Assembly: GCA_026398815.1 (NCBI GenBank)
Contig: JAPLSA010000031.1
Coordinates: 62,001 to 126,000, forward strand
Length of the DNA: 64,000 nucleotides
Source of the DNA: Gammaproteobacteria bacterium
GTDB lineage: Bacteria; Pseudomonadota; Gammaproteobacteria; Nevskiales; Nevskiaceae
Reading direction: 5' to 3'
Part shown: piece by piece, positions 1-64,000 of the stretch
Numbering within the stretch: position 1 is the first letter of the stretch
Layout of the letters: each line of letters starts with the position of its first letter
Notes under the pieces: model-generated
Databases searched by the model: none
The model's input: the letters and a program-made list of their open reading frames with translations, nothing else
Told to the model about the DNA's origin: nothing
Position numbers and translations under genes: made by a program

Positions 1-762
1 GCTCAGCAGATCGGCGTTGGAAAAGGTCACGCAGCCTTCGCTGGAGCGCGGTGCGCGGACATAGGTTTCGGGCGGCACGCCGTGCAGCCAGATGCCGGAG
101 CCGGTGCGGCCGAGCGCGCGGTCCCAGGAATTCGGATAGTTCAGCGGCAGCGCACCGGCGCCGTACAGCGGCGGCAGCTGTTCGTCCGGCAGCCAGCCGT
201 TGATCCGGTAGATGCCGATCGGCGTCCGCAGATCGCCCTCGCTCTGCTTGCCGAAGCCGCTGCGGCCGATGCCGGCGTAGAGATTGCGGACCACCCGCAG
301 CTTGCCGTCGTCCTGTTCCAGCAGGTAGGCGCGGCCCTTGCCGAGGTCGACCACCAGCGCGTGGCGGATGTCGGCGGACAGCTTCAGCAGCGTCGCCGGC
401 ACCAGGCCGGCAGCGGGCAGCGCCCGCAGCGTGTTGCCGCGCTGGCGATACTCGGCCAGCAGATCGCGCAGCTTGGGATCTTCGTCATCGGCCAGCGGCG
501 AGCCGATGCGGGCGCCGGAACGCATCGCCAGCACATGGCCGAACAGCAGCTGGGCGAGTCGGAAATTCGGTTCGTCGCGGACCAGCGCTTCCAGGCGGCG
601 GCTGGCGTCGGCGTAAGCGCCGTCCTGCATCGCCGCGACCGCGACCGCCAGCCGGTCTTCCGGATGCACGGCCAGGCTGCCGGCCGCCGATGCCGCGCTG
701 GCCACCATCAACAGGCCGCCAGCGGCCAGCGCGCGCAGACGGGCCGCAACCTGCACGGGCAA
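1..762 (-). CDS. L,D-transpeptidase (YkuD family), 3' end outside window
   Basis: Periplasmic transpeptidase that would form 3-3 peptidoglycan cross-links or attach proteins to the wall; cut by the left edge after 254 codons. The C-terminal part shows the YkuD signature: an invariant His in WLHGVPPE and the catalytic Cys in RSSEGCVTF, with an upstream TPIGIY stretch. The N-terminus has a signal-like segment (LAAGGLLMVASAASAA) followed by a short helical-repeat-like region. No ATG fits before the signal peptide; TTG at 762 (or GTG at 756) is the likely start. It lies 35 bp after the TPR/NTF2 gene on the same strand, so the two are probably co-transcribed. Family assignment is firm; exact substrate is unknown. 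Confidence 0.85.
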   Translation of the reverse strand, partial: MPVQVAARLRALAAGGLLMVASAASAAGSLAVHPEDRLAVAVAAMQDGAYADASRRLEALVRDEPNFRLAQLLFGHVLAMRSGARIGSPLADDEDPKLRDLLAEYRQRGNTLRALPAAGLVPATLLKLSADIRHALVVDLGKGRAYLLEQDDGKLRVVRNLYAGIGRSGFGKQSEGDLRTPIGIYRINGWLPDEQLPPLYGAGALPLNYPNSWDRALGRTGSGIWLHGVPPETYVRAPRSSEGCVTFSNADLLS

Positions 763-797
763 TCGCGACCGGAGTGGAAAAATGCCGGAACCGCGTG

Positions 798-1787
798 TCA
801 GCGCAGCGTTTCCCGGCTGATCTTCCAGCTGCCGTCGACCTGCACCAGTTCGACGATCTTGGTGACCTTGTCGGCGATCGTGTCGGAGCTGTAGTCCTGC
901 GTGAAGGTGACGCTGGCGTGCTGGCCGTCGATGCGGGTGACTTCGGCGTCCTGCACCACGACGTTGATGGTCTTGGCCTTGCCGATGCGGATGCGGCGCT
1001 GGTCACGCCATTCGGCGAGCGCCAGCCCGCCCTCCGGCTTGAAGTCCGGTGCGTAGGCGGCGAGATAGGCATCGACATCGCGGCTCGACCAGGCGGCGGC
1101 CCAGACGTCGAGCGCCTTCAGCACGGCCTCGTTGCCGGGCGCGCCGGCAGCTACTGGCGGCGCCGCTGCGGCGGCAGCCGGGGCCGGTGCCGCAGCAGCG
1201 GCCGGCGCTGCCGCCGGAGCCGGCGTGGCCGCAGCGGCTGCCGCTGCCGCCACCCGTGCCGAGGCGGAAGCGCCGCCGGCGGTCAGGTTGTTGAGCAGCG
1301 ACAGCTTGTAGCGGGTCGTCGCATTGGTGGAATCCAGCGCCAGCGCCCGGTTGTAGGCAGCGCCGGCCAGCGCGGCGTAGATGTCGCCGAGGTTCTCGTG
1401 CGCCGTCGCGTACGAAGGATTGGTGTTCAGCGCCGCTTCCAGCGCGTCGCGGGCCTTGTTGTAGTCACCGGCCTGCGCGTACAGCACCGCCAGGTTGTTG
1501 TACGGCTCGGGCAGCTGCGGGTAGTCGCGGGTCAGGTCGGTGAAGGCCTTGATGGCGTCGGCCGTCTTGCTCTGCTTGACCAGGATCAGGGCGCGCGTGA
1601 AGCGGCCTTCGGCGTCCTGCGGATTGCTGGAAAGGAAGCGGTCGACGCGCTTCAGCGCGCCATCGAGATCGCCCTGCTTGAGCAGCGTCTGGGCTTCGTC
1701 GACCGGCGACGCCGCCTGCGCCGTGAAGGCGGCCGCGAATGCCGACAACATCATGCATGCTGCGCTGTGACGAAAAGTCCGGTTCAC
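798..1787 (-). CDS. Exported TPR protein with C-terminal Cds6/NTF2-like domain
   Basis: 329 aa. A signal peptide (cleavage near TAQAASP) leads into TPR-type repeats (about residues 30-180: DEAQTLLKQGDLDGALK, PEPYNNLAVLYAQAGDYNKA, ATAHENLGDIYAALA). An Ala/Pro-rich linker and a C-terminal NTF2-like domain of about 100 residues follow (VWAAAWSSRDVDAYLAAY, ending WKISRETLR). The C-terminal fold resembles the domain found fused to Cds6-type L,D-transpeptidases. Here the enzyme is the next gene downstream, suggesting a scaffold or partner for it. Start GTG at 1787 is chosen because AAGGAG sits just upstream and the signal peptide follows; a longer reading frame upstream lacks such support. Confidence 0.8.
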   Translation of the reverse strand: MNRTFRHSAACMMLSAFAAAFTAQAASPVDEAQTLLKQGDLDGALKRVDRFLSSNPQDAEGRFTRALILVKQSKTADAIKAFTDLTRDYPQLPEPYNNLAVLYAQAGDYNKARDALEAALNTNPSYATAHENLGDIYAALAGAAYNRALALDSTNATTRYKLSLLNNLTAGGASASARVAAAAAAAATPAPAAAPAAAAAPAPAAAAAAPPVAAGAPGNEAVLKALDVWAAAWSSRDVDAYLAAYAPDFKPEGGLALAEWRDQRRIRIGKAKTINVVVQDAEVTRIDGQHASVTFTQDYSSDTIADKVTKIVELVQVDGSWKISRETLR

Positions 1788-1971
1788 GCGGGCTCCTTGG
1801 ATACGCCTGGTAGGGAAGATGGGAAAATGATGACAGCCCGGCCGGCTGTGACGACAAGCTGCATGCCACCGGCTGAGCGAACCCGCTCCGGACGTGCGAA
1901 TGCGCGCGAAATATACCAGCTGGCGCCGTCCGCTCACCGCCTGCGCGGGCGTTGGAATCACTCATAACGAT

Positions 1972-2967
1972 ATGCAGCTGCTCATCGTCAAGACCACCTC
2001 GCTCGGCGATCTGATCCACACGCTGCCGGCGCTGACCGATGCCGCCAGGGCGATTCCCGGCCTGCGGGCGGACTGGCTGGCGGAGTCTCCCTTTGCCGAG
2101 ATCCCGGGCTGGCATCCGGCCGTCCGGCGGGTGATCGCGTCCGACCTGCGGCGCTGGCGCAAGGCGCCGCTGGCCGCCGTCCGCAGCGGCGACTGGGCGC
2201 GTTTCCGCGGGCAGCTCCGGCAGACCCGCTACGACCTCGTGCTCGATGCCCAGGGTCTGGTCAAGAGCGCCTTCCTGGCCAGTCGTGCCGACGGCCCGGT
2301 GGCCGGGCCGGACTGGCGTTCCGCCCGCGAGCCGCTGGCCGCGCTGTTCTACGACCGCCGCCACGCAGTGCCGGCGCACGGCCGCGAGCATGCGATCACC
2401 CGCACGCGTCGGCTGTTCGCCGCCGCGCTCGCTTATCCGCTGCCGGCCGATCTCGACCAGCCGCCGGATGCCGGCCTCGAACGCAGCCGCTTCGCGGCCC
2501 CGGACCTTGCTGCGCCGTACGCGCTGTTCCTGCACGGCACCACCTGGCCGACCAAGCGCTGGCCGCTCGCCCACTGGCAGCAGTTGGCGCGCTGGTTCGA
2601 CGCGCGCGGCATCGCCGTCGTGCTGCCCTGGGGCAGCGAGGCCGAACGCGCCGATGCCGAAGCGATCGCCGCCGCCAGACCGAACGCACGCGTGCTGCCG
2701 AAGCTCGGCCTGACTGCCGTTGCCGGCTGGATCGCCCACGCCCGCGTGGTGGTCGGCGTCGACACCGGGCTGATGCACCTGGCGGCCGCACTCGGTACGC
2801 CGGGGCTGTCGCTGTACGGCCCGACCCTGCCGCAGATCACCGGCGCTTTTGGCCGCCGGCAGCACTGGCTGTGCAATGCCGACCAGCCGCCGACCATCGA
2901 CCGCGCGCGGCCGCTGACGGTGAGCGTCGAGCGTGTCATCGAACAGCTGCCATCACTGCTGTCCTGA
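1972..2967 (+). CDS. waaC: Lipopolysaccharide heptosyltransferase I
   Basis: 331 aa, GT9 family, cytoplasmic face of the inner membrane; transfers the first L-glycero-D-manno-heptose onto Kdo2-lipid A. The N-terminus MQLLIVKTTSLGDLIHTLPA is the classic WaaC opening. GTTWPTKRWP and the C-terminal GVDTGLMHLAAALGTPGLSLYG match the ADP-heptose-binding half. Length is usual for the family. The ATG at 1972 is preferred over an upstream in-frame ATG because the conserved MxxLIVKTSSLGD start follows directly. It heads an LPS group with the next glycosyltransferase (20 bp downstream), an LpxL-type acyltransferase and waaA. Confidence 0.93.
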   Translation: MQLLIVKTTSLGDLIHTLPALTDAARAIPGLRADWLAESPFAEIPGWHPAVRRVIASDLRRWRKAPLAAVRSGDWARFRGQLRQTRYDLVLDAQGLVKSAFLASRADGPVAGPDWRSAREPLAALFYDRRHAVPAHGREHAITRTRRLFAAALAYPLPADLDQPPDAGLERSRFAAPDLAAPYALFLHGTTWPTKRWPLAHWQQLARWFDARGIAVVLPWGSEAERADAEAIAAARPNARVLPKLGLTAVAGWIAHARVVVGVDTGLMHLAAALGTPGLSLYGPTLPQITGAFGRRQHWLCNADQPPTIDRARPLTVSVERVIEQLPSLLS

Positions 2968-2986
2968 ATCGAACGAGATCCGCCTC

Positions 2987-3760
2987 ATGCGCCTGCCGCT
3001 GTCCGTCACCGTTCTCACGCTCAACGAGGAGCGCAACCTCGGCCGCTGCCTGCAGGCGGTGGCCGACATCGCCAGCGAGATCGTGGTCGTTGATTCCGGC
3101 TCCACCGACCGCACCGCCGAGATCGCCGCCGGCTTCGGTGCCCAGTTCGTGTTCAACCCCTGGAGCGGCTTCAATGCCCAGCGCCGCTACGGCGAGCAGT
3201 ACTGCACCCAGCCCTGGGTGCTGGCGCTGGATGCCGACGAGGAAGTCAGCCCCGAGCTGCGCGCCGCGCTGATCGCCGTGCTCGGCCACGGCGAATCGCC
3301 GCACGCCGGCATCGCCTTCTCGCGCCGCACCTTCTATCTCGGCGCCTGGATCTGGCACGTCTGGTACCCGGAATGGCGGCTGCGGCTGTACCGCCGCGAG
3401 CGCGGCCGCTGGGTCGGCGAGGAGCCGCACGGTTACTGCGAGGTCGACGGCAGCACCTTGCGGGTCAAAGGCGACCTGCTGCACTACAGCTTCCGCAATC
3501 TGACCGAGCACCTGAGCAAGACGCTCGGCTACGCCCGCACCAGCGCCGGCATCGCCCATGCGCGCGGCAAGCGCTTCAACGGCTGGCGGATGGTTGGCGG
3601 CGCGCTGTTCCGGGTGTTCCGCGACGTGCTGCTGAAATCCGGCTGGCGCGACGGCTGGCGCGGCGTGCTGATCGCGATGGTCGGCGGCTATTCCTCGTTC
3701 GCCAAGCAGGCCTTCCTGTACGAGGCCGAGCTGGCAGCGAAGGACGACGCCAAGCCGTAG
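2987..3760 (+). CDS. Family 2 glycosyltransferase, WaaE/KdtX-like
   Basis: 257 aa, probably adding a sugar to the LPS inner core. The GT-A fold start is visible (LSVTVLTLNEERNLGRCL), with IVVVDSGSTDRT for nucleotide binding, the DxD-like LALDADEEV, and a C-terminal amphipathic region (DGWRGVLIAMVGGYSSFAKQ). This order is typical of WaaE-type core glucosyl/heptosyl transferases. It follows waaC by 19 bp on the same strand, so co-transcription is likely. The stop codon TAG is the first base triplet of an inverted-repeat element (3758-3883). The sugar transferred cannot be told from sequence. Confidence 0.85.
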   Translation: MRLPLSVTVLTLNEERNLGRCLQAVADIASEIVVVDSGSTDRTAEIAAGFGAQFVFNPWSGFNAQRRYGEQYCTQPWVLALDADEEVSPELRAALIAVLGHGESPHAGIAFSRRTFYLGAWIWHVWYPEWRLRLYRRERGRWVGEEPHGYCEVDGSTLRVKGDLLHYSFRNLTEHLSKTLGYARTSAGIAHARGKRFNGWRMVGGALFRVFRDVLLKSGWRDGWRGVLIAMVGGYSSFAKQAFLYEAELAAKDDAKP

Positions 3761-3883
3761 GGAATCTCCGCGCAGGTTTATTTCGTCATTCCTGCGAAAG
3801 CCCCGCACAATTTCCGGGCCAGTGCTTTCAAGCCCCTGGACCCCGGCTTTCGCCGGGGTGACGGCCTATGCAGAGATTCCCTA
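3758..3883. repeat. REP/MITE-like intergenic element, copy 1
   Basis: About 126 bp bounded by inverted ends: TAGGGAATCTC at 3758 and its complement ending at 3883. Internally it has CGTCATTCCTGCGAAAGC and a CCCCGGC-TTTC-GCCGGGG hairpin. A second copy in the opposite orientation lies at 9475-9590. The element exactly fills the gap between two convergent genes and supplies the TAG stop codon of both. It may act as a bidirectional terminator. No open reading frame inside. Confidence 0.75.
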
Positions 3884-4816
3884 GGCGCGGCGATAGACAT
3901 CCTCGGCGCCGGGCGGCCGGTGCTTGAAGCGGCGATGGGTCCAGAAGTACTGCTCCGGGCACTTCAGCACCGCGTCCTCGATCAGCGCATTGACGCGCCG
4001 CGCATCGGCCGCGTCATCGCCGCTCGGGAAGTGGTCCAGCGCCGGCTGCACGGTGACGATGTAGCGGCCATCGCGGCGCTCGCCGAAGAACGGCACCACC
4101 TTGGCGCGGCCCAGCGTGGCCAGCTTGGCGGTGGCGGTCAGCGTCAGGGTCGGCACGCCGAAGAACGGCACGAAGATGGCGCCCGGCACTTCCAGGGTCT
4201 GGTCCGGCCCGTACCAGACCGCGTCGCCGCTGCGCAGCGCCCGCAGCAGGCCCTTCAGATCATCCTTCGGCAGCGCCGGCAGGCCGGAGCGTTCGGCGCG
4301 CCAGCGGTGCATCCACCAGTCGACGAAGGCGTTGTCGGCCGGCCGGTACATGGCATGGAACGGCCGCTGCGCCAGGCAGAGACCACGCGCGGCCATTTCC
4401 AGCTGGGTGAAATGGCCGGTCAGCAGCAGCACGCCGGAACCATCGGCCTGGGCGGCATCGAGGTGTTCGATGCCGCGCACCTCGATGTGCGGACGCAGCT
4501 TGGCGTCCGGCGCCAGCCAGGCCAGCAATGCTTCGAACAGGCCCATGCCGAGCGCCCGGAAATGCGCTTCGACCAGCCGCACGATGGTCGGCTCGTCGAG
4601 CGTCGGAAAGCACAGCCGCAGATTGATGCGGACGATCCGCCGCCGGCTCGGCAGCAGCCGCCAGACCAGCCAGCCCAGCCCGGAACCGAGCGCCAGCAGC
4701 GCGCCGACCGGCAGCCAGCACAGCGCCCGGCCGGCGCCGAGCAGCAGCCAGGCCAGCCACCAGCGCGGATGCAGCAGCGCGCGTGGCAACGCGGAATGTT
4801 GTCGGGAGCCGGTCAT
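3881..4816 (-). CDS. Lipid A biosynthesis lauroyl/myristoyl acyltransferase (LpxL/HtrB family)
   Basis: 311 aa inner-membrane acyltransferase that adds a secondary acyl chain to Kdo2-lipid A. An N-terminal membrane anchor (about residues 18-50) precedes the catalytic HxxxxE motif in LLTGHFTQLE. Further family marks are MYRPADNAFVDWW, the Arg/Asp region VWYGPDQTLEVPGAIFVPFFG, and the terminal QYFWTHRRFKHRPPG. Length matches LpxL/LpxM. It runs divergently from waaA (51 bp between starts). LpxL and LpxM cannot be separated from this sequence alone, so no symbol is given. Confidence 0.9.
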   Translation of the reverse strand: MTGSRQHSALPRALLHPRWWLAWLLLGAGRALCWLPVGALLALGSGLGWLVWRLLPSRRRIVRINLRLCFPTLDEPTIVRLVEAHFRALGMGLFEALLAWLAPDAKLRPHIEVRGIEHLDAAQADGSGVLLLTGHFTQLEMAARGLCLAQRPFHAMYRPADNAFVDWWMHRWRAERSGLPALPKDDLKGLLRALRSGDAVWYGPDQTLEVPGAIFVPFFGVPTLTLTATAKLATLGRAKVVPFFGERRDGRYIVTVQPALDHFPSGDDAADARRVNALIEDAVLKCPEQYFWTHRRFKHRPPGAEDVYRRA

Positions 4817-4867
4817 CGCCGAAGTTTATCGTTGCGTGGTCCTTCAAGCCCCCGCATCCTTCGCCGC

Positions 4868-6163
4868 GTGCGCCTGCTCTATACCGTCCTGCTCTACCTC
4901 GCGGCACCGTTCGCGCTGCTGCGCCTGCTGTGGAAGAGCCGCCAGCTGGCCGGCTACCGCGGCCGGATCGGCGAGCGCTTCGGTTTCGTGCCGCCGGTGG
5001 CCGGCAACGGCGTGGCGGTCTGGGTGCATGCGGTGTCGGTCGGCGAGGCGCTGGCCGCGCAGCCGCTGATCGAAGCCCTGATCACCCGCTTCGGCGAACG
5101 CCGCGTCTGGGTCACCAGCACCACGCCGACCGGCTCGGCCCGCGTGGTCGCCGCGTTCGGCGACCGGGTGCTGCACAGCTATGCGCCCTACGACCTGCCC
5201 GATGTCGTCGCCCGCTTCCTCGGCCGCGTGCGGCCGGCGCGGCTGGTGGTGATGGAAACCGAGCTGTGGCCGAACCTGTTCCGCGCCTGCGCCGCGCGCG
5301 GCATTCCGCTGACCATCGCCAACGCCCGGCTGTCGCCGCGCAGCTTCCGTGGCTACGGCCGGGTGCGCGGCTTCACCCGCCGCACGCTGGCCGACGTGAC
5401 GATGGTCGCCGCCCAGTCGAAGGCCGATGCCGCCCGCTTCCGCACGCTCGGCGGCCGGCGCGAGCGGATCGGCGTGATCGGCAACCTGAAGTTCGACCTG
5501 GCGCTGCCCGACGCCGCGATCGACGACGGCCGCCGGCTGCGCGCCCGCTTCGGCGCGCGGCCGGTGTGGATCGCCGCCTCGACCCACGACGGCGAGGAAG
5601 CGGCCGCGCTCGCCGCCCATGCCGCGCTGCTGGAACTGCAGCCGGATGCGCTGCTGCTGCTGGTGCCGCGCCATCCGCAGCGCTTCGACGCGGTGTGGTC
5701 GCTGATCGCCGAAGCCGGCCTGACCGGCGAGCGCCGCTCGCGTCTGGCTGCGCTCGACAAGTCCGGCCACGCCCCGGATCTCTGGGACGCCCAGGTATTC
5801 CTCGGCGACAGCATGGGCGAGATGTTCCTGTACCTGGCGATGGCCGATGTCGCCTTCGTCGGCGGCAGCCTGGTGCCGGTCGGCGGCCACAACGTGCTGG
5901 AACCGGCCGCGCTCGGCCTGCCGGTGCTGTTCGGCCCGCAGATGCACAACTTCGTCGCCGCCCGCGAACTGCTGCTGGAGCGGGAGGCCGCCGTCGAGGT
6001 CGCCGACGCCGCGCAGCTCGCCGAGGAACTGGCCGTGCTGCTCGCCCAGCCCGAACGCCGTCTGGCGATGGGCGATGCCGGTGCCGCCGCCGTTGCCGGC
6101 AATCGCGGCGCCTTGAAGCGCCTGCTGACGATCATCGAAGCCCAGATTCCCGCTCACCCATGA
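4868..6163 (+). CDS. waaA: 3-deoxy-D-manno-octulosonic acid (Kdo) transferase
   Basis: 431 aa, GT30; transfers Kdo from CMP-Kdo to the lipid A precursor at the inner membrane. An N-terminal anchor (VRLLYTVLLYLAAPFALLRL) is followed by AVWVHAVSVGEALAAQPL with the catalytic Glu. Next come VWVTSTTPTGS, METELWPNL, GNLKFD, AASTHDGEE and the C-terminal FVGGSLVPVGGHNVLEPAALG, all diagnostic. The start is GTG at 4868; no ATG is available between the divergent acyltransferase and the conserved N-terminus. Its TGA overlaps the ATG of the next gene by 4 bp. Confidence 0.94.
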   Translation: MRLLYTVLLYLAAPFALLRLLWKSRQLAGYRGRIGERFGFVPPVAGNGVAVWVHAVSVGEALAAQPLIEALITRFGERRVWVTSTTPTGSARVVAAFGDRVLHSYAPYDLPDVVARFLGRVRPARLVVMETELWPNLFRACAARGIPLTIANARLSPRSFRGYGRVRGFTRRTLADVTMVAAQSKADAARFRTLGGRRERIGVIGNLKFDLALPDAAIDDGRRLRARFGARPVWIAASTHDGEEAAALAAHAALLELQPDALLLLVPRHPQRFDAVWSLIAEAGLTGERRSRLAALDKSGHAPDLWDAQVFLGDSMGEMFLYLAMADVAFVGGSLVPVGGHNVLEPAALGLPVLFGPQMHNFVAARELLLEREAAVEVADAAQLAEELAVLLAQPERRLAMGDAGAAAVAGNRGALKRLLTIIEAQIPAHP

Positions 6164-7212
6164 AGCCCGACGATCTGGTGGTGGTACGGCCGGAAGGGCT
6201 GTACTGCCCGCACGGCGATTTCCACATCGACCCCTGGCGCGGCGTGCCGCGCGCGGTCATCACCCATGCCCACGCCGACCACGCCCGTGGCGGCAGCCAG
6301 CACTACTGGGCGGCAGCGCGCGGCCACGCACTGCTGCGCGAGCGGCTCGGCAAGCAGGCGCAGATCACGCCGCTGGCCTACGGCGAAACGGTGCGCTTCG
6401 GCGCGGTGACCGTGTCGCTGCACTCGGCCGGCCACATCCTCGGTTCCGCGCAGGTGCGCATCGCCCACGATGACGGCCGGGTCTGGGGCGTGTCCGGCGA
6501 CTTCAAGCGCGATCGCGATCCCAGCTGCGATGCCTTCGAACCCTTCGCCTGCGACACCTGGATCACCGAAGCCACGTTCGCGCTGCCGATCTACCGCTGG
6601 ACCGACACCCGCGAAGTCGCCGCCGAGATCTTCGACTGGTGGCAGGCCGCCAAGCGCGATGGCCAGAGCGCGGTGCTGTTCTGCTACTCGCTCGGCAAGG
6701 CGCAGCGGGTGCTCGCGGAACTGACCGCGTTCACCGACGAAACCGTCTACGTGCACGGCGCGATGCCGGGCCTGATCAAGGCCTACCGCGCCGCCGGCAT
6801 CCGCATGCTGCCGACCGAAGCGGTCAGCAATATCCCGAAGGGCACCTCGTTTGCCGGCAAGCTGGTGCTGGCCCCGCCCGGCGCCAGCGGCACGCCGTGG
6901 ATGAAGCGCATGCACCCGTATTCCACCGGCTTCGCCAGCGGCTGGATGCGGGTGCGCGGCGGCAAGCGCCGGCTCGCCTACGACCGCGGCTTCGTGCTGT
7001 CCGACCACGCCGACTGGGACTCGCTGCTGGCCACCATCGACGACACCGGCGCCCGGCGCGTGCTGGTCACCCACGGCCACGGCGACGCGCTGATCGCCCA
7101 CCTCACCGCGCGCGGCATCGAGGCCTCAATGCTGGCGACCCAGTTCGAGGGCGAAGGCGGTGCCGCTGCCGACGGCGAGGCCGAGGCGGTCGACAGCGCG
7201 GCCGCTGATTGA
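6160..7212 (+). CDS. Ligase-associated DNA exonuclease (MBL/beta-CASP-like)
   Basis: 350 aa metallo-beta-lactamase-fold nuclease of the family annotated as mRNA 3'-end processing factor/ligase-associated exonuclease. Metal ligands are visible in ITHAHADHARGG, HSAGHILGSAQV, GVSGDFKRD, SDHADWD and VTHGHGDA. Related proteins from Pseudomonas form a repair cluster with an ATP-dependent ligase and an Lhr-core-type helicase. Here the ligase is two genes downstream and the helicase at 28483. The start overlaps the waaA stop (ATGA). The C-terminal tail is Ala/Glu-rich. Confidence 0.9.
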   Translation: MKPDDLVVVRPEGLYCPHGDFHIDPWRGVPRAVITHAHADHARGGSQHYWAAARGHALLRERLGKQAQITPLAYGETVRFGAVTVSLHSAGHILGSAQVRIAHDDGRVWGVSGDFKRDRDPSCDAFEPFACDTWITEATFALPIYRWTDTREVAAEIFDWWQAAKRDGQSAVLFCYSLGKAQRVLAELTAFTDETVYVHGAMPGLIKAYRAAGIRMLPTEAVSNIPKGTSFAGKLVLAPPGASGTPWMKRMHPYSTGFASGWMRVRGGKRRLAYDRGFVLSDHADWDSLLATIDDTGARRVLVTHGHGDALIAHLTARGIEASMLATQFEGEGGAAADGEAEAVDSAAAD

Positions 7213-7260
7213 CGCCGACCTGCGCATTTCCTGATCACCGCACGCTTGCATCGAGAACCC

Positions 7261-7656
7261 ATGCCCACCGGCTCCTGCCTCTGCGGAACCATCCGCTACC
7301 AGTTCGACCAGCCCGTTTCGCGCATCGGCCTCTGTCATTGCCAGATGTGCCGCAAGGCTTCCGGCACCGCGTTCGCGGCCAATGCGCCGGTGCCGCGCAG
7401 CGAGTTCCGGCTGCTGGCCGGCGCTGAAGCGCTGAAAGCCTATGCCTCGAGCCCCGGCAAGCAGCGCTGGTTCTGCAGCAACTGCGGCTCGCCGGTCTAC
7501 AGCGAGTCGGCGCGCTACCCGGATCTGGTGCGCATCCGCCTCGGCTCGCTCGATGCCCCGGCCGGCCGCAGGCCGGACTACCACTACCTGCTGAGTGCCA
7601 AGGCCGACTGGGACTTAAGCGGCGATGACGGCCTGCCGCGCTTCGGCGACGACTGA
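7261..7656 (+). CDS. GFA/CENP-V-like zinc protein
   Basis: 131 aa. The paired zinc-binding cysteines of the glutathione-dependent formaldehyde-activating enzyme family are present: GSCLCGTI near the start, LCHCQMCRKASG at about residue 30, and WFCSNCGSPVY at about residue 80. The family includes GSH-hydroxymethyl-lyase-like proteins, but most members have no proven function. It sits between the exonuclease and the ligase, where it is not a standard member of the repair cluster. ATG at 7261 is preferred to an upstream TTG. Confidence 0.82.
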   Translation: MPTGSCLCGTIRYQFDQPVSRIGLCHCQMCRKASGTAFAANAPVPRSEFRLLAGAEALKAYASSPGKQRWFCSNCGSPVYSESARYPDLVRIRLGSLDAPAGRRPDYHYLLSAKADWDLSGDDGLPRFGDD

Positions 7657-7674
7657 CGCTGCGCAGGCGCGACG

Positions 7675-9450
7675 ATGAAGCGCTTTGCCGCGCTCTACGC
7701 CCGGCTCGACGACAGCCGCGCCACCTCGGTGAAGGTCGAGGCGATGCGCGCCTATTTCGCCGAGGCGCCGGCCGCCGATGCCGCCTGGGGCCTGTACTTC
7801 CTGACCGGCCAGCGGCTCAAGCGGCTGATCGCGCCGACCCTGCTGCGCGCCTGGATCAGTGACGCCACCGGCTTGGCGCCGGCGATCGTCGAGGACTGCT
7901 ACGCCCATGTCGGCGACCTCGCCGAAACCCTGGCGCTGCTGCTCGACCGCGCCGCGCGCCCGCAGCCGATGATCGAGCGCGGGCTGGCCGAATGGGTGGC
8001 CTGGCTGCTGGCGCTGCGCGAGCAGGACGTGGATACGCAGCGCGCCGCACTGCTGGAAGCCTGGGCGCGGCTGCCGCTGGACGAGTGCTTCCTGTTCAAC
8101 AAGCTGCTGACCGGCGCGCTGAGAGTCGGCGTGTCCAGCGGGCTCGCAGCAAGGGCGCTGGCGCTGCATGCCGGTCTCGATGAAACCTTGATCGCGCAAA
8201 GACTGATGGGCGAGTGGCTGCGCGTTGCAAGCCCCGCGCGCAGCCGCCGCGAGCGCATCGCCATGGACGGCCTGGCCGGCGGTGGTGAAGAAGGGCTTCC
8301 CGGAGCCATGGATGGCGACTCGCTCGCGAACCATCTCAAGGGCGCGGCCGAAGCCTTCGCCGCGCTGCTGACCCCCGGCAGCGCCGAGGCCCATCCCTCG
8401 CAGCCCTATCCGTTCTGTCTGGCCAGCCCGATCGAGGACGCTGCCGACGCGGTCTGGGACGCCGGCCTCCCGTCCGGGCTCGGGCCGGTCGGCGACTGGC
8501 TGGCCGAATGGAAGTGGGATGGCATCCGCGGCCAGCTGATCCGCCGCGCCGGGCAGACCTTCCTGTGGTCGCGCGGCGAAGAGCTGCTGAACGGCCGCTT
8601 CCCGGAGATCGAGATGGCGGCCGCACGATTGCCGGACGGCACCGTGCTCGACGGCGAGATCCTCGCCCACGACGGCCGCACGGTGCTGCCGTTCGCAAAG
8701 CTGCAGACCCGAATCGGCAGGAAGACGGTTGGCAAGAAGCTGCTCGCTGATGCACCGGTGGCCTTCGTCGCCTATGACCTGATCGAATGGCAGGGCGAGG
8801 ACTGGCGTAGCCGGCCGCTGGCCGAGCGGCGCGCGCAGCTCGAAACGATCGTCGCCGACACCGCCGAGCCGAGGCTGAAGCTGTCGGAGCCGGTGATCGC
8901 CGACAGCTGGGCCGCGCTCGCCGAATGGCGCTCGCAGGCCTGCGAACTTGGCGTTGAAGGTCTGATGCTGAAAGCGCGCGACTCCCGCTATCAGGCCGGC
9001 CGCCGGCGCGGCGCCTGGTGGAAGTGGAAGCTCGAAGCGATGAGCATCGACTGCGTGCTGCTCTACGCGCAGGCCGGTCATGGCCGCCGCGCCAATCTCT
9101 ACACCGACTACACGCTGGCGGTCTGGGAAGGCCCGAACCCCGGCGAAGGCCTGCTGCTGCCGGTGGCCAAGGCCTATTCCGGGCTGACCGATGCCGAACT
9201 GACGAAGATCGACAGCTGGATCAAGAAGCACACGCGCGAGAAGTTCGGCCCGGTGCGCAGTGTCGACGCCAGTGCCGAGGCCGGGCAGGTGTTCGAGATC
9301 GCCTTCGAAGGCATCCAGGCCAGCAGCCGCCACAAGGCCGGCGTGGCGCTGCGCTTTCCGCGCATCGCCCGCTGGCGCACCGACAAGCCAGCCCGCGAAG
9401 CCAACACGCTCGCCGATCTGAAACGCCTGCTGCCGAGGCGTGAGGTGTGA
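7675..9450 (+). CDS. ATP-dependent DNA ligase (ligase-associated repair cluster)
   Basis: 591 aa. The adenylation motif is WKWDGIRGQLI (KxDG, catalytic Lys near residue 283). It is followed by LWSRGEELL (motif Ia), DGEILAHDG (III), VAYDLIEW, LMLKARDSRY and WWKWK (motif V region). An N-terminal DNA-binding domain occupies about the first 220 residues and an OB-fold the C-terminus. Size matches bacterial ATP ligases linked to the exonuclease/Lhr-core helicase cluster. These are repair accessories; replication normally uses NAD-dependent LigA. It starts 18 bp after the GFA gene. Its downstream partner, the helicase, is displaced to 28483. Confidence 0.94.
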   Translation: MKRFAALYARLDDSRATSVKVEAMRAYFAEAPAADAAWGLYFLTGQRLKRLIAPTLLRAWISDATGLAPAIVEDCYAHVGDLAETLALLLDRAARPQPMIERGLAEWVAWLLALREQDVDTQRAALLEAWARLPLDECFLFNKLLTGALRVGVSSGLAARALALHAGLDETLIAQRLMGEWLRVASPARSRRERIAMDGLAGGGEEGLPGAMDGDSLANHLKGAAEAFAALLTPGSAEAHPSQPYPFCLASPIEDAADAVWDAGLPSGLGPVGDWLAEWKWDGIRGQLIRRAGQTFLWSRGEELLNGRFPEIEMAAARLPDGTVLDGEILAHDGRTVLPFAKLQTRIGRKTVGKKLLADAPVAFVAYDLIEWQGEDWRSRPLAERRAQLETIVADTAEPRLKLSEPVIADSWAALAEWRSQACELGVEGLMLKARDSRYQAGRRRGAWWKWKLEAMSIDCVLLYAQAGHGRRANLYTDYTLAVWEGPNPGEGLLLPVAKAYSGLTDAELTKIDSWIKKHTREKFGPVRSVDASAEAGQVFEIAFEGIQASSRHKAGVALRFPRIARWRTDKPAREANTLADLKRLLPRREV

Positions 9451-9474
9451 GGCGTTGGGCGTGAGGTGTTGACT

Positions 9475-9590
9475 TAGGGACACTCTGCACAGGTTGTCAC
9501 CCCGGCGAAAGCCGGGGTCCAGGGCCCTGAAGGCGATGGATTCCGGCTTTCGCCGGAATGACGAACTGAACCTGCGTAGAGATTCCTTAG
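9475..9590. repeat. REP/MITE-like intergenic element, copy 2 (inverted relative to copy 1)
   Basis: Reverse complement of the element at 3758-3883. Its ends are TTAGGGACACTCTGCACAGG and the complement of CTAAGGAATCTCTACGCAGG. The CCCCGGC-GAAA-GCCGGGG hairpin is shared, and an extra TTCCGGC-TTTC-GCCGGAA hairpin is complete in this copy. Short direct repeats of GGCGTGAGGTGT lie just to the left (about 9437-9469) and an inverted relative at about 9607-9625. It separates the convergent ligase and DUF1302 genes. Confidence 0.75.
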
Positions 9591-9625
9591 ACACAGGAAC
9601 AAGGACACCTCACGTCTCACGCCCA

Positions 9626-11704
9626 TCAGAACGCGTAGGTGAGGCTCAGCGCCAGGTTGTCGCGGTCGTTGAGCACGTTGTAGATGCCGCCGCCGGTATA
9701 GAACTGGTACTGCAGGTTCAGCTTCAGGTTCTGGTTCAGCTCGACATCGAGCAGCGCGTACAGCGTCTTGCGGCCGGACACGAAGTTCGGCGTGTTGGCG
9801 GAAGAAATGCCGCCCAGATCGTGGAACAGCAGCAGCGCCGGCAGCAGCTGCACGCCTTCGATCAGGTTGTTGTAGGTCAGCCGGGCCAGTGTCCGGTAGC
9901 CATAGGCCCAGGGGGTCGCGAAGCCCTTGCGCTGCTGGGTCGGGTTGATGCGCAGCGAGTTCGCCACGCCATCCGGATCGCCGCTGCCATCGGCGGCCGG
10001 GCCGTAGTGGGTGCGGTCGCCGGCGCCTTCGAGCTGCAGCTTCGACAGCGGCGGCCGGTCGAGGATGGTGGTGGCGCTGAACTCGACGACCCAGGTCAGC
10101 GCATTCGCGCCGAACGGGTTCTCGGTGATGCTGTACTGGCGGATGCCGGTCAGCGAGAACTGGCCGACCTGGAAACGCTCCCAGCCGCGCACCCGGTCGC
10201 CGCCGCCGATGGTGATGCCGCGATAGCCGCTGAGAAAATCCGGAATCGCGGTGCGCGCGCCGGGAATGGTCAGCGGTGCGGCGTTGCCGAGCAGCTGCGT
10301 CGGCAGCGGAATGTCGGCTTCCGGAAACGCCGGTTGCAGACCGGCGAACAGCAGATCGCTGACCGCCACCTGCAGCGGCAGGTTCGGCCGGTACGAGGCT
10401 TCGCCGGCCAGCGACCACGGCCCAGCCGTGGTGTTGAAGCTCAGGCCCAGCAGCTGCACGCCTTCCGGGTAGTCGAGGAACGGCCGCAGCGTGTCAACCG
10501 GCAGCGGCTCGCGGCCCGCCGGCAGGCTGACCGCGCCGTTGAAGCCGTTGCAGGCGACCAGCGCCGCCGCGAACGAGCCGGCCGCGCCGTCGCGCGTGCA
10601 CGAGCTCTGGGCGGCGAACACGCTCAGATACGGCACCCGGCTGTGGTAGCGCATCAGCACCAGGCCCAGTTCGGTGCCGCCGTTGAGATCGGCCGCGTAG
10701 TACTTGAACTGCACGCCGAACTGGCCCTGATCGCCGGGATAGCCGAAATCCTCGTCGAGCAGGCGCGCGGTGCGGGTGCTGCTGGAGATCAGCCGGGTGG
10801 CGCCCGGCGGCCGGTAGAGGCCGTCCGGATCGTTCGCGAACTGGCCGAGGCCGGTCATGATGAAACGGCCGCCGCCGATCACGTTGCTGTTGGAAAAGAA
10901 GCTGCCCACCGTATCCGGCATCAGCCGCTGCCAGCGCAGCTGGTAGAAGGCTTCGGCGGTCAGGCCGTCGCTGACTTCGCCGCTGACGCTGATTGCCGGA
11001 ATCGGGCGCAGGAACTCGTTGATCTGCGCGCCGGGCATCCGCACCACGTTGGCATCCAGCGGGTTGGCGGCGCTCAGCGTGTTGAACTGGGTCAGCGAGG
11101 CTTCGCCCCAGACCAGCAGTTGGTTGCCGAGCGTCACGCGGGCCCGCTCGTTGCTCAGGCTGACGCTCGCTTCGCGCCACTTGTAGCCGCGGGCGAAGCG
11201 CCGGGTCAGGCTGTCGCGGCGCGGCACCTCGGCCGGCTGGTACAGCGTGTTGGTGCGGCTCTCGTCGAAATCGACGTTGATCGGGTCGTAATAGAAGATG
11301 CCGCGCAGCTTGGCACTCAACGGCCCGTAGCTCAGGTTCACGGCCGGCGTGAACTTGGTGGTCGCGGCCACCGGATCGAACTTGTCGTAATTGAGATTGC
11401 CGTTGTCGGAATTGACGCCGGCATAGGCGCCGACCGCATTGACCAGCCGCTGGTTCGGCTCCGGGCTGCCGGACAGCGACATGCAGTCGTCTTCCGCGCA
11501 CAGCAGCTGCTGGCCGGGCACGTCGGTCTTGCCGAGCAGGCGGTTGTCGCGGCCGCTGGTGCGGATCGCCACGCCGGTGCTGAGCACGCCGCCGGCCTCG
11601 GCACGGAAGTCGCCGAGATCGAATTCCAGCGCGGCGACCGGCGCGGCGATCAGCAGCGCAGCGGCCAGCAGCGCCGGGGACCGCGTGTTCGGTATCGTGA
11701 CCAT
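9626..11704 (-). CDS. DUF1302 family outer-membrane protein
   Basis: 692 aa. A signal peptide (LLAAALLIAAPVAALEF) is followed by the family's typical FDLGDFRAEAGGVLSTGVAIRTS opening and many alternating beta-barrel strands, ending in LALSLTYAF with a terminal Phe as in outer-membrane barrels. DUF1302 proteins often accompany DUF1329 lipoproteins in uptake or export of hydrophobic substrates; no DUF1329 gene is in this window. ATG at 11704 is chosen because GGGGGAGCGG precedes it and the signal peptide follows. It is divergent from an AraC regulator, which probably controls it. Confidence 0.85.
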   Translation of the reverse strand: MVTIPNTRSPALLAAALLIAAPVAALEFDLGDFRAEAGGVLSTGVAIRTSGRDNRLLGKTDVPGQQLLCAEDDCMSLSGSPEPNQRLVNAVGAYAGVNSDNGNLNYDKFDPVAATTKFTPAVNLSYGPLSAKLRGIFYYDPINVDFDESRTNTLYQPAEVPRRDSLTRRFARGYKWREASVSLSNERARVTLGNQLLVWGEASLTQFNTLSAANPLDANVVRMPGAQINEFLRPIPAISVSGEVSDGLTAEAFYQLRWQRLMPDTVGSFFSNSNVIGGGRFIMTGLGQFANDPDGLYRPPGATRLISSSTRTARLLDEDFGYPGDQGQFGVQFKYYAADLNGGTELGLVLMRYHSRVPYLSVFAAQSSCTRDGAAGSFAAALVACNGFNGAVSLPAGREPLPVDTLRPFLDYPEGVQLLGLSFNTTAGPWSLAGEASYRPNLPLQVAVSDLLFAGLQPAFPEADIPLPTQLLGNAAPLTIPGARTAIPDFLSGYRGITIGGGDRVRGWERFQVGQFSLTGIRQYSITENPFGANALTWVVEFSATTILDRPPLSKLQLEGAGDRTHYGPAADGSGDPDGVANSLRINPTQQRKGFATPWAYGYRTLARLTYNNLIEGVQLLPALLLFHDLGGISSANTPNFVSGRKTLYALLDVELNQNLKLNLQYQFYTGGGIYNVLNDRDNLALSLTYAF

Positions 11705-11789
11705 CCGCTCCCCCGGCGCGTCGTGATGCGCGCTCTGCTGATTCGCAAACACCTGTTGTAGGCCAGCGTGGCCCCCCACGCTCGACCTT

Positions 11790-11818
11790 GCGGGACATAC
11801 TCTGGGCACAGCGGGACA
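11790..11818. promoter_or_regulatory. Candidate AraC-type operator: direct repeat of GCGGGACA, 21-bp period
   Basis: GCGGGACA occurs at 11790-11797 and again at 11811-11818, exactly 21 bp apart (two helical turns). It lies between the divergent DUF1302 gene and the AraC-family regulator gene. Direct half-sites with this period are usual for AraC proteins. A single inverted half-site (TGTCCCG, 12884-12890) lies upstream of the ten-gene cluster. Binding is inferred. Confidence 0.5.
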
Positions 11819-11850
11819 AGAGCCGCAAAGGCCAGACGGATGCAGACGCG

Positions 11851-12873
11851 ATGAGCGAGGACGCGACAACCATCAATACCTGGGCGATTGCGCTGGTGCG
11901 CACGCTCGACGCGCGCGGCTGCGCCGGCCGCGCGCTGCTGGCAGAGGCCGGGCTCGACCCGGCGCTGCTCGGCGATCCCAACGGCCGGGTGCCGGTGTCC
12001 GGCATGGTGCGGCTGTGGCGGCTGGCGGTCGCCGCTACCGGCGATCCCTGCCTGGGCCTGAAGGTGGCCGCCTACGTGCAGCCGGCCACCTTCCACAGCC
12101 TGGGGCTGGCGCTGCTGGCCAGCCAGACGCTCGAGGACGCGCTGCTGCGCTCGGCGCGCTACTCGCGCATCGTCAGCAATGCCGTGGAGGTGCGCATCGA
12201 ACGCGGTGCGACCGAAGCCCGGCAGGTCGTCGAATGGCGGATGGCGACGCCAGTGGTCGAGGAAGCGATCGATCTGGTGATGGCCTCGACGGTCAAGATG
12301 GGCCTGCTGCTGCTGGCCATCGACCCGGCGGCCCAGCGGCCGATGCACCTGCGCCTGCGCCGCGCGGCGACCCCGGCGATGCGCGCCGAATTCGCCGCCC
12401 ACTTCGCCTGCCCGATCGATTTCGAGGCGGCCGAGAACTCGCTGGCGCTGCCGCTGGACTGGCTCGACCGGCCGCTGCCGATGGCCAATCCGCAGCTCGC
12501 CCGGCAGAACGATCTGGTGGTCATGGAATACCTCGCCCGCCACGACGGCTCGCGGCTGGCCGAGAAGGTGCGCGCGCTGCTGGTCAGCCGGCTGCCGGCC
12601 GGCGAGCCGGCGCGGGCCGAGGTTGCGCAGGCGCTGCTGCTGTCGGAAAAGACCCTGCAGCGCCGGCTGCGCGACGAGGACACCAGCTACCAGCAGCTGC
12701 TCGACGACCTGCGCCGCGACCTGGCCCAGAAATACCTTCGAGAACCCGCGGCTTCGGTCTGCGAAGTGACCTTCCGGCTCGGCTTCTCCGACCAGAGCAG
12801 CTTCACCCGCGCGTTCCGCCGCTGGACCGGCGTCACCCCCGGCGAATACCGCAGCCAGCCGGACCGGAGCTGA
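11851..12873 (+). CDS. AraC-family transcriptional regulator (arabinose-binding-domain type)
   Basis: 340 aa. The N-terminal effector domain is of the arabinose-binding type (GDPNGRVPVSGMVRLWRLA, ATFHSLGLALLASQTLEDAL). The C-terminal double helix-turn-helix is clear: EVAQALLLSEKTLQRRLRDE and VCEVTFRLGFSDQSSFTRAFRRWTG, ending TPGEYR. Regulators of this class (OruR/GbdR-like layout) typically activate adjacent catabolic genes. ATG at 11851 is taken over an upstream ATG because the domain begins right after it. It likely controls the divergent DUF1302 gene and possibly the following operon. Confidence 0.88.
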   Translation: MSEDATTINTWAIALVRTLDARGCAGRALLAEAGLDPALLGDPNGRVPVSGMVRLWRLAVAATGDPCLGLKVAAYVQPATFHSLGLALLASQTLEDALLRSARYSRIVSNAVEVRIERGATEARQVVEWRMATPVVEEAIDLVMASTVKMGLLLLAIDPAAQRPMHLRLRRAATPAMRAEFAAHFACPIDFEAAENSLALPLDWLDRPLPMANPQLARQNDLVVMEYLARHDGSRLAEKVRALLVSRLPAGEPARAEVAQALLLSEKTLQRRLRDEDTSYQQLLDDLRRDLAQKYLREPAASVCEVTFRLGFSDQSSFTRAFRRWTGVTPGEYRSQPDRS

Positions 12874-12981
12874 GCCGCGCCGCTGTCCCGAGCGGCCCAA
12901 GCGCTGGCCGGGAAGGGCAAGACGGTCCTGGTCGGCGGGTCTAGTGTCGAGATCGGCACCAACCGGCGGAGGGCAGCGGCG

Positions 12982-13650
12982 ATGACAGGACTCAAGGAGC
13001 GGCTGCGGCGCCGCTGGCTGCCCCGGCTGGTGGTGGCGCTGGCGCGCCGGCAACGGGCCCGGCCGCTGTCGGGCGATGCGGCGATCGAGCTGTACTTCGC
13101 CTGCGACGATCCCGGTGCGGTGATCGCCTTGCCGGCCCTGCTGGCGCTGGCTCACGCGCACGGCGTGCCGCTGCAGCTGTATCCGCTGATCGCCCGCGGC
13201 ATCGCTGACGACCCGGCCGCCGAGGCCCGCGCCCGCCATGCAGTGCGTGATGCCGACCGCTTGGCACGCCGCGATGGCCGCCGGCTGTCGCGCAGCCAGC
13301 CGCTGACGGCGACCGACACCGCCTTCCTCGCGCGCTGGATCGAAAGCCTGCGCGGCCAGCCCGGCATGGCCGCGTTCGCCGCTGCCGCGCTCGAGCGGCT
13401 GTGGCTCGTCGACGGCGACACGCTGCCGGCGCCGGATGCCTACGCGGCGCTGTACCGCCGTCTCACCGGCAGTGCGCCGCCGATCGCAGAAGCCGGCGCC
13501 GACACAGCGCTGGCGGCCAACCATCGCCGCCTGCGCCGGCTCGGCCACTGGGAATCGCCGGCCGCGCGGATCGGCGGCGAATGGTTCTTCGCTCACGAAC
13601 GCCTCGCCCAGATTGCCGAATGCCTCGACCGCCGGAAGGCCCGCGCATGA
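12982..13650 (+). CDS. DsbA-fold protein, degenerate HCCA-isomerase-like paralogue
   Basis: 222 aa. It aligns by eye with the next protein: IELYFACDDPGAVIALPAL against VEYFFSFRSPYSYLSAARAF, and the closing ARIGGEWFFAHERL against PTFVHDGEAYWGQDRI. The Ser-Pro active-site segment of 2-hydroxychromene-2-carboxylate isomerases (FxSPYSY) is replaced by DDPG, so the glutathione-handling Ser is missing. It may be a non-catalytic partner of its neighbour. It is the first gene of the ten-gene run; its stop overlaps the next start by 4 bp. Identification rests on fold resemblance only. Confidence 0.6.
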   Translation: MTGLKERLRRRWLPRLVVALARRQRARPLSGDAAIELYFACDDPGAVIALPALLALAHAHGVPLQLYPLIARGIADDPAAEARARHAVRDADRLARRDGRRLSRSQPLTATDTAFLARWIESLRGQPGMAAFAAAALERLWLVDGDTLPAPDAYAALYRRLTGSAPPIAEAGADTALAANHRRLRRLGHWESPAARIGGEWFFAHERLAQIAECLDRRKARA

Positions 13651-14264
13651 CCGCCACTGTCGAGTACTTCTTCTCGTTCCGCAGCCCGTATTCCTATCTG
13701 TCAGCGGCGCGCGCCTTCGCGCTGCCGGCGCGCTACGACATCGAATTGGTCTGGCGCGGCGTGCGGCCGATGGCGATGCGCGGCCAGCCGTTGCCGCGTG
13801 ACAAGCAGCTGTACATCCTGCGCGACGCCGCCCGCGAGGCCGATCGCCTCGGCCTGCCGTTCGGGCGCATTCACGACCCGCTCGGCGACGGCGTCTGGCG
13901 CTGCCTGTGCATCGCCGAACTCGCGAACCAGCGCGGTCTGCTCGCGGGTTTTGTGACCCGCGCCGCGCAGGCGATCTGGGGCGAGGCGGTGGAAGTCGCT
14001 GCCGATGCGCCGCTGCGCGCGGTCTGCGAGGCCAGCGGACTGGACTGGGCCGACTGCCAGCGCGCCATCGCCAACGCGGACTATCGCGCGCAGGTCGAAG
14101 CCAACACGGCCCGGCTCGCCGCACTCGGCCAGTGGGGCGTGCCGACCTTCGTCCACGACGGCGAGGCCTACTGGGGCCAGGATCGCATCGAGGATCTTGA
14201 AGCCGCGCTGGACCGCGCCGGCCTGCGCCGCCCGGTGACGCGCATCGAAGGGATCGCCGCCTGA
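13647..14264 (+). CDS. 2-hydroxychromene-2-carboxylate isomerase-like (GST-kappa/DsbA superfamily)
   Basis: 205 aa. FFSFRSPYSYLSA carries the family's active-site Ser-Pro, and GVPTFVHDGEAYWGQDRI near the C-terminus is the conserved cis-Pro loop and substrate-side segment. Known members use glutathione to isomerise ring-opened aromatic intermediates, and relatives act on other hydrophobic substrates. It is translationally coupled on both sides (ATGA with the previous gene, TGATG with the next). The presence of two GST-like proteins in the same operon supports a glutathione-dependent step. The actual substrate is unknown. Confidence 0.8.
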   Translation: MTATVEYFFSFRSPYSYLSAARAFALPARYDIELVWRGVRPMAMRGQPLPRDKQLYILRDAAREADRLGLPFGRIHDPLGDGVWRCLCIAELANQRGLLAGFVTRAAQAIWGEAVEVAADAPLRAVCEASGLDWADCQRAIANADYRAQVEANTARLAALGQWGVPTFVHDGEAYWGQDRIEDLEAALDRAGLRRPVTRIEGIAA

Positions 14265-15310
14265 TGCGCCGCAGCCGGGTCATCGCCGCGGTCGCCTTCG
14301 CTGCCATCTCGGGTGCGGCGTTCGCGTTCCGCGCACCGCTGCTGCAGCGCCTCGTCGATGCCCGCATCGACGCCAACCTGACGCGCGCCAACACCGGCCT
14401 GCTCGACGACGGCCAGCTGCACGTCGTGCTGTGCGGCACCGCCGCCGCGCTGCCTGATCCGGACCGCGCCGGGCCGTGCACGGCGATCCTTGCCGACGGC
14501 CAGTTCCTGCTGATCGACGCCGGGCCGGGGTCGTGGCGGGTGCTCGATCGCCTGAACCTGCCGGTCGCGCGGCTGTCGGCGCTGCTGCTGACGCATCTGC
14601 ATTCCGACCATATCGGCGAGGTCGGCGAGGCGGTCGAGCAGAGCTGGATCGCCGGCCGCCGGCAGCCGCTGCCGGTCTACGGGCCGCCGGGCACCGAGGA
14701 CGTGGTCGCCGGTTTTGCGCAGGCCTACCGGCGCGACGTCGGCTACCGCGTTGCCCATCACGGCGCCGAGGCGATGCCCGGCGAAGCCGCGCCGGCGATC
14801 GCCCATGTGCTGCCGCCGCCGGAGGGCACGGCCAGCGCGCCGGTGTTCGCCCGCGATGGCCTCGAAGTGCGCGTGTTCCGCGTGGAACATGCGCCGGTCG
14901 ATGTCGCCTACGGCTACCGCATCGACTGGCGCGGCCGCACCGTGGTGATCAGTGGCGACACGAAGAAATCGCCCTCGGTGATCGACAACGCGCGCGGTGC
15001 TGACCTGCTGCTGCACGAAGCGCTGGCGGCATCGATGACCGGCCACGCCGTCGAACGCGCAGCCGCGCTCGGCATCACGCGCACTGCCAAGCTGGCCGGT
15101 GATGTCGCCGACTACCACACGACCCCGGTCGAGGCCGCCGAGGTCGCCCGTGCGGCCGGCGTGCAGCAGCTGGTCTACACCCACATCTTTCCGCCGCTGC
15201 CGAATGCGCTGGCGCGCCGGCTGTTCCTGGCCGGCACCGCCGAGGCCTACGACGGCCCGCAGCAGCTCGGCGAGGATGGTCTGCGGATTGACTTCACGCC
15301 GCGCCCCTGA
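14264..15310 (+). CDS. MBL-fold hydrolase with N-terminal signal/anchor
   Basis: 348 aa. A hydrophobic N-terminus (VIAAVAFAAISGAAFAF) suggests export or membrane anchoring. The metal-binding motif is LLLTHLHSDHIGE; further ligands are in VFRVEHAPVDVAYGYRI, VVISGDTKKS and VYTHIFPP. The arrangement resembles RNase Z/arylsulfatase-type MBL enzymes, though an RNase is unlikely given the signal segment. Its ATG overlaps the preceding TGA by one base. Within the operon it is a second hydrolase beside the sulfatase and the alkylsulfatase-like enzyme. Confidence 0.8.
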   Translation: MRRSRVIAAVAFAAISGAAFAFRAPLLQRLVDARIDANLTRANTGLLDDGQLHVVLCGTAAALPDPDRAGPCTAILADGQFLLIDAGPGSWRVLDRLNLPVARLSALLLTHLHSDHIGEVGEAVEQSWIAGRRQPLPVYGPPGTEDVVAGFAQAYRRDVGYRVAHHGAEAMPGEAAPAIAHVLPPPEGTASAPVFARDGLEVRVFRVEHAPVDVAYGYRIDWRGRTVVISGDTKKSPSVIDNARGADLLLHEALAASMTGHAVERAAALGITRTAKLAGDVADYHTTPVEAAEVARAAGVQQLVYTHIFPPLPNALARRLFLAGTAEAYDGPQQLGEDGLRIDFTPRP

Positions 15311-15327
15311 GCCTCGAGAACACCCGC

Positions 15328-17082
15328 ATGACCGACCACGATCCGAAGCTGTCGCGCCGCGCCTTCAACCGCGCACTGGCGCTTGGTGGTGCGGCACTCG
15401 CCGCTGGTGCCGGCTTCGTCGGCGCCCAGCCGGCGCCGGCTTCGACTCCGGCGATCACCCAGCGCCGGCGGCCGAACATCCTGCTGATCGTCAGCGATCA
15501 GGAGCGCGGCTGGCCGGACCTGCCGGCCGGGCTGGGCCTGTCGGCGCACGAATGGCTGCGCAGCCGCGGCACCGGCTTCGACAACTACAACGTCCACACC
15601 ACGCCGTGCTCGCCGTCGCGCTCGACCCTGTACACCGGACTGCACACGCAGCTGACCGGCATCACCTCGAACGTCGGCGCGCCGCCGTTCCCGAGCCTGG
15701 CCAGCAAGGTGCCGACGCTCGGCCACCTGCTGCGCGAGCAGGGCTACTACACGGCCTACAAGGGCAAGTGGCATCTGTCCGATGTGCCGACCGGCGTCAA
15801 CGTCCGCTATGGCCCGTTCCACGGCGCGCGGGCGGCGCTGGAGCCGTTCGGCTTCGCCGACTACAGCGACAACGGCATCGCCGACGGCGCGACCTGGAGC
15901 GGCTACAAGTTCGATGGCGAAGTCGCTTCCAATGCCTGCCAGTGGCTCAGCGACCACGGCCGCAGCCTCGACCAGCCGTGGCTGCTGGCGGTCAACTTCG
16001 TCAACCCGCACGACATCGTCTTCTACGACGACGAGGACCGCGCCCAGACCCGCAGCCGGCTCGATCGCGACTACCTGTCGCCGCTGTCGCCGCCGCCGAC
16101 CTCGGACCTGTACCGCAAGTTCTGGGACCTGCCGCTGCCGAACAGCTGGGCGGCCGACGACCTGTCGACCAAGCCCTGGGCGCAGCGCTCGTATATCGAG
16201 TTCTGCGCCGGCCTCTACGGCCGCATCGATCCGAAGGACGAAAGCCGCTGGCGGCGCTACCAGAGCTACTACTACAACTGCATCCGCGACGTCGATGCCC
16301 ACACCCTGACCGTGCTCGAACACCTGCAGCGGCTCGGGCTCGATGACAACACGGTGATCGTCTACACCTCCGATCACGGCGACATGCTCGGCGCCCACGG
16401 CCTGCGCCAGAAGGGGCCGACGATGTACAAGGAAAACGTCCGCGTGCCGCTGATCGTCTGTCACCCGGACCATCGCAGCGGCGCCACGACGACCGCGCTG
16501 GCCGGGCCGATCGACGTGCTGCCGACCCTGCTCGGCATCGCCGGCGTCAGCGATGCGCAGCGCGCCGAACGCTATCCGAGCCTGAAAGGCGTGAACCTGA
16601 TGCCGGCGGTCGCCGACGCCAGCGCGCGCACCGAGCGCGACGCGCGCGGTGTGCTCTACGACTACAACACCACGCTGTACATCGACCCCGAGGCGGCGAT
16701 GCGGGTGATCGCCAGCCACGAGGACGCCGGCTGGTGGCCGCTGTTCAAGGCCAATCTGGCGCTCGGCCACTTCGGGCCGCGGCTCGATCATCCCGGCCTG
16801 TTTCGCGGCGTGCACGACGGCCGCTGGAAGTTCGCCCGCTACTTCCGCGCCGACCAGCACCACATCCCGAAGGACTGGGCGACCCTGCTCGCCCACAACG
16901 AGCTGGAGCTGTACGACACCGCCGCCGATCCCGACGAGCTGGTCAATCTCGCCGCGAATCCCGAGGCGCATCGCGACACGATCCTCGCGCTCAACGCCAA
17001 GACCAATGCGCTGATCGAGCACGAGATCGGCTTCGACGACGGCCGCGAGCATGTCGGCCCGACCTTCCTGTTCGAGCTGTGA
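15328..17082 (+). CDS. Tat-exported sulfatase
   Basis: 584 aa. Twin-arginine signal (LSRRAFNRALALGGAALAAG) followed by a sulfatase domain. The formylglycine site is C94-SPSR, in TTPCSPSRSTLYTGL, and needs a maturase not in this window. Metal/active-site segments are PNILLIVSDQER, YKGKWHLS and YTSDHGDMLGAHGLRQKGPTMYKE. The usual Asp pair near the N-terminus reads Asp-Gln. The large C-terminal region is typical of alkaline-phosphatase-superfamily sulfatases. It probably removes sulfate from an organic ester in the periplasm. It starts 17 bp after the MBL gene. Confidence 0.9.
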   Translation: MTDHDPKLSRRAFNRALALGGAALAAGAGFVGAQPAPASTPAITQRRRPNILLIVSDQERGWPDLPAGLGLSAHEWLRSRGTGFDNYNVHTTPCSPSRSTLYTGLHTQLTGITSNVGAPPFPSLASKVPTLGHLLREQGYYTAYKGKWHLSDVPTGVNVRYGPFHGARAALEPFGFADYSDNGIADGATWSGYKFDGEVASNACQWLSDHGRSLDQPWLLAVNFVNPHDIVFYDDEDRAQTRSRLDRDYLSPLSPPPTSDLYRKFWDLPLPNSWAADDLSTKPWAQRSYIEFCAGLYGRIDPKDESRWRRYQSYYYNCIRDVDAHTLTVLEHLQRLGLDDNTVIVYTSDHGDMLGAHGLRQKGPTMYKENVRVPLIVCHPDHRSGATTTALAGPIDVLPTLLGIAGVSDAQRAERYPSLKGVNLMPAVADASARTERDARGVLYDYNTTLYIDPEAAMRVIASHEDAGWWPLFKANLALGHFGPRLDHPGLFRGVHDGRWKFARYFRADQHHIPKDWATLLAHNELELYDTAADPDELVNLAANPEAHRDTILALNAKTNALIEHEIGFDDGREHVGPTFLFEL

Positions 17083-17909
17083 GCCGCGTCCTCGCCCTGC
17101 TGCTGGTGTTCGCGCTCGGCGCGCTGGCGATGGCCGCGTGGACCCGCTATGCCGCTGAGGCCGATGCCCACCGCATCGCGATCACGCAGGCGCTGCATGG
17201 CGCGCTCGATGCCGCCGGTGAAACCGGCCGCTGGCTCGACGAGGAAGTGCTGGTCCGCGAAGCGCTGGCGCGCGGCTATGCGCTCGACGACCAGATCGTC
17301 CGCCGGCAATTGCAGCGGCGGATGCGCAGCGCGCTGCTCGCCGAAGCACCACCGGAACCGGTCAACGATGCCGCGCTGGCCGGCTGGCTGGCTGCCCATG
17401 CCGATCGCTATCAGGCCCAGCCGCGCTGGAGTTTCGAGCAGGTCTACCTGAGCCGCGCGAGCCACGGCATGGCGCTGGACGCGGCGGCTGCAGCGGTCGG
17501 CGCCAGGCTGGCCGCCCGCCCGGATGACACGGCCGCGCTCGGCGATCCGTTCCCGCAGGGCCTGCGCTACACGCAGGTCAGCAGCGCGCAGGTCGAAGCC
17601 GCGTTCGGCGGCCCGCTGCTGCAGCGGCTGGCGGCCTGCACGCCGAACATCTGGTGCGGCCCGGTGATCACGTCGCTCGGCGCCCACTGGCTGCGCCTGC
17701 TGGCCGCCGAGCCGGCCCGCACGCTGACTCTGGACGAGGCGCGCAGCCATCTGCGCGCCGATCTCGAACAGGACCGCCAGCAACAGACGCTGCGGGCCGG
17801 GCTGGATCGCCTGCGCGCCGGCTGGCGGCTGGTTGATGATCCGGCCGGTCTCGGCATCCAGCCGCTGCCGGCGGCAGCGGAACACGAACACGGGGAGGAC
17901 ACACCATGA
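17079..17909 (+). CDS. PpiC-type peptidyl-prolyl isomerase-like protein
   Basis: 276 aa. An N-terminal membrane segment (VLALLLVFALGALAMAAW) is followed by a helical SurA-N-like part (WLDEEVLVREALARGYALDDQIVRRQL) and a weak parvulin-like region from about residue 125 (PRWSFEQVYLS, YTQVSSAQVEAAFGGPL, CGPVITSLGAHWLRL). It may help fold the exported enzymes of the operon. The GTG start at 17079 overlaps the sulfatase stop, and its own stop overlaps the DUF3604 start; no ATG fits better. The isomerase role is inferred from family, not from visible catalytic residues. Confidence 0.68.
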   Translation: MSRVLALLLVFALGALAMAAWTRYAAEADAHRIAITQALHGALDAAGETGRWLDEEVLVREALARGYALDDQIVRRQLQRRMRSALLAEAPPEPVNDAALAGWLAAHADRYQAQPRWSFEQVYLSRASHGMALDAAAAAVGARLAARPDDTAALGDPFPQGLRYTQVSSAQVEAAFGGPLLQRLAACTPNIWCGPVITSLGAHWLRLLAAEPARTLTLDEARSHLRADLEQDRQQQTLRAGLDRLRAGWRLVDDPAGLGIQPLPAAAEHEHGEDTP

Positions 17910-20143
17910 CCACAAGAAAGAGATGGGCCGCTGCCGCGGCACTGCTGCTGGCCGGTGCGCTCGGCATCGGCAGTGCTGTCGCCGGCGAATGCGCGGGCAG
18001 CAGTCCGGCGCGCAAGCAGCCGTACTTCGGCGACCTGCACGTGCACACGCTGTATTCGATCGACGCCTATTTCTTCAACGGCCTGAACGGCCCGCGCGAG
18101 GCCTACCGCTTCGCGCGCGGCGAGCCCGGCGTGCTGCCGGCCGGCGAAACCGATCCGTACACCGCCGGCCGCCAGATCCGGCTCGACCGGCCGCTGGACT
18201 TCGCCGGCGTCAGCGATCACTCGGATTTCCTCGGTGATTGGCGGCTGATGTGCCAGGTCAACGGCCTGCTGCCGATCGGCGTCAATCCGGTCTGCAACAT
18301 CGTCGGCAGCTACCTGCGCAACAACGTCACCTCGATCGTCAACGGCAGCGCGCCGCCGCTGTTCTACGTGCTGACCACGGCGTCGGCGCCAACGCCGCTG
18401 ACCCGCCTGCCGTGGGCCGACGAGCTGGCGATTGCCGACGACGAGAACCGCCCCTGCCAGTTCTCGACCTTCCCCGGCTTCGAGTGGACCTCGCAGTACC
18501 ACGACCAGATGATTCACCGGAACGCCTACTTCAACGGCCGCAACCGGCCGAATGACGTGCCGCAGGTGGCCAAGCTGCGCGACATCACCGCGCTGACCTC
18601 GACCAACCGCGATGACGACTGGCGCCTGCACGACTGGCTGGCGAAGAACTGCGACGAATCGGCCGGCTGCCAGACGATGAGCATTCCGCACAACTCCAAC
18701 CAGAGCGCCGGCGGCATGTACCTGCCGCGCGATCCGGCCACCGGCCTGCCGCCGGGGCGCGCCGGCAAGCCGCTGACCCTGGCCGACGCGAAGCTGCGCG
18801 CGAAGTACGACCGGGTCATCGAGATCCATCAGCACAAGGGCAACAGCGAGTGCGGCGTGGGCTTAGGCGTCTACGAGGCCGGCGTGCTCGACCGCAACTG
18901 CGCCTTCGAGCCGGCCAAGAACGTCTGCCGGGGGCTGGTCAGCGACCCGGCCGACTGCGCGGCGATCTGCACCGGCAACCCGGAGGCCGATCCCGACTTC
19001 TGCCGCCTGCAGACCGCACCGATCTACGCCACCGGCGTCTGCCAGTTCCAGAGCCGCGATGGCGGTTCCGGGCCGGATGCCAAGTGCGTGGCGCCGCTGG
19101 ACATGGCGCGCAACATCCTTGCCGATGGTCTCGCCATCGACTCGGTGCTCGGCGTCGATCCGCAGCGCATGGCCTTCATCGGCGCCTCGGACACCCACAA
19201 CGGCGATCCCGGCAATGTCGGCGAAGCCAACTACCCCGGCCACGGCGGCGTGCTTGATTCCGGGCCGCGAACCCAGCTCGGCTACTGGAGCTGCGAAGGC
19301 AAGATTCCGCTGCGCCAGGACCCGGCCAATGTCGCCCGCTGCAACGGCCGTTCGTTCCAGGACCGCGCGCGCGGCTACAACCCCGGCGGGCTGGCCGGCG
19401 TCTGGGCGCCGGAGAACACCCGCGATGCGATCTGGGACGCGATGCAGCGCGGCGAAACCTTCGCCACCTCCGGCCCGCGCATCCGCATCCGCAGCTTGGC
19501 ACTCTGGCAGAAGCCGCCGGCCGATCTCTGCGCGCGGCTGAACGCCGGCGACAACCCGATCGATCGCGGCGAGCTGGCCGGTGCGGTGATGGGCGGCGAC
19601 CTGCCGGCGCGCGCCGGCAGCGCCGCGCCGTGGATCGTGGTCTGGGCGCAGCAGGACCCGGGCGGTGCGCAGCCCGGCCTGCCGCTGCAGTCGCTGGATC
19701 TGGTCAAGGGCTGGACCGATGCCGGCGGCCAGCCGCACATCAAGGTGTTCGATCGCGTGGCGCGCTCGCCAGCGGCAGTCGAACCGCCGTCGCGGACCGA
19801 CTGCGCACCGCGCACCGCCGGCCATCCGGAGCGGCTCTGCGCGGTCTGGCAGGACCGCGACTTCGCGCCGAAGCAGCGCGCCTACTGGTACGCACGCGCC
19901 TTCGAAGTGCCGAGCTGCCGCTGGAGCACGCAGCAGTGCGTGACCGCCGGTGTCGACTGCTCCCGGCTCGATCGCGGCAATGGCCTGTTCCCGGCCAGCA
20001 GCCCGATGGCCGGCTACGAAGGCTGCTGCACGATCAGCGGCGGGCCGGGCAACTTCCGGGGCCGCAACACTTTCCACACGATCACCGAGCGCGCCTGGGC
20101 CTCGCCGATCTGGTATCGACCCGGCGCAGGAGCCACGCCTTGA
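17906..20143 (+). CDS. DUF3604 family exported protein
   Basis: 745 aa. Signal peptide (AAAAALLLAGALGIGSAVAGE), then YFGDLHVHTLYSIDAYFF, a PHP-like metal motif (His-x-His) characteristic of DUF3604. Other conserved stretches are GVSDHSDFLGDW, FPGFEWTSQ, IPHNSNQSAGGMY, FIGASDTHNGDPGNVGE and ENTRDAIWDAMQRGETFATSGPRI. Many paired cysteines suggest disulfides in the periplasm. The family has no established reaction; the His/Asp pattern suggests a metal-dependent hydrolase. It is translationally coupled to both neighbours. Confidence 0.88.
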   Translation: MTTRKRWAAAAALLLAGALGIGSAVAGECAGSSPARKQPYFGDLHVHTLYSIDAYFFNGLNGPREAYRFARGEPGVLPAGETDPYTAGRQIRLDRPLDFAGVSDHSDFLGDWRLMCQVNGLLPIGVNPVCNIVGSYLRNNVTSIVNGSAPPLFYVLTTASAPTPLTRLPWADELAIADDENRPCQFSTFPGFEWTSQYHDQMIHRNAYFNGRNRPNDVPQVAKLRDITALTSTNRDDDWRLHDWLAKNCDESAGCQTMSIPHNSNQSAGGMYLPRDPATGLPPGRAGKPLTLADAKLRAKYDRVIEIHQHKGNSECGVGLGVYEAGVLDRNCAFEPAKNVCRGLVSDPADCAAICTGNPEADPDFCRLQTAPIYATGVCQFQSRDGGSGPDAKCVAPLDMARNILADGLAIDSVLGVDPQRMAFIGASDTHNGDPGNVGEANYPGHGGVLDSGPRTQLGYWSCEGKIPLRQDPANVARCNGRSFQDRARGYNPGGLAGVWAPENTRDAIWDAMQRGETFATSGPRIRIRSLALWQKPPADLCARLNAGDNPIDRGELAGAVMGGDLPARAGSAAPWIVVWAQQDPGGAQPGLPLQSLDLVKGWTDAGGQPHIKVFDRVARSPAAVEPPSRTDCAPRTAGHPERLCAVWQDRDFAPKQRAYWYARAFEVPSCRWSTQQCVTAGVDCSRLDRGNGLFPASSPMAGYEGCCTISGGPGNFRGRNTFHTITERAWASPIWYRPGAGATP

Positions 20144-20961
20144 AGCCACAGCCACCCCGCGATTTCCGCAACCGCCGCGTGCTGGTCACCGGCGCCAGCA
20201 GCGGCATCGGCGAAGCGCTGGCGCTGGCCTTTGCGGCCGAGGGTGCGCGGCTGTGGCTTGTGGCCCGCGACGCCGCCCGGCTCGAAGCAGTGCGCGCCCG
20301 CTGTGCTGCACTCGGCGCGCAGGCCACCGTGCACAGCGCCGATCTCACCGACGAAGCCGCCGTGCAGCGGCTGGCCGCCGCGGTGCACGGCGATGGCGGC
20401 GCGCTCGACGTGCTGGTCAACAATGCCGGCGTGGTCATGGGCGGCCTGTGCTGGGAAGTGGAAGCCGCCGACTGGCGCCGCCTGCACGAGATCAACGTGA
20501 TGGGTGTCGTCCACGGCATCCGCGCCTTCGTGCCGCAGATGATCGCCGCCGGACGCGGCGGCGCGATCGTCAACATGGCCTCGGTGTCGGGCTTCGTCGG
20601 CGCGCGCGGCATGGCTACCTACAGCGCCAGCAAGTTCGCGGTCGCCGGCCTGACCGAATCGCTGCGCGGCGAACTGCACGGCCACGGCATCGGCGTCAGC
20701 CTGATCTGCCCGGCGTTCGTGAAGACGCCGATCCAGGAGAAGGTGAAGCTGGTCGGCAGCCTCGACACGCCGAAGGCCCGCGCGCGCATCGACCGGGATT
20801 TCGCCAAGACCAGCCTGATGCCGGAAGTGGTTGCTGCCCGCACCCTGAAGGCGATTCGCGGCAACGAGGCGGTGGTCACTGTCGGCCGCGATGCCACCGC
20901 CGCTCGGCTGCTGCAGCGCTACGCGCCGGCGCTGCTCGAACGCCTGCTGCGGGGTCGCTGA
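20140..20961 (+). CDS. Short-chain dehydrogenase/reductase
   Basis: 273 aa classical SDR. The NAD(P) motif is VLVTGASSGIGEALA (TGxxxGIG); DVLVNNAGVV and the catalytic Ser-Tyr-Lys set (NMASVSG, YSASK) are intact. The start is TTG at 20140, overlapping the DUF3604 stop, with AGGAG seven bases upstream. No ATG occurs before the Rossmann motif. It probably oxidises an alcohol or reduces a ketone formed after sulfate removal; this is inference from operon context. Confidence 0.88.
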   Translation: MKPQPPRDFRNRRVLVTGASSGIGEALALAFAAEGARLWLVARDAARLEAVRARCAALGAQATVHSADLTDEAAVQRLAAAVHGDGGALDVLVNNAGVVMGGLCWEVEAADWRRLHEINVMGVVHGIRAFVPQMIAAGRGGAIVNMASVSGFVGARGMATYSASKFAVAGLTESLRGELHGHGIGVSLICPAFVKTPIQEKVKLVGSLDTPKARARIDRDFAKTSLMPEVVAARTLKAIRGNEAVVTVGRDATAARLLQRYAPALLERLLRGR

Positions 20962-22082
20962 TGGCAGCCGCGCCGCACACGCTGTATGCGCTGCCGCACT
21001 CGCTGTACAGCGGCAAGGTGCGCAGCTACCTCCGCTACAAGGGCATTGCCTTCGAGGAGCGCGTCTCGACCCTGCGCGAGTTCCAGCGCTTCATCATTCC
21101 GCGCACCGGCATCAAGTTCATTCCGGTCGTGCAGACGCCGGACGATGTCGTCGTGCAGGACAGCACCGAGACGATGGACCTGCTCGACGCCCGCGAGCCG
21201 GCGCGCTGTGTGCTGCCGGCAACGCCGGTGCAGCGGCTGGTCGCGCGGCTGCTGGAACTGTATGGCGACGAATGGCTGCTGCTGCCGGCGATGCACTACC
21301 GCTGGAGCTTCTGGCACGAGCGCGAGCACATCGACGACGTGCTGGAGCACTTCGGCCTGCTGCTGTCGCCGCACGCACCGCGCTGGCTGCGCCGCCGCGC
21401 CGGCCGGCAGTTCTGCAAGCCCTTCGACGGCGCGCTGCCGATGCTCGGCATCACGCCGCGCACGATCCCGGCGCTGGAAGCGAGCTACGAGGCGCTGCTC
21501 GATGAGCTGAACGCGCACTTCACGCAGCACCGCTACCTGCTCGGCGCGCGCGCCAGCGTTGCCGACTTCGGCTTCATCGGCCCGCTGTACGCGCACTTGG
21601 GCCGCGATCCCTATCCGAAGGCGCTGATGCAGCGGCGCGCGCCCAAGGTCTGGGCCTGGGTGCAGCGGATGAACGAGACAGAGCCTGCGATCGGCGACTG
21701 GCTGGCCGACGATGCGATCCCCGACACGCTGCTGCCGGTGCTGCGCCGGCTGTTCACCGAGCAGGCGCCGGTGCTGATCGACACGGTGGCCGAGGTCGAG
21801 CGCTGGCTCATCGAACATCCGGATGCGCAGCGTCTGCCGCGCGTCGTCGGCCGCCATCGCTACCGGCTCGGCGATGTCGAGGAGGAGCGCTCGGTGTTCC
21901 CGTATCCGCAGTGGATGCTGCAGCGGGTGCTTGATGACTACCGCACGCTCGATGGCGCCGACCGCACGCGTGCCGATGCGCTGTTCGCGGCACTCGGCGG
22001 CACGGCGCTGATGCAGCTTGATATCCGCCGCCGCGTCGCGCGCCGACAGCATCGTCTGGTGCCGGAAGGCGTCGCGCCGTGA
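20961..22082 (+). CDS. Glutathione S-transferase-like protein, long form (paralogue 1)
   Basis: 373 aa, much longer than a usual GST (about 200-220). The N-terminal thioredoxin-fold domain is recognisable: LYALPHSLYSGKVRSYLRYKG and FIPVVQTPDDVVVQDSTETMDLLD with the cis-Pro. An alpha-helical domain follows (YLLGARASVADFGFIGPLYAHLGRDPYP). About 120 further C-terminal residues are of unknown function. It overlaps the SDR stop by one base and is followed by a paralogue sharing the same layout. It likely handles glutathione conjugates in the same pathway as the HCCA-isomerase-like protein. Confidence 0.78.
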   Translation: MAAAPHTLYALPHSLYSGKVRSYLRYKGIAFEERVSTLREFQRFIIPRTGIKFIPVVQTPDDVVVQDSTETMDLLDAREPARCVLPATPVQRLVARLLELYGDEWLLLPAMHYRWSFWHEREHIDDVLEHFGLLLSPHAPRWLRRRAGRQFCKPFDGALPMLGITPRTIPALEASYEALLDELNAHFTQHRYLLGARASVADFGFIGPLYAHLGRDPYPKALMQRRAPKVWAWVQRMNETEPAIGDWLADDAIPDTLLPVLRRLFTEQAPVLIDTVAEVERWLIEHPDAQRLPRVVGRHRYRLGDVEEERSVFPYPQWMLQRVLDDYRTLDGADRTRADALFAALGGTALMQLDIRRRVARRQHRLVPEGVAP

Positions 22083-23248
22083 GCGGCGAGCCGTACACGC
22101 TGTACCTGTTCTGGATCAGCTACTTCAGCGGCAAGCTGCAGGCGGTGCTGCGCTACAAGGAAATCCCGCATCGCTGCATCGAGCCCAAGTGGGGTGGCGC
22201 GCTGCTGCACGAGGTGTTCGAGAACACCGGGCTGATGAAGGTGCCGGTGCTGCGCACGCCGGCCGGCGACTGGCTGGCGGATTCGACGCCGATCATCGAC
22301 TGGCTCGATCGCGAGCACCCCGACAGCGCGCTGATTCCGGCCGATCCGCTGCAGGGCTTCTTCAGCCGGCTGGTCGAGGACTACGCGGACGAATGGCTGT
22401 GGCGGCCGGCGCTGCACTACCGCTGGAGTTACCCGGCCGATGCCCACGCGCTGTCGCGGCGCTTCGCCGAAACGTTTTTGTCCGAGCAGCCGACGCCGCG
22501 CTGGCTGACCGCCGCGCTGATCCGCGACCGCCAGCAGCGCATCTACGTGCGCGGCGATGGCGTCACCGCCGCGACCCGCGAGCATGTCGAGTCGGTCTAC
22601 CTGCGCAATCTCGACTGGCTGCAGGCGATCTTCGAGCGCCAGCCGTTCCTGCTCGGCGACCGGCCGAGCCTCGCCGACTACGGTTTCTTCGCGTCGATGT
22701 TCCGGCACTTCAGCCTGGACCCGACGCCAAGCCTGATCATGCAGAGCCGCGCGCCGGCGGTGTTCGAATGGGTGGCGCGGCTGTGGAACGCGAAGGCTTC
22801 GACGACGCACGGCGACTGGTGCGCGCCAGGCAGCCTGCCGGACGGCTGGACGCCGATCCTGCGCGACGTCGGCATCGCCTATCTGCCCTATCTGCACGCC
22901 AATGCCGTGGCCTTCCGCGATGGCCGCCGGCACTTCGATTTCGCCGTGCAGGGCGCGCAGTACCGGCGCCTGCCGGTGGTGCCGTACCGGGTCTGGTGCC
23001 GCGAACAGCTGCAGGCCGCGCATGCGGCGCTGCCGACGGATGTAAGGGTGGTGGTCGACGCGAAGCTGGCCGATGTCGGCGCGCTGGCGCCGCTGCTCGC
23101 CGATGGCGTCATCGCGTCGAAGCTGTATGCCGACACCACCCCGCCGCTGTGCGGGCCGCGCGTGGTTGGCCGGATCGAACGGCTGCGCCGCTGGATCACC
23201 GGCACCCACTGGCAACCTGCGACGCTCGCCGCGAGAGCGCCGCGATGA
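22079..23248 (+). CDS. Glutathione S-transferase-like protein, long form (paralogue 2)
   Basis: 389 aa. It has the same architecture as the preceding gene: YLFWISYFSGKLQAVLRYKEI, LMKVPVLRTPAGDWLADSTPIIDWLD, then FLLGDRPSLADYGFFASMFRHFSLDPTPS and a long C-terminal extension. A tandem duplication followed by divergence is the simplest origin. The GTG start at 22079 overlaps the previous stop, and its stop overlaps the next ATG. Two non-identical copies could form a heterodimer; that is inference. Confidence 0.78.
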   Translation: MSGEPYTLYLFWISYFSGKLQAVLRYKEIPHRCIEPKWGGALLHEVFENTGLMKVPVLRTPAGDWLADSTPIIDWLDREHPDSALIPADPLQGFFSRLVEDYADEWLWRPALHYRWSYPADAHALSRRFAETFLSEQPTPRWLTAALIRDRQQRIYVRGDGVTAATREHVESVYLRNLDWLQAIFERQPFLLGDRPSLADYGFFASMFRHFSLDPTPSLIMQSRAPAVFEWVARLWNAKASTTHGDWCAPGSLPDGWTPILRDVGIAYLPYLHANAVAFRDGRRHFDFAVQGAQYRRLPVVPYRVWCREQLQAAHAALPTDVRVVVDAKLADVGALAPLLADGVIASKLYADTTPPLCGPRVVGRIERLRRWITGTHWQPATLAARAPR

Positions 23249-24963
23249 TGCGTCCGACCGTTGCGCTGCTGCTGGTCCTGCTCGCGGCCTGCACGAAGCC
23301 GCCGGTGCCGACGGTGGCCACGCCGACGCCGGCTGCGCTGGCCGCCCACAGCGAGGAATTCCGGCGCGGTGTCGTCGAAGCCGCGCCTGGCGTGTTCGTC
23401 GCGATCGGCTACGGCATCGCCAACAGCATCTGGATCGATGGCCCGGACGGCGCGCTGGTCATCGACACGATGGAATCGGTCGAGGCCGCGCGCGCGGTGC
23501 TGGCTGCGTTCCGCGAGTACAGCCAGTCGCCGGTGCGGGCGATCATCTACACGCACTCGCACCCGGATCATGTCGGCGGCGCAGCGGTGTTCGCGGCCGA
23601 AGGGGCCGGTGCGCCGGTGCCGATCCTTGCCCACGCCGATGTCACAAGGGCGATGGACGAGATCGCCAGCGAGCTGCAGCCGGTGATCACCCGCCGCTCG
23701 CTGCGCATGTACGGCTACGGCCTGCCGGACGATGAGCGGATCAACATCGGCATCGGCCCGAGGCTGGCACTGGAAGCCGGCTCGACGGTGTCGACCTTGC
23801 GGCCGACGCAGACCTTCGACACGCGCCTCGACACCACGCTGGCCGGCCTGCAGGTGCAGCTGGTCCATGCGCCTGGTGAGACCGATGACCAGCTGTTCGT
23901 CTGGCTGCCGGAAAAGAAGCTCCTGCTGCCCGGCGACAACTTCTACCGCGCGTTCCCGAACCTCTACACGATCCGCGGCACCCGCCATCGCGACCCGAAG
24001 CGCTGGGCGGCGTCGCTGGATGCAATGCGCGCGCTGCCGGCCGAGCTGCTGGTGCCAAGCCACACGCGGCCGGTCGTCGGTCACGAGGCGATCCAGGCCG
24101 CGCTGACCGACTACCGCGACGCGATCCGCTACGTGCACGACCAGACCCTGCGGCTGATGAACGCCGGGCTCGAGCCGGAGGCGATCGCCGAGCGCCTGCA
24201 GCAGCTGCCGGCGCATCTCGCCGCGTCGCCGTACCTGCAGCCGTTCTATGGCAAGCCGACGTGGAGCGCGAAGGCGATCTTCAACGGCGCGCTCGGCTGG
24301 TACGGCGGCGATCCGGCCACCTTGCAGCCGCTGCCGCCGCGCGCCCGCGCCGAGCGGCTCGCCGCACTGGCCGGCGGCACGGCGAAGCTCATCGAGCAGA
24401 TCGAGGCAGCGGCCACGAAGCAGGACTGGCCGTGGGTGCTGGAGCTGAGCAGCGCGGCCTTGCTGCTGACGCCGGACGAGGCCCGCGTGAAACAGGCGCG
24501 GATCGTGGCCCTACGGGCGCTCGGCGCGGCCGAAAGCAATCCGCCGGCGCGCGACTGGTATTTCGTCGCCGCCCGCGAGCTGGACGGCAGCCTGAAGATT
24601 CCGAGCCGCGCGGTGGCGCCGACGTCGGCGATGCTGGCGGCGATGCCGCTGTCGGTGTTCTTCGATGGCATGGCCGTGAACCTGCACGCCGAGGACTGCC
24701 TGGACCGGGTGATCCGCGTGGTCTTCGAGTTCACCGACAGCGGCGCGCAGCACAGCTACATCGTTCGTCGCGGCGCCTCCGAAGTGGTCGCTGGCCGGGT
24801 CGCCGACGCTGATCTGGTGGTCCGCGTCGGCGATCAGGCGTTCAAGGAAATGCTCGCTGGCCTGCGCAATCCGGCGCTGTCGATCGCCCGCGATTTCGAG
24901 GTGACGACCGGCAGCACGCTCGCTTTCGCGCAGTTCATGGCGCTGTTCCAGCCACCGGGCTGA
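23245..24963 (+). CDS. Alkylsulfatase-like MBL lipoprotein with SCP2-type C-terminus
   Basis: 572 aa. The lipobox LLAAC gives Cys16 as the lipidated residue. The MBL domain shows IYTHSHPDHVGGAAVF, VHAPGETDDQLFVWLPEKKLLLPGDNFYRAFPNLY and VPSHTRPVVG. A middle dimerisation-like domain (FNGALGWYGGDPATLQPLPP) and a C-terminal sterol-carrier-like domain (residues about 450-570) complete the SdsA1-type three-domain plan. SdsA1-type enzymes hydrolyse alkyl sulfates, so sulfate-ester cleavage is the likely reaction. It is the last overlapping gene of the cluster. The second of two adjacent ATGs is equally possible as start. Confidence 0.86.
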   Translation: MMRPTVALLLVLLAACTKPPVPTVATPTPAALAAHSEEFRRGVVEAAPGVFVAIGYGIANSIWIDGPDGALVIDTMESVEAARAVLAAFREYSQSPVRAIIYTHSHPDHVGGAAVFAAEGAGAPVPILAHADVTRAMDEIASELQPVITRRSLRMYGYGLPDDERINIGIGPRLALEAGSTVSTLRPTQTFDTRLDTTLAGLQVQLVHAPGETDDQLFVWLPEKKLLLPGDNFYRAFPNLYTIRGTRHRDPKRWAASLDAMRALPAELLVPSHTRPVVGHEAIQAALTDYRDAIRYVHDQTLRLMNAGLEPEAIAERLQQLPAHLAASPYLQPFYGKPTWSAKAIFNGALGWYGGDPATLQPLPPRARAERLAALAGGTAKLIEQIEAAATKQDWPWVLELSSAALLLTPDEARVKQARIVALRALGAAESNPPARDWYFVAARELDGSLKIPSRAVAPTSAMLAAMPLSVFFDGMAVNLHAEDCLDRVIRVVFEFTDSGAQHSYIVRRGASEVVAGRVADADLVVRVGDQAFKEMLAGLRNPALSIARDFEVTTGSTLAFAQFMALFQPPG

Positions 24964-25032
24964 GCCGCTGTTCGGCGGGCCGCCGGCCGCTTGCTAGGCT
25001 TGGCGCCCTGATCGATCCTGCGCCCGCGCCAC

Positions 25033-26268
25033 ATGACCTCGCCTGCCGCCTCCTCCCGCGCCATCTGGGCGCTGCTGCTCGCGTCCGGCGCGCTGCTGGC
25101 GATCACCATGGGCGCGCGCATGTCGCTCGGCCTGTTCGTGCAGCCGCTGGCCGCCGACACCGGCGAAAGCCTGGTCGCGATCAGCTTCGCGCTGGCGGTC
25201 GGCCAGCTGGTCTGGGGGCTGGTGCAGCCGCTGTTCGGGGCCATTGCCGACCAGCGCGGCGCGCACGGCGTGCTGGTGCTCGGCGGCCTGCTGATGGCGG
25301 CCGGGCTGGCGCTGGCGACGGTGTTCACCAGTGGCCTCGGCCTGGTGGTCTGCCTCGGCGTGCTGACCTCGGCCGGTGCTGGCGCCGGTGCGTTCTCGAT
25401 CCTGATCGGCGCTACCGCGCGCCAGCTGCCGGCCGAGCGCCGCTCGTTCGCGGCTGGCCTGATCAATGCCGGCGGCTCGGCCGGGCAGCTGCTGTTCGCG
25501 CCGCTGGTACAGGCGGCGATCACCGCCTTCGGCTGGGTCACGGCGATGCTGGCGGTGGCCGCCTCGGTGCTGGCCACGCTGCCGTTGGCGCGCCGGGTGG
25601 CGCCGAAGACGACGGCAATTCCGGCGCAGCCTGCGGCCGCCGCTGCAGCCGATGGCGGCCTGCGCGCGCAGCTGGGTCAGGCGCTGCGTGACCGCAGTTA
25701 CCTCTTGCTCAATCTGGGCTTCTTCACCTGCGGCGTGCACGTCGCGTTTCTGGTCACCCATCTGCCCGGCGAGGTCGCGCTGTGCGGGCTGCCGGGCACG
25801 GTGGCCGGCCGGGCGCTGGCGCTGGTCGGCGCGTTCAACATCGCCGGCAGTCTGGCTGCCGGCTGGCTCGGCCAGCGCTACCGGCTGAAGCACATCCTCG
25901 GGCTGATGTACCTGAGCCGCGCGCTGCTGATCGCGCTGTATCTGGCCTCGCCGCGCAACGCGCTCAGCGTCTATCTGCTGGCCGCCGGCCTCGGCTTCAC
26001 CTTCCTGGCCACGGTGCCGCCCACCGCCGGGCTGGTCGGCAAGCTGTTCGGTACCCGTTATCTCGGCACGCTGTTCGGCCTGACCCTGGTCAGCCACCAG
26101 ATCGGCGGTTTCTTCGGCGCCTGGCTCGGCGGCCTCACCATCAGCCGCTTCGGCGACTACGGCTGGATGTGGATCGCCGACATGGCGCTGGCGCTGCTCG
26201 CCGCGCTGTTCTGCCTGCCGGTGCGCGAAGCGCGGCTGCCGTCGCGGCCCGCTGCCCAGCCGGCCTGA
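25033..26268 (+). CDS. MFS transporter
   Basis: 411 aa with twelve predicted membrane helices. The MFS loop 2-3 signature is visible as PLFGAIADQRGAHGVLVLGG, and a central cytoplasmic Ala/Pro-rich loop (residues about 190-215) splits the two six-helix halves. The fold resembles monocarboxylate/OFA or YbfB-type carriers; the substrate cannot be read from sequence. It lies 69 bp after the alkylsulfatase-like gene in the same direction, so it may be the permease of that pathway. Confidence 0.86.
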   Translation: MTSPAASSRAIWALLLASGALLAITMGARMSLGLFVQPLAADTGESLVAISFALAVGQLVWGLVQPLFGAIADQRGAHGVLVLGGLLMAAGLALATVFTSGLGLVVCLGVLTSAGAGAGAFSILIGATARQLPAERRSFAAGLINAGGSAGQLLFAPLVQAAITAFGWVTAMLAVAASVLATLPLARRVAPKTTAIPAQPAAAAAADGGLRAQLGQALRDRSYLLLNLGFFTCGVHVAFLVTHLPGEVALCGLPGTVAGRALALVGAFNIAGSLAAGWLGQRYRLKHILGLMYLSRALLIALYLASPRNALSVYLLAAGLGFTFLATVPPTAGLVGKLFGTRYLGTLFGLTLVSHQIGGFFGAWLGGLTISRFGDYGWMWIADMALALLAALFCLPVREARLPSRPAAQPA

Positions 26269-26285
26269 TCGCGGCCCGGCTTCGC

Positions 26286-27383
26286 TCAGGGCACATCGGT
26301 CAGCAGCGCTTTCAGCTTCTGCAGGTCGGCTTCGTTGCTGTTCGACAGCACGATGAAGCTGCGGCCGTGGTCGAGATCGCGCAGCCACAGCGCATTGCTG
26401 CCCTGGATCGCGCCCTGTCGCTCGGCGCAGCGGCTGTCTCGACCGGCCACCGAGCACGGGTAGGTCCAGAAACCGTAGGCGACATAGCCCAGCGCTTCGT
26501 GGGCGCGCAGCATGGTTGCCGTCGATTGCCGGTTCAGCAGCCGGTATTCGCGCAGCGCGCTGTCGAAGCGCAGCAGGTCATCAACGGTGGAGCGCATAGC
26601 GCCTGCCGCGCCGAAGCTTTCCGGGAAATACGGCGGATCGGCGCGCAGCACACCGGGCGCGCTATCGCCCTCGACGACATAGGCCGAGGCGAGGCGCGGC
26701 ACCAGGTCACCGCTGCGCAGCACGGCGGTGTCGCGCAGGCCCAGCGGCTTGACGATGCGCTCGTCGACCAGGGTCGCGAACGGCTTGCCTTCCACCGCTT
26801 CGAGCAGCTGTTCGAGCAGCCGGTAGTCGACGTTCTTGTAGGCGAAGCGGCTGGCCGGCGGCGACTGCAGCGGCCCACCAGCTTCGCGTTCGATAAAGGC
26901 GGCGGCATCGAGCGGCTGCTGGTACGGCCGCATGCCGTCGTTCTGGTCGTGATCGGACAGGCCGGAGGCATAGGTCAGCAGCTCGTCGACGGTCACGGCG
27001 GCGAACGGTCGCTCGGCATAGGCCGGCAGCCATCGGGCCAGCGGCGCATCAAGCTGCAGCCGCCCGGCCTCGACCGCCCGCATCACCAGCACCGCCGTGA
27101 AGGTCTTGGTCAGCGAAGCGATGCGGAAGCGGGTATCGACGCGGTTCGGCTGCCGCCATTCCTCGCTGGCCAGACCGAAGGCGCGCCGGTAGATCGGCTT
27201 GCCGTGATCGGCCACCAGCACCACGCCGCGGAAATGCTGGCTGCGGGCGAAGTCGCGGACCACGACGTCGAAGCCGGCCGCTCCAGGCGCAGAGCCGGCG
27301 GGGTGACCAGCGGCAGCGGCCAGCAGCGGCAGGCCGAACAGGAGCGCCGCGGCGGCGGCACGGCGAAGCGGCAGAGATGTCAT
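26286..27383 (-). CDS. Serine hydrolase of the beta-lactamase (class C/esterase EstB) family
   Basis: 365 aa. Signal peptide (AAAAALLFGLPLLAAAAG), catalytic SxxK in RIASLTKTFTA, and a Tyr motif in FAYKNVDYRLLEQLLEAVEG (YxN). The late HxG-type segment is replaced by a QGSNALWLRDLDHG region, as in many esterase-like members. Likely a periplasmic peptidase or esterase rather than a resistance enzyme. It is convergent with the MFS gene and 47 bp downstream of rarD on the same strand. Confidence 0.85.
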   Translation of the reverse strand: MTSLPLRRAAAAALLFGLPLLAAAAGHPAGSAPGAAGFDVVVRDFARSQHFRGVVLVADHGKPIYRRAFGLASEEWRQPNRVDTRFRIASLTKTFTAVLVMRAVEAGRLQLDAPLARWLPAYAERPFAAVTVDELLTYASGLSDHDQNDGMRPYQQPLDAAAFIEREAGGPLQSPPASRFAYKNVDYRLLEQLLEAVEGKPFATLVDERIVKPLGLRDTAVLRSGDLVPRLASAYVVEGDSAPGVLRADPPYFPESFGAAGAMRSTVDDLLRFDSALREYRLLNRQSTATMLRAHEALGYVAYGFWTYPCSVAGRDSRCAERQGAIQGSNALWLRDLDHGRSFIVLSNSNEADLQKLKALLTDVP

Positions 27384-27430
27384 CGGCAGGATCGGGCAGG
27401 TGATGGCTGCCGATGATCCTGCCCGAGCGG

Positions 27431-28378
27431 CTATTTCGGCGCAGCCTCGATCAGCAGCGCCGGCCGCCGGCGCGAGCGGACGATGCCGTCGCCGGCGTAG
27501 ATCACCAGCGCCATCCAGATCAGCGCGAAGCCGATCGCCCGCGCCTGCGTGAACGGCTCGTGGTACAGGAACACACCGAGCAGCAGCTGCAGGGTCGGGC
27601 CGATGTACTGGATCAGGCCGATCGTCGAATACGGGATCAGCCGCGCGCCGAAGGCGAACAGCGCCAGCGGCACCGCCGTCACCAGGCCGCCGGCGAACAG
27701 CATCACGTCGATCAGCAGCGTCGTGTGGCCGAAAGCGCCGTCGCCGTGCAGCTGCAGCCATAGCAGGTAGACGGCCGCGAACGGCGCGATCAGCAGCGTC
27801 TCGGCGCCCAGACCGGCGATCGCGTCGACCTTCACGGTCTTGCGGATCAGCCCGTACAGGCCGAACGAGAACGCCAGCGCCAGCGAGGTCCACGGCAGGC
27901 TGCCGGTCTGGATCGTCAGCCACGACACGCCGGCGAACGCGAACGCCACCGCCAGCCACTGCGGGCGGTTCAGCTGCTCCTTCAGGATCAGCACGCCCAG
28001 CAGCACGTTGACCAGCGGATTGATGAAGTAGCCGAGGCTGGTTTCCAGCACATGGCCGGAATTGACGCTCCAGACGTAGATGATCCAGTTGCAGGAGATC
28101 AGCAGCGCGGTGACGAACAGCCGCAGCCGGGTCGGGCCATCGGCCAGCGCCGTGCGCACCTGCGCCAGCTGGCCGCGATAGCCGAGCCAGGCCATCACGA
28201 ACAGGCAGCACCACAGCAGCCGGTGCGACATGATCTGCAGGGTCGGCACGCTGCTCATCGGCTTCAGGTACAGCGGCAGCAGGCCCCAGACCAGGAAGGC
28301 GCCGATCGCGGCCGCGTGGCCGCGGTTGAACGACGAGGAGGAAGCAGCGGCCGCAGGCGCGGCGGCGGGAGTCGACAT
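27431..28378 (-). CDS. rarD: EamA-family transporter RarD
   Basis: 315 aa, ten predicted membrane helices in two EamA repeats. RarD-type signatures are GAFLVWGLLPLYLKPM near the N-terminus, CNWIIYVWSVNSGHVLETSLGYFINPL in the middle, and LIPYSTIGLIQYIGPTLQLLLGV in the second half. Molecular substrate is not established for the family. It starts 104 bp upstream of the divergent helicase gene. Confidence 0.9.
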   Translation of the reverse strand: MSTPAAAPAAAASSSSFNRGHAAAIGAFLVWGLLPLYLKPMSSVPTLQIMSHRLLWCCLFVMAWLGYRGQLAQVRTALADGPTRLRLFVTALLISCNWIIYVWSVNSGHVLETSLGYFINPLVNVLLGVLILKEQLNRPQWLAVAFAFAGVSWLTIQTGSLPWTSLALAFSFGLYGLIRKTVKVDAIAGLGAETLLIAPFAAVYLLWLQLHGDGAFGHTTLLIDVMLFAGGLVTAVPLALFAFGARLIPYSTIGLIQYIGPTLQLLLGVFLYHEPFTQARAIGFALIWMALVIYAGDGIVRSRRRPALLIEAAPK

Positions 28379-28482
28379 GGTTTCCTCGGTGGCGGATCGG
28401 CCACCGCAAGCTTGGAGGCGCGCGATGATACGCCTGCCGTCCCGGGCTTCGATGACGGCCGCCGCCGTTCATCCGCTCCGCC

Positions 28483-30903
28483 ATGCCGACGCTCCGCGAC
28501 ATCGACGACTGGTACGCCCGCCGCCACTGGACGGTGTTCGACTTCCAGCGCGCCTGCTGGCAGGCCTACCGGCGCGGCGAATCCGGGCTGATCCACGCGC
28601 CGACCGGCTGCGGCAAGACGCTGGCCGCCTGGCTCGGGCCGCTGCTGGAAGCCGAAGGCGCCGACGAGCCGATCCGGGTGCTGTGGATCACGCCGATGCG
28701 CGCACTTGCGGCCGACACCACGGCCAGCCTGCAAGCCGCCTGCGAGGCGCTGGGCGTGCCGTGGAAGGTCGAATGCCGGACTGGCGACACCGCTGCCAGC
28801 GCCCGGGCCAGGCAGCGCAAGCGGCTGCCGCAGTGCTTGGTGACGACGCCGGAATCGGCCTCGCTGCTGCTCAGCTATGCCGACCTGATTCCGCAGTGGC
28901 GCGGGCTGCGCGCGGTGATCGTCGACGAATGGCACGAGCTGCTGGCCACCAAGCGCGGCGTGCAGACCGAGCTGGTGATCGCGCGGCTGCGGGCTCTTGC
29001 AACAGGGCTGCGGGTCTGGGGCCTGTCGGCGACGCTCGGCAATCTCGACGAGGCGCTGGCCGCGCTGCTCGGGCCGGGCCGCGATCCGGCGCGCAGCGGC
29101 ACCTACGGCGCCGACCTGCCGAAGACCCTGCATCTCGACACGCTGGTCCCGGACGCCGTCGACCGCTTTCCCTGGGGCGGCCACATGGGCCTGCCGCTGC
29201 TGCCGAAGGTCGCCGAGGTGCTCGACCGCGCCCGCTCGACCCTGGTGTTCACCAACACCCGCGCGCAGGCCGAGCGCTGGTTCGAGGCGATCCAGATGAT
29301 CCGCCCGGAACTGCCCAGCGCGCTGCATCACGGCTCGATCGATGCCGAGGCGCGGACGGCGGTCGAGCACGGTCTTAAACACGGTTCGCTGCGCGTGGTG
29401 GTGGCGACCAGCTCGCTCGATCTGGGCGTCGACTTCTCGCCGGTCGAGCAGGTCGTGCAGATCGGCGGGCCGAAGGGCGTGGCGCGGCTGCTGCAGCGGG
29501 CCGGCCGTTCCGGCCACCAGCCGGGCGTGGCCAGCCGCATCGTCTGCGTGCCGACCCATGCGTTGGAGTTGGCCGAGTTCGCGGCCGCCCGGACGGCCAT
29601 CGAGCAGCGCCGCATCGAGGCGCGCCGGCCGCTGGTCCACTGTCTCGACGTGCTGGCCCAGCATGTCGTGACCCTGGCGCTGACCGGCACGATGACGGCG
29701 GACGCGATCCGCGCCGAGATCGCCAGCAGCCATGCCTATGCCACGCTGCCGGACGCCGAATGGCAATGGGTGCTCGATTTCGTGATGCGGGGCGGCGCGC
29801 TGCACGCCTATCCGCAGTTCCGCAAGGTGGTGGTGCGCGACGACGGCACCCTGATCGTCGATGACGCGACCGTCGCCCGCCGGCACCGGATGAGCGTCGG
29901 CACCATCACCTCGGACTCGATGATGCGGGTCCAGTACCTGAGCGGCGCCGGCGTCGGCTCGGTTGAGGAAAGCTTCATTGCGCGGCTCAAGCCCGGCGAA
30001 AGCTTTCTGTTCGCCGGCCGCAAGCTGACCCTGGTCCGGGTCAAGGACATGGCCGCCTACGTGAAGCCGGGCGGCAAGAGCCAGACGATCCCGCGCTGGA
30101 ACGGCGGCAAGATGCCGCTGTCCTCGACCCTGGCCGACAGCCTGGTCGAACTGCTGGCCGTGCCGGAAGCGAGCCCCGCGCCGGAAGTGCAGGCGCTGGT
30201 GCCGCTGCTGGCCATTCAGCGGCAGTGGTCGCGGCTGCCGCAGCCCGGCGTGCTGCTGGCCGAGCGCGCCACCTCGCGCGAAGGCGAGCACCTGTTCGTC
30301 TACCCGTTCGCGGGCCGCCACGTGCATGAGGGGCTGGCGGCGCTGGTCGCGTGGCGGCTGTCGAAGCGGGCGAAGATCACTGCGACGCTGACGCCGAACG
30401 ATTACGGCTTCGAGCTGCTGGCGGAATCCCTGCCGCCGCTCGATGGCGAGACGCTGAAGGCGCTGCTGGCGCCGGCCGATCTCGATCTCGACCTGCCGGC
30501 CAGCCTGAACGCGGCCGAGATGGCCAAGCGCCGCTTCCGGGAGATCGCCCGCGTCGCCGGCCTCGTGTTCGAAGGCTATCCGGGCGCCGGCAAGACGGTC
30601 AGGCAGGTGCAGGTGTCGTCCGGCCTGCTGTTCGATGTGCTGGTGAAGTACGACCGCGACAACCTGCTGACCCGCCAGGCGCTGGCCGAGGTGCTGGAGC
30701 AGCAGCTCGACTACCGGCGGCTGCGGCAGGCGGCCGAGCGCATCACCGGGCAGGAGGTGGTGATCGTCGACACGCCGCGCTTCACGCCGCTGGCGTTTCC
30801 GCTGTGGGCCGAGCGGATCGGCTCGCGGCTCAGCACCGAAGACTGGAAAGACCGCGTGCTGAAGATGGCGGCGACCCTGGAAAAGGCCGCCGCCAAGGCC
30901 TGA
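28483..30903 (+). CDS. Ligase-associated DEXH-box DNA helicase (Lhr-core type)
   Basis: 806 aa SF2 helicase. Walker A is HAPTGCGKTLAAW, motif II is VDEWHE, motif III is LSATL. Motifs V/VI are in VVATSSLDLGVDFSPVEQVVQIGGPKGVARLLQRAGRSGHQPG. The C-terminal Lhr-specific domains follow. Proteins of this type work with the exonuclease and ATP ligase of the same cluster; those partners are at 6160 and 7675, about 19 kb away. A strong hairpin terminator lies just downstream at 30925-30962. Confidence 0.93.
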   Translation: MPTLRDIDDWYARRHWTVFDFQRACWQAYRRGESGLIHAPTGCGKTLAAWLGPLLEAEGADEPIRVLWITPMRALAADTTASLQAACEALGVPWKVECRTGDTAASARARQRKRLPQCLVTTPESASLLLSYADLIPQWRGLRAVIVDEWHELLATKRGVQTELVIARLRALATGLRVWGLSATLGNLDEALAALLGPGRDPARSGTYGADLPKTLHLDTLVPDAVDRFPWGGHMGLPLLPKVAEVLDRARSTLVFTNTRAQAERWFEAIQMIRPELPSALHHGSIDAEARTAVEHGLKHGSLRVVVATSSLDLGVDFSPVEQVVQIGGPKGVARLLQRAGRSGHQPGVASRIVCVPTHALELAEFAAARTAIEQRRIEARRPLVHCLDVLAQHVVTLALTGTMTADAIRAEIASSHAYATLPDAEWQWVLDFVMRGGALHAYPQFRKVVVRDDGTLIVDDATVARRHRMSVGTITSDSMMRVQYLSGAGVGSVEESFIARLKPGESFLFAGRKLTLVRVKDMAAYVKPGGKSQTIPRWNGGKMPLSSTLADSLVELLAVPEASPAPEVQALVPLLAIQRQWSRLPQPGVLLAERATSREGEHLFVYPFAGRHVHEGLAALVAWRLSKRAKITATLTPNDYGFELLAESLPPLDGETLKALLAPADLDLDLPASLNAAEMAKRRFREIARVAGLVFEGYPGAGKTVRQVQVSSGLLFDVLVKYDRDNLLTRQALAEVLEQQLDYRRLRQAAERITGQEVVIVDTPRFTPLAFPLWAERIGSRLSTEDWKDRVLKMAATLEKAAAKA

Positions 30904-30924
30904 GGCGCGGCAGCCGGAAACAGG

Positions 30925-30962
30925 GAAGCCCCGGCCTGCCGGGGGGCGCAGGCCGGGGCTTC
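30925..30962. terminator. Strong hairpin terminator between convergent genes
   Basis: GAAGCCCCGGCCTGC at 30925 pairs perfectly with GCAGGCCGGGGCTTC ending at 30962, with a short G-rich loop. It sits 22 bp after the helicase stop and 30 bp before the stop of the opposite-strand 95-aa gene, so it can serve both directions. The flanking T-run is weak. Confidence 0.75.
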
Positions 30963-30991
30963 ATGCCGCTGCAGCGGCAAACCTTGGGGCT

Positions 30992-31279
30992 TCAGCGACC
31001 GCCGCGGTCGTCACCCGGTTCGCGCTCGCCGCCGCGGCCACGGCCGCGACCGCGGTCATCGCCCGCCTCGGTGCCACGGCCCCGGCCGCGATCGTCGCCG
31101 GCTTCGCGGCGGCTGGCGCTGCGATCGGCCTGGCGATCGTTCTGCCGGTCGGCTTGGCGGTCGGCGCGGCGATCTTCGTGACGCGGGTGTTCGCCGGCTT
31201 CGCGGGCAGCGGCGGTCTGGGAGGCCAGCAGGCCGGCGGCGGCGAGGCAGGTGGCGGCGATCAGGGAAAGCTTGTTCAT
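30992..31279 (-). CDS. Small exported Arg/Asp-rich low-complexity protein
   Basis: 95 aa. Clear signal peptide (MNKLSLIAATCLAAAGLLAS, then QTAAA) followed by about 70 residues of Asp/Arg/Gln/Gly repeats (DRRADRQADRQNDRQADRS; GDDRGRGRG occurs twice). No known family; likely disordered and highly charged. A GGAATAA-N14-CGTTGTC promoter-like sequence lies upstream on the same strand (31398-31371), shared with the ECF sigma gene at 34228. Similar charged repeats occur in the N-terminus of the subtilase at 34316. ATG at 31279 is chosen because it opens the signal peptide. Confidence 0.75.
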   Translation of the reverse strand: MNKLSLIAATCLAAAGLLASQTAAAREAGEHPRHEDRRADRQADRQNDRQADRSASRREAGDDRGRGRGTEAGDDRGRGRGRGGEREPGDDRGGR

Positions 31280-31370
31280 GGTGCGGGTTCCTGGTGGTTC
31301 GACAGTAGGGATGCAGGGATGAAGCGCCGTGCCGTGGATCGAGACCCGAGCGCCGCACACCCTGCCCCCC

Positions 31371-31398
31371 GACAACGCACCAGCCGGCCGCTTATTCC
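31371..31398 (-). promoter_or_regulatory. Predicted ECF-sigma promoter for the 95-aa gene
   Basis: On the minus strand, GGAATAA (31398-31392), 14 bases, then CGTTGTC (31377-31371). The same two blocks with the same spacing occur at 34279-34252 before the sigma gene and at 31434-31461 on the plus strand. The form matches the general ECF layout GGAAY-N16/17-CGTT. The expected start of transcription is about 85 bases before the 95-aa ORF. Confidence 0.7.
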
Positions 31399-31440
31399 GC
31401 CGATCAGCGGCGGATTTTTTTCGCATCGGCGGCGGAATAA
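31392..31440. repeat. Inverted repeat holding two divergent -35 elements
   Basis: TTATTCCGCCG at the left end is mirrored by CGGCGGAATAA at the right end. The two GGAATAA blocks are the -35 elements of the divergent promoters on each side. Between them CCGCCG-ATCAG-CGGCGG followed by seven T (31414-31420) looks like a small intrinsic terminator or an AT-rich upstream element. Confidence 0.55.
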
Positions 31441-31461
31441 ATCGCCGCGCCGGCCGTTGTC
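31434..31461 (+). promoter_or_regulatory. Predicted ECF-sigma promoter for the beta-barrel gene
   Basis: Plus-strand GGAATAA (31434-31440), 14 bases, CGTTGTC (31455-31461), identical in both blocks and spacing to the two minus-strand copies. It would give a leader of about 130 bases before the ATG at 31600. The remainder of the 31280-31599 gap shows no gene. Confidence 0.7.
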
Positions 31462-31599
31462 CTGCCGAGCCCTTGCGGCTGCGCGTCCGCCGCTGCGGCG
31501 CGCGGCGTACGGGGCCGACCTGACCAAGTTTTAACTTTCATTTTCCAAGCGCCGCGCGTTGACTGCGGACGCTTCACGATCGTCCCCGGAGACTGCCCG

Positions 31600-32535
31600 A
31601 TGTCGTTTTCCCCTTGCCGTACGGCGTTTGCCGCCACGCTCGCCACCCTGATCGCGGCGGCCGGCGGCCCTGCGCTGGCCGCCGACAGCCTGTCGTTCGG
31701 CACCGGCGCCGATTACGCCAGCGGCAAGTACGGCGGTACCACGCGCACCGAGGTGCTGGTGGTGCCGATCTCCGCGCGCCTGCGCTGGCAGGACTGGTCG
31801 GTGCGGCTGACGGTGCCGTACATCACCGTGCGCGGCCCGGCCGATGTGATCGTCATCGCCGACGACAACGGCGGTTCCAGCGGCAGCTCCGGCGGCAGTT
31901 CCAGCAGCGGCTCCGGGCGCGGCAGCGATGGCGGCGGCGGCAGCAGCAGTGGTGGTGGCGGTGGTGGCGGCAGCGATGACAACGGCGGCGGCAGCGGCCA
32001 GGGCCGTGGCCGGGGCGGCAACGACTCGTTCAGCGACAACCGCAGCGTGTCCGGCATCGGCGACGCCACCCTGGCGGTGACCCGCTCGTTCAATGCGATC
32101 GCCGACACGCCGGTCTACATCGATGTCAGCGGCCGCGTGAAGTTCGCCACCGGCAGCGAAAGCAAGGGCCTCGGCGTCGGCGCCACCGACTACACGGCCG
32201 GCAGCGAACTCGGCTACGCGGGCAAGGGCGGCGGCGTCTATGTCACCGCCGGCCGCCGCTTCCTCGGCAGCACCGCCACCCTGCAGCGCAAGGACGGCTG
32301 GCAGTGGAGCGCCGGCGGCTGGCTGAACCTTGGCGATGCGGTGGAAGCCGGGCTGCTCTACAGCTGGCGCGAGACGGCCGTCGTGGCCGGCGTCGATGCG
32401 CGCAATGTCGAGGCCAGCCTCGGCGTGCTGCTGGGCGGCGGCTGGCAGGCCGGCCTGTTCGCTGGCGCCGGCCTGTCCGACGGCAGCCCGGACTACAGCG
32501 GCGGCGTCAGCCTGTCATGGCAGTTGCCGCTCTGA
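31600..32535 (+). CDS. Putative outer-membrane beta-barrel protein with long Gly/Ser loop
   Basis: 311 aa. Signal peptide (TLATLIAAAGGPALAAD) and then alternating amphipathic strands like those of transporter-type small barrels (WSVRLTVPYITVRGP, SGIGDATLAVTRSF, VYIDVSGRVKFATG, ending SGGVSLSWQLPL). Residues about 90-141 are an almost pure Gly/Ser/Asp/Arg insert, placed where the related barrels have a short surface loop. Function unknown. It is preceded by a GGAATAA-N14-CGTTGTC promoter and followed by a very strong hairpin terminator, so it is a single-gene unit in the predicted ECF regulon. Confidence 0.72.
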   Translation: MSFSPCRTAFAATLATLIAAAGGPALAADSLSFGTGADYASGKYGGTTRTEVLVVPISARLRWQDWSVRLTVPYITVRGPADVIVIADDNGGSSGSSGGSSSSGSGRGSDGGGGSSSGGGGGGGSDDNGGGSGQGRGRGGNDSFSDNRSVSGIGDATLAVTRSFNAIADTPVYIDVSGRVKFATGSESKGLGVGATDYTAGSELGYAGKGGGVYVTAGRRFLGSTATLQRKDGWQWSAGGWLNLGDAVEAGLLYSWRETAVVAGVDARNVEASLGVLLGGGWQAGLFAGAGLSDGSPDYSGGVSLSWQLPL

Positions 32536-32561
32536 CCGGCCCGCCCACGCCGCCATCGCCG

Positions 32562-32600
32562 GCCGCCGCTGCACCGCCCGCCGGGCGGTGCAGCGGCGGC
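32562..32600. terminator. 18-bp perfect hairpin terminator after beta-barrel gene
   Basis: GCCGCCGCTGCACCGCCC (32562-32579) is fully complementary to 32583-32600, with a 3-base loop, then TTTCTGCGTTTC. It begins 26 bp after the stop of the beta-barrel gene. Confidence 0.8.
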
Positions 32601-32945
32601 TTTCTGCGTTTCGAGCGCGGGGCGTCAGCCATCGCCGCGCCTGCCTGCGGGGGCGCCGGGTCGCCCGTCGGCAGCGGTGCCGGGCGCGCGTCATCGGGCG
32701 GCTCGATGCCACGACAGGAACAGGTGACACCGATGCCGCCGGCCGGCACGCCGGCTTCGGCGCAGATGGCAGCGGGGGGGTCAGCGGCGGCGATGACGCC
32801 GGGGCTGATCGGCCCGACCGGCGCTTTCCGGCCGGCATCTCTGGCCGGGCCGCGCGCAGGCGGGCCGGATCTCGGGCCGGATCTGGGGCTGGCGTGGCAG
32901 ACGGCGCGCGCGCCGGGGCGGCAACGGCCCCGGCGGCGCGCGGTT
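32601..32945. other. 345-bp gap without recognisable gene
   Basis: Very GC-rich sequence between the hairpin terminator and the stop of the anti-sigma gene. Frames on both strands are open but Arg/Ala/Pro-rich with no domain, signal peptide or convincing ribosome-binding site. I see no gene or clear regulatory site here. Confidence 0.5.
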
Positions 32946-33701
32946 TCAGCGCGGCGGCGGGCCGGCCCAGCGGCCGGCGATCAGGGCGCGTTCCTGCTCG
33001 GCATCGACGGCGTCGCTGCCGCCGAGGCGGTTCATCAGCTGGTCGATCGCCGCATTGCTGCCGGCCGGCCGCAGTTCGCCGGGGGCGGCGCCGTCGCCGG
33101 CTTCCAGCGCCAGCAGCTGCCAGCCGCCGTCATCGCGGCAGGCCAGGCCTTCGCGGGCGCCGTTGTCCTGTTCGAACACGCGGCACCAGCGGCCGTCATC
33201 GGCGCGGAAGCTCAGCACCGGGCGGATTACGGAGCCGCCGTCGCGGGCTTCGCTGCCGCTGGGCGTGCCGTCCAGCGCCAGCTGCAGCGCGGCGGTCGCG
33301 GCCGGCTGCGGGTTGCCGCCGCGATTGACGACCACCAGGCCGACGATCGCCGCCGCAAGCGAGGCTGCCAGCGCGCCGCGCCAGACCGGCTGCCGGAAGC
33401 GGCGCAGCAGGCGCAGTTGCGGCAACTGCGGCCGAGCCGTGGTGGTGTCGCGGGCGGCGCGCGGCGGCAGTTGGAACGGCTCGCCCGGCCGATGGGCCAG
33501 GATCGCCGCCGCCAGCGGATCGTTGTCGGCGGTCGGCGTCAGCGGGTAGGCCGCCTTCAGCTGCTGATCGGCTGCGCGCAGGCGTTCCAGCCGCAGGCGG
33601 GCGCCAGGATCGGCAGCCAGCGCGGTTTCGAATGCGGCGCGCTCGGCCTCGGCCAGCTCGCCGTCGAGATAGGCGCACAGCAGTTCGTCGTTCAGTTCCA
33701 T
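32946..33701 (-). CDS. Anti-sigma factor, membrane-anchored
   Basis: 251 aa. The N-terminus (NDELLCAYLDGELAEAERAAFE) is the typical anti-sigma domain opening, here without the His-x3-Cys-x2-Cys zinc motif. One membrane helix near residues 107-125 (RGALAASLAAAIVGLVVV) separates the cytoplasmic sigma-binding part from a periplasmic domain (RPVLSFRADDGRWCRVFEQDN onward, with a possible disulfide pair). It starts 23 bp after the ECF sigma gene, so both are made together. It should hold the sigma factor until an envelope signal arrives. Confidence 0.85.
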   Translation of the reverse strand: MELNDELLCAYLDGELAEAERAAFETALAADPGARLRLERLRAADQQLKAAYPLTPTADNDPLAAAILAHRPGEPFQLPPRAARDTTTARPQLPQLRLLRRFRQPVWRGALAASLAAAIVGLVVVNRGGNPQPAATAALQLALDGTPSGSEARDGGSVIRPVLSFRADDGRWCRVFEQDNGAREGLACRDDGGWQLLALEAGDGAAPGELRPAGSNAAIDQLMNRLGGSDAVDAEQERALIAGRWAGPPPR

Positions 33702-33724
33702 GGCCTCGTTGTTCCTCGTGATCG

Positions 33725-34228
33725 TCAGGTCGCCTTGCGCAGCGCCGGTTCGGCGCCGAGCAGCGAGGCCATGCGGGCGCGGGCCCGCGACAGCCGGCTC
33801 ATCACCGTGCCGATCGGCACGTCCAGCGCGGTGGCGGCGTCCTGGTACGACAGGCCGTCGAGCACCACCAGGGTCAGCACCGCGCGCTGCTCCTCCGGCA
33901 GCGTCTGCAGCGCGGCGCGGGCTTCGGCCCATTGCAGCGCGTTCAGCGTCACGTCGCGTCCATCCTCGCCCATCACTTCGGTGACCTCGTCGAGCGGTTC
34001 CGCCTTGCGCCGGTGGGCGCGCAGTTCGTCGCGCCACAGGTTCTGCAGGATCCGGTACAGCCAGCTGTCCAGCGAGGTGCCCGGTTCCCACGATGCCTCG
34101 TGGCGCAGCGCCCGCTCGACCGCCATCTGCACCAGATCCTCGGCGTCGTGCGGCGCATGGCACAAGGTCAGCGCGAAGCGGCGCATGCGCGGTAACCGTG
34201 CTACCAGTTCGTGCCTGAAATCCGGCAT
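33725..34228 (-). CDS. ECF-type RNA polymerase sigma factor
   Basis: 167 aa. Region 2 is visible as FALTLCHAPHDAEDLVQMAVERALRH with WLYRILQNLWRDELRAHRR. Region 4 is LQTLPEEQRAVLTLVVLDGLSYQDAATALDVPIGTVMSRLSRARARM. No extra C-terminal domain. ATG at 34228 follows AGGTGAGG. A predicted ECF promoter lies 24 bp upstream, matching two more at 31371-31461, so it probably activates its own gene and the neighbouring exported-protein genes. The anti-sigma gene follows directly. Confidence 0.93.
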   Translation of the reverse strand: MPDFRHELVARLPRMRRFALTLCHAPHDAEDLVQMAVERALRHEASWEPGTSLDSWLYRILQNLWRDELRAHRRKAEPLDEVTEVMGEDGRDVTLNALQWAEARAALQTLPEEQRAVLTLVVLDGLSYQDAATALDVPIGTVMSRLSRARARMASLLGAEPALRKAT

Positions 34229-34251
34229 CCGCCTCACCTGTTCCTGTCCCC

Positions 34252-34279
34252 GACAACGATCGTCGGCGGCGATTATTCC
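34252..34279 (-). promoter_or_regulatory. Predicted autoregulatory ECF promoter of the sigma gene
   Basis: Minus-strand GGAATAA (34279-34273), 14 bases, CGTTGTC (34258-34252), followed by GGGG as in the copy upstream of the 95-aa gene. Transcription would begin about 12 bases before the ATG, just ahead of the ribosome-binding site. Confidence 0.72.
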
Positions 34280-34315
34280 CGGGATGCCCGATCCCGGCAG
34301 CAGGAGTGCTGCACC

Positions 34316-36001
34316 ATGATCCATCCCGCACCCCGTTTTACTGGTCGCCGTGCCGGCCTGCTGCTGGCCATCGCGCTGTGTCCGCTGCTGGCCTGCCCTT
34401 CGGCGCGTGCGCGCGACGGCGGCGAGGTCCGCGAAGTGCGGGAATCGCGCGCCCAGCGCGACGCCCGCGAGGCCCGCGATCAGGCCGATCGCGAGCGCAG
34501 CCGCGAAGCCGACCGTGAAGCGCGCGACGCCGCCCGCAGCAGCGGCAAGGACAGCGGCGGCGACCGCAGCGGTGGTGGTGGCAGTGACGGCGGCGGCACG
34601 GCACCGGCCGCATCCGGATCGGCCCGCAGCAGCGGCGGTGGCGAGACCGATGCCGCCAAGGCCAAGGCTGACGCCGACAAGGCCCAGGCAAAGCGCAGCG
34701 AGGAGGCCGACAAGCAGGCCGCCGACGCCGCCAAGGAAGGGGCCAAGGAAGCCGAGGACGCTGCCAAGGATGCCGCCGATGCCGCCGAGGACGAGGCCAA
34801 GGACGCCGAGCACGGCGACGATCGCATCGACCTGGTGGCCGACGACCGCCTGCGCAGCGGCGAGCCGCTGGCGGTGGAGCACGGCCTGGACGGTCGCGAG
34901 CGGATTGCCGGCGAGGTGCTGATGATCGACCGCAGCGCTGCCGTGGCCCGCGTGCAGGCGGCCGGCTACCGCCTGCGTTCGGAGCGACCGGTGCCGGGCC
35001 GCGACGAAACCATCGCCCGCGTGCAGCTGCGCGCCGGGCAAACGGTGGAGCAGGCGCTGCGCCAGCTGCAAGGCATCGCGCCGCAGGGCCTGTTCGCGCC
35101 GAACCATGTGTTCCGGCCGTCGCAGGTCGATCCCGGCCGGGACGCCGCGCGGCTGGTAGCGCCGGCGGTGAAGTTGCCGGCGTCCGCTGCGTCCGCCCCG
35201 GCGGCGGGCAACGGCCGGCCGTTCAGCGTCGGCATCATCGACACCGGCGCCGACCTGGCCGCCGCGCCGATCGCCGCCGCCGTCAGCCGCAGCCGCAGCT
35301 TCGTCGGCAGCGATTACCTGCCGCGCGGCCACGGCACCCTGGTGGCCGAAATCGCCGCTGCCGGCGGCGCCCGGCTGGCGCTGGCCGATGTCTTCGGCGC
35401 CGACGCCGACCAGCGCCTGGTGGCGCCGGCCGATGCCATTGCGGCGGCGATCGCCTGGCTGATCGACGAACGCGCCGGGGTGATCAACATCTCCATCGAA
35501 GGTCCGGACAACCCGGTGATGGGCCTGATGGTGCGGCGGGCGCTGGCGGCCGGCATCGTCGTCGTCGCAGCGGCCGGCAACGGTGGCCCGGCCGCGCCGC
35601 CGGTCTACCCGGCCGCCTATCCGGGCGTGGTCGCGGTCACCGCCATCGACGGCCGCGACCAGGTCTACCGGCGCGCCAACCGGGGTCCGTACATCAGCTT
35701 CGCGGCACCGGGCGTGAACGTCGTCAGCAGCGCCGGCAGCTTTGGTGGCCAGCCGGTGTCCGGCACCTCGTTCGCAGCGCCGGCGGTGGCGGCGACCATC
35801 GCCCGCGACCTGCGCGCCGATGCATCGAACGCCGCCGATGCGGTGCTGGCCCGGCTGCGTGCCGCCGCCCGCGATCTGGGCGCAGTCGGCTACGACCCGG
35901 TCTACGGCTGGGGCGCGGTGGGTGTCGGCAGCGCAGCGGCTGCGCCGGCGGCCGCTGCGGGCAGCGAAGGCGCACGGCCTGCGGCGCCACCGCCACGCTG
36001 A
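34316..36001 (+). CDS. S8-family subtilisin-like serine protease with charged N-terminal region
   Basis: 561 aa. A signal peptide (LLLAIALCPLLACPSARA; Cys27 could be a lipobox, weak) precedes about 130 residues of Arg/Glu/Asp/Ala and Gly/Ser low complexity (residues 35-165), probably coiled or disordered. A linker domain follows, then the catalytic domain from about residue 300: Asp309 in GIIDTGADL, His339 in RGHGTLVAE, oxyanion Asn422 in AAGNGG and Ser485 in SGTSFAAP, all intact. It is divergent from the ECF sigma/anti-sigma pair, 87 bp between starts. It might process the anti-sigma factor or the charged exported proteins; this is inference. No ECF-type promoter is seen on its own strand. 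Confidence 0.9.
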   Translation: MIHPAPRFTGRRAGLLLAIALCPLLACPSARARDGGEVREVRESRAQRDAREARDQADRERSREADREARDAARSSGKDSGGDRSGGGGSDGGGTAPAASGSARSSGGGETDAAKAKADADKAQAKRSEEADKQAADAAKEGAKEAEDAAKDAADAAEDEAKDAEHGDDRIDLVADDRLRSGEPLAVEHGLDGRERIAGEVLMIDRSAAVARVQAAGYRLRSERPVPGRDETIARVQLRAGQTVEQALRQLQGIAPQGLFAPNHVFRPSQVDPGRDAARLVAPAVKLPASAASAPAAGNGRPFSVGIIDTGADLAAAPIAAAVSRSRSFVGSDYLPRGHGTLVAEIAAAGGARLALADVFGADADQRLVAPADAIAAAIAWLIDERAGVINISIEGPDNPVMGLMVRRALAAGIVVVAAAGNGGPAAPPVYPAAYPGVVAVTAIDGRDQVYRRANRGPYISFAAPGVNVVSSAGSFGGQPVSGTSFAAPAVAATIARDLRADASNAADAVLARLRAAARDLGAVGYDPVYGWGAVGVGSAAAAPAAAAGSEGARPAAPPPR

Positions 36002-36126
36002 AGCGGCTCGCGCGGCGGCCGGTTTCGCGGCCGCCACCGGCGGTCATCGGGGGGCGTGGTCACAGCGGCCGCAGCAGCTACGATCAGCGGCCCTGTCCGG
36101 CATGCCGACGAACCCGAGATCCGCCG

Positions 36127-37338
36127 ATGACCGCCGAAACCCCGAAGTCCGCTTCCCCTGCCGCGCCCGCCGCCGCCAAGGTGCCGCGCGACAAGCAGGA
36201 CGACTACACCCGCGAGATCGCCGCCACCCGCCGCGCGTTCGTGACGGCGCAGACCGGCAGCACGCTGGACCACGTCGGCCACTACTCGTTCGGCCCTGGC
36301 GTGCTGCCCGGCAACATCGAGAACTTCATCGGCGTGGCCCAGGTGCCGATCGGCCTCGCCGGCCCGCTGCGCGTCAACGGCGAACACGCGAAAGGCGATT
36401 TCTACATCCCGATGGCGACCACCGAAGGCACCTTGGTGGCCAGCTACAACCGCGGCATGCGCCTGCTCAGCGAGCACGGCGGCGTGAAGTGCACCGTGGT
36501 CGACGACCACATGCAGCGCTCGCCGGTGTTCATGTTCGACGACGCGCTGGCCGCGCGCGGCTTCGGCGAGTGGATCACCGCCCACCACGCCGACATCGCC
36601 GCCGCCGCCGAAGCGACTACGCGCATCGGCAAGCTGAAGGTCATCGGCCAGTACGCGGTCGGCAACCTGCGCTACCTGCGCTTCAACTACGCCACCGGCG
36701 ATGCGGCGGGCCAGAACATGGTCGGCAAGGCCACACTGGCCGCCTGCCAATGGATACAGGCGAACCACCCGCTGCACCCGAATTTCATGCTGTCCGGCAA
36801 CATCGACACCGACAAGAAGCACTCGCAGATCAACACGCTGAACACGCGCGGCAAGCGGGTGATCGCCGAAATCACGCTGAAGGACTCCATCCTGAAGCCG
36901 CTGATGGGCGTCACCGGCAAGCAGCTGTTCCACGCCCGCCAGATCAGCCAGGCCGGCGCCTTCATCGCAGGCAGCGCCAATAACGCCGCGCATGCCGCCA
37001 ACGGCATCACGGCACTGTTCATCGCCTGCGGGCAGGACGTCGCCAACGTCGCCGAATCGCATGCCGCCACCACCTACTGCCAGCTGCTCGACAACGGCGA
37101 CTACTACTGGTCCATCACCCTGACCAGCCTGATCTGCGCCACCTACGGCGGTGGCACCGGGCTGGCGACGCAACGCGAATGTCTGGAAATGCTCGGCTGC
37201 TACGGCAAGGGCGGCGCACTGAAGTTCGCCGAAATCTGTGCCGGCGTGGTGCTGGCCGGCGAGACCTCACTGAGTTCCGCGATCCTGGCCGGGGATTGGG
37301 TGTCGTCGCATGACCAGCTGGGGCGGAATCGGCCGTGA
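36127..37338 (+). CDS. Hydroxymethylglutaryl-CoA reductase, class I-like
   Basis: 403 aa. It reduces HMG-CoA to mevalonate with NADPH. Conserved segments are ENFIGVAQVPIGLAGPL (substrate), ATTEGTLVASYNRG with catalytic Glu100, GDAAGQNMVG (cofactor), NIDTDKK with Lys230, GQD with Asp304, and the C-terminal His395 in VSSHDQLG. The layout resembles class I more than the catabolic class II enzymes. No other mevalonate-pathway gene is in the window. The last codons coincide with the start of a low-GC segment, and the following gene overlaps the stop. Confidence 0.92.
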   Translation: MTAETPKSASPAAPAAAKVPRDKQDDYTREIAATRRAFVTAQTGSTLDHVGHYSFGPGVLPGNIENFIGVAQVPIGLAGPLRVNGEHAKGDFYIPMATTEGTLVASYNRGMRLLSEHGGVKCTVVDDHMQRSPVFMFDDALAARGFGEWITAHHADIAAAAEATTRIGKLKVIGQYAVGNLRYLRFNYATGDAAGQNMVGKATLAACQWIQANHPLHPNFMLSGNIDTDKKHSQINTLNTRGKRVIAEITLKDSILKPLMGVTGKQLFHARQISQAGAFIAGSANNAAHAANGITALFIACGQDVANVAESHAATTYCQLLDNGDYYWSITLTSLICATYGGGTGLATQRECLEMLGCYGKGGALKFAEICAGVVLAGETSLSSAILAGDWVSSHDQLGRNRP

Positions 37339-38036
37339 CAATTGGCCTTTCTGATTGCGATCTAGTTACGGCTGCTGAGGAGCAAGAACTAGTTCGTCAT
37401 TTAGTAGCTGACTGGCATTGGGGTGAGCCAGTACGTAGATTGTTTGGTGCGCCGTCGGATGCAAAATACTTAGCGGAAGTGTCTCGTAAGGAATTCGGAG
37501 GCCACGACGGCGACATCGATTTGGTTTGTCTTTCTGAATCTCAGCCTGACAACACAATCATTGTTGAATTCAAGGTTGCCAAGTTGCGTCGTGCTCATGA
37601 TGCGAATGCACGTCCAAATAAACTCGACAAACTGGAACATCTTATTCAGCAAGCGAACGCACGATTTGACCACGGATTCAGTAGCATTTTTGCTTGTTTG
37701 TTGTTGCTGATCGACGGAAATCCAAACGACACGAAATCAGAAATCCACGGAGGAATGACTCCAGAGCAGCACGAGACAGTTCGCCAGAAACTAGGTGGGT
37801 TTGGTCTGCTTAGCCCGACTTGCGATGCCAGAAGTATCGAAGCTCAGGGATTTCAGCGCACCGGCGGATTGGATCATAGAATTGGGTTCATTCGGATTGA
37901 TTTAGTCCAACTTTACGGGGCTGCTCCGTTAACAGATGGGCAGATCCGAGCAGAAATTCTTCGACCTGCAAGTCGGCAGCAGCAGTCAGCATTTATTACG
38001 GAGTGGTCTAAACGAAAGCTTTGGGAACTACGGTGA
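37335..38036 (+). CDS. Low-GC hypothetical protein with PD-(D/E)XK-like nuclease motif
   Basis: 233 aa, not recognised as a named family. Residues 60-80 (GDIDLV, then IIVEFKV) fit the PD-(D/E)XK pattern Asp...Glu-x-Lys, with a Glu-rich helix near residues 14-19 that could supply a further acidic residue. Base composition and codon use (TTA, ATA, AGA) are far more AT-rich than all neighbours, a sign of recent transfer. The first in-frame start is GTG at 37335, overlapping the HMG-CoA reductase stop; the original start may have been lost on insertion. A nuclease of a restriction or defence kind is possible but unproven. Confidence 0.6.
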   Translation: MTIGLSDCDLVTAAEEQELVRHLVADWHWGEPVRRLFGAPSDAKYLAEVSRKEFGGHDGDIDLVCLSESQPDNTIIVEFKVAKLRRAHDANARPNKLDKLEHLIQQANARFDHGFSSIFACLLLLIDGNPNDTKSEIHGGMTPEQHETVRQKLGGFGLLSPTCDARSIEAQGFQRTGGLDHRIGFIRIDLVQLYGAAPLTDGQIRAEILRPASRQQQSAFITEWSKRKLWELR

Positions 38037-38265
38037 TGTATCACCGATTCACCTAACCTCTTGGTACGGTAGCTAAGTGCGGCGGGGCACGACCGACCGC
38101 TTTCAATACGCAAATCTGAGTGATGGCCGCGAACGAAACATGTGTCGGATACTCGGTCAGACGCGCTACGGCACTTCGCGCAATACGTAGCCAAGCACTG
38201 CCGAAGTGCGCGGCTTCGATTCACTCGCATCGTGGCTCCGTAATTCAATACAGCACCAGCGCCCA

Positions 38266-38592
38266 ATGAACACACCTGCATTTCGTATCTGTCTGATCGT
38301 GCTCGCGGCGGCTTTCACGGCCGCTTTTGTCGCAGTGTGCATCCCGCCGTTCATCGAGAACCCGGATGTTGTCGGCGCGTTTGCGGCGGGTTTTGTGAAT
38401 CCGTACTCATCCGGCTACGTGCTGGACATCTTCTTCACGTGGACTGTTCTGGCCGCGTGGATTGCGTACGAAACCAAGACCCAACGCACCCGTCACGGGT
38501 GGGTCGCATTGGTGCTCGGCGTGGTGCCCGGTGTCGCCGTTGGCTTTGCTGTCTATCTGTTGCTTCGGTTGCAGCAGGTGCGTCGCGGCTGA
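38266..38592 (+). CDS. DUF2834-like small membrane protein
   Basis: 108 aa with three predicted membrane helices (CLIVLAAAFTAAFVAVC; DIFFTWTVLAAWIAYET; WVALVLGVVPGVAVGFAVYLLL). The pattern NPYSSGYVLDIFFTWTVLAAW followed by a basic loop is that of DUF2834 proteins, whose role is unknown. ATG at 38266 opens the first helix. The 229 bp before it hold no supportable gene. GC is intermediate between the preceding island and the host genes. Confidence 0.65.
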   Translation: MNTPAFRICLIVLAAAFTAAFVAVCIPPFIENPDVVGAFAAGFVNPYSSGYVLDIFFTWTVLAAWIAYETKTQRTRHGWVALVLGVVPGVAVGFAVYLLLRLQQVRRG

Positions 38593-38686
38593 CGGCTTGC
38601 TCCTCAATGGCAGTGCCGCAGCCACGGTCCCGACCCCGCCGGTGGCAACGCGCTGGCACGTGAATGCCATGCCCTGAAACGACAGC

Positions 38687-38718
38687 GCCCGTCACCGCGC
38701 GGCAACGCGGTGACGGGC
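38687..38718. terminator. 13-bp perfect hairpin
   Basis: GCCCGTCACCGCG (38687-38699) pairs with CGCGGTGACGGGC (38706-38718), loop of six. It lies downstream of the DUF2834-like gene. It has no T-run, so it could be a Rho-independent-like stop of poor type or a REP-like hairpin. Confidence 0.5.
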
Positions 38719-38747
38719 GGCGGCCCCGATAATCGTGGCCAGCGAAG

Positions 38748-38780
38748 TAGCCCGGATTTCGCTGCGCTGTATCCGGGCTA
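38748..38780. repeat. REP-like palindrome
   Basis: TAGCCCGGAT at 38748 is mirrored by ATCCGGGCTA ending at 38780, with a 13-base centre. This is the common intergenic TAGCCCGGAT...ATCCGGGCTA palindrome of many high-GC proteobacteria. Only one copy is in the window. Confidence 0.7.
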
Positions 38781-38873
38781 GGCTTGCTTGCCGGGCCGAT
38801 GCTGTTCGCCTCGGTAAGCAGCTTCGCTCGAACGTCTGGCGTCACGATGCACGCCGATTGCGGGGTCCCACAG

Positions 38874-39374
38874 ATGAACAATATCCGCGTACCAATCATT
38901 GGCGTCATGGCGGGCATGGCGATTCACGCGCTGGGCCACGCGGCCGGCCCTGGCGAGTCGCTGGCTGCCGTCATCGAGCAGCAGGACCGCGCGGTGTTCG
39001 ATGCCTTCAACCGATGCGCGGACCCGGGGCAGTTGAAGGCACACGAAGCCTTCTTTTCCGAGTCGGTCGAGTTCTATCACGACACCGGGGGCGTCACCTG
39101 GTCCCGCGATGCCATGCTGGCCAACACTCGCCAATACGCCTGCGGCAAGTACAGGCGCGAACTGGTCGCTGGCAGCCTCCGGGTTTACCCGATCAAGGAC
39201 TTCGGTGCGATCGAGCAGGGTACGCATCGCTTCTGCGGCATCCCGGATGGGCCGTGCGATGGCCTCGCGGATTTCACGATGGTCTGGCAGTCGGATTCCG
39301 GCAGATGGCGGATCACGAGAGTGCTGAGCTATGGCCATCGCGCTGCCCATGCGGCCACGGCCACCGTGGAGTGA
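38874..39374 (+). CDS. Exported NTF2-like (DUF4440/SnoaL) protein
   Basis: 166 aa. A weak signal peptide (VPIIGVMAGMAIHALGHAAG) precedes an NTF2-like domain: LAAVIEQQDRAVFDAFNRCADPGQL, then FFSESVEFYHDTGGVTWSRDAMLANTR and FTMVWQSDSGRWRITRVLSYGH. Function of such stand-alone domains is usually unknown. ATG at 38874 is preferred over an upstream ATG because it opens the hydrophobic segment; the ribosome-binding site is poor. A REP palindrome lies about 90 bp upstream. Confidence 0.68.
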   Translation: MNNIRVPIIGVMAGMAIHALGHAAGPGESLAAVIEQQDRAVFDAFNRCADPGQLKAHEAFFSESVEFYHDTGGVTWSRDAMLANTRQYACGKYRRELVAGSLRVYPIKDFGAIEQGTHRFCGIPDGPCDGLADFTMVWQSDSGRWRITRVLSYGHRAAHAATATVE

Positions 39375-39471
39375 TGCCCGTTCTTGTGTGGGCGCCTCGG
39401 CTGAGCGCCCGGCTCGGGAACAGCAACGACACCTGACGACGCTCCGAAGCCGCAAGCGCCCTGAAAAGCAA

Positions 39472-39501
39472 AAGCCCCGGCAGCACGAGCGACCGGGGCT
39501 T
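39472..39501 (-). terminator. Intrinsic terminator of the RND efflux operon
   Basis: AAGCCCCGG (39493-39501 complement) and CCGGGGCTT form a 9-bp stem with a 12-base loop. On the minus strand the stem is followed by TTGCTTTTC. It lies about 60 bp after the stop of the RND permease gene, the last gene of the operon. Confidence 0.75.
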
Positions 39502-39561
39502 GTCTTCACATCACGTCACATCAGGCCATCGCAGGCGGGATGGCATCGACGTGTTTCGCCC

Positions 39562-42500
39562 TCAGTGCCGCGCATCGGCCAGAGCCAGTTCGCCGTCATC
39601 GTCGGCATCGACAGCGGCGGTCGGCTTCACGTGCTCGGACGCCAGCCACAGGTACATCGCCGGCACCACGAACAGCGTGAACAGCGTGCCAATCGAGATA
39701 CCGGTGGCGATCACCAGACCCATGTGGTTGCGGCCGACGGCACCGGCGCCGTCGGCGATCACCAGCGGCATGACGCCGAGCACCATTGCGGCGGTGGTCA
39801 TCAGGATCGGGCGCAGGCGGGTTTCGGAGGCGATCTCGATCGCTTCGAGCTTGCTCTTGCCCATCAGGCGCTGCTGGTTGGCGAACTCCACGATCAGGAT
39901 GCCGTGCTTGGCGATCAGGCCCACCAGGGTCACCAGACCCACCTGGGTGTAGACGTTCAGCGTGGCGAAGCCGAGGAACAGGAACACCACCGCGCCGAAG
40001 ATGGCCATCGGCACCGACATCATCACGATCAGCGGGTCGCGGAAGCTTTCGAACTGCGCGGCCAGCACCAGGAAGATGATGATCAGCGCGAAGCTCAGCG
40101 TGACCAGGAAGCCGCCGGATTCCTTGACGTACTGACGTGACTCGCCGGCGTAGTCGATGGTGAAGCCGGCCGGCAGCGTTTCCTTGGCCAGCTGGTTCAG
40201 CAGCGCCAGCGCCTCGCCCTGGGTGCCGCCGAACACCGCGCCGATGGTGGCCGAGTTCAGCTGCTGGAAGTGCGGGATCGACTGCGGCACGGTTTCGGTC
40301 TTGAAGCTGATCACGGTGGAGGCCGGAATCAGCTGGCCGCTGGCGGCGCGCAGGTAGTAGCCATCGAGCTGGCCGGCGTTCAGGCGTTCGGATTCGGTGA
40401 CCTGCGGAATCACCTTGTACGAGCGGCCGGCGATCGAGAAGTAGTTGACGTAGCCGCCGCCGAGCAGCGAGCCGAGCGTGCTGCCGACATCGCGCATCGT
40501 CAGGCCCAGCGCGGCCACCTTGTCGCGGTCCACGTTGACGGTGGTCTGCGGCTTGTCGATCTTCAGGCCGTTGTCGAGCACGTAGAACTTGCCGGTGGCC
40601 TGGGCCTTGGCGATCAGCGCCTGCGACACCTCGTAGAGCTTGGCAAACGGCTCGGTGGTGTTGATCACGAACTGGATCGGCAGGCCCTGGCCGGCGCCCG
40701 GCAGCGACGGTGGATTGACCCAGAACACGTTGGCGCCGGCGACCTGGTTGCTGCGCATCTGCAGATCGACGTTGATGTCGGCGATCTTCCGCGAACGCTC
40801 CTCGTACGGCTTCATCACGAAGCCGCCGATGCCGGAGTTGATCTGCCCTTCGCTGGAGATCTGGAAGGCGTTGGCGTATTCCGGCGTGTCCTTGATGATT
40901 CCGTACATCTGGTCGGTGTAGGTCAGCATCTGCTTGGCCGACGCGTTCGGCGCCGCCGAGGAGATGTAGAACAAAAAGCCCTGGTCTTCGGACGGCGCCA
41001 GTTCGCCGGTGGCGAGCACGCCACCGAAGAAGCCCGGGGCCGTCATCATCAGCACCAGCAGCGCGATGATCATGAAGCCGAAGCCGACCACCAGCTTCCA
41101 GGCGCCCAGCAGGCTGCCGAGCAGCTGGCGGTAGACGCTGGAGAATTTCTCGAAGTTGCGGTCGATCGCCTGCACCAGCTTGTTGGAGCCGTGGTCGTCC
41201 TTGAAGAAGACGCCCGCCATCATCGGCGACAGGGTCAGCGCGACCACCGCCGACACGCCGACCGCGCCGGCCAAGGTGAACGCGAACTCGGAGAACAGCA
41301 CGCCGGTGAGCCCGCCCTGGAAGCCGATCGGCACGTAGACCGCGATCAGCACCACGGAGATCGCGACGATCGGCCCGGCCAGCTCGCGGGCGGCGATCAG
41401 CGCGGCCTGCATCGGCTTCTTGCCGAGCTTCATGTGGCGGTCGACGTTCTCGACGACGATGATCGCGTCGTCGACCACCAGGCCGATCGCCAGCACCAGC
41501 GCCAGCAGGGTCAGCAGGTTGATCGAGTAGCCAAGCACCAGCATCACGAAGAAGCCGCCGATCAGGGACAGCGGCATCGCCACCACCGGGATCAGCACCG
41601 AGCGGAAGCTGCCCAGGAACAGGAAGATCACCACGGTGACGATCAGCAGCGCTTCGATCAGGGTCTTCTGCACTTCGCTGATCGAGGCCCGGATATAGGC
41701 CGTGGCGTCATAGGAAATCTCGCCGTGGATGCCTTCCGGCATCTCCGCGAGGATGTCCGGGAACACCTTGCGCACATCCTTGATCACGGTCAGCGCGTTG
41801 GCATCCGGCGCCACCTTGATGCCGATGAACACCGACTGCTTGCCGTCGAAGCGCGTCGAGGCGTCGTAGTTCTCCGCGCCCAAGGTCACCGTGGCGACGT
41901 CCTGCAGCCGCACCAGCGCACTGCCCTTGTTCTTGATGACGAGATTCTTGAACTCGTCGACCGAGTGCAGATCGGTGCCGGCCGTCAGGTCGACGCTGAT
42001 CATCTGGCCCTTGGTGGTGCCGAGCGCCGACAGGTAGTTGTTGGCCGCGAGCGCTGCGGTGACATCGGTGGCGGTCACCCCGAACGCGGCCAGCCGCTGC
42101 GGATCCAGCCAGGCGCGCAGCGCGAACTGGCGGCCGCCGAGGAGCGACACCAGCTTCACGCCGGCCACCGACTGCAGCTTCGGCTGGACGACGCGGATCA
42201 GGTAGTCGGTGATCTGGTTCTGCGGCAGCGTGTCGCTGGAAAAGCCCATGTACAGCGAGTCGATCTGCTCGCCCACCTGCACGGCCAGCGTCGGCTGCTG
42301 CGCTTCCGGCGGCAGCTGGTTCAGCACCGACTGCACCTTGGTGTTGATTTCGCTGAGCGCGCGGTTGGAGTCGTAGTTCAGCGCAAGCGTGGCGGTGACG
42401 GTGGAGATGCCGGTCGACGACGACGAGGTCAGGTAGTCGATGCCCTGCGCTTGCGCCACCGCTGCCTCGATCGGCGTGGTGATGAAGCCGGCCACCACAT

Positions 42501-42669
42501 CCGGGTTGGCGCCGTAGTAGACCGTCGACACGGTGACCGTGGCGTTCTCGGTCTGCGGGTACTGGCGCACCGGCAGGCTCAGCATCGAGCGGATGCCGAG
42601 CACCAGGATCAGCAGGCTGATGACGGTCGCCAGCACCGGCTTCTTGATGAACAGATCAGTGAATTTCAT
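39562..42669 (-). CDS. RND multidrug efflux permease (HAE-1 family)
   Basis: 1035 aa inner-membrane proton antiporter. N-terminal helix (FTDLFIKKPVLATVISLLILVLG), porter domain start (LPVRQYPQTENATVTVSTVYYGA), and helix 4 with the proton-relay Asp pair in LAIGLVVDDAIIVVENVDRHM. C-terminal half repeats this plan (FESFRDPLIVMMSVPMAIFGAV, GLVTLVGLIAKHGILIVEFAN). Length is typical. It is the third pump gene after the outer-membrane factor and the fusion protein, 34 bp downstream of the latter. Substrate range is not predictable. Confidence 0.94.
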   Translation of the reverse strand: MKFTDLFIKKPVLATVISLLILVLGIRSMLSLPVRQYPQTENATVTVSTVYYGANPDVVAGFITTPIEAAVAQAQGIDYLTSSSSTGISTVTATLALNYDSNRALSEINTKVQSVLNQLPPEAQQPTLAVQVGEQIDSLYMGFSSDTLPQNQITDYLIRVVQPKLQSVAGVKLVSLLGGRQFALRAWLDPQRLAAFGVTATDVTAALAANNYLSALGTTKGQMISVDLTAGTDLHSVDEFKNLVIKNKGSALVRLQDVATVTLGAENYDASTRFDGKQSVFIGIKVAPDANALTVIKDVRKVFPDILAEMPEGIHGEISYDATAYIRASISEVQKTLIEALLIVTVVIFLFLGSFRSVLIPVVAMPLSLIGGFFVMLVLGYSINLLTLLALVLAIGLVVDDAIIVVENVDRHMKLGKKPMQAALIAARELAGPIVAISVVLIAVYVPIGFQGGLTGVLFSEFAFTLAGAVGVSAVVALTLSPMMAGVFFKDDHGSNKLVQAIDRNFEKFSSVYRQLLGSLLGAWKLVVGFGFMIIALLVLMMTAPGFFGGVLATGELAPSEDQGFLFYISSAAPNASAKQMLTYTDQMYGIIKDTPEYANAFQISSEGQINSGIGGFVMKPYEERSRKIADINVDLQMRSNQVAGANVFWVNPPSLPGAGQGLPIQFVINTTEPFAKLYEVSQALIAKAQATGKFYVLDNGLKIDKPQTTVNVDRDKVAALGLTMRDVGSTLGSLLGGGYVNYFSIAGRSYKVIPQVTESERLNAGQLDGYYLRAASGQLIPASTVISFKTETVPQSIPHFQQLNSATIGAVFGGTQGEALALLNQLAKETLPAGFTIDYAGESRQYVKESGGFLVTLSFALIIIFLVLAAQFESFRDPLIVMMSVPMAIFGAVVFLFLGFATLNVYTQVGLVTLVGLIAKHGILIVEFANQQRLMGKSKLEAIEIASETRLRPILMTTAAMVLGVMPLVIADGAGAVGRNHMGLVIATGISIGTLFTLFVVPAMYLWLASEHVKPTAAVDADDDGELALADARH

Positions 42670-42703
42670 GCGGACTTGTCCTCGGCGAGGCGCGCGGGCG
42701 CGC

Positions 42704-43990
42704 TCACTGGTCCTTGGGCTGCGGGTTGGCGTCGAAGCTCGGCTGCACGGTGTTGTTGATGTTCACGCGGGCGCCGTTGCGCAGCTTCAGCTGGCCGGTG
42801 GTGACCACCTCGTCGCCTTCCTTCAGGCCGGACAGGATCGCCACCTGGTCGCCGCGCTTCGGGCCGGACACCACGAACACCTGACGGGCCACCAGCACCG
42901 GCGGCGCGTTCGGGTCGACCGGCTTGGCCGGCGCGGCGGCGGGTGCCTCGGCGGCTTTCTCGCCCTTGGCGGCAGCGGCCTCGGCGGCATCGGCGGCGCG
43001 CTGCTTGGCGTCGATCTTGTCCAGCGCCTGGTTCTTGGCCAGCGTCGCCGGCAGGTTCGGATCGGGCGCGTTCTCCTCGCCGCGCTTGACCACCACGAAC
43101 ACCGTTTCACCGTACGGATTGAAGGTGATCGCGGTCTGCGGCAGGGTCAGGTAGCGCTGCGACTGGCCGACCGCAATCCGCAGGTCGGCGAACATGCCGG
43201 GCAGCAGGCGCTGCTCGGGATTGGCGATCGTCGCCTGCACGCGGACGTTGCGGGTTTCGGTATCGACGATCGGGTCGATGGCGCTGATCCTGCCCTCGAA
43301 CACCGTGCCCGGGAAGCTGTCGATGGTCGCCTTCACGGTCTCGCCGACCTTCAGCTGCGCCAGCTGTTGCTGCGGCAGGTTGAAATCGGCGTAGATCGGA
43401 TCGAGCTGCTGCAGGGTCACCACATTGGCGCCCGCCGCCAGGTATTGGCCGCGGTTGACCGTGGAGATGCCGAGCCGGCCGGCGAACGGCGCGCGGATCG
43501 CCATCTTGGCGACCAGCGCCCGCTGCTCCTCGACCGCCGCCTTCGCCGACTTGGCGGTGGCCACGCTGTTCTCGTAGGCCGCGCGGGAAATCGCCTCGGC
43601 CTCGAACTGCAGCTTGTCGCGGGTGGCGTTCAGCTGGGCCAGTTCGGCATTGGCTTCCAGCGAGCGCAGCTTGGCGCGATCGGCGTCGGCCACCAGCTGC
43701 AGCAGCGGGGCGCCGGCCTTGACGTCCTCGCCGGAGCGGAAGCCCACCGCTTCCACGGTACCGGCCAGCTCGTTGGCCAGCTCGACGCCGCGCACGGCGC
43801 GCAGCGAGCCGACCACCGGTAGTTCCGTCGACCAGTCCTGGAATTCGGCCTTGGCGGTCGACACTGCCGACTGCGGTTCCGGCATCGCGGCATAGCCGGC
43901 GAGGGTTTTCTTGACCTGCAATGCCTTGATGCCGCCGATGACGAGAATCAGGACGACGACAACGCCAATCAGGGTGAGCCAGCGCTTCAT
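42704..43990 (-). CDS. RND efflux periplasmic adaptor (membrane fusion protein)
   Basis: 428 aa. An N-terminal anchor (LIGVVVVLILVIGGIKAL) is followed by the lipoyl/hairpin region (LPVVGSLRAVRGVELANELAGTVEAVGF, MAIRAPFAGRLGISTVNRGQYL) and the beta-barrel domain (DPIYADFNLPQQQLAQLKVGE, RISAIDPIVDTETRNVRV). An unusual Ala/Lys-rich insert of about 60 residues (near residues 310-365) interrupts the membrane-proximal domain before GLKEGDEVVTTGQLKLRNGARV. It links the permease to the outer-membrane factor encoded upstream. Confidence 0.92.
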   Translation of the reverse strand: MKRWLTLIGVVVVLILVIGGIKALQVKKTLAGYAAMPEPQSAVSTAKAEFQDWSTELPVVGSLRAVRGVELANELAGTVEAVGFRSGEDVKAGAPLLQLVADADRAKLRSLEANAELAQLNATRDKLQFEAEAISRAAYENSVATAKSAKAAVEEQRALVAKMAIRAPFAGRLGISTVNRGQYLAAGANVVTLQQLDPIYADFNLPQQQLAQLKVGETVKATIDSFPGTVFEGRISAIDPIVDTETRNVRVQATIANPEQRLLPGMFADLRIAVGQSQRYLTLPQTAITFNPYGETVFVVVKRGEENAPDPNLPATLAKNQALDKIDAKQRAADAAEAAAAKGEKAAEAPAAAPAKPVDPNAPPVLVARQVFVVSGPKRGDQVAILSGLKEGDEVVTTGQLKLRNGARVNINNTVQPSFDANPQPKDQ

Positions 43991-44066
43991 GGGGTGCTTC
44001 TCCGAAATCGACCGGATGCGGTCGAGGGGTCTGGATGCGTGCGGATTGCGGGTGACGGGCGCGCGG

Positions 44067-45581
44067 TCAGCGGGCCGGTGCGGCGAGTGCGGCCTGGGCG
44101 GCCGGCGCCGGTGCCGGCAGGGCCGCGTTGACCTCGGTATCCCAGTCGCCGCCGAGTGCGATGTGCAGCGCGGCGGTGTCGCGCAGGCGGCTGGCCACGG
44201 TCACGTAGTAGCCGGCGCGCACGCGGGTCAGCTCGGCGTGCAGCCGGGCCTTCTCGGTGGCGGTACCGGCGCCCAGCGCGTACTGCCGGTCGGCGTTCTG
44301 GTAGGTGATCTCGGCGGCCTTGGCGGCGTTGGCGTAGGCGCCCAGCAGGCTGGCGTTGGACTGCAGCGCCTGCAGCGAATCGGCGACGTTGCGGAACGCG
44401 TTGAGCACGGTCAGCCGGTAGTCGGCCTCGGCCTTCTCGTAGTCGGCGATCGCCGCCTTCTTCAGCGCCGACAGCTCGCCGGCGCGGAACAGCGGCTGGG
44501 TCACCGCCGTGCCGATCGACCAGATGTTGTTGCTGAACAGGTCGCCGATCTTGGTCGCCTGGGTGCCCAGATTGGCGCTCAGCGCGATCTGCGGCAGCTG
44601 GTTGGCGGTGGCCACGCCGATCTTGGCAGCCGCTTCGTGCAGGCCGGCTTCGGCCGCGCGTAGGTCGGGCCGCTGGCGTACCAGCGTCGACGGCAGGCTG
44701 ACCGGAATCTCGGTCGGCAGCTTCAGCGATACCAGCTTCAGGTCGACCGCCGCTGCCGCACCCGGCGTGCGGCCCAGGTACACGGCCAGCTGGGTGCGAG
44801 CGGCCTGCGCCTGCTGCTCGTAGGTCGACAGCGACACCTGCTCGTTGGCCAGCTGGCCTTCGATCACCGCGACCTCGGCGGTGGTGAGCGCGCCCAGCTC
44901 GCGCTGGCGGCGGGCGATCGCCACGCGCGCCGTCTGGTCCTGCACGAGGATGCGGGCGCCATCGGCCAGCAGATCGTTCTCGGCCACGGTGATCGCAGTG
45001 GTCACGACATTGCCGATCAGCGTCTGGTAGGCCGCCGTCAGCTCGTGCTCACGGGCTTCGGCCGAGGCCTTCGCCGCCTCCACGCCGCGCCGCGTGCCGC
45101 CCCAGATGTCGAGCCCGTAGCTGACATTCACCGAAGCGTTGAACAGGTTGTAGATCAGGCCGCCGCCGCCCGGCTGGCCGAAGCTGCCGAAGTCGATCTT
45201 CTGGCGGGTGCCGTTGAAATCGAGGCTGGCATCCGGGAACAGGTCGCTGTAACGGGCGCGGGCATTGGCCTGCGCCGAGCGCAGCGCCGCCTGCGCCGAG
45301 GCGATCGACGGGCTGGCGCGCAGCGCGTCGTTGACCAGGGCGTTGAGTTCCGGCGAGCCGTAGAGCTCCCACCAGCGCGCCGACACCGGCGCGTTGTCGA
45401 GAAAACGCTGGGCTTCGCCACCGGCCACGTCGGCGCTCGCGGTTTCGGCCGGCAGCGGCGTCAGGCTCAGCTTCTCGTCGGCGCCGGGCACCGGCGGCGA
45501 CTTGAAATCCGGCCCGACGGCGCAGCCGCCGAGCAGCGCCAACGGCAACACCAGGGCCGCGCTCCATGCAGTGCGGGTCAT
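44067..45581 (-). CDS. Outer-membrane efflux lipoprotein (NodT/OprM family)
   Basis: 504 aa. The lipobox LLGGC precedes AVGPDFKSPPVP, typical of OprM-like lipoproteins. Two TolC-fold repeats follow (WWELYGSPELNALVNDALRASPSIASAQAALRSA; IGTAVTQPLFRAGELSALKKAA). It forms the outer-membrane channel of the pump. Its ATG overlaps the TetR stop (ATGA), making it the second gene of the TetR-OMF-MFP-RND operon. Confidence 0.93.
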   Translation of the reverse strand: MTRTAWSAALVLPLALLGGCAVGPDFKSPPVPGADEKLSLTPLPAETASADVAGGEAQRFLDNAPVSARWWELYGSPELNALVNDALRASPSIASAQAALRSAQANARARYSDLFPDASLDFNGTRQKIDFGSFGQPGGGGLIYNLFNASVNVSYGLDIWGGTRRGVEAAKASAEAREHELTAAYQTLIGNVVTTAITVAENDLLADGARILVQDQTARVAIARRQRELGALTTAEVAVIEGQLANEQVSLSTYEQQAQAARTQLAVYLGRTPGAAAAVDLKLVSLKLPTEIPVSLPSTLVRQRPDLRAAEAGLHEAAAKIGVATANQLPQIALSANLGTQATKIGDLFSNNIWSIGTAVTQPLFRAGELSALKKAAIADYEKAEADYRLTVLNAFRNVADSLQALQSNASLLGAYANAAKAAEITYQNADRQYALGAGTATEKARLHAELTRVRAGYYVTVASRLRDTAALHIALGGDWDTEVNAALPAPAPAAQAALAAPAR

Positions 45582-46312
45582 GTTTTCGGTCTCGTTTTCG
45601 TTGCGGTGGAACCCGGCGTGCGCGGCTTGCGCCGCGTGCCGGTGCGGGCCTTCGGTTTCGTGGCTTTCTTTGCCGGCATCGTCGCCGGCGTGCGCGGTGC
45701 AGCGATGACGCCGCCGAGCACCGTGCGGAACACGAGATCGGCGTAGGTGTCGGGATCGGCGCCCGCCTGCAGGCCCGGGAAGCGGTCCAGGATCTGCCGG
45801 TTCTGGAAGAACAGCATCACCGTCGCGCCGATCATCAGGGTCACGGTCGACGGGTCGATGTCGGCCGCGAACGCGCCGTTCTTCTGCCCCTGCCGGATGA
45901 TGCCGACCACGGCGTCGATGTTGCGCATGAACACCGGTTCGACCAGATCGCGGCCGGCGCAGCAACCGGTGTTCAGCACTTCGCGGACCACCAGATGGGT
46001 GTTCAGCTCGTTGGCGAAGGCATCGGCGAAATCGAAGCGGATCAGCGCCCGCAGCTTGTCGACGCTGCCCATGTCGGTGCGCGCCAGCAGCGCTTCGGCG
46101 AACTCCGCGTGGCCCTTGCAGGCTTCGCGCAGCACGCCCTGGTGCAGCGCTTCCTTCGACTTGAAGTGATGAAAGATGTTGGCTTTGCTGACCCCGGCCT
46201 GGGCGGCGATGTCGGCGATCGACACCGAATCGAAACCGGCGCGCGCAAAGGCGATCGTCGCGGCGTCGAGGATCGCGCGGGCGCCGCTGGCGAGGTCGGG
46301 TAGAGGCGGCAT
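45578..46312 (-). CDS. TetR-family repressor of the efflux operon
   Basis: 244 aa. The helix-turn-helix is ILDAATIAFARAGFDSVSIADIAAQAGVSKANIFHHFKSKEALH. A ligand-binding domain follows, and the last 35 residues are a Lys/Arg/Thr/Pro-rich basic tail not typical of TetR proteins. As the first gene of the pump operon it likely represses its own transcript, probably through the palindrome at 46345-46362 just upstream, and releases it when an effector binds. Confidence 0.9.
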   Translation of the reverse strand: MPPLPDLASGARAILDAATIAFARAGFDSVSIADIAAQAGVSKANIFHHFKSKEALHQGVLREACKGHAEFAEALLARTDMGSVDKLRALIRFDFADAFANELNTHLVVREVLNTGCCAGRDLVEPVFMRNIDAVVGIIRQGQKNGAFAADIDPSTVTLMIGATVMLFFQNRQILDRFPGLQAGADPDTYADLVFRTVLGGVIAAPRTPATMPAKKATKPKARTGTRRKPRTPGSTATKTRPKT

Positions 46313-46344
46313 CAGACGCGGCGCGGATGAACGGGCGGCAAGGC

Positions 46345-46362
46345 TAACCGATCGGTCGGTCA
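46345..46362. promoter_or_regulatory. Candidate TetR operator upstream of efflux operon
   Basis: TAACCGATCGGTCGGTCA contains the perfect palindrome ACCGATCGGT (46347-46356), with ACCGA also occurring in tandem on the minus strand. It lies 33 bp upstream of the repressor start, where repression of the operon would be effective. Such ACCGNCGGT-like sites are common for pump TetR repressors. Confidence 0.6.
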
Positions 46363-46541
46363 GATGCTAGCGATGCCGCACGACATTGTCATGACAGCGG
46401 ACGGCCGCAGGAGGCTTGCCCCGGCCATGCATCGTCCGAACCGACAGCCGCCTCAGCTGCCAGCGGGTGATCGCAGCCGCTGCGGCGTCACCGGGTCATC
46501 CGGAGCGGGCCTTGCGCCGGACAGTGCGGCGGCCGCGCGGC

Positions 46542-48149
46542 TCACATCCGGAACACGCCGTAGCGCGGCTCGGCGATCGGCGCATTGAGTGCGGCGCTGA
46601 TGGCGATGCCGAGCGCGTTGCGGGTGTCGACAGGATCAAGCATGCCGTCGTCCCAGATTTCCGAGGTCGACCAGTAGGCGCTCTGCTTGCGCTTGAATTC
46701 GGCCAGTACCGGATCGCGGATGGCGGCGATGTCGGCCTCGCCGAGCTGGCGGCCCTGCTTGGCCAGCTGGCGGATCTTGACGTCGGCCAGCGTGTTGGCG
46801 GCCTGTTCGGCGCCCATCACACTGATCTGCGACTGCGGCCAGCTGAACAGGAAGCGGCTGTCGAAGGCGCGGCCGCTCATGCCGTAATTGCCGGCGCCGA
46901 AGCTGCCGTTGCACATCACCGTGAACTTCGGCACCTCGCTGCAGGACACCGCCATGATCATCTTGGCGCCGTCCTTGGTGATGCCGCGCCGCTCGTATTC
47001 GCGGCCGACCATGAAGCCGGTGATGTTCTGCAGGAACAGCAGCGGCGTGCGGTTCTGGTTGCACAGCTCGATGAAGTGCGCCCCTTTCAGCGAGCTGTCG
47101 TTGAACAGCACGCCGTTGTTGCCGAGGATGCCGACCTTGTAGCCCCACAGGTGGGCGTAGCCGCAGACCAGCGTCTGGCCGTAGTTCGGCTGGTATTCGT
47201 GGAAGCGCGAGCCATCGACGATCCGGGCGATCACTTCGCGGATGTCGAACTGCTGCTTGATGTCGCGCGGCAGGATTCCGTACAGCTCCTCGGCTGGATA
47301 GAACGGCGCTTCCGGCGGCTGCCAGCCGATCACCGCCTTCTGCGGCTGCCTGAACTGGGCGACGATGTCGCGGGCGATGGCGATTGCCTCTTCCTCGCTG
47401 CCGGCCGGGTAGTCGGCGGTGCCCGAGACCCGCGTGTGCATATCGCAGCCGCCGAGTTCGTCGACGGTGTTTTCCTCGCCGGTCGCCGCCTTCACCAGCG
47501 GTGGGCCGGCCAGGAAGATCGCACCGGTGCCGCGCACGATGACGTTGTAGTCCGACAGCGCCGGCACATAGGCGCCGCCGGCCGTGCAGTGGCCGAGCAC
47601 CACGCTGACCTGCTGCACGCCCAGCTTCGACAGCAGGCACTGGTTGCGGAAGATCCGGCCGGCCATCTGCTTGTCGGCAAACAGATCGGCCTGCAGCGGC
47701 AGGAAGCCGCCGGCCGAATCGCAGAGGTGCACGACCGGCAGGCGGTTCTCGAGCGCGATGTCGAGCGCGCGGATGATCTTCTTGACCGTCAGCGGGTACC
47801 AGGCGCCGCCCTTGACGCTGGCATCTCCGGCGCTGATCACGCATTCGCGTCCGGACACGATGCCGATGCCGGTGACGCAGCCGGCGCCCGGCACATCGCC
47901 GTCGTAAGCCTCGTTGGCGGCCAGCGAGGAGAACTCCAGAAACGGCGTGCCGGGGTCGAGCAGCAGGGCCAGCCGCTCGCGCACCAGCCGCTTGTCCTGG
48001 CTGCGCAAGCGTTCGATGTCGCGCTGCGGGCGGTCCTCGCGGGCGGCGCGCTGCTTCTCGCGGAACGCCTCGGCGAGCGCGCGGTGGTGGGCGGCGTTGG
48101 CCTGGAATTCGGCGGACGCCGGATTGATCCGGGATTCGATGCGCCTCAT
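46542..48149 (-). CDS. atuC: Acyl-CoA carboxylase beta subunit, geranyl-CoA/methylcrotonyl-CoA type
   Basis: 535 aa carboxyltransferase. Family marks are LCDSAGGFLPLQADLF, VLGHCTAGGAYVPALSD, FLAGPPLVKAATGEE, GYAHLWGYKVGILGNNGVLF, and FLQNITGFMVGREYERRGITKDGAKM. These are shared by MCC (liuB) and geranyl-CoA carboxylase (atuC) beta subunits. The neighbouring AtuA-type protein favours the acyclic-terpene (citronellol/geraniol) pathway over leucine breakdown. Its ATG overlaps the stop of the biotin-carrier gene. Substrate remains to be shown. Confidence 0.85.
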   Translation of the reverse strand: MRRIESRINPASAEFQANAAHHRALAEAFREKQRAAREDRPQRDIERLRSQDKRLVRERLALLLDPGTPFLEFSSLAANEAYDGDVPGAGCVTGIGIVSGRECVISAGDASVKGGAWYPLTVKKIIRALDIALENRLPVVHLCDSAGGFLPLQADLFADKQMAGRIFRNQCLLSKLGVQQVSVVLGHCTAGGAYVPALSDYNVIVRGTGAIFLAGPPLVKAATGEENTVDELGGCDMHTRVSGTADYPAGSEEEAIAIARDIVAQFRQPQKAVIGWQPPEAPFYPAEELYGILPRDIKQQFDIREVIARIVDGSRFHEYQPNYGQTLVCGYAHLWGYKVGILGNNGVLFNDSSLKGAHFIELCNQNRTPLLFLQNITGFMVGREYERRGITKDGAKMIMAVSCSEVPKFTVMCNGSFGAGNYGMSGRAFDSRFLFSWPQSQISVMGAEQAANTLADVKIRQLAKQGRQLGEADIAAIRDPVLAEFKRKQSAYWSTSEIWDDGMLDPVDTRNALGIAISAALNAPIAEPRYGVFRM

Positions 48150-48643
48150 GCCTGCGGCTCCAGTTCCAGCAGCACGGCGTCGCGATCGAAGCTCTGCGCC
48201 TTGTCGAAGCGGATGGCGGCCACCACGCCATCGCGCGGGGCCAGCAGCGTGGTTTCCATCTTCATGCTCTCCATCACCAGCAGGGTCTGGCCCCGGCAGA
48301 CGGCCTCGCCGACCTGCACCGCGAGGCTGACGATGCTGCCCGGCATCGGTGCGCTGATGCGGTCATCGGCACTGCCGCCGGACTGCGCCGCCAGCCGGTC
48401 GAGCGGGTGCTGGTAGCGCAGCGCGTAGGTTTCGCCATCGAGGTACACGAAGACCTCGTCGCCGCGCGTGGCGATCACCACCTCGAACGCGCGATCGCCG
48501 ACGACGAGCCGGGCGCGGCCGTCCGCTGCCGGATTGAGCCGGATGTCCAGCCGCGTGTCGCCGAGATGCAGGCGATAGGCCTGCGGGCTGCGCGACAGCG
48601 CGACGGGATGCTCGGCATCGCCGAGCCGGAAGCGGTGTTCCAT
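48146..48643 (-). CDS. Biotin carboxyl carrier/BT-domain protein, split-off part of carboxylase alpha
   Basis: 165 aa. The C-terminal biotinyl domain carries VMESMKMETTLLAP with Lys128 as the biotinylated residue. The N-terminal 90 residues look like the BT coupling domain of MCC/GCC alpha subunits. In known alpha subunits this region is fused to the biotin carboxylase; here it is a separate ORF in the same frame, separated from it by TAG and two codons. Own signals are possible: GGAGG 12 bases and AGAAGG a few bases before the ATG. Together with the preceding gene the length equals one normal alpha subunit (about 665 aa). Confidence 0.85.
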   Translation of the reverse strand: MEHRFRLGDAEHPVALSRSPQAYRLHLGDTRLDIRLNPAADGRARLVVGDRAFEVVIATRGDEVFVYLDGETYALRYQHPLDRLAAQSGGSADDRISAPMPGSIVSLAVQVGEAVCRGQTLLVMESMKMETTLLAPRDGVVAAIRFDKAQSFDRDAVLLELEPQA

Positions 48644-48649
48644 GGCCTT

Positions 48650-50152
48650 CTAGTTCCTCCAGGCGCCGATCGCGGCATGCAGGTCGGGAATCGCGTCGGC
48701 AGCGTCGCGCAGCGGCCGGGTGCTCAGGCTGGCGGCGGCCAGCAGTGCCTGAAGCGTGTCGTCGGCCAGTACCGGCTCGGCGGCGATCTCGGGGTGGGCG
48801 TCGAGAAAGCCGGTGTGGACATCGCCGGCAACGAACGCCGGATGAGCGATCAGACGACGCAGGAACGCCGTGTTGGTCTTGCAGCCGAGCAGCACGGTGT
48901 CGCGCAGCGCGGCATCGCCGCGGGCGATGGCCTGCTCGCGGGTGGCGCCGTGCACGATCAGCTTGGCGATCATCGGATCGAAGGCGCTGGTCACTTCACC
49001 GCCCTGCAGCACGCCGCTGTCCCAGCGCACGCCCTCGCCCTGCGGCGGCTGCAGTTTCAGGATCGGCCCGGTGGTCGGCGTGTAGCCACGCGCGGCGTCT
49101 TCGGCATAGATGCGGAACTCGATCGCGTGGCCGCTGGCGGTGATGTCCGCCTGTGTGAAGCCCAGCGTCTCGCCAGCGGCGATGCGCAGCTGCTGCAGCA
49201 CCAGGTCGATGCCGGTGATGGCCTCGGTCACCGGGTGCTCGACCTGCAGCCGGGTGTTCATTTCCAGGAAGTAGAAGGTGCCGTCGGGCGCGAAGATGAA
49301 CTCCACGGTGCCGGCGTTGCGGTAGCCGATCGCCCGGGCGATGCCGGCGGCGGTGTCGCAGATACGCGCGCGCAGCGCTGGTGTCAGTGCCGGCGACGGC
49401 GTTTCCTCGACGATCTTCTGGAAGCGCCGCTGCACCGAGCATTCGCGCTCGAATACGTGCACGACCGTGCCCTGGCCATCGCCGAGCACCTGCACCTCGA
49501 TATGGCGGGGTTGCTCGATGTAGCGCTCGCAGTACAGCCGGCCGTCGCCGAAGTAGCGGCTCCCTTCGCTGCGAGCGCGCTCGATCTCGGCTTCCAGCTG
49601 GCCCAGGTCGCGGACGATGCGCATGCCTTTGCCGCCACCGCCCGCCGAGGGCTTGATCAGCAGCGGCGCCCCCACCGCGCGCGAGCGTTCGACGAACGTC
49701 GCCGGGTCGTCGTCCTCGATCGCACTCGGCGCCACCGGAAAGCCGGCCTGCTGCACGAAGTTGCGGGCGCGCACCTTGTCGCCCATCAGGTCGATCTGCT
49801 CCGGCGTCGGGCCGATGAAGCGCAGCCCGGCGGCCTCGACAGCGGCGCAGAAGCTGCGGTTCTCGGACAGGAAGCCGTAACCCGGATGGATCGCGCCGGC
49901 ACCGCAGTACTGCGCGGCGGCAATGATCTGCGCCCCATCGAGATAGGCGGCGACCGGCGTCGGGCCGCTGATCTCGATGGCAACGTCCGCCATCTGCACG
50001 GCCGCCGTGCCGCGATCCGCGACATGGAACACCACCGCGCCGCGCAGGCCCAGCGCCTGCACCGTGCGCAGCACCCGCACCGCGATCTCGCCGCGATTGG
50101 CGACCAGCACGGTGGTGAACGGCCAGCTCTGTGGCGCGGTGTCGGGGTTCAT
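48650..50152 (-). CDS. atuF: Biotin carboxylase, N-terminal part of geranyl/methylcrotonyl-CoA carboxylase alpha
   Basis: 500 aa. It carboxylates biotin with ATP and bicarbonate. Conserved pieces: TVLVANRGEIAVRVLRT, AIHPGYGFLSEN, ATP-grasp loop IKPSAGGGGKGMRIV, HIEVQVLGDG, ECSVQRRFQKIVEETPSP, and FLEMNTRLQVEHPVTE. The protein stops with TAG right after the BC domain (end AAIGAWRN), just before the BT/biotinyl part encoded by the next ORF. Its ATG overlaps the TetR stop. The symbol refers to the matching half of AtuF and is tentative. Confidence 0.86.
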   Translation of the reverse strand: MNPDTAPQSWPFTTVLVANRGEIAVRVLRTVQALGLRGAVVFHVADRGTAAVQMADVAIEISGPTPVAAYLDGAQIIAAAQYCGAGAIHPGYGFLSENRSFCAAVEAAGLRFIGPTPEQIDLMGDKVRARNFVQQAGFPVAPSAIEDDDPATFVERSRAVGAPLLIKPSAGGGGKGMRIVRDLGQLEAEIERARSEGSRYFGDGRLYCERYIEQPRHIEVQVLGDGQGTVVHVFERECSVQRRFQKIVEETPSPALTPALRARICDTAAGIARAIGYRNAGTVEFIFAPDGTFYFLEMNTRLQVEHPVTEAITGIDLVLQQLRIAAGETLGFTQADITASGHAIEFRIYAEDAARGYTPTTGPILKLQPPQGEGVRWDSGVLQGGEVTSAFDPMIAKLIVHGATREQAIARGDAALRDTVLLGCKTNTAFLRRLIAHPAFVAGDVHTGFLDAHPEIAAEPVLADDTLQALLAAASLSTRPLRDAADAIPDLHAAIGAWRN

Positions 50153-50862
50153 CGGCGGGGGACTCCGGAATCGGCAACGACGGTGGTCGGGCGCCGGGTG
50201 GCGCGCCGGGTTGCGGGCGGGGCGGCAGCGGGCACGCGCAGGCCGTCGAGCACCAGACTCACCAGCTGCGTGGCGAGGCTGTCGACGTCCAGCGCGCCGC
50301 GGCCGCAGAGGTAGTTCCACGACAGGTGTTCGATGCCGCCGTAGACCAGGTCGCGCAGCAGCGGCAGCGGCAGGTCGCTGCGGAAGCTGCCGTCGGAGAT
50401 GCCCTGCGCCAGCACGCCGACCAGCAACTCGGTATAGCGGCGGTTGCGGGCGTGCAGCGCGGAGCCGTGATAGTCGTGCTCGGAGCGGACTTCGAGGAAC
50501 ATCAGCCGGCACAGCAGCGGATTGGCCGCGATCGCGCCGAGATGCCGCTCGATGACCCGCCGCAGCCGCTCGGTCGGCGTGGCCAGCGTTGCCAGCTCGC
50601 GGCTGCAGTCGTCGAACAGCGTGTCGTACCAGTGCACCAGCACTTCCAGCAGCAGCGCCCGCTTGCTCGGGAAGTACTTGAACACCAGCCCTTCGACGAC
50701 GCCGACGCGGGCGGCGATCTCGCTGACCGCCGTCTGCGCGTAGCCCTTCTCGCAGAACAGCGCGCGGGCGGCGTCGAGGATTTCCTCGACCCTTTCGGCC
50801 CGCGCCCGGCGCGTGGCCGGCGGCCGCACGGCGGCCGGGCGGCGTGCTTTGCGTCCGCTCAC
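50149..50862 (-). CDS. TetR-family regulator inside the atu-like operon
   Basis: 237 aa. HTH region RVEEILDAARALFCEKGYAQTAVSEIAARVGVVEGLVFKYFPSKRALL. N- and C-termini are Arg/Pro/Ala-rich. GTG at 50862 overlaps the atuA stop (GTGA), and the stop overlaps the biotin carboxylase start, so the regulator is made with the enzymes. It may bind the perfect palindrome AAGTGAG-N5-CTCACTT at 53463-53481 between the two divergent transcripts, a role like AtuR in Pseudomonas. Binding is inferred. Confidence 0.85.
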   Translation of the reverse strand: MSGRKARRPAAVRPPATRRARAERVEEILDAARALFCEKGYAQTAVSEIAARVGVVEGLVFKYFPSKRALLLEVLVHWYDTLFDDCSRELATLATPTERLRRVIERHLGAIAANPLLCRLMFLEVRSEHDYHGSALHARNRRYTELLVGVLAQGISDGSFRSDLPLPLLRDLVYGGIEHLSWNYLCGRGALDVDSLATQLVSLVLDGLRVPAAAPPATRRATRRPTTVVADSGVPRR

Positions 50863-52643
50863 GGTGCCGACGCCAGCGGCCCGCCGGCAGCGCACCAGGC
50901 GCGCGGCACGGCGATCGGGAAGTCCATCAGGATCTGCGCCATCAGCTTGCCTTGCGGGTCGTGCCGCAGCGACGCGGTGCCGCCGCCACCCAGCGCCTCG
51001 TGCAGCACGAAATTGAAGCCGCCGAGGCCGGGCCAGTCGAAGCGCTCGGCGCGGCCGCGCACGAAATGGCCCAGGTAGCGGCGCACCGCGTCGGCCGTCA
51101 GTTGGGCCTGCAGCAGCGGCAGGAAGGCCGGCTGCCGCGCCAGCACGCCGATGTTGCAGAGATCGCCCTTGTCGCCGCTGCGGCCGTAGGCCAGCGCGAT
51201 CAGCGGCACCGTGGTGCTGGCGTCACCGACGGCGGGCGGCGGCTCCGCCGACGGCGGCGAGCGCAGCGGTTCGCCGTACGGAACGGCGGGCGGCATGTAC
51301 GGCTGGCCGTCGATGAACACCGGCACCGCCGACTTCGGCACCAGGCAGGAGAACAGCCGCACCATCGGCGTGGTCGACGGCCGGCCGCCGGCGAAGCCGG
51401 TGATGCCCTGCGCCATCGCGGTGGCCGGCGGAATGAACTCGCGGCTGAAGATCTCCAGCGCCGCACGCGCGTCGTGATGGACGTTGAGCTTCAGGATCAG
51501 CTCGCGGGTATCGCGGCGGCGGCCGTTCGCGCCCCAGTTGCTTTCGGTGCCGAGCAGTTCGACATCGGCGCGCCGGTAGTCGGCCAGGCCGCGCTCGGTG
51601 AACAGCCGGCGGGTGCGGCGCAGGATCGCCGCCGCCACCGCTTCGGCCTTGGCCACCGCATCGACGCCGCCGATCATCATCGTGCCGCCGCTGCGGTAGC
51701 CGTCCTGCCAGGTCGCGGACACCTTGTAGCAGTCGGTCGGCGCGCGGCCCCGTGCGCCGCTGACCTCGACCTCGTCCGGGCCGGTCTGGCGCAGCTGCAC
51801 GGCGCGGAAATCGCAGCTGACATCGGGCAGCAGGTAGGCCGCCGGATCGCCGATCTCGTAGACGATCTGCTCTGCGACCGTTTCCGGCGTCACCCGCCCG
51901 CCGCTGCCGGCCGGCTTGGTGACGGTGAAGCGGCCGTCCGGCTGGCAGACGACGATCGGAAAGCCCATGCGGTGCCAGTCGTCGACCACGCTGCGCCAGT
52001 CGGTGGCGATGCCGCCAGTGGCCTGGGCGCCGCATTCGATGACGTGGCCGGCGAGGCTGCCGGCCGCCAGCAGGTCGAAATCCTGCGCTGTCCAGCGGAA
52101 CCGGTGGATCAGCGCGCCGAGCGTTTCGGCGCTGTCGACGCAGCGGCCGGTCAGCACGATGTCGGCGCCGGCATCGAGCGCGGCGGCGATCGGGAACGCG
52201 CCGAGATAGGCGTTCATGCTCCACAGCGAAGCCGGCAGCGGCGCGCCGCTGGCCATTTCCCGGCAGTCGGCGAATTCGGCGGCGCGCGGCAGCAGGTCGT
52301 CGCCGGTGACGATGGCGACCTTGAGGCGGATGCCGAGCGCGGCCAGGCGCTCCTCGATCGCCGCCCGGCAGGCCTGCGGATTGACGCCGCCGGCATTGGA
52401 GATCACCCGGATGCCGTGGCTCTTGAGCTGCGGCGCCAGGCGCGCGACCAGCTCCGGGAAATCGGTGGCGTAGCCGGCCTGCGGGTCCTTGGCCCGGGCC
52501 CGCGCCAGCAGCGACATGGTGATTTCGGCCAGGTAGTCGAGCACCAGGAAATCGAGATCGCCGGTCGCCACCAGCTGCGACGGGCCCTCGCTGCTGTCGC
52601 CCCAGAAGCCGGCGCCGCAGCCGATCCGCAGCGCGTCGCTCAT
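50859..52643 (-). CDS. atuA: AtuA-family acyclic terpene utilisation protein (DUF1446)
   Basis: 594 aa. The N-terminus RIGCGAGFWGDS, then DFLVLDYLAEITMSLLARA, ISNAGGVNP, GRCVDSAETLGALIHRF, AGHVIECGAQATGG, and the C-terminal PLIALAYGRSGDKGDLCNIGVLAR are all typical. AtuA is required for citronellol/geraniol use in Pseudomonas aeruginosa but its reaction is not established. Here the DUF1446 core (about 1-460) and the C-terminal AtuA-like domain are in one chain. It overlaps the enoyl-CoA hydratase stop and the TetR start. Confidence 0.9.
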   Translation of the reverse strand: MSDALRIGCGAGFWGDSSEGPSQLVATGDLDFLVLDYLAEITMSLLARARAKDPQAGYATDFPELVARLAPQLKSHGIRVISNAGGVNPQACRAAIEERLAALGIRLKVAIVTGDDLLPRAAEFADCREMASGAPLPASLWSMNAYLGAFPIAAALDAGADIVLTGRCVDSAETLGALIHRFRWTAQDFDLLAAGSLAGHVIECGAQATGGIATDWRSVVDDWHRMGFPIVVCQPDGRFTVTKPAGSGGRVTPETVAEQIVYEIGDPAAYLLPDVSCDFRAVQLRQTGPDEVEVSGARGRAPTDCYKVSATWQDGYRSGGTMMIGGVDAVAKAEAVAAAILRRTRRLFTERGLADYRRADVELLGTESNWGANGRRRDTRELILKLNVHHDARAALEIFSREFIPPATAMAQGITGFAGGRPSTTPMVRLFSCLVPKSAVPVFIDGQPYMPPAVPYGEPLRSPPSAEPPPAVGDASTTVPLIALAYGRSGDKGDLCNIGVLARQPAFLPLLQAQLTADAVRRYLGHFVRGRAERFDWPGLGGFNFVLHEALGGGGTASLRHDPQGKLMAQILMDFPIAVPRAWCAAGGPLASAP

Positions 52644-53422
52644 CGTCCTGTCCATACCGGCGTGCGCTTGTCCTGGAATGCGGCCAGGCCTTCGCGGGCG
52701 TCCTCGGTGCTGGACATGCCGTGGATCATCACCTGGGCAACGTCCATCGCCTCGCCCAGGCTCATGTCGCGCATCGCGTTGAACGCGTGCTTGCCGAGGC
52801 GGATCGCGGTCGGCGACTTGTCGACGATGCGCGCCAGCAGCCAGTCGAGCTTGTGGTCCAGCTCGGCGCGCGGCACGACGTAGTTCAGCACGCCCCATTC
52901 CAGCGCCTCGCGGGCGCTGAACGGCTCGCCGGTGATGCACATCTCCTGCAGCCGGCGCGGCGGCAGGATTCGCATCATGTGCGGCAGGATCATCATCGGC
53001 GACAGGCCGATCCGGCTCTCGGTGGTGCCGATGCGGATGTCGTCGGCCGCCACCGCCATGTCGCAGGCGCACAGCAGGCCGAAGCCGCCGGCCATGGCGT
53101 GGCCGTTGACCCGGGCGACCACCGGCAGCTGGCAATCCAGCAGGCGCTTGAACAGGTCGACCATGAAGTGGCGCGGCTGCGCGAAGCGGGCGGTGAAGGC
53201 GCTGCCGTTGGCGTCGCGGGCCAGATCGGCACCGGCGCAGAAGGCCTTGTCGCCGGCCCCGGTCAGCACGATGGCGCGGCTGAGGCCGTCGCTGCCGGCG
53301 GCATCGATGCCGGCCGCGATGCGCCGCACGACGTCCTCGTTGAGCGCGTTGCGGCGCGCCTCGCGGTTGAGCGTGATCCAGGTGACGTGGTCACGACGCT
53401 CGATCAGCACCGGTTCGGACAT
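52640..53422 (-). CDS. atuE: Enoyl-CoA hydratase/isohexenylglutaconyl-CoA hydratase-like
   Basis: 260 aa crotonase. Oxyanion-hole segments are DKAFCAGADL and NGHAMAGGFGLLCACD. The second catalytic Glu is present in TTESRIGLSPMM, but the first (usually GGGxELA) is Gly here (AGGFGLL). In the pathway it would hydrate isohexenylglutaconyl-CoA. It is the first gene of the minus-strand operon; ATG at 53422 follows AGGAACC and is preferred over an upstream ATG. The palindrome 53463-53481 lies 41 bp upstream. Confidence 0.83.
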   Translation of the reverse strand: MSEPVLIERRDHVTWITLNREARRNALNEDVVRRIAAGIDAAGSDGLSRAIVLTGAGDKAFCAGADLARDANGSAFTARFAQPRHFMVDLFKRLLDCQLPVVARVNGHAMAGGFGLLCACDMAVAADDIRIGTTESRIGLSPMMILPHMMRILPPRRLQEMCITGEPFSAREALEWGVLNYVVPRAELDHKLDWLLARIVDKSPTAIRLGKHAFNAMRDMSLGEAMDVAQVMIHGMSSTEDAREGLAAFQDKRTPVWTGR

Positions 53423-53462
53423 GAGGCGGTTCCTGGGTGGGGGCGGCAGTCCGCCGAAGCTT

Positions 53463-53481
53463 AAGTGAGTCCGCCTCACTT
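53463..53481. promoter_or_regulatory. Perfect palindrome AAGTGAG-N5-CTCACTT, candidate TetR operator of atu-like genes
   Basis: Seven-base arms with a 5-base spacer, centred between the divergent starts of the enoyl-CoA hydratase (53422, minus) and acyl-CoA dehydrogenase (53576, plus). A single repressor dimer here could control both operons. The TetR gene within the minus operon is the obvious candidate. Confidence 0.65.
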
Positions 53482-53575
53482 TTGTGCAGTAAGATGCCGG
53501 CGCGTCGTCGGGATGGCGGCGGCGCGGCTACCGCCCTTCTTTCGGGACCATCGCCCGCGCAGGTGCAGGAGCGTC

Positions 53576-54790
53576 ATGGCAGACCACGGCAGGCTGGACC
53601 GCGAGCAGCGCCCGCTCGCGCAGGTGTTCTCGGGACTCTCGAACGACGAGCAGGCGATCCTCGACGGCGCCGACCGCTTCGCCCGCGAAGCGCTGTATCC
53701 GCTGGCCCAGCGGATGGACAACGAGGAATGGTGGCCGGCCGAAGCCTTTCCGCTGATCGGCGACACCGGCTACTTCGGCATCACCGCGCCGGAGCGCTTC
53801 GGCGGCTCCGGCCTGGATCTGATGGCGAGCGGCCTCGTGGTGCAGGCCTTCAGCCGCTGGAACCATGCGCTGGGCCTGAGCTGGGTCGCGCATGAAAACC
53901 TGTGTCTGCACAACATCCTGCGCAACGCCAATGCCGAGCAGCAGGCGCGCTACGTGCCCGGCCTGTGCAGTGGCCGGCTGATCGGTGCGCTGGGCCTGAC
54001 CGAGCCCGGCGCCGGCTCCGACGCGCTCGGCTCGATGCGCACCACCGCCGTCCGCGATGGCGACCACTACCTGCTGAACGGCACCAAGCTCTACATCACC
54101 AACGGCCCGGTGGCCGACGTGCTGCTGGTCTACGCCAAGACCGACAAGGATCGGGGTGCGAAGGGCATCTCGGCGTTCCTGGTCGACAAGGACTTCCCCG
54201 GTTTCCGGGTCGCCCAGAAGCTGATCAAGATGGGCTTCCGCGGCAGCCAGACCGCCGAGCTGGTGTTCGACAACTGCCGGGTGCCAGTGGCCAACCGGGT
54301 CGGCGAGGAGAACGAAGGCGTCAAGGTGGTGATGAGCGGCCTCGACCTGGAGCGGGCGATGATCTCGCCGATCTGTCTCGGCATCGCCGAGCGGGCGCTG
54401 CAGCTGTCGATCGACTTCGCGCGCCAGCGCAAGCAGTTCGGTCGGCCGATCGCGGACTTCCAGATGATCCGCGCCAAGCTGGCCGATCTCTACACCTGGG
54501 TCGAGTCGATGCGCCTGTTCACCTACCAGACGCTGCGCGCCGCCAATACCGTGGAAGCCGATGGCGGCGGCCGTGGCGAGATCCACAAGATCACCGCCGC
54601 CGGCGTGCTCTATGTCGCCGAAACGATGAACCGCGTGCTCGACCAGGCCGTGCAGATCCACGGCGGCAACGGCTACATCTGGGAATCGGAAGTGAACCGC
54701 CTGTACCGCTCGATCAAGCTGCTGGAAATCGGCGCCGGCACCAGCGAAGTGCGCAAGATCATCATCAGCGAAGAGCTGCTGCGCGAATGA
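53576..54790 (+). CDS. atuD: Acyl-CoA dehydrogenase, citronellyl-CoA dehydrogenase-like
   Basis: 404 aa flavoprotein. FAD/substrate segments: IGALGLTEPGAGSDALGSMRTTA, HYLLNGTKLYITNGP, FVVDK-like AFLVDKDFPGFRV, and C-terminal QIHGGNGYIWESEVNRLYRSIKLLEIGAGTSEVRKIII. The catalytic base Glu is likely in the final EIGAGTSEV region, as in isovaleryl/citronellyl-type enzymes. ATG at 53576 follows GCAGGAG. It opens the plus-strand operon, divergent from the atuE-like gene. Citronellyl-CoA as substrate is inferred from the cluster. Confidence 0.86.
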   Translation: MADHGRLDREQRPLAQVFSGLSNDEQAILDGADRFAREALYPLAQRMDNEEWWPAEAFPLIGDTGYFGITAPERFGGSGLDLMASGLVVQAFSRWNHALGLSWVAHENLCLHNILRNANAEQQARYVPGLCSGRLIGALGLTEPGAGSDALGSMRTTAVRDGDHYLLNGTKLYITNGPVADVLLVYAKTDKDRGAKGISAFLVDKDFPGFRVAQKLIKMGFRGSQTAELVFDNCRVPVANRVGEENEGVKVVMSGLDLERAMISPICLGIAERALQLSIDFARQRKQFGRPIADFQMIRAKLADLYTWVESMRLFTYQTLRAANTVEADGGGRGEIHKITAAGVLYVAETMNRVLDQAVQIHGGNGYIWESEVNRLYRSIKLLEIGAGTSEVRKIIISEELLRE

Positions 54791-55671
54791 GCACGGCCGC
54801 CGCGATGACGCCGGACGCCGGACTGGACGCGCTGTGGGCGGCCGACACCGTCTACCGGCCGGACCTGTTCCGGGGCCGGACGGCGCTGGTGTCGGGCGGC
54901 GGCAGCGGCATCGGCCGCGCCACTGCGCTGCTGCTGGCCCGGCTCGGCGCCCGCGTGGTGATTGCCGGGCGCAGTCAGGACAAGCTCGACCGGGTCGTCG
55001 CCTACGCCCGCAGCCGGGGGGCGGAGATGGTCGGCTTGGCCGCCAACATCCGCGAGCACGAGCAGGTGCTGGCGCTCTTTGAACAGGCCGAAGCGGCTTT
55101 CGGCATGCCGGATCTGCTGGTCAACAGCGCCGGCGGCCAGTTTCCGCAGGCGGCCATCGACTACGCGCCGAAAGGCTGGTCGGCGGTGGTCAACAACAAC
55201 CTCAACGGCACCTGGTTCATGATGCAGCGCGCCGCCCAGCGCTGGCGCGACCTGGGCCGGGGCGGCGCCATCGTCAACGTCGTGGTGGTCACCGAACGCG
55301 GCATGCCCGGCGTGGCCCACACGGTGGCGGCGCGGGCCGGCGTGATCGGCGCCAGCCGCACCGTGGCGGTGGAATGGGCGCCGCTCGGCATCCGCGTCAA
55401 CTGCGTGGCGCCCGGCCTCACGGCCACCGAGGGGCTGGCGGTCTACCCGCCGGAAGCGGTGCGGGAATTCCCGCGCGCCAACGTCATGCAGCGGCCCGGC
55501 ACGGCGATGGAGATCGCCGAAGCCTGTGTCTATCTGGGCGCGCCGTCCGGCAACTTCATCACCGGCGAGGTGCTGACCGTCGATGGCGGCGGCAAGCTCT
55601 GGGGCGAGCTGTGGACGGCCGGCCGGCCCGATTACTACGCGATGCCGGCCGCGACTCCGGCCGGGGGCTGA
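54787..55671 (+). CDS. SDR-family oxidoreductase with altered catalytic motif (DECR-like)
   Basis: 294 aa. The nucleotide-binding motif LVSGGGSGIGRATAL and LVNSAGG are normal. The usual YxxxK site reads TVAAR (in GVAHTVAARAGV), so both Tyr and Lys are replaced. The following VEWAPLGIRVNCVAPG matches 2,4-dienoyl-CoA reductase-type SDRs, which use a different Tyr arrangement. AtuB/AtuG-like genes occupy this place in Pseudomonas clusters. ATGA overlap with the acyl-CoA dehydrogenase. A redox step on an acyl-CoA is likely; activity is uncertain. Confidence 0.8.
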   Translation: MSTAAAMTPDAGLDALWAADTVYRPDLFRGRTALVSGGGSGIGRATALLLARLGARVVIAGRSQDKLDRVVAYARSRGAEMVGLAANIREHEQVLALFEQAEAAFGMPDLLVNSAGGQFPQAAIDYAPKGWSAVVNNNLNGTWFMMQRAAQRWRDLGRGGAIVNVVVVTERGMPGVAHTVAARAGVIGASRTVAVEWAPLGIRVNCVAPGLTATEGLAVYPPEAVREFPRANVMQRPGTAMEIAEACVYLGAPSGNFITGEVLTVDGGGKLWGELWTAGRPDYYAMPAATPAGG

Positions 55672-55672
55672 A

Positions 55673-56770
55673 TCAGGCGCTCTGCGCCAGCCGTTCGCGG
55701 CGGGCCGCGACGCCGCCGGCCAGGGTGCGCAGCAGGTCGGCGGTGTCGTCCCAGGCCAGGCAGGCGTCGGTGACGCTCTGGCCGTAGGTCATCTTTTCAC
55801 GCGGGCCGATTTCCTGACGGCCTTCGACCAGATGGCTTTCGATCATCACGCCGATCACCTTGTCGCTGCCGGCGGCCAGCTGGCCGGCGACATCCTGGCC
55901 GACCTCGATCTGCAGGCGATGCTGCTTGCGGCTGTTGGCGTGGCTGAAGTCGACCATCACCGCCGGGCGCATGCCGGCCTTGGTCATCGCCGCCGCTGCC
56001 GCGTCGACGCTGGCGGAATCGAAGTTGGTGCCGGTCGAGCCGCCGCGCAGGATCACGTGGCTGTCCGGGTTGCCGGCGGTCTCGTAGATCGAGATCTGGC
56101 CGTCCTGGGTCGCCGACAGGAAGCGGTGCGGGGCGCGGGCCGCCTGCACGGCGTCGACCGCGACCTTCACCGAACCGTCGGTGCCGTTCTTGAAGCCGAC
56201 CGCGCAGGACAGGCCGCTGGCCATTTCGCGATGCAGCTGCGATTCGGTGGTGCGGGCGCCGATCGCGCCCCAGGACACCAGGTCGGCGATGTACTGCGGC
56301 GTCAGGATGTCGAGGAATTCGACACCGGCCGGCATGCCTTCGTCGTTCAGCTGCAGCAGCAGCTGGCGGGCGATCCGCAGGCCGCGGTCGATGTCGTAGG
56401 AATCATCGAGGTCCGGGTCGTTGATCAGGCCCTTCCAGCCCACCGTGGTGCGCGGCTTCTCGAAGTACACGCGCATCACGATCAGCAGGTGCTTGGCCAG
56501 CTGCGGGCGCAGCGCCTTGAGCTTGTCGGCGTATTCGAGCGCGGCTTTCGGGTCGTGGATCGAGCAGGGGCCGACGATCACCAGCAGGCGGTCGTCGCGG
56601 CCGGCGAGCACGTCCTGGATTTCGCGCCGCGTGCTTTCCACGGTCTGGATCGCGGCAGCGGTGATCGGCAGCTCCCGCTGCACTGCCGACGGCGCCGACA
56701 CCGGGCGGATCGACTTGATGCGCAGGTCTTCGGTAGCCGGGCGCGACGGGTGCTGGGCGGAAGCGTTCAT
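55673..56770 (-). CDS. aroG: 3-deoxy-7-phosphoheptulonate (DAHP) synthase, class I
   Basis: 365 aa. It condenses phosphoenolpyruvate and erythrose 4-phosphate, the first step of the shikimate pathway. Diagnostic stretches: LLVIVGPCSIHDPKAALEYA, MRVYFEKPRTTVGWKGLINDP, SWGAIGARTTESQLHREMASG, GFKNGTDG, VMVDFSHANSRK and GVMIESHLVEG. AroF, AroG and AroH types differ in feedback control and are not separable here. ATG at 56770 is chosen over an upstream ATG because GAGAG precedes it and family N-termini start there. Convergent with the SDR gene, one base apart. Confidence 0.92.
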   Translation of the reverse strand: MNASAQHPSRPATEDLRIKSIRPVSAPSAVQRELPITAAAIQTVESTRREIQDVLAGRDDRLLVIVGPCSIHDPKAALEYADKLKALRPQLAKHLLIVMRVYFEKPRTTVGWKGLINDPDLDDSYDIDRGLRIARQLLLQLNDEGMPAGVEFLDILTPQYIADLVSWGAIGARTTESQLHREMASGLSCAVGFKNGTDGSVKVAVDAVQAARAPHRFLSATQDGQISIYETAGNPDSHVILRGGSTGTNFDSASVDAAAAAMTKAGMRPAVMVDFSHANSRKQHRLQIEVGQDVAGQLAAGSDKVIGVMIESHLVEGRQEIGPREKMTYGQSVTDACLAWDDTADLLRTLAGGVAARRERLAQSA

Positions 56771-56975
56771 CGGACAACTCTCGGTGGTGGCAGCAAAAAT
56801 CCGGTCGCGGATGCTAGCAGACCGCTTTTGCCGGGGCGATTGCCGGGCACCGGGCCGGTGATCCGGCGCGTGGGCAGAAATTTCGCGGCCGGATGCACAG
56901 CTGTTCACTGCAAGGCCGGAATTTGTGAGTACAATTGTTCACCGAAATCCTTTTCCTTTTCGCCCGGAGTCACCG

Positions 56976-58793
56976 ATGCCCACCTACAAGGCCCCGCTGC
57001 GCGACATGCGCTTCCTGCTCAACGAAGTCTTCGACTTCCCGACGCACTACCGCTCGCTGTCGAACGGCGCTGACGCCACGCCGGACATGGTCGACAGCAT
57101 CCTCGAGGAATGCGCGCGCTTCTGCGAAGAGGAACTGGCGCCACTGAACCTGTCCGGCGATGCCGAAGGCTGCACCTTGGCCGATGGCAAGGTGACGACG
57201 CCGAAGGGCTTCAAGGAAGCCTATGCGCAGTTCGTCGCCGGCGGCTGGCAGGGCCTGTCGCACCCCGGCGAGTACGGCGGCCAGGGCCTGCCGATGTCGC
57301 TGGGCCTGCTGAAGTCGGAAATGATGGGCACCGCGAACTGGGCGTTCACGATGTATCCCGGCCTGTCGCTGGGTGCGATGAACACCATCATGCAGCACGC
57401 CTCGGAAGCGCTGAAGAACGTCTACATGCCGCCGCTGGTCGAGGGCCGCTGGGCTGGCACCATGTGCCTGACCGAGCCGCAGTGCGGCACCGATCTCGGC
57501 CAGGTGAAGACCCGTGCCGAGCCGAACGGCGACGGTACCTACGCCGTCACCGGCACCAAGATCTTCATCTCCTCGGGCGATCACGACCTGACCGAGAACA
57601 TCGTCCACATCGTGCTGGCGCGGCTGCCCGACGCGCCCCCCGGCACGCGCGGCATCTCGCTGTTCATGATCCCGAAGATCAAGGTCAACGCCGATGGCAG
57701 CCTCGGCGCGCCGAACGGCGTGGTCTGCAGCGCGCTCGAGCACAAGATGGGCATCAAGGCCTCGGCCACCTGCGTGATCAACTTCGAAGGCGCGACCGCC
57801 CACCTGATCTCGGCCGAGAACAAGGGCCTGGAGGCGATGTTCACGTTCATGAACACCGCCCGCATCGGCACCGCCGTGCAGGGCGTGGCGCATGCCGAAC
57901 TGTCGTTCCAGGGCGCGCTGGCCTACGCCAAGGAGCGCCGCTCGATGCGCGCGCTGTCCGGCAAGAAGGAACCGGACAAGAACGCCGACGCGATCATCCA
58001 CCACGCCGACGTGCGCCGGATGCTGCTGACCCAGAAGGCCGTCGCCGAAGGCGGCCGCGCGATGCTGTACTTCGCGGGCATGTATGCCGACCACATGACC
58101 AACGGCATCCTCGAGAACGACAAGGCCAAGTACGACCTCTGGGACGACAAGCTCGGCTTTTTCACGCCGATCCTCAAGGGCTTCCTGACCGAGCTGGGCA
58201 CCGAAGCCGCCAGCCTCGGCATGCAGGTGTTCGGCGGCCACGGCTACATCCGCGAGCACGGCATGGAGCAGATCCTGCGCGATGCCCGCATCTCCACCCT
58301 TTACGAAGGCACCACCGGCATCCAGGCGCTCGACCTGCTCGGCCGCAAGGTGCTGCTGATGACGCGCGGCAAGGCCGTGCGCGAATTCACGGCGATCATC
58401 GGCAAGTTCGCGCTGGAGCAGGTGCGCAACCGCGGCATGCGCCGCTTCGCCACCGAACTCGGCCGCTACGTCACCGAATGGAACCTGCTGACCGTGCGGA
58501 TCATGCTGACCGCGCGCAACGACCGCGATGTCGTCAGCAGCGCCTCGCATCATTTCCTGATGTATTCCGGCTACGTGACCATGGCCTATTTCTGGGCGCT
58601 GCAGGCGGCGGTCGCCACCGACAAACTGGCCAAGGGCGGCAGCGAGACGCCGGAGTTCTACAAGGCCAAGATCGACGTGGCGCGCTTCTACTTCGACCAC
58701 CTGCTGCCGCGCGCCAAGGGCCATGCGGCGTCGATCACCAAGCCGAGCAAGTCGCTGACCCGGCTGCCGGTCGACAGCTTCGCGTTCAACTAG
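56976..58793 (+). CDS. Acyl-CoA dehydrogenase with C-terminal extension (long FadE-type)
   Basis: 605 aa, about 200 residues longer than ordinary acyl-CoA dehydrogenases and matching the long beta-oxidation class. N-terminus YKAPLRDMRFLLNEVFD is typical. Then CLTEPQCGTDLGQVKTRA, KIFISSGDHDLTENIVHIVLAR, MGIKASATCVINFEGA, QVFGGHGYIREHGMEQILRDARISTLYEGTTGIQALDLLGRK (catalytic Glu in YEGTTG). ATG at 56976 follows CCGGAG. Upstream AT-rich sequence around 56920-56945 contains ACAATTGT, a possible promoter/operator area. Its place next to the atu genes may be incidental. Confidence 0.93.
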   Translation: MPTYKAPLRDMRFLLNEVFDFPTHYRSLSNGADATPDMVDSILEECARFCEEELAPLNLSGDAEGCTLADGKVTTPKGFKEAYAQFVAGGWQGLSHPGEYGGQGLPMSLGLLKSEMMGTANWAFTMYPGLSLGAMNTIMQHASEALKNVYMPPLVEGRWAGTMCLTEPQCGTDLGQVKTRAEPNGDGTYAVTGTKIFISSGDHDLTENIVHIVLARLPDAPPGTRGISLFMIPKIKVNADGSLGAPNGVVCSALEHKMGIKASATCVINFEGATAHLISAENKGLEAMFTFMNTARIGTAVQGVAHAELSFQGALAYAKERRSMRALSGKKEPDKNADAIIHHADVRRMLLTQKAVAEGGRAMLYFAGMYADHMTNGILENDKAKYDLWDDKLGFFTPILKGFLTELGTEAASLGMQVFGGHGYIREHGMEQILRDARISTLYEGTTGIQALDLLGRKVLLMTRGKAVREFTAIIGKFALEQVRNRGMRRFATELGRYVTEWNLLTVRIMLTARNDRDVVSSASHHFLMYSGYVTMAYFWALQAAVATDKLAKGGSETPEFYKAKIDVARFYFDHLLPRAKGHAASITKPSKSLTRLPVDSFAFN

Positions 58794-58923
58794 AGCGCAC
58801 CGCCTGATCCCGGCGCCGCGTCCGCTGCGCCGGGGTCGGCGGGCATTCCGGCGACCGGCGGAGGGTCACGGCGACGCGGCGCTTGTTTATGCTCGCGTCC
58901 CCGCCCGACCAGAATCTCCCGCC

Positions 58924-59880
58924 ATGACGCTTCGCGCACCGCTGTTCGCCCTCGCCTGCCTGGCCCCGCTGATGGCGGCCGCCGAACCCGGCTTCGCGGT
59001 GCGCAACGAAGCCACGCTGAGCCGCACCGCCACGCTGCCGACGCTCGGCGAATCGCGGGTGCTGGACGACGGCCAGTTCGCCACCCGCTTCACCGTGGAC
59101 TGGAGCAACGAATACGTCGCCCAGGCCAATGCCCGCGAATCGCTGACGGTGGACGCCGAAACCGAGCGCGTCACCTTCGGCTTCCGGCGCGGCGTGGCCG
59201 AAGGCGTGGAGCTGGCCGTCGACCTGCCGCTGCTGTTCACCGGCGGCGGCTCGCTCGATGGCCTGATCGAGGGCTGGCACGACGCCTTCGGCCTGCCCAA
59301 CGGCGGCCGTGACCGGGTGCGGCAGGACCGTTACCGGGTCGAGTACGTCGTCGACGGCCAGACCCGCATCCTCGACGACGGCGGTGCCAACGGCATCGGC
59401 GATGTCGAGCTCAGCGCCGGCTTCCGGCTGCGCGAGGACGTCGCTTTCCGGGCGCTGGCCAAGCTGCCGACCGGCCGCAGCAGCCGCCTGCAGGGCGGCA
59501 ACGCCGGTGGCGCGCTGTGGTTCGACTTCGATCCGTTCCACGGTGCCGCGAACTGGTTCGGCTATGTCTCCGCCGGCGCTTCGTACAGTGGCCAGAGCGA
59601 GGTGATCGGCGCGCAGCAGAAGCAGTTCGTGGCGCTCGGCGGCGCGGCGGTCGGCTACCGCGTCTGGCGGCCGGTGTCGCTGCTGGTGCAGTTCAACGGC
59701 CACACGGCGCTGCACAAGGATTCCGACCTGAACGCGCTCGACCGGCCGGGCGGCCAGCTGAGTTTCGGCGGCCGCATCATCATCGCGCCGAAGCTGCAGC
59801 TCGACCTCGCCGTGCAGGAAGACGTGCTGGTCAGCTCGTCACCGGACTTCAGCATCCACGTCGGCCTGCGTTATCGCTGA
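58924..59880 (+). CDS. DUF3187-like outer-membrane protein
   Basis: 318 aa. Signal peptide (LFALACLAPLMAAAE) then FAVRNEATLSRTATLPTLGESRVL and alternating strands (VTFGFRRGVAEGVELAVDLPLLF, GIGDVELSAGFRLREDVAFRALAKLPTG, ending SIHVGLRYR). The overall pattern is that of DUF3187 barrels, which have no known role. It stands alone between the acyl-CoA dehydrogenase and a convergent cupin gene. Confidence 0.75.
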   Translation: MTLRAPLFALACLAPLMAAAEPGFAVRNEATLSRTATLPTLGESRVLDDGQFATRFTVDWSNEYVAQANARESLTVDAETERVTFGFRRGVAEGVELAVDLPLLFTGGGSLDGLIEGWHDAFGLPNGGRDRVRQDRYRVEYVVDGQTRILDDGGANGIGDVELSAGFRLREDVAFRALAKLPTGRSSRLQGGNAGGALWFDFDPFHGAANWFGYVSAGASYSGQSEVIGAQQKQFVALGGAAVGYRVWRPVSLLVQFNGHTALHKDSDLNALDRPGGQLSFGGRIIIAPKLQLDLAVQEDVLVSSSPDFSIHVGLRYR

Positions 59881-59896
59881 AAGTCTGCGGCGGCGC

Positions 59897-60382
59897 TCAG
59901 GCGGCCGGCCGCACCAGCGCCGCCAGCGCATCGCGGTGCTGCGGGAAGCGCGCCAGCAGCGCTGAGTCGGCGAACGCGTGATCGGCGAAATCGAAGCCCG
60001 GCACCACCGCTTCCGACACCAGCGCGTGATCGGCCGCACCGATCAGCCGCGACGCCTTCCAGACGCCGCCCGGCACGAACAGGAACAGCTGCTGGTCCGG
60101 CGCGCTGCCGAGCACCACGCGGCGCAGTTCGCCGGAGGCGTCGTCGAGCAGCAGGTACTCCACCGGCCCGCCGCCCTGCAGGTAATGCAGGATGTCCGAA
60201 CGGTTGCGGTGCAGGCGGCCGAGCGGCTCGTCGGCGGTCAGCAGGTAGTGGATCGAGGTGACCCGGGCGCGGGCGCCGAACGCGGTATCGAGCCGGTGTT
60301 CCGAGGTGTGGATGCGCTTGAACCAGCCGCCTTCGGGATGCCGTTCGAGGTCGAGGCGGGCAATCAGTTCCAGCGGGTTCAA
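59897..60382 (-). CDS. Cupin domain protein (DUF985 family)
   Basis: 161 aa. The family pattern is clear: LERHPEGGWFKRIHTSE, SIHYLLTADEPLGRLHRNRSDILHYLQGG, QQLFLFVPGGVWKASRL and VVPGFDFADHAF. Metal-binding His residues are kept (LHRNRSDILHYL). Substrate unknown; some relatives handle sugars. ATG at 60382 overlaps the response-regulator stop, so it is the last gene of the kinase-regulator transcript, an unusual place for a metabolic cupin. Confidence 0.85.
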   Translation of the reverse strand: MNPLELIARLDLERHPEGGWFKRIHTSEHRLDTAFGARARVTSIHYLLTADEPLGRLHRNRSDILHYLQGGGPVEYLLLDDASGELRRVVLGSAPDQQLFLFVPGGVWKASRLIGAADHALVSEAVVPGFDFADHAFADSALLARFPQHRDALAALVRPAA

Positions 60383-61107
60383 GGGCTGCGCTCCGGCTTG
60401 ATCTCGAAGCGATAGCCGTAGCCGTACACCGCCTTGATCAGCGTCTGCTGTTCATCGGCCAGTGCGGCGCGCAGCTTGCCGATGGCATTGGTCAGCGCCG
60501 TCTCGGACACGATGCGGCCGGGCCATACCGCAGCCAGCAGCTGATCCTTGCCGACCACTTCGCCGGCGTGACGAAGGAAATACATCAGCACTTCCAGCGG
60601 CTTCTTCGGCAGCTCGACCCGCGCGCCGTCGACGCGCAGTTCCAGCGCCCGTTCGTCCAGGCTGCGGCCGGCGAAATGCCAGACCACCGGCCCGGCATCT
60701 GCACCGACATCGGCATTGGCCGACGGCCGCGCGGCTTGCGTGGCCTTGAGCCGGCGCAGCTGGCTGCGCACGCAGGCCAGCAGTTCGCGCGGTTCGCAGG
60801 GCTTGGCCAGATAGTCGTCGGCCCCCAGTTCCAGTCCGACGACCCGATCGGTGGTGGCATCCTGGCTGGTCAGCATGATCACCGGCACCTGGGAAAAGCC
60901 GCGCAGCCAGGACAGCAGGGACAGGCCGTCTTCGCCAGGCATCACCAGATCGGTGATGACGATGTCCGGCAGGCCGGCGATGGCCGCCGCGCGGAACGCG
61001 GCGACGCTGTCGAAACTGCGCACCTCGAAGCCGACGCCGCTCAGGTAGCCGCCGATGAACTCGCGCAGCACGGCGTCATCGTCGACGAGATGGAGGGTGG
61101 CGGTCAT
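60379..61107 (-). CDS. Response regulator, OmpR/TorR-like
   Basis: 242 aa. Receiver domain with acidic pocket LVDDDA, phospho-acceptor Asp53 (IVITDLVMPGEDG), switch Thr/Ser in IMLTSQDA and Lys in YLAKPCEP. C-terminal winged helix: VELPKKPLEVLMYFLRHAGEVVGKDQLLAAVWPG and ALTNAIGKLRAAL, TLIKAVYGYGYRFEI. It follows the hybrid kinase by 31 bp and is its presumed partner. ATG at 61107 is preferred over an upstream ATG because the receiver domain begins right after it. Confidence 0.92.
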   Translation of the reverse strand: MTATLHLVDDDAVLREFIGGYLSGVGFEVRSFDSVAAFRAAAIAGLPDIVITDLVMPGEDGLSLLSWLRGFSQVPVIMLTSQDATTDRVVGLELGADDYLAKPCEPRELLACVRSQLRRLKATQAARPSANADVGADAGPVVWHFAGRSLDERALELRVDGARVELPKKPLEVLMYFLRHAGEVVGKDQLLAAVWPGRIVSETALTNAIGKLRAALADEQQTLIKAVYGYGYRFEIKPERSP

Positions 61108-61138
61108 CGGCGGATGGTACACACGGTGCGGTGCCTGT

Positions 61139-63331
61139 TCAGGCTTGCAGCCGATGCCAGAGTGCCAGCGCGGCGTCGTATTCCAGGTTGGCGATCAGGC
61201 TGCCGAGCGGGGCATGGCGGGCGCGCTGCGGCTCAGGCAGCGCGGCGCTGAATTTCTCGAAGGTATCCCAGGCCTCGTCTTCGTCGTCTTCGAGCTGTTG
61301 TTGCAGTTGCAGACCCAGCGTGACGACCTGTCCGGCCATGCCGGGTTCCTGCGGCAGCACCTCTGGCAGCGGCCGGGCCAGGTGGCTGCGCACGTCGCGC
61401 ATGGCGGCGGCCAGCGCGTCCATTTCCTCGGCCGGCGGCAGCCGCGATGCCAAGGTGGCCTCCAGACGGGCCGCCAGACGGGACAGCGGCAGGGCACCGA
61501 TCTGGGCCGCCGCGCCCTTTAACGTATGCGCGGTGATGGCCGCCGCTGCCGGCTGGTTCGCCGCGATCTGGGCCCGCAGCAGCTCGACCGGATCGGGATC
61601 GTCGATGAAGCGCTGGACCACCCGCTCGTACAGGCCTGGCGTGCGCGCCACGCGCGACCGGGCCCGCGCGTAGTCGAGTTCCGGCGAATCGGCATCCCGC
61701 ACAGGCGTTGGCGGCAACGGCAGATCCGCACGCCGGCCAGTGACCCGTGCCAGCGCCGCGAACAGCTGATCGACGTCGATCGGCTTGCCGACGAAATCGT
61801 CCATGCCGGCCGCGAGGCAGCGTTCGCGGTCCGGCGCCATGACATTGGCGGTCAGCGCGATGATCGGCACCCTGCGGTCGCCTTCGGCGGCGCGGATCTG
61901 CCGTGTTGCCGCCATGCCATCCATGCCGGGCATGCGCATGTCCATGAAGATCGCATCGAAGCGCTGCGCCGCTGCCGCCGCGATGGCCTCGGCACCGGAC
62001 GCCGCCAGCGACACCCGGACCGCCGCCGACTGCAGCAGGTCGCGCGCCACTTCCAGATTCGGCGCGTGATCATCGACCGCCAGCACCGACAGCCCGGCCA
62101 GGTTCGTGGCATCGGCGGCGCCCGGCGCGATCGGCAGCGTCGCATCGTCGAAGGCTGCGAACGTCGCCGAGAACCGGAAGACGCTGCCGACGCCGGGACG
62201 GCTGTCGACCGCCATGCTGCCGCCCATCATCTCGACCAGCCGCTTGCAGATCGACAGGCCGAGTCCGGTGCCGCCAAAGCGTCGCGTGGTGGAGGAATCC
62301 GCTTGGCTGAACGGCGAGAACAGCTTGTCGATCTGTTCGGGCGCGATGCCGATGCCGCTGTCGCGGACTTCGAAGCGCAGACGGCAGCCGCCGTTCGCGG
62401 TCGCATCAAGGTCCAGCCCGATCCTGATCGCCACCTGTCCGGATTCGGTGAACTTCACCGCGTTGCCGCCGAGGTTCATCAGCACCTGACCCAGGCGCAG
62501 GCTGTCGCCGACCAGTGCCTTCGGCACGTCGGCGTCCACGGCGATGCTGAAGCCCAGCCCCTTTTCCTGCGCGCGCAGGCCGATCACGCTCTCCAGGTTG
62601 TCCAGCAGCTGGCCGAGCAGGAACGGCGCGTGATCGAGCTCGAGCTTGCCGGCTTCGACCTTCGACAGGTCGAGCACGTCGTTGATGATGTCCAGCAGGG
62701 ACCGGGCAGCGGTTTCGATCTTGGCGAAGTAATCGCGCTGCCGCGCCAGCTCGGTGCTGCGCTGGCCCAGATAGGCGAAGCTCAGCACCGCGTTCATCGG
62801 CGTGCGGATTTCATGGCTGATATTGGCCAGGAACTCGCTCTTGGCACGGCTCGCCGCTTCCGCATCTTCCTTGGCCTGCGCGAGCTGCCTTTGCAGTTCG
62901 AGCGGCCCGCTGATGTCCTGCAGGCAGGTGATGGTGACCATGGCGCCACCGGCTTCCAGATGCTTGCGGGTGAAGTCGCGCATCGAACGCACCCGGCCGT
63001 CGCGATGCACCAGCCGGTAGTTGAGCGAGACATCGCCGACGGCGCCGGACAGGATCGACTGCATCACCATCGGCAGATCCTCCGGCAGGATCAGTCCGAC
63101 CATCACGCCCGGGTCCTCGATGCAGGCTTCAGGCTCCACGCCGCAGAGTTCCCGGATGCCGTCGCTGACATAGGTGAAATGCAGGCGGCCATCGGTTTCC
63201 AGCCGCATCTCCATCACCACCCCTGACATGCGATTGGTGACATCGCGCAGCCGTTGCGCCTCGGCCCGCGCGGCATCGCGCTCGGCTTCGAGCTCTTTCA
63301 GCAGCGCGATATCGGGATGGTCGTTGGCCAT
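61139..63331 (-). CDS. Hybrid sensor histidine kinase (PAS-HisKA-HATPase-REC-HPt)
   Basis: 730 aa, no membrane helix seen, so probably cytoplasmic. Coiled N-terminus (10-35), PAS domain (about 35-145), HisKA with His173 in FLANISHEIRTPMNAV, ATPase (N box near 290, DSGIGI at 324-329, GGTGLGLSICKRLVEMMGG at 353-371), receiver with Asp464 (FMDMRMPGMDG, Lys516 in GKPIDV), and HPt with His602 (AHTLKGAAAQIGA). The layout supports a His-Asp-His-Asp relay ending on the OmpR-type regulator downstream. The signal is unknown. Confidence 0.94.
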   Translation of the reverse strand: MANDHPDIALLKELEAERDAARAEAQRLRDVTNRMSGVVMEMRLETDGRLHFTYVSDGIRELCGVEPEACIEDPGVMVGLILPEDLPMVMQSILSGAVGDVSLNYRLVHRDGRVRSMRDFTRKHLEAGGAMVTITCLQDISGPLELQRQLAQAKEDAEAASRAKSEFLANISHEIRTPMNAVLSFAYLGQRSTELARQRDYFAKIETAARSLLDIINDVLDLSKVEAGKLELDHAPFLLGQLLDNLESVIGLRAQEKGLGFSIAVDADVPKALVGDSLRLGQVLMNLGGNAVKFTESGQVAIRIGLDLDATANGGCRLRFEVRDSGIGIAPEQIDKLFSPFSQADSSTTRRFGGTGLGLSICKRLVEMMGGSMAVDSRPGVGSVFRFSATFAAFDDATLPIAPGAADATNLAGLSVLAVDDHAPNLEVARDLLQSAAVRVSLAASGAEAIAAAAAQRFDAIFMDMRMPGMDGMAATRQIRAAEGDRRVPIIALTANVMAPDRERCLAAGMDDFVGKPIDVDQLFAALARVTGRRADLPLPPTPVRDADSPELDYARARSRVARTPGLYERVVQRFIDDPDPVELLRAQIAANQPAAAAITAHTLKGAAAQIGALPLSRLAARLEATLASRLPPAEEMDALAAAMRDVRSHLARPLPEVLPQEPGMAGQVVTLGLQLQQQLEDDEDEAWDTFEKFSAALPEPQRARHAPLGSLIANLEYDAALALWHRLQA

Positions 63332-63377
63332 GGTCGATCCTCGTTCAGTGCAGACGGCTCAATCAAGAAGCCGGGTG

Positions 63378-63573
63378 GTGTCTCAGTTTGAAAAATTCGA
63401 ATCAAAAAGCCCGGAGCACAAAGGCACGAAGGTGAAAAGCAAGGACACAAAGAATGCTTTTCTTCGTGTCCTTGCGGTGGCTGTCCTTTGTGCCTTTGTG
63501 CCCCGGAGCTTTTGATGGTTGCTCGGGACATGGGGCAAGACTGGCTGAGCGTTCAGAATTTCAAACTGAGGCA
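63378..63573. mobile_element. MITE-like element without ORF
   Basis: About 196 bp with terminal inverted repeats: GTGTCTCAGTTTGAAAAATT at the left and the complement of GTGCCTCAGTTTGAAATT at the right. Inside is a second large inverted repeat (CCGGAGCACAAAGGCACGAAGG against CCTTTGTGCCTTTGTGCCCCGG). It is much more AT-rich than its surroundings and carries no supportable gene. No target duplication was resolved. It lies in the 322-bp gap between the hybrid kinase and the DUF11-type gene. Confidence 0.6.
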
Positions 63574-63653
63574 CTTCCAGAAGCCGGATCGGGCAGCAGC
63601 CGGCCCGATCCAGCCTGAAGCGACGACTCCCGGCGAATGACCGGACGGTGTTC

Positions 63654-64000
63654 CTACACGCCGGTCTGCACGCGGGTGCTTTCCACTTCGCGGTTGTTGG
63701 TCGTGTTGTCGTCGAGCTGGTTGGCGGTCACGCTCGCATCGTTCTGCAGGGTGATGCCATTGCTGTTCGGCGTCGTCAGGCGCACCTCCAGCGGACTGGC
63801 CGCCGTCCCGGCACGCAGCACTTCGGTGTAGCGGCAGACCACCTTGCCGGTCGGCAGGGTGCAGGCCCAGTTCAGTCCCGATGCGCTGACGTTGGTCACG
63901 CCGGCCGGCAGGATGTCCTCCACCGTGACGCCGGTGGCCGCAGCCAGTCCGGCATCGATGGCGGCTATGCCGGTCAGGGCTTCCGGTGCGTCGAAGTTGC
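63654..64000 (-). CDS. C-terminal end of a DUF11-type repeat protein, 5' part outside window
   Basis: The last 114 residues of a larger exported protein. LAAATGVTVEDILPAGVTNVSASGLNWACTL and VVCRYTEVLRAGTAASPLEVRLT, then ASVTANQLDDNTTNNREVEST, follow the DUF11/conserved-repeat beta-sandwich pattern found in large surface or secreted proteins. Two Cys may form a disulfide. No sorting signal or anchor is visible before the TAG stop. The true size and domains lie beyond the right edge. Confidence 0.75.
   Translation of the reverse strand, partial: NFDAPEALTGIAAIDAGLAAATGVTVEDILPAGVTNVSASGLNWACTLPTGKVVCRYTEVLRAGTAASPLEVRLTTPNSNGITLQNDASVTANQLDDNTTNNREVESTRVQTGV

Follow-up and report, generated by a model that had tools for sequence, protein, structure and literature searches.

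A conserved overlapping operon of Nevskiales that looks like an undescribed breakdown pathway of separable modules

Introduction

Ten tightly packed genes on a Nevskiaceae contig raise the question of whether predicted exported hydrolases, a DUF3604 protein and glutathione-type enzymes serve one pathway, and of what kind it would be. The first-pass annotation of this DNA had proposed that sulfate is removed in the periplasm and that the product is then oxidised and processed with glutathione. DUF3604 (PF12228) itself offers little guidance, since almost nothing on it is found in the open literature. Here, we analyse the operon within the window, meaning the whole stretch of 64,000 nucleotides, and compare it with related loci (L numbers) and genomes (G numbers).

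Results

Organization of the operon and its flanks

All ten open reading frames were present on the forward strand between 12982 and 24963 (Table 1). Eight of the nine junctions overlap, by four bases at 13647–13650, 17079–17082, 17906–17909, 20140–20143, 22079–22082 and 23245–23248, and by a single base at 14264 and 20961. The only junction with a gap, of 17 bases, lies between g3 and g4. The g6/g7 overlap at 20140 depends on a TTG start of g7; the next start, the GTG at 20179 chosen by the gene caller, would replace it with a 35-base gap. With this caveat, the overlapping ten-gene operon described in the first-pass annotation was confirmed, and the families named there agree with the Pfam assignments or, for g1, with profile comparison.

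Table 1. Features of the operon and its neighbours in the window.
Feature	Coordinates	Strand	Evidence
DUF1302 outer-membrane protein	9626..11752	-	Pfam DUF1302 E 1e-124; divergent from AraC gene
AraC-type regulator, Arabinose_bd + HTH_18	11851..12873	+	Pfam; alternative ORF start 11788
g1, degenerate HCCA-isomerase/DsbA-like protein	12982..13650	+	Pfam: none; hhalign to g2 family 97.2%
g2, DsbA-fold, HCCA-isomerase-like	13647..14264	+	Pfam DSBA 1e-26; SFRSPYSY, no CxxC there
g3, RNase-Z-like MBL hydrolase	14264..15310	+	Pfam; HLHSDH; N-terminal hydrophobic leader
g4, S1 sulfatase, optional cassette	15328..17082	+	Pfam Sulfatase 8e-41; CSPSR residues 94-98; twin-Arg leader
g5, PpiC-type PPIase	17079..17909	+	Pfam Rotamase_2 5e-6; N-terminal hydrophobic segment; trio member by adjacency
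g6, DUF3604 protein	17906..20143	+	Pfam DUF3604 3e-115; signal-like leader; PHP-type metal motif set
g7, SDR dehydrogenase	20140..20961	+	Pfam adh_short 1e-55; TGASSGIG, YSASK
g8, long GST-like protein a	20961..22082	+	Pfam GST_N_3, GST_C_2
g9, long GST-like protein b	22079..23248	+	Pfam GST_N_3, GST_C_2
g10, SdsA-type alkylsulfatase-like	23245..24963	+	Pfam Alkyl_sulf_dimr, Alkyl_sulf_C; HSHPDH; lipobox-like leader
MFS carrier, lineage-specific neighbour	25033..26268	+	Pfam MFS_1

The AraC-type gene ends 108 bases ahead of g1, and such a gene also heads the cluster in L001, L004, Solimonas aquatica L152 and L148. The DUF1302 gene lies beside the operon in L001, L152 (63.8% identity) and L148 (52.6% identity), in the last case on the operon strand. 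Downstream, the MFS carrier reported earlier is indeed present, beginning 69 bases past the operon. Among L001–L006, only L001 has it after the operon; no match was found in L002–L005 and none after the L148 operon, where the translations were read, so we place it outside the conserved unit. The window also holds an RND efflux set at 39562–45581.

Conservation in other genomes

The gene order is identical in the near relative L001, in Solimonas aquatica L002 and in Hydrocarboniphaga daqingensis L003, and cut or variant forms occur in three more lineages (loci L004, L005, L148 and L146). For counting, G010, G053, G017 and G006 were taken as L001, L002, L004 and L005, respectively; L003 and G024 share one cluster, which was counted once; and L006, with no match to the operon, was left out of all counts. 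In comparison with L001, nine of the genes have dN/dS values of 0.079–0.317 and are under purifying selection. The value for the SDR (0.674) was set aside, because in the L001 MAG this gene is disrupted and fused. Since the order is kept in other genera and dN/dS is low, the operon is more than a chance arrangement. The first-pass annotation had named a lack of conserved linkage in related genomes as one refutation of its proposal, and such linkage was found. The flank, by comparison, changes while the internal order is kept: neither L002 nor L003 gave a match to the MFS, beta-lactamase-like and EamA genes downstream in the window.

The variant forms differ in what they retain. L148 carries a nearly complete version of the operon, in which the first GST is a distant paralogue located upstream and the sulfatase is missing. 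L004 keeps the sulfatase, the SDR and one GST and is missing DUF3604 and the PPIase; no DUF3604 gene was found in the whole genome (G017). The GST pair, SDR and HCCA-isomerase-like pair co-occur in L001–L003, and in L004 with one GST only. We infer from this that the operon is modular, with the sulfatases and a DUF3604 trio (described below) as modules added to a recurring core for glutathione chemistry, made up of g1, g2, SDR and GST. Consequently, support for a single sulfate pathway is only partial.

Sulfatase-type enzymes

The g4 stretches CSPSR, VSDQ, GKWHL, NPHD and SDHGD match those of S1 sulfatases in PDB alignments and presumably correspond to the active-site and metal motifs of that family. 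CSPSR occurs in all seven family members, the window included, and this combination of motifs marks g4 as a predicted S1 formylglycine sulfatase. The choline-sulfatase branch is among its PDB and NCBIfam matches, but g4 scores only 139.7 against the choline-sulfatase model TIGR03417, for which the cut-off is 433. Four FGE-family matches were found in the window's genome (95.6% complete), none of them with the Cys motif that we take to be diagnostic of FGE, and no anSME was found in the same assembly; other routes of sulfatase maturation exist. Close g4 orthologues (at least 65% identity) lie inside such clusters in 7/7 genomes. In one of these, G055, the sulfatase adjoins the SDR and DUF3604 genes, with the GSTs about 30 kb off. 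In the genomes of islands G042, G057, G018, G050 and G058, the search turned up no close orthologue.

The domain composition of g10 (MBL core, alkylsulfatase dimerisation and C-terminal domains in Pfam), its HxHxDH zinc motif and its PDB matches to PSdsA (7e-64) and SdsA1 (4e-60) point to an SdsA-type enzyme; the lipobox-like leader sets it apart from both. In the aligned HNAR stretch, SdsA1 has an Arg, which we assume to be a sulfate-binding residue, whereas g10 and PSdsA have a Lys. Of 32 genomes with a g10 gene, 10 have it next to a cluster and 22 do not; a second copy in G050, with a DUF3604 gene on its contig about 18 kb off, was counted as not beside a cluster. For g3, the PDB matches were PNGM-1 and 8gyg ("Arysulfatase"), both with E about 1e-20.

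Sulfatases and alkylsulfatases are known to act in sulfur scavenging, and both g4 and g10 look exported from their twin-Arg and lipobox-like leaders, as read by eye. The sulfatases could obtain sulfate from organic esters while the remaining genes are unrelated passengers in the transcript. We consider this quite improbable, given that the regulator belongs to the AraC type and carries an Arabinose_bd domain, that the DUF1302 gene is linked, that no sulfonate or sulfate transporter or Cys-type regulator was found among the 16 neighbouring proteins scanned, and that L148 keeps most of the operon without a sulfatase.

The glutathione core

In a comparison with PDB entries, g2 matched the HCCA isomerase 2imd (E 2.7e-8). 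The SPYSY-type motif is present in 7/7 members of the g2 family, the window included. This site, with CxxC missing, is what we take to be the mark of HCCA isomerase and kappa-type proteins, and in a member of the DSBA family it indicates that g2 probably has the HCCA isomerase/kappa-type DsbA fold. In six islands, a single protein of g1-g2 type (family F13) is found. In all six, the C half gives a strong match to the g2 profile (E 4e-48 or better) and the N half a weak one to the g1 profile (best E 8e-15 to 8e-7). These comparisons support g1 as an HCCA/DsbA-like protein, which likely corresponds to the N half of the fusion, an assignment that is partly positional because the g1 profile fits both halves about equally well.

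The two GST-like proteins are 373 (g8) and 389 (g9) residues long. Catabolism of styrene through StyI/StyJ is reportedly glutathione-dependent. In the isoprene pathway, IsoGHIJ, a glutathione adduct is formed and oxidised, and the glutathione is thought to be removed later (PMC10057887). As in the operon, two GSTs and an SDR belong to one catabolic cluster in these systems, and the GST-SDR-GST content of the operon fits the logic of IsoI-IsoH-IsoJ (PMC10057887). The operon differs in that none of the ten genes was assigned by Pfam as a monooxygenase, CoA ligase or CoA transferase, and in that g9 scores 34.3 bits with the IsoI NCBIfam model, against a cut-off of 300; the exported hydrolases are its own addition. 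By analogy, the best reading is that the operon would work like the isoprene and styrene glutathione pathways without being a member of them.

The several glutathione-type proteins, the foldase and the MBL enzymes would also suit detoxification or envelope maintenance, in which periplasmic hydrolases and GSTs clear toxic lipophilic electrophiles with no gain of carbon; the downstream MFS carrier and the RND efflux set fit such a role. We regard it as rather unlikely. The MFS gene is not conserved, the association with AraC and DUF1302 genes suggests uptake, and the patchy distribution of close relatives of the first GST (at least 61% identity in 6/117 genomes, the window's own included) suits a niche pathway better than a general defence.

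Several leads on substrate and origin were followed and not taken as evidence. The acyclic-terpene utilisation gene AtuA (50859–52643 in the window) had suggested a terpene; it occurs in 75/117 genomes and, of the six genomes with the GST relatives above, shares a contig with the operon in just G000 and the near relative G010. A plasmid route for the GST yielded one match (37.6% identity), which lies without related neighbours on a plasmid of Pseudomonas mandelii. The G042 island contains a P450, a KshA_C Rieske protein and a RoxA-like cytochrome, because of which the substrate may differ between genomes; the rubber or steroid compound they bring to mind is a lead only, as clustering revealed no relatives of these proteins in the other stretches or the window. 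Chlorosulfolipids were a guess on which the literature search gave nothing, and they were not used.

DUF3604 and its partners

Of 20 regions drawn from 15 genomes across Pseudomonadota, 15 have a DUF3604 gene, a PpiC-like gene and a HupE/UreJ-2 permease gene side by side. In alphaproteobacteria and further members of the phylum, this trio occurs without the other gene sets of the operon. In the window, the PPIase (g5; 27.7 bits with Rotamase_2, cut-off 27) and DUF3604 genes are adjacent and the third member is missing: no HupE was found in the operon or elsewhere in the window's genome. The HupE of the relatives' operons is PF13795, and a signal-like site followed by His is present in 12 of the 18 Nevskiales members. 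It resembles the anglerase HupE/UreJ-2 (Ang-1) metal permeases, whose most frequent neighbours are described as proteins of unknown function (PMC12537917).

Alignment of 44 sequences revealed nine invariant residues in g6 (H45, H47, H105, E193, H204, H262, E306, D429 and H431). They form a set of the HxH, DH, H, DxH type shared with PHP metallohydrolases, consistent with a PHP-type metal site, although DUF3604 is a separate Pfam family. With hhalign, the g6 family matched a 12-row PHP profile at 92%, over 45 columns covering the first two motifs, and a 3-row profile at 78%; four control families stayed at 0.1–0.2%. Three single PHP sequences gave 4, 27 and 39% against the g6 profile, the best one aligning C-terminally, off the metal motifs. 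A PDB profile search with DUF3604 returned 0 matches, and an AlphaFold2 model from five input sequences (one partial) had a pLDDT of 38.8.

The independent occurrence of the trio bears on whether there is a single pathway at all. The sulfatases, the trio and the glutathione core might merely share a promoter, each being useful alone, as the absence of the sulfatase from L148 and of DUF3604 from L004/G017 and the 22 of 32 genomes with g10 away from a cluster would also suggest. This is unlikely in our view, considering that close sulfatase orthologues occur solely within such clusters, and that the junctions overlap in the window and the order is constant across genera. From the same observations, the original proposal of periplasmic desulfation followed by oxidation and glutathione processing holds in part: linkage, motifs, leaders and the co-occurrence of GST, SDR and HCCA-isomerase-like genes speak for it, while L148, L004, the scattered g10 and the trio with HupE elsewhere speak against one sulfate pathway for all ten genes.

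Discussion

We favour, with a probability of about one half, a regulated catabolic operon of Nevskiales in which the products of periplasmic hydrolases pass to an SDR, two GSTs and an HCCA-isomerase-like pair in the cytosol. From the observed gene content, order, conservation, families, leaders and active-site motifs, we infer the following chemistry and control. The DUF1302 outer-membrane protein would admit a hydrophobic or ester-bearing compound. In the periplasm, the lipoprotein-like g10 and, where present, the Tat-type g4 would take off sulfate, while the MBL enzyme g3 and the PHP-like g6 may cleave another ester- or amide-like bond. Folding of g6 would be aided by g5, and in most relatives the DUF3604 gene has one for the HupE metal permease as a neighbour. 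In the cytosol, the SDR would oxidise the alcohol set free, and the two GSTs together with g1 and g2 may attach glutathione to the reactive product, isomerise the adduct and take the glutathione off again.

More tentatively, at a little less than even odds, the trio is a three-gene system, widespread in Pseudomonadota, that folds a secreted PHP-type hydrolase and loads it with metal. Within Nevskiales, it would have become part of a two-compartment pathway, with periplasmic removal of sulfate or ester groups preceding cytosolic glutathione chemistry by the long-GST pair and the HCCA-isomerase pair on a lipid-like compound. The sulfatases and the trio would then be exchangeable cassettes that set the substrate range. 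That both the trio and such a pathway have so far escaped description is a similarly tentative judgement.

On this interpretation, DUF3604 gains a testable context, as a PHP-like metalloenzyme that is exported and has a foldase and a metal permease of its own, and the trio suggests candidate partners of the anglerase permeases, which were described only recently. For the operon as a whole, its conserved and modular make-up indicates which genes to remove first in finding the substrate.

Organization of the operon

The ten open reading frames of the operon all lie on the forward strand. The first-pass annotation had described them as overlapping at nearly every junction, and 1 or 4 bases are indeed shared at eight of the nine (13647, 14264, 17079, 17906, 20140, 20961, 22079 and 23245; that at 20140 requires a TTG start). 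The sole gap, of 17 bases, separates g3 from g4. Genes g2 to g10 belong to the Pfam families DSBA, MBL, Sulfatase, Rotamase_2 (the PPIase), DUF3604, SDR, GST (twice, GSTa and GSTb) and alkylsulfatase-type MBL; g1, DsbA-like as is g2, had no match in the Pfam search. Tat-type, signal-like and lipobox leaders were identified by eye. Upstream of the operon is an AraC-type gene, from which a DUF1302 gene diverges, and downstream is an MFS gene. Elsewhere in the window, the carboxylase genes form a set that we take to be of the acyclic-terpene/geranyl-CoA carboxylase type; its AtuA gene is common, being found in 75 of the 117 relatives' genomes. GC content is lower (0.61) around the HMG-CoA reductase gene.

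Features of the window, with their coordinates
Feature	Position	Strand	Evidence
Ten-gene operon	12982-24963	+	Window sequence
HMG-CoA reductase	36127-37338	+	PF00368, E 6e-120
RND efflux set: AcrB-like pump, membrane-fusion protein, outer-membrane factor	39562-45581	-	Window protein scan
Carboxyltransferase, biotin carboxylase and AtuA genes	46542-52643	-	Window protein scan

Conservation in related genomes

With g8 as query against genome contigs, six loci were found, five of which have operon genes. The synteny search proposed in the first-pass annotation bore out the linkage: all ten genes occur in identical order in a MAG (L001), Solimonas aquatica (L002) and Hydrocarboniphaga daqingensis (L003). 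The L001 genes are 78-96% identical to those of the window, and the order is kept though the SDR is broken. Nine genes had dN/dS values of 0.079-0.317 against L001; the SDR value (0.674) was excluded because of this break. At L001:9341-11107 the SDR and GST frames are fused and the SDR is partly missing, either by assembly error or by real deletion. The cluster in a Nevskia MAG (L005) ends at the contig end, while L004 lacks DUF3604, PPIase and one GST and has an MBL of 40% identity downstream of g10.

Variant clusters occur in another two genomes, both from a single genus. L148 has the order GST (merely 39% identical to g8), DUF1302, dsbA1, dsbA2, MBL, PPIase, HupE, DUF3604, SDR, GSTb, an F21 gene and alkylsulfatase, with no sulfatase. 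In L146, where gene calling was incomplete and missed several genes, a sulfatase lies after the MBL, and a separate homology search placed DUF3604 at the expected position. The family F21 (≈480 aa) recurs within clusters (L148:14353-15585 and L050:17630-19108); its L050 member had no match in the Pfam search.

Sulfatase-like enzymes

The putative sulfatase g4 has CSPSR and the other S1 stretches, and scores well under the choline-sulfatase cut-off. Neither an anSME nor an FGE bearing the Cys motif expected of such enzymes was found in the host genome. The MBL g10 matches PSdsA (E 7e-64) and SdsA1 (E 4e-60); HSHPDH is present in eight of nine family members, the window's included, and the ninth has HNHTDH. 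The other MBL, g3, matches PDB 8gyg, a chain named arylsulfatase (E 1e-20), alongside PNGM-1.

Relatives of the sulfatase occur in 9 of 117 genomes at E 1e-80, counting our own. Those of at least 65% identity lie inside the cluster in all seven genomes that have them (G000, the window's own, and G010, G024, G017, G053, G028 and G055); the remaining two (38-39%) showed no DUF3604, GST or alkylsulfatase relative within the surrounding 18 kb. Alkylsulfatase relatives, found in 32/117 genomes, are by position in or beside the cluster in 10 (G000, G010, G006, G053, G017, G024, G039, G028, G061 and G058) and away from any cluster in 22. GSTa relatives occur in 56/117 genomes at E 0.001, six of which have one of at least 61% identity.

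The DUF3604 protein and its neighbors

Nine residues (H45, H47, H105, E193, H204, H262, E306, D429 and H431) are invariant among 44 aligned DUF3604 sequences, 24-94% identical to the window protein, in what we take to be the arrangement of PHP metal sites. When aligned by hhalign, a 12-row PHP profile drawn from the genomes of relatives gave 92% (E 6e-7, 45 columns covering the first two motifs), a 3-row profile 78% and single PHP sequences 4, 27 and 39%, compared to 0.1-0.2% for four control families. A profile search of the PDB returned zero matches, and AlphaFold2 gave no usable model. These sequence comparisons indicate that the protein is likely of PHP type. "PF12228" occurs in none of the open papers covered, and "DUF3604" in one, whose transposon-insertion table has Chlamydia trachomatis CTL0684/CT_425 as a DUF3604 protein (entry 622/622aa; locus name from a flattened row; PMC11925237).

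DUF3604 is present in 21 of 299 genomes drawn from the phylum, our own counted. PPIase and HupE/UreJ-2 permease genes both adjoin it in 15 of 20 regions, taken from 15 of the 21 genomes; neither does so at L097, L098, L099, L111 and L114. Two of the five genomes without the pair (G287 and G189) have the trio at another DUF3604 copy, and at L104 the pair is on the opposite strand. DUF3604, PPIase and HupE/UreJ are also annotated as neighbors on two plasmids, one from Rhodobacter sp. CZR27 and one from Ensifer sp. PDNC004, which were those inspected out of 78 matching plasmid records. A search of the window's own genome found no HupE_UreJ_2. A signal-like site with a His after it is seen in 10/17 HupE proteins of trio loci, the two plasmids included (the other seven being open stop-to-stop frames that do not fit the pattern), and in 12/18 from Nevskiales (six having an N-terminus not intact as called). 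This pattern resembles the Ang-1 anglerase HupE/UreJ-2, for which Cu and Ni binding is reported and whose commonest neighbors are described as proteins of unknown function (PMC12537917); the word "isomerase" is absent from its main text.

In the fetched stretches of eight larger islands (G042, G057, G018, G055, G058, G050, G056 and G019), GST and DUF3604 recur in 8/8, HupE and PPIase in 7/8, and SDR, MBL and DUF1302 in 6/8. A fused protein, F13, is found in six. Its C half is a strong match to the g2 profile, at E 4e-48 or lower, and its N half a match to that of g1, with best E values of 8e-15 to 8e-7. The g1 profile fits the C half about equally well, which paralogy of g1 and g2 would predict. 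In the G042 island (L045:4638-13540), genes for a P450, a KshA_C-domain Rieske protein and a RoxA-like cytochrome adjoin the DUF3604/GST genes, a possible lead to a steroid or isoprenoid substrate.

Proposed pathway

The operon would work like the glutathione-dependent catabolism of isoprene, in which IsoI conjugates glutathione, IsoH oxidizes the product and glutathione removal is tentatively assigned to IsoJ (PMC10057887). The operon does not itself belong to that pathway: the ten genes include no monooxygenase or CoA transferase, and g9 scores far below the cut-off of the IsoI model. Neither the operon (searched as DUF1302/DUF1329 with GST and sulfatase) nor the trio (HupE with PPIase) was described in the literature covered, chiefly open-access papers, and nothing there joined the operon-bearing genera with sulfatase. 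The demonstrated part of our model consists of the families, gene order, conservation, leaders and motifs. Building on these, we infer that the hydrolases would trim a compound in the periplasm, after which it would undergo oxidation by the SDR and glutathione chemistry.
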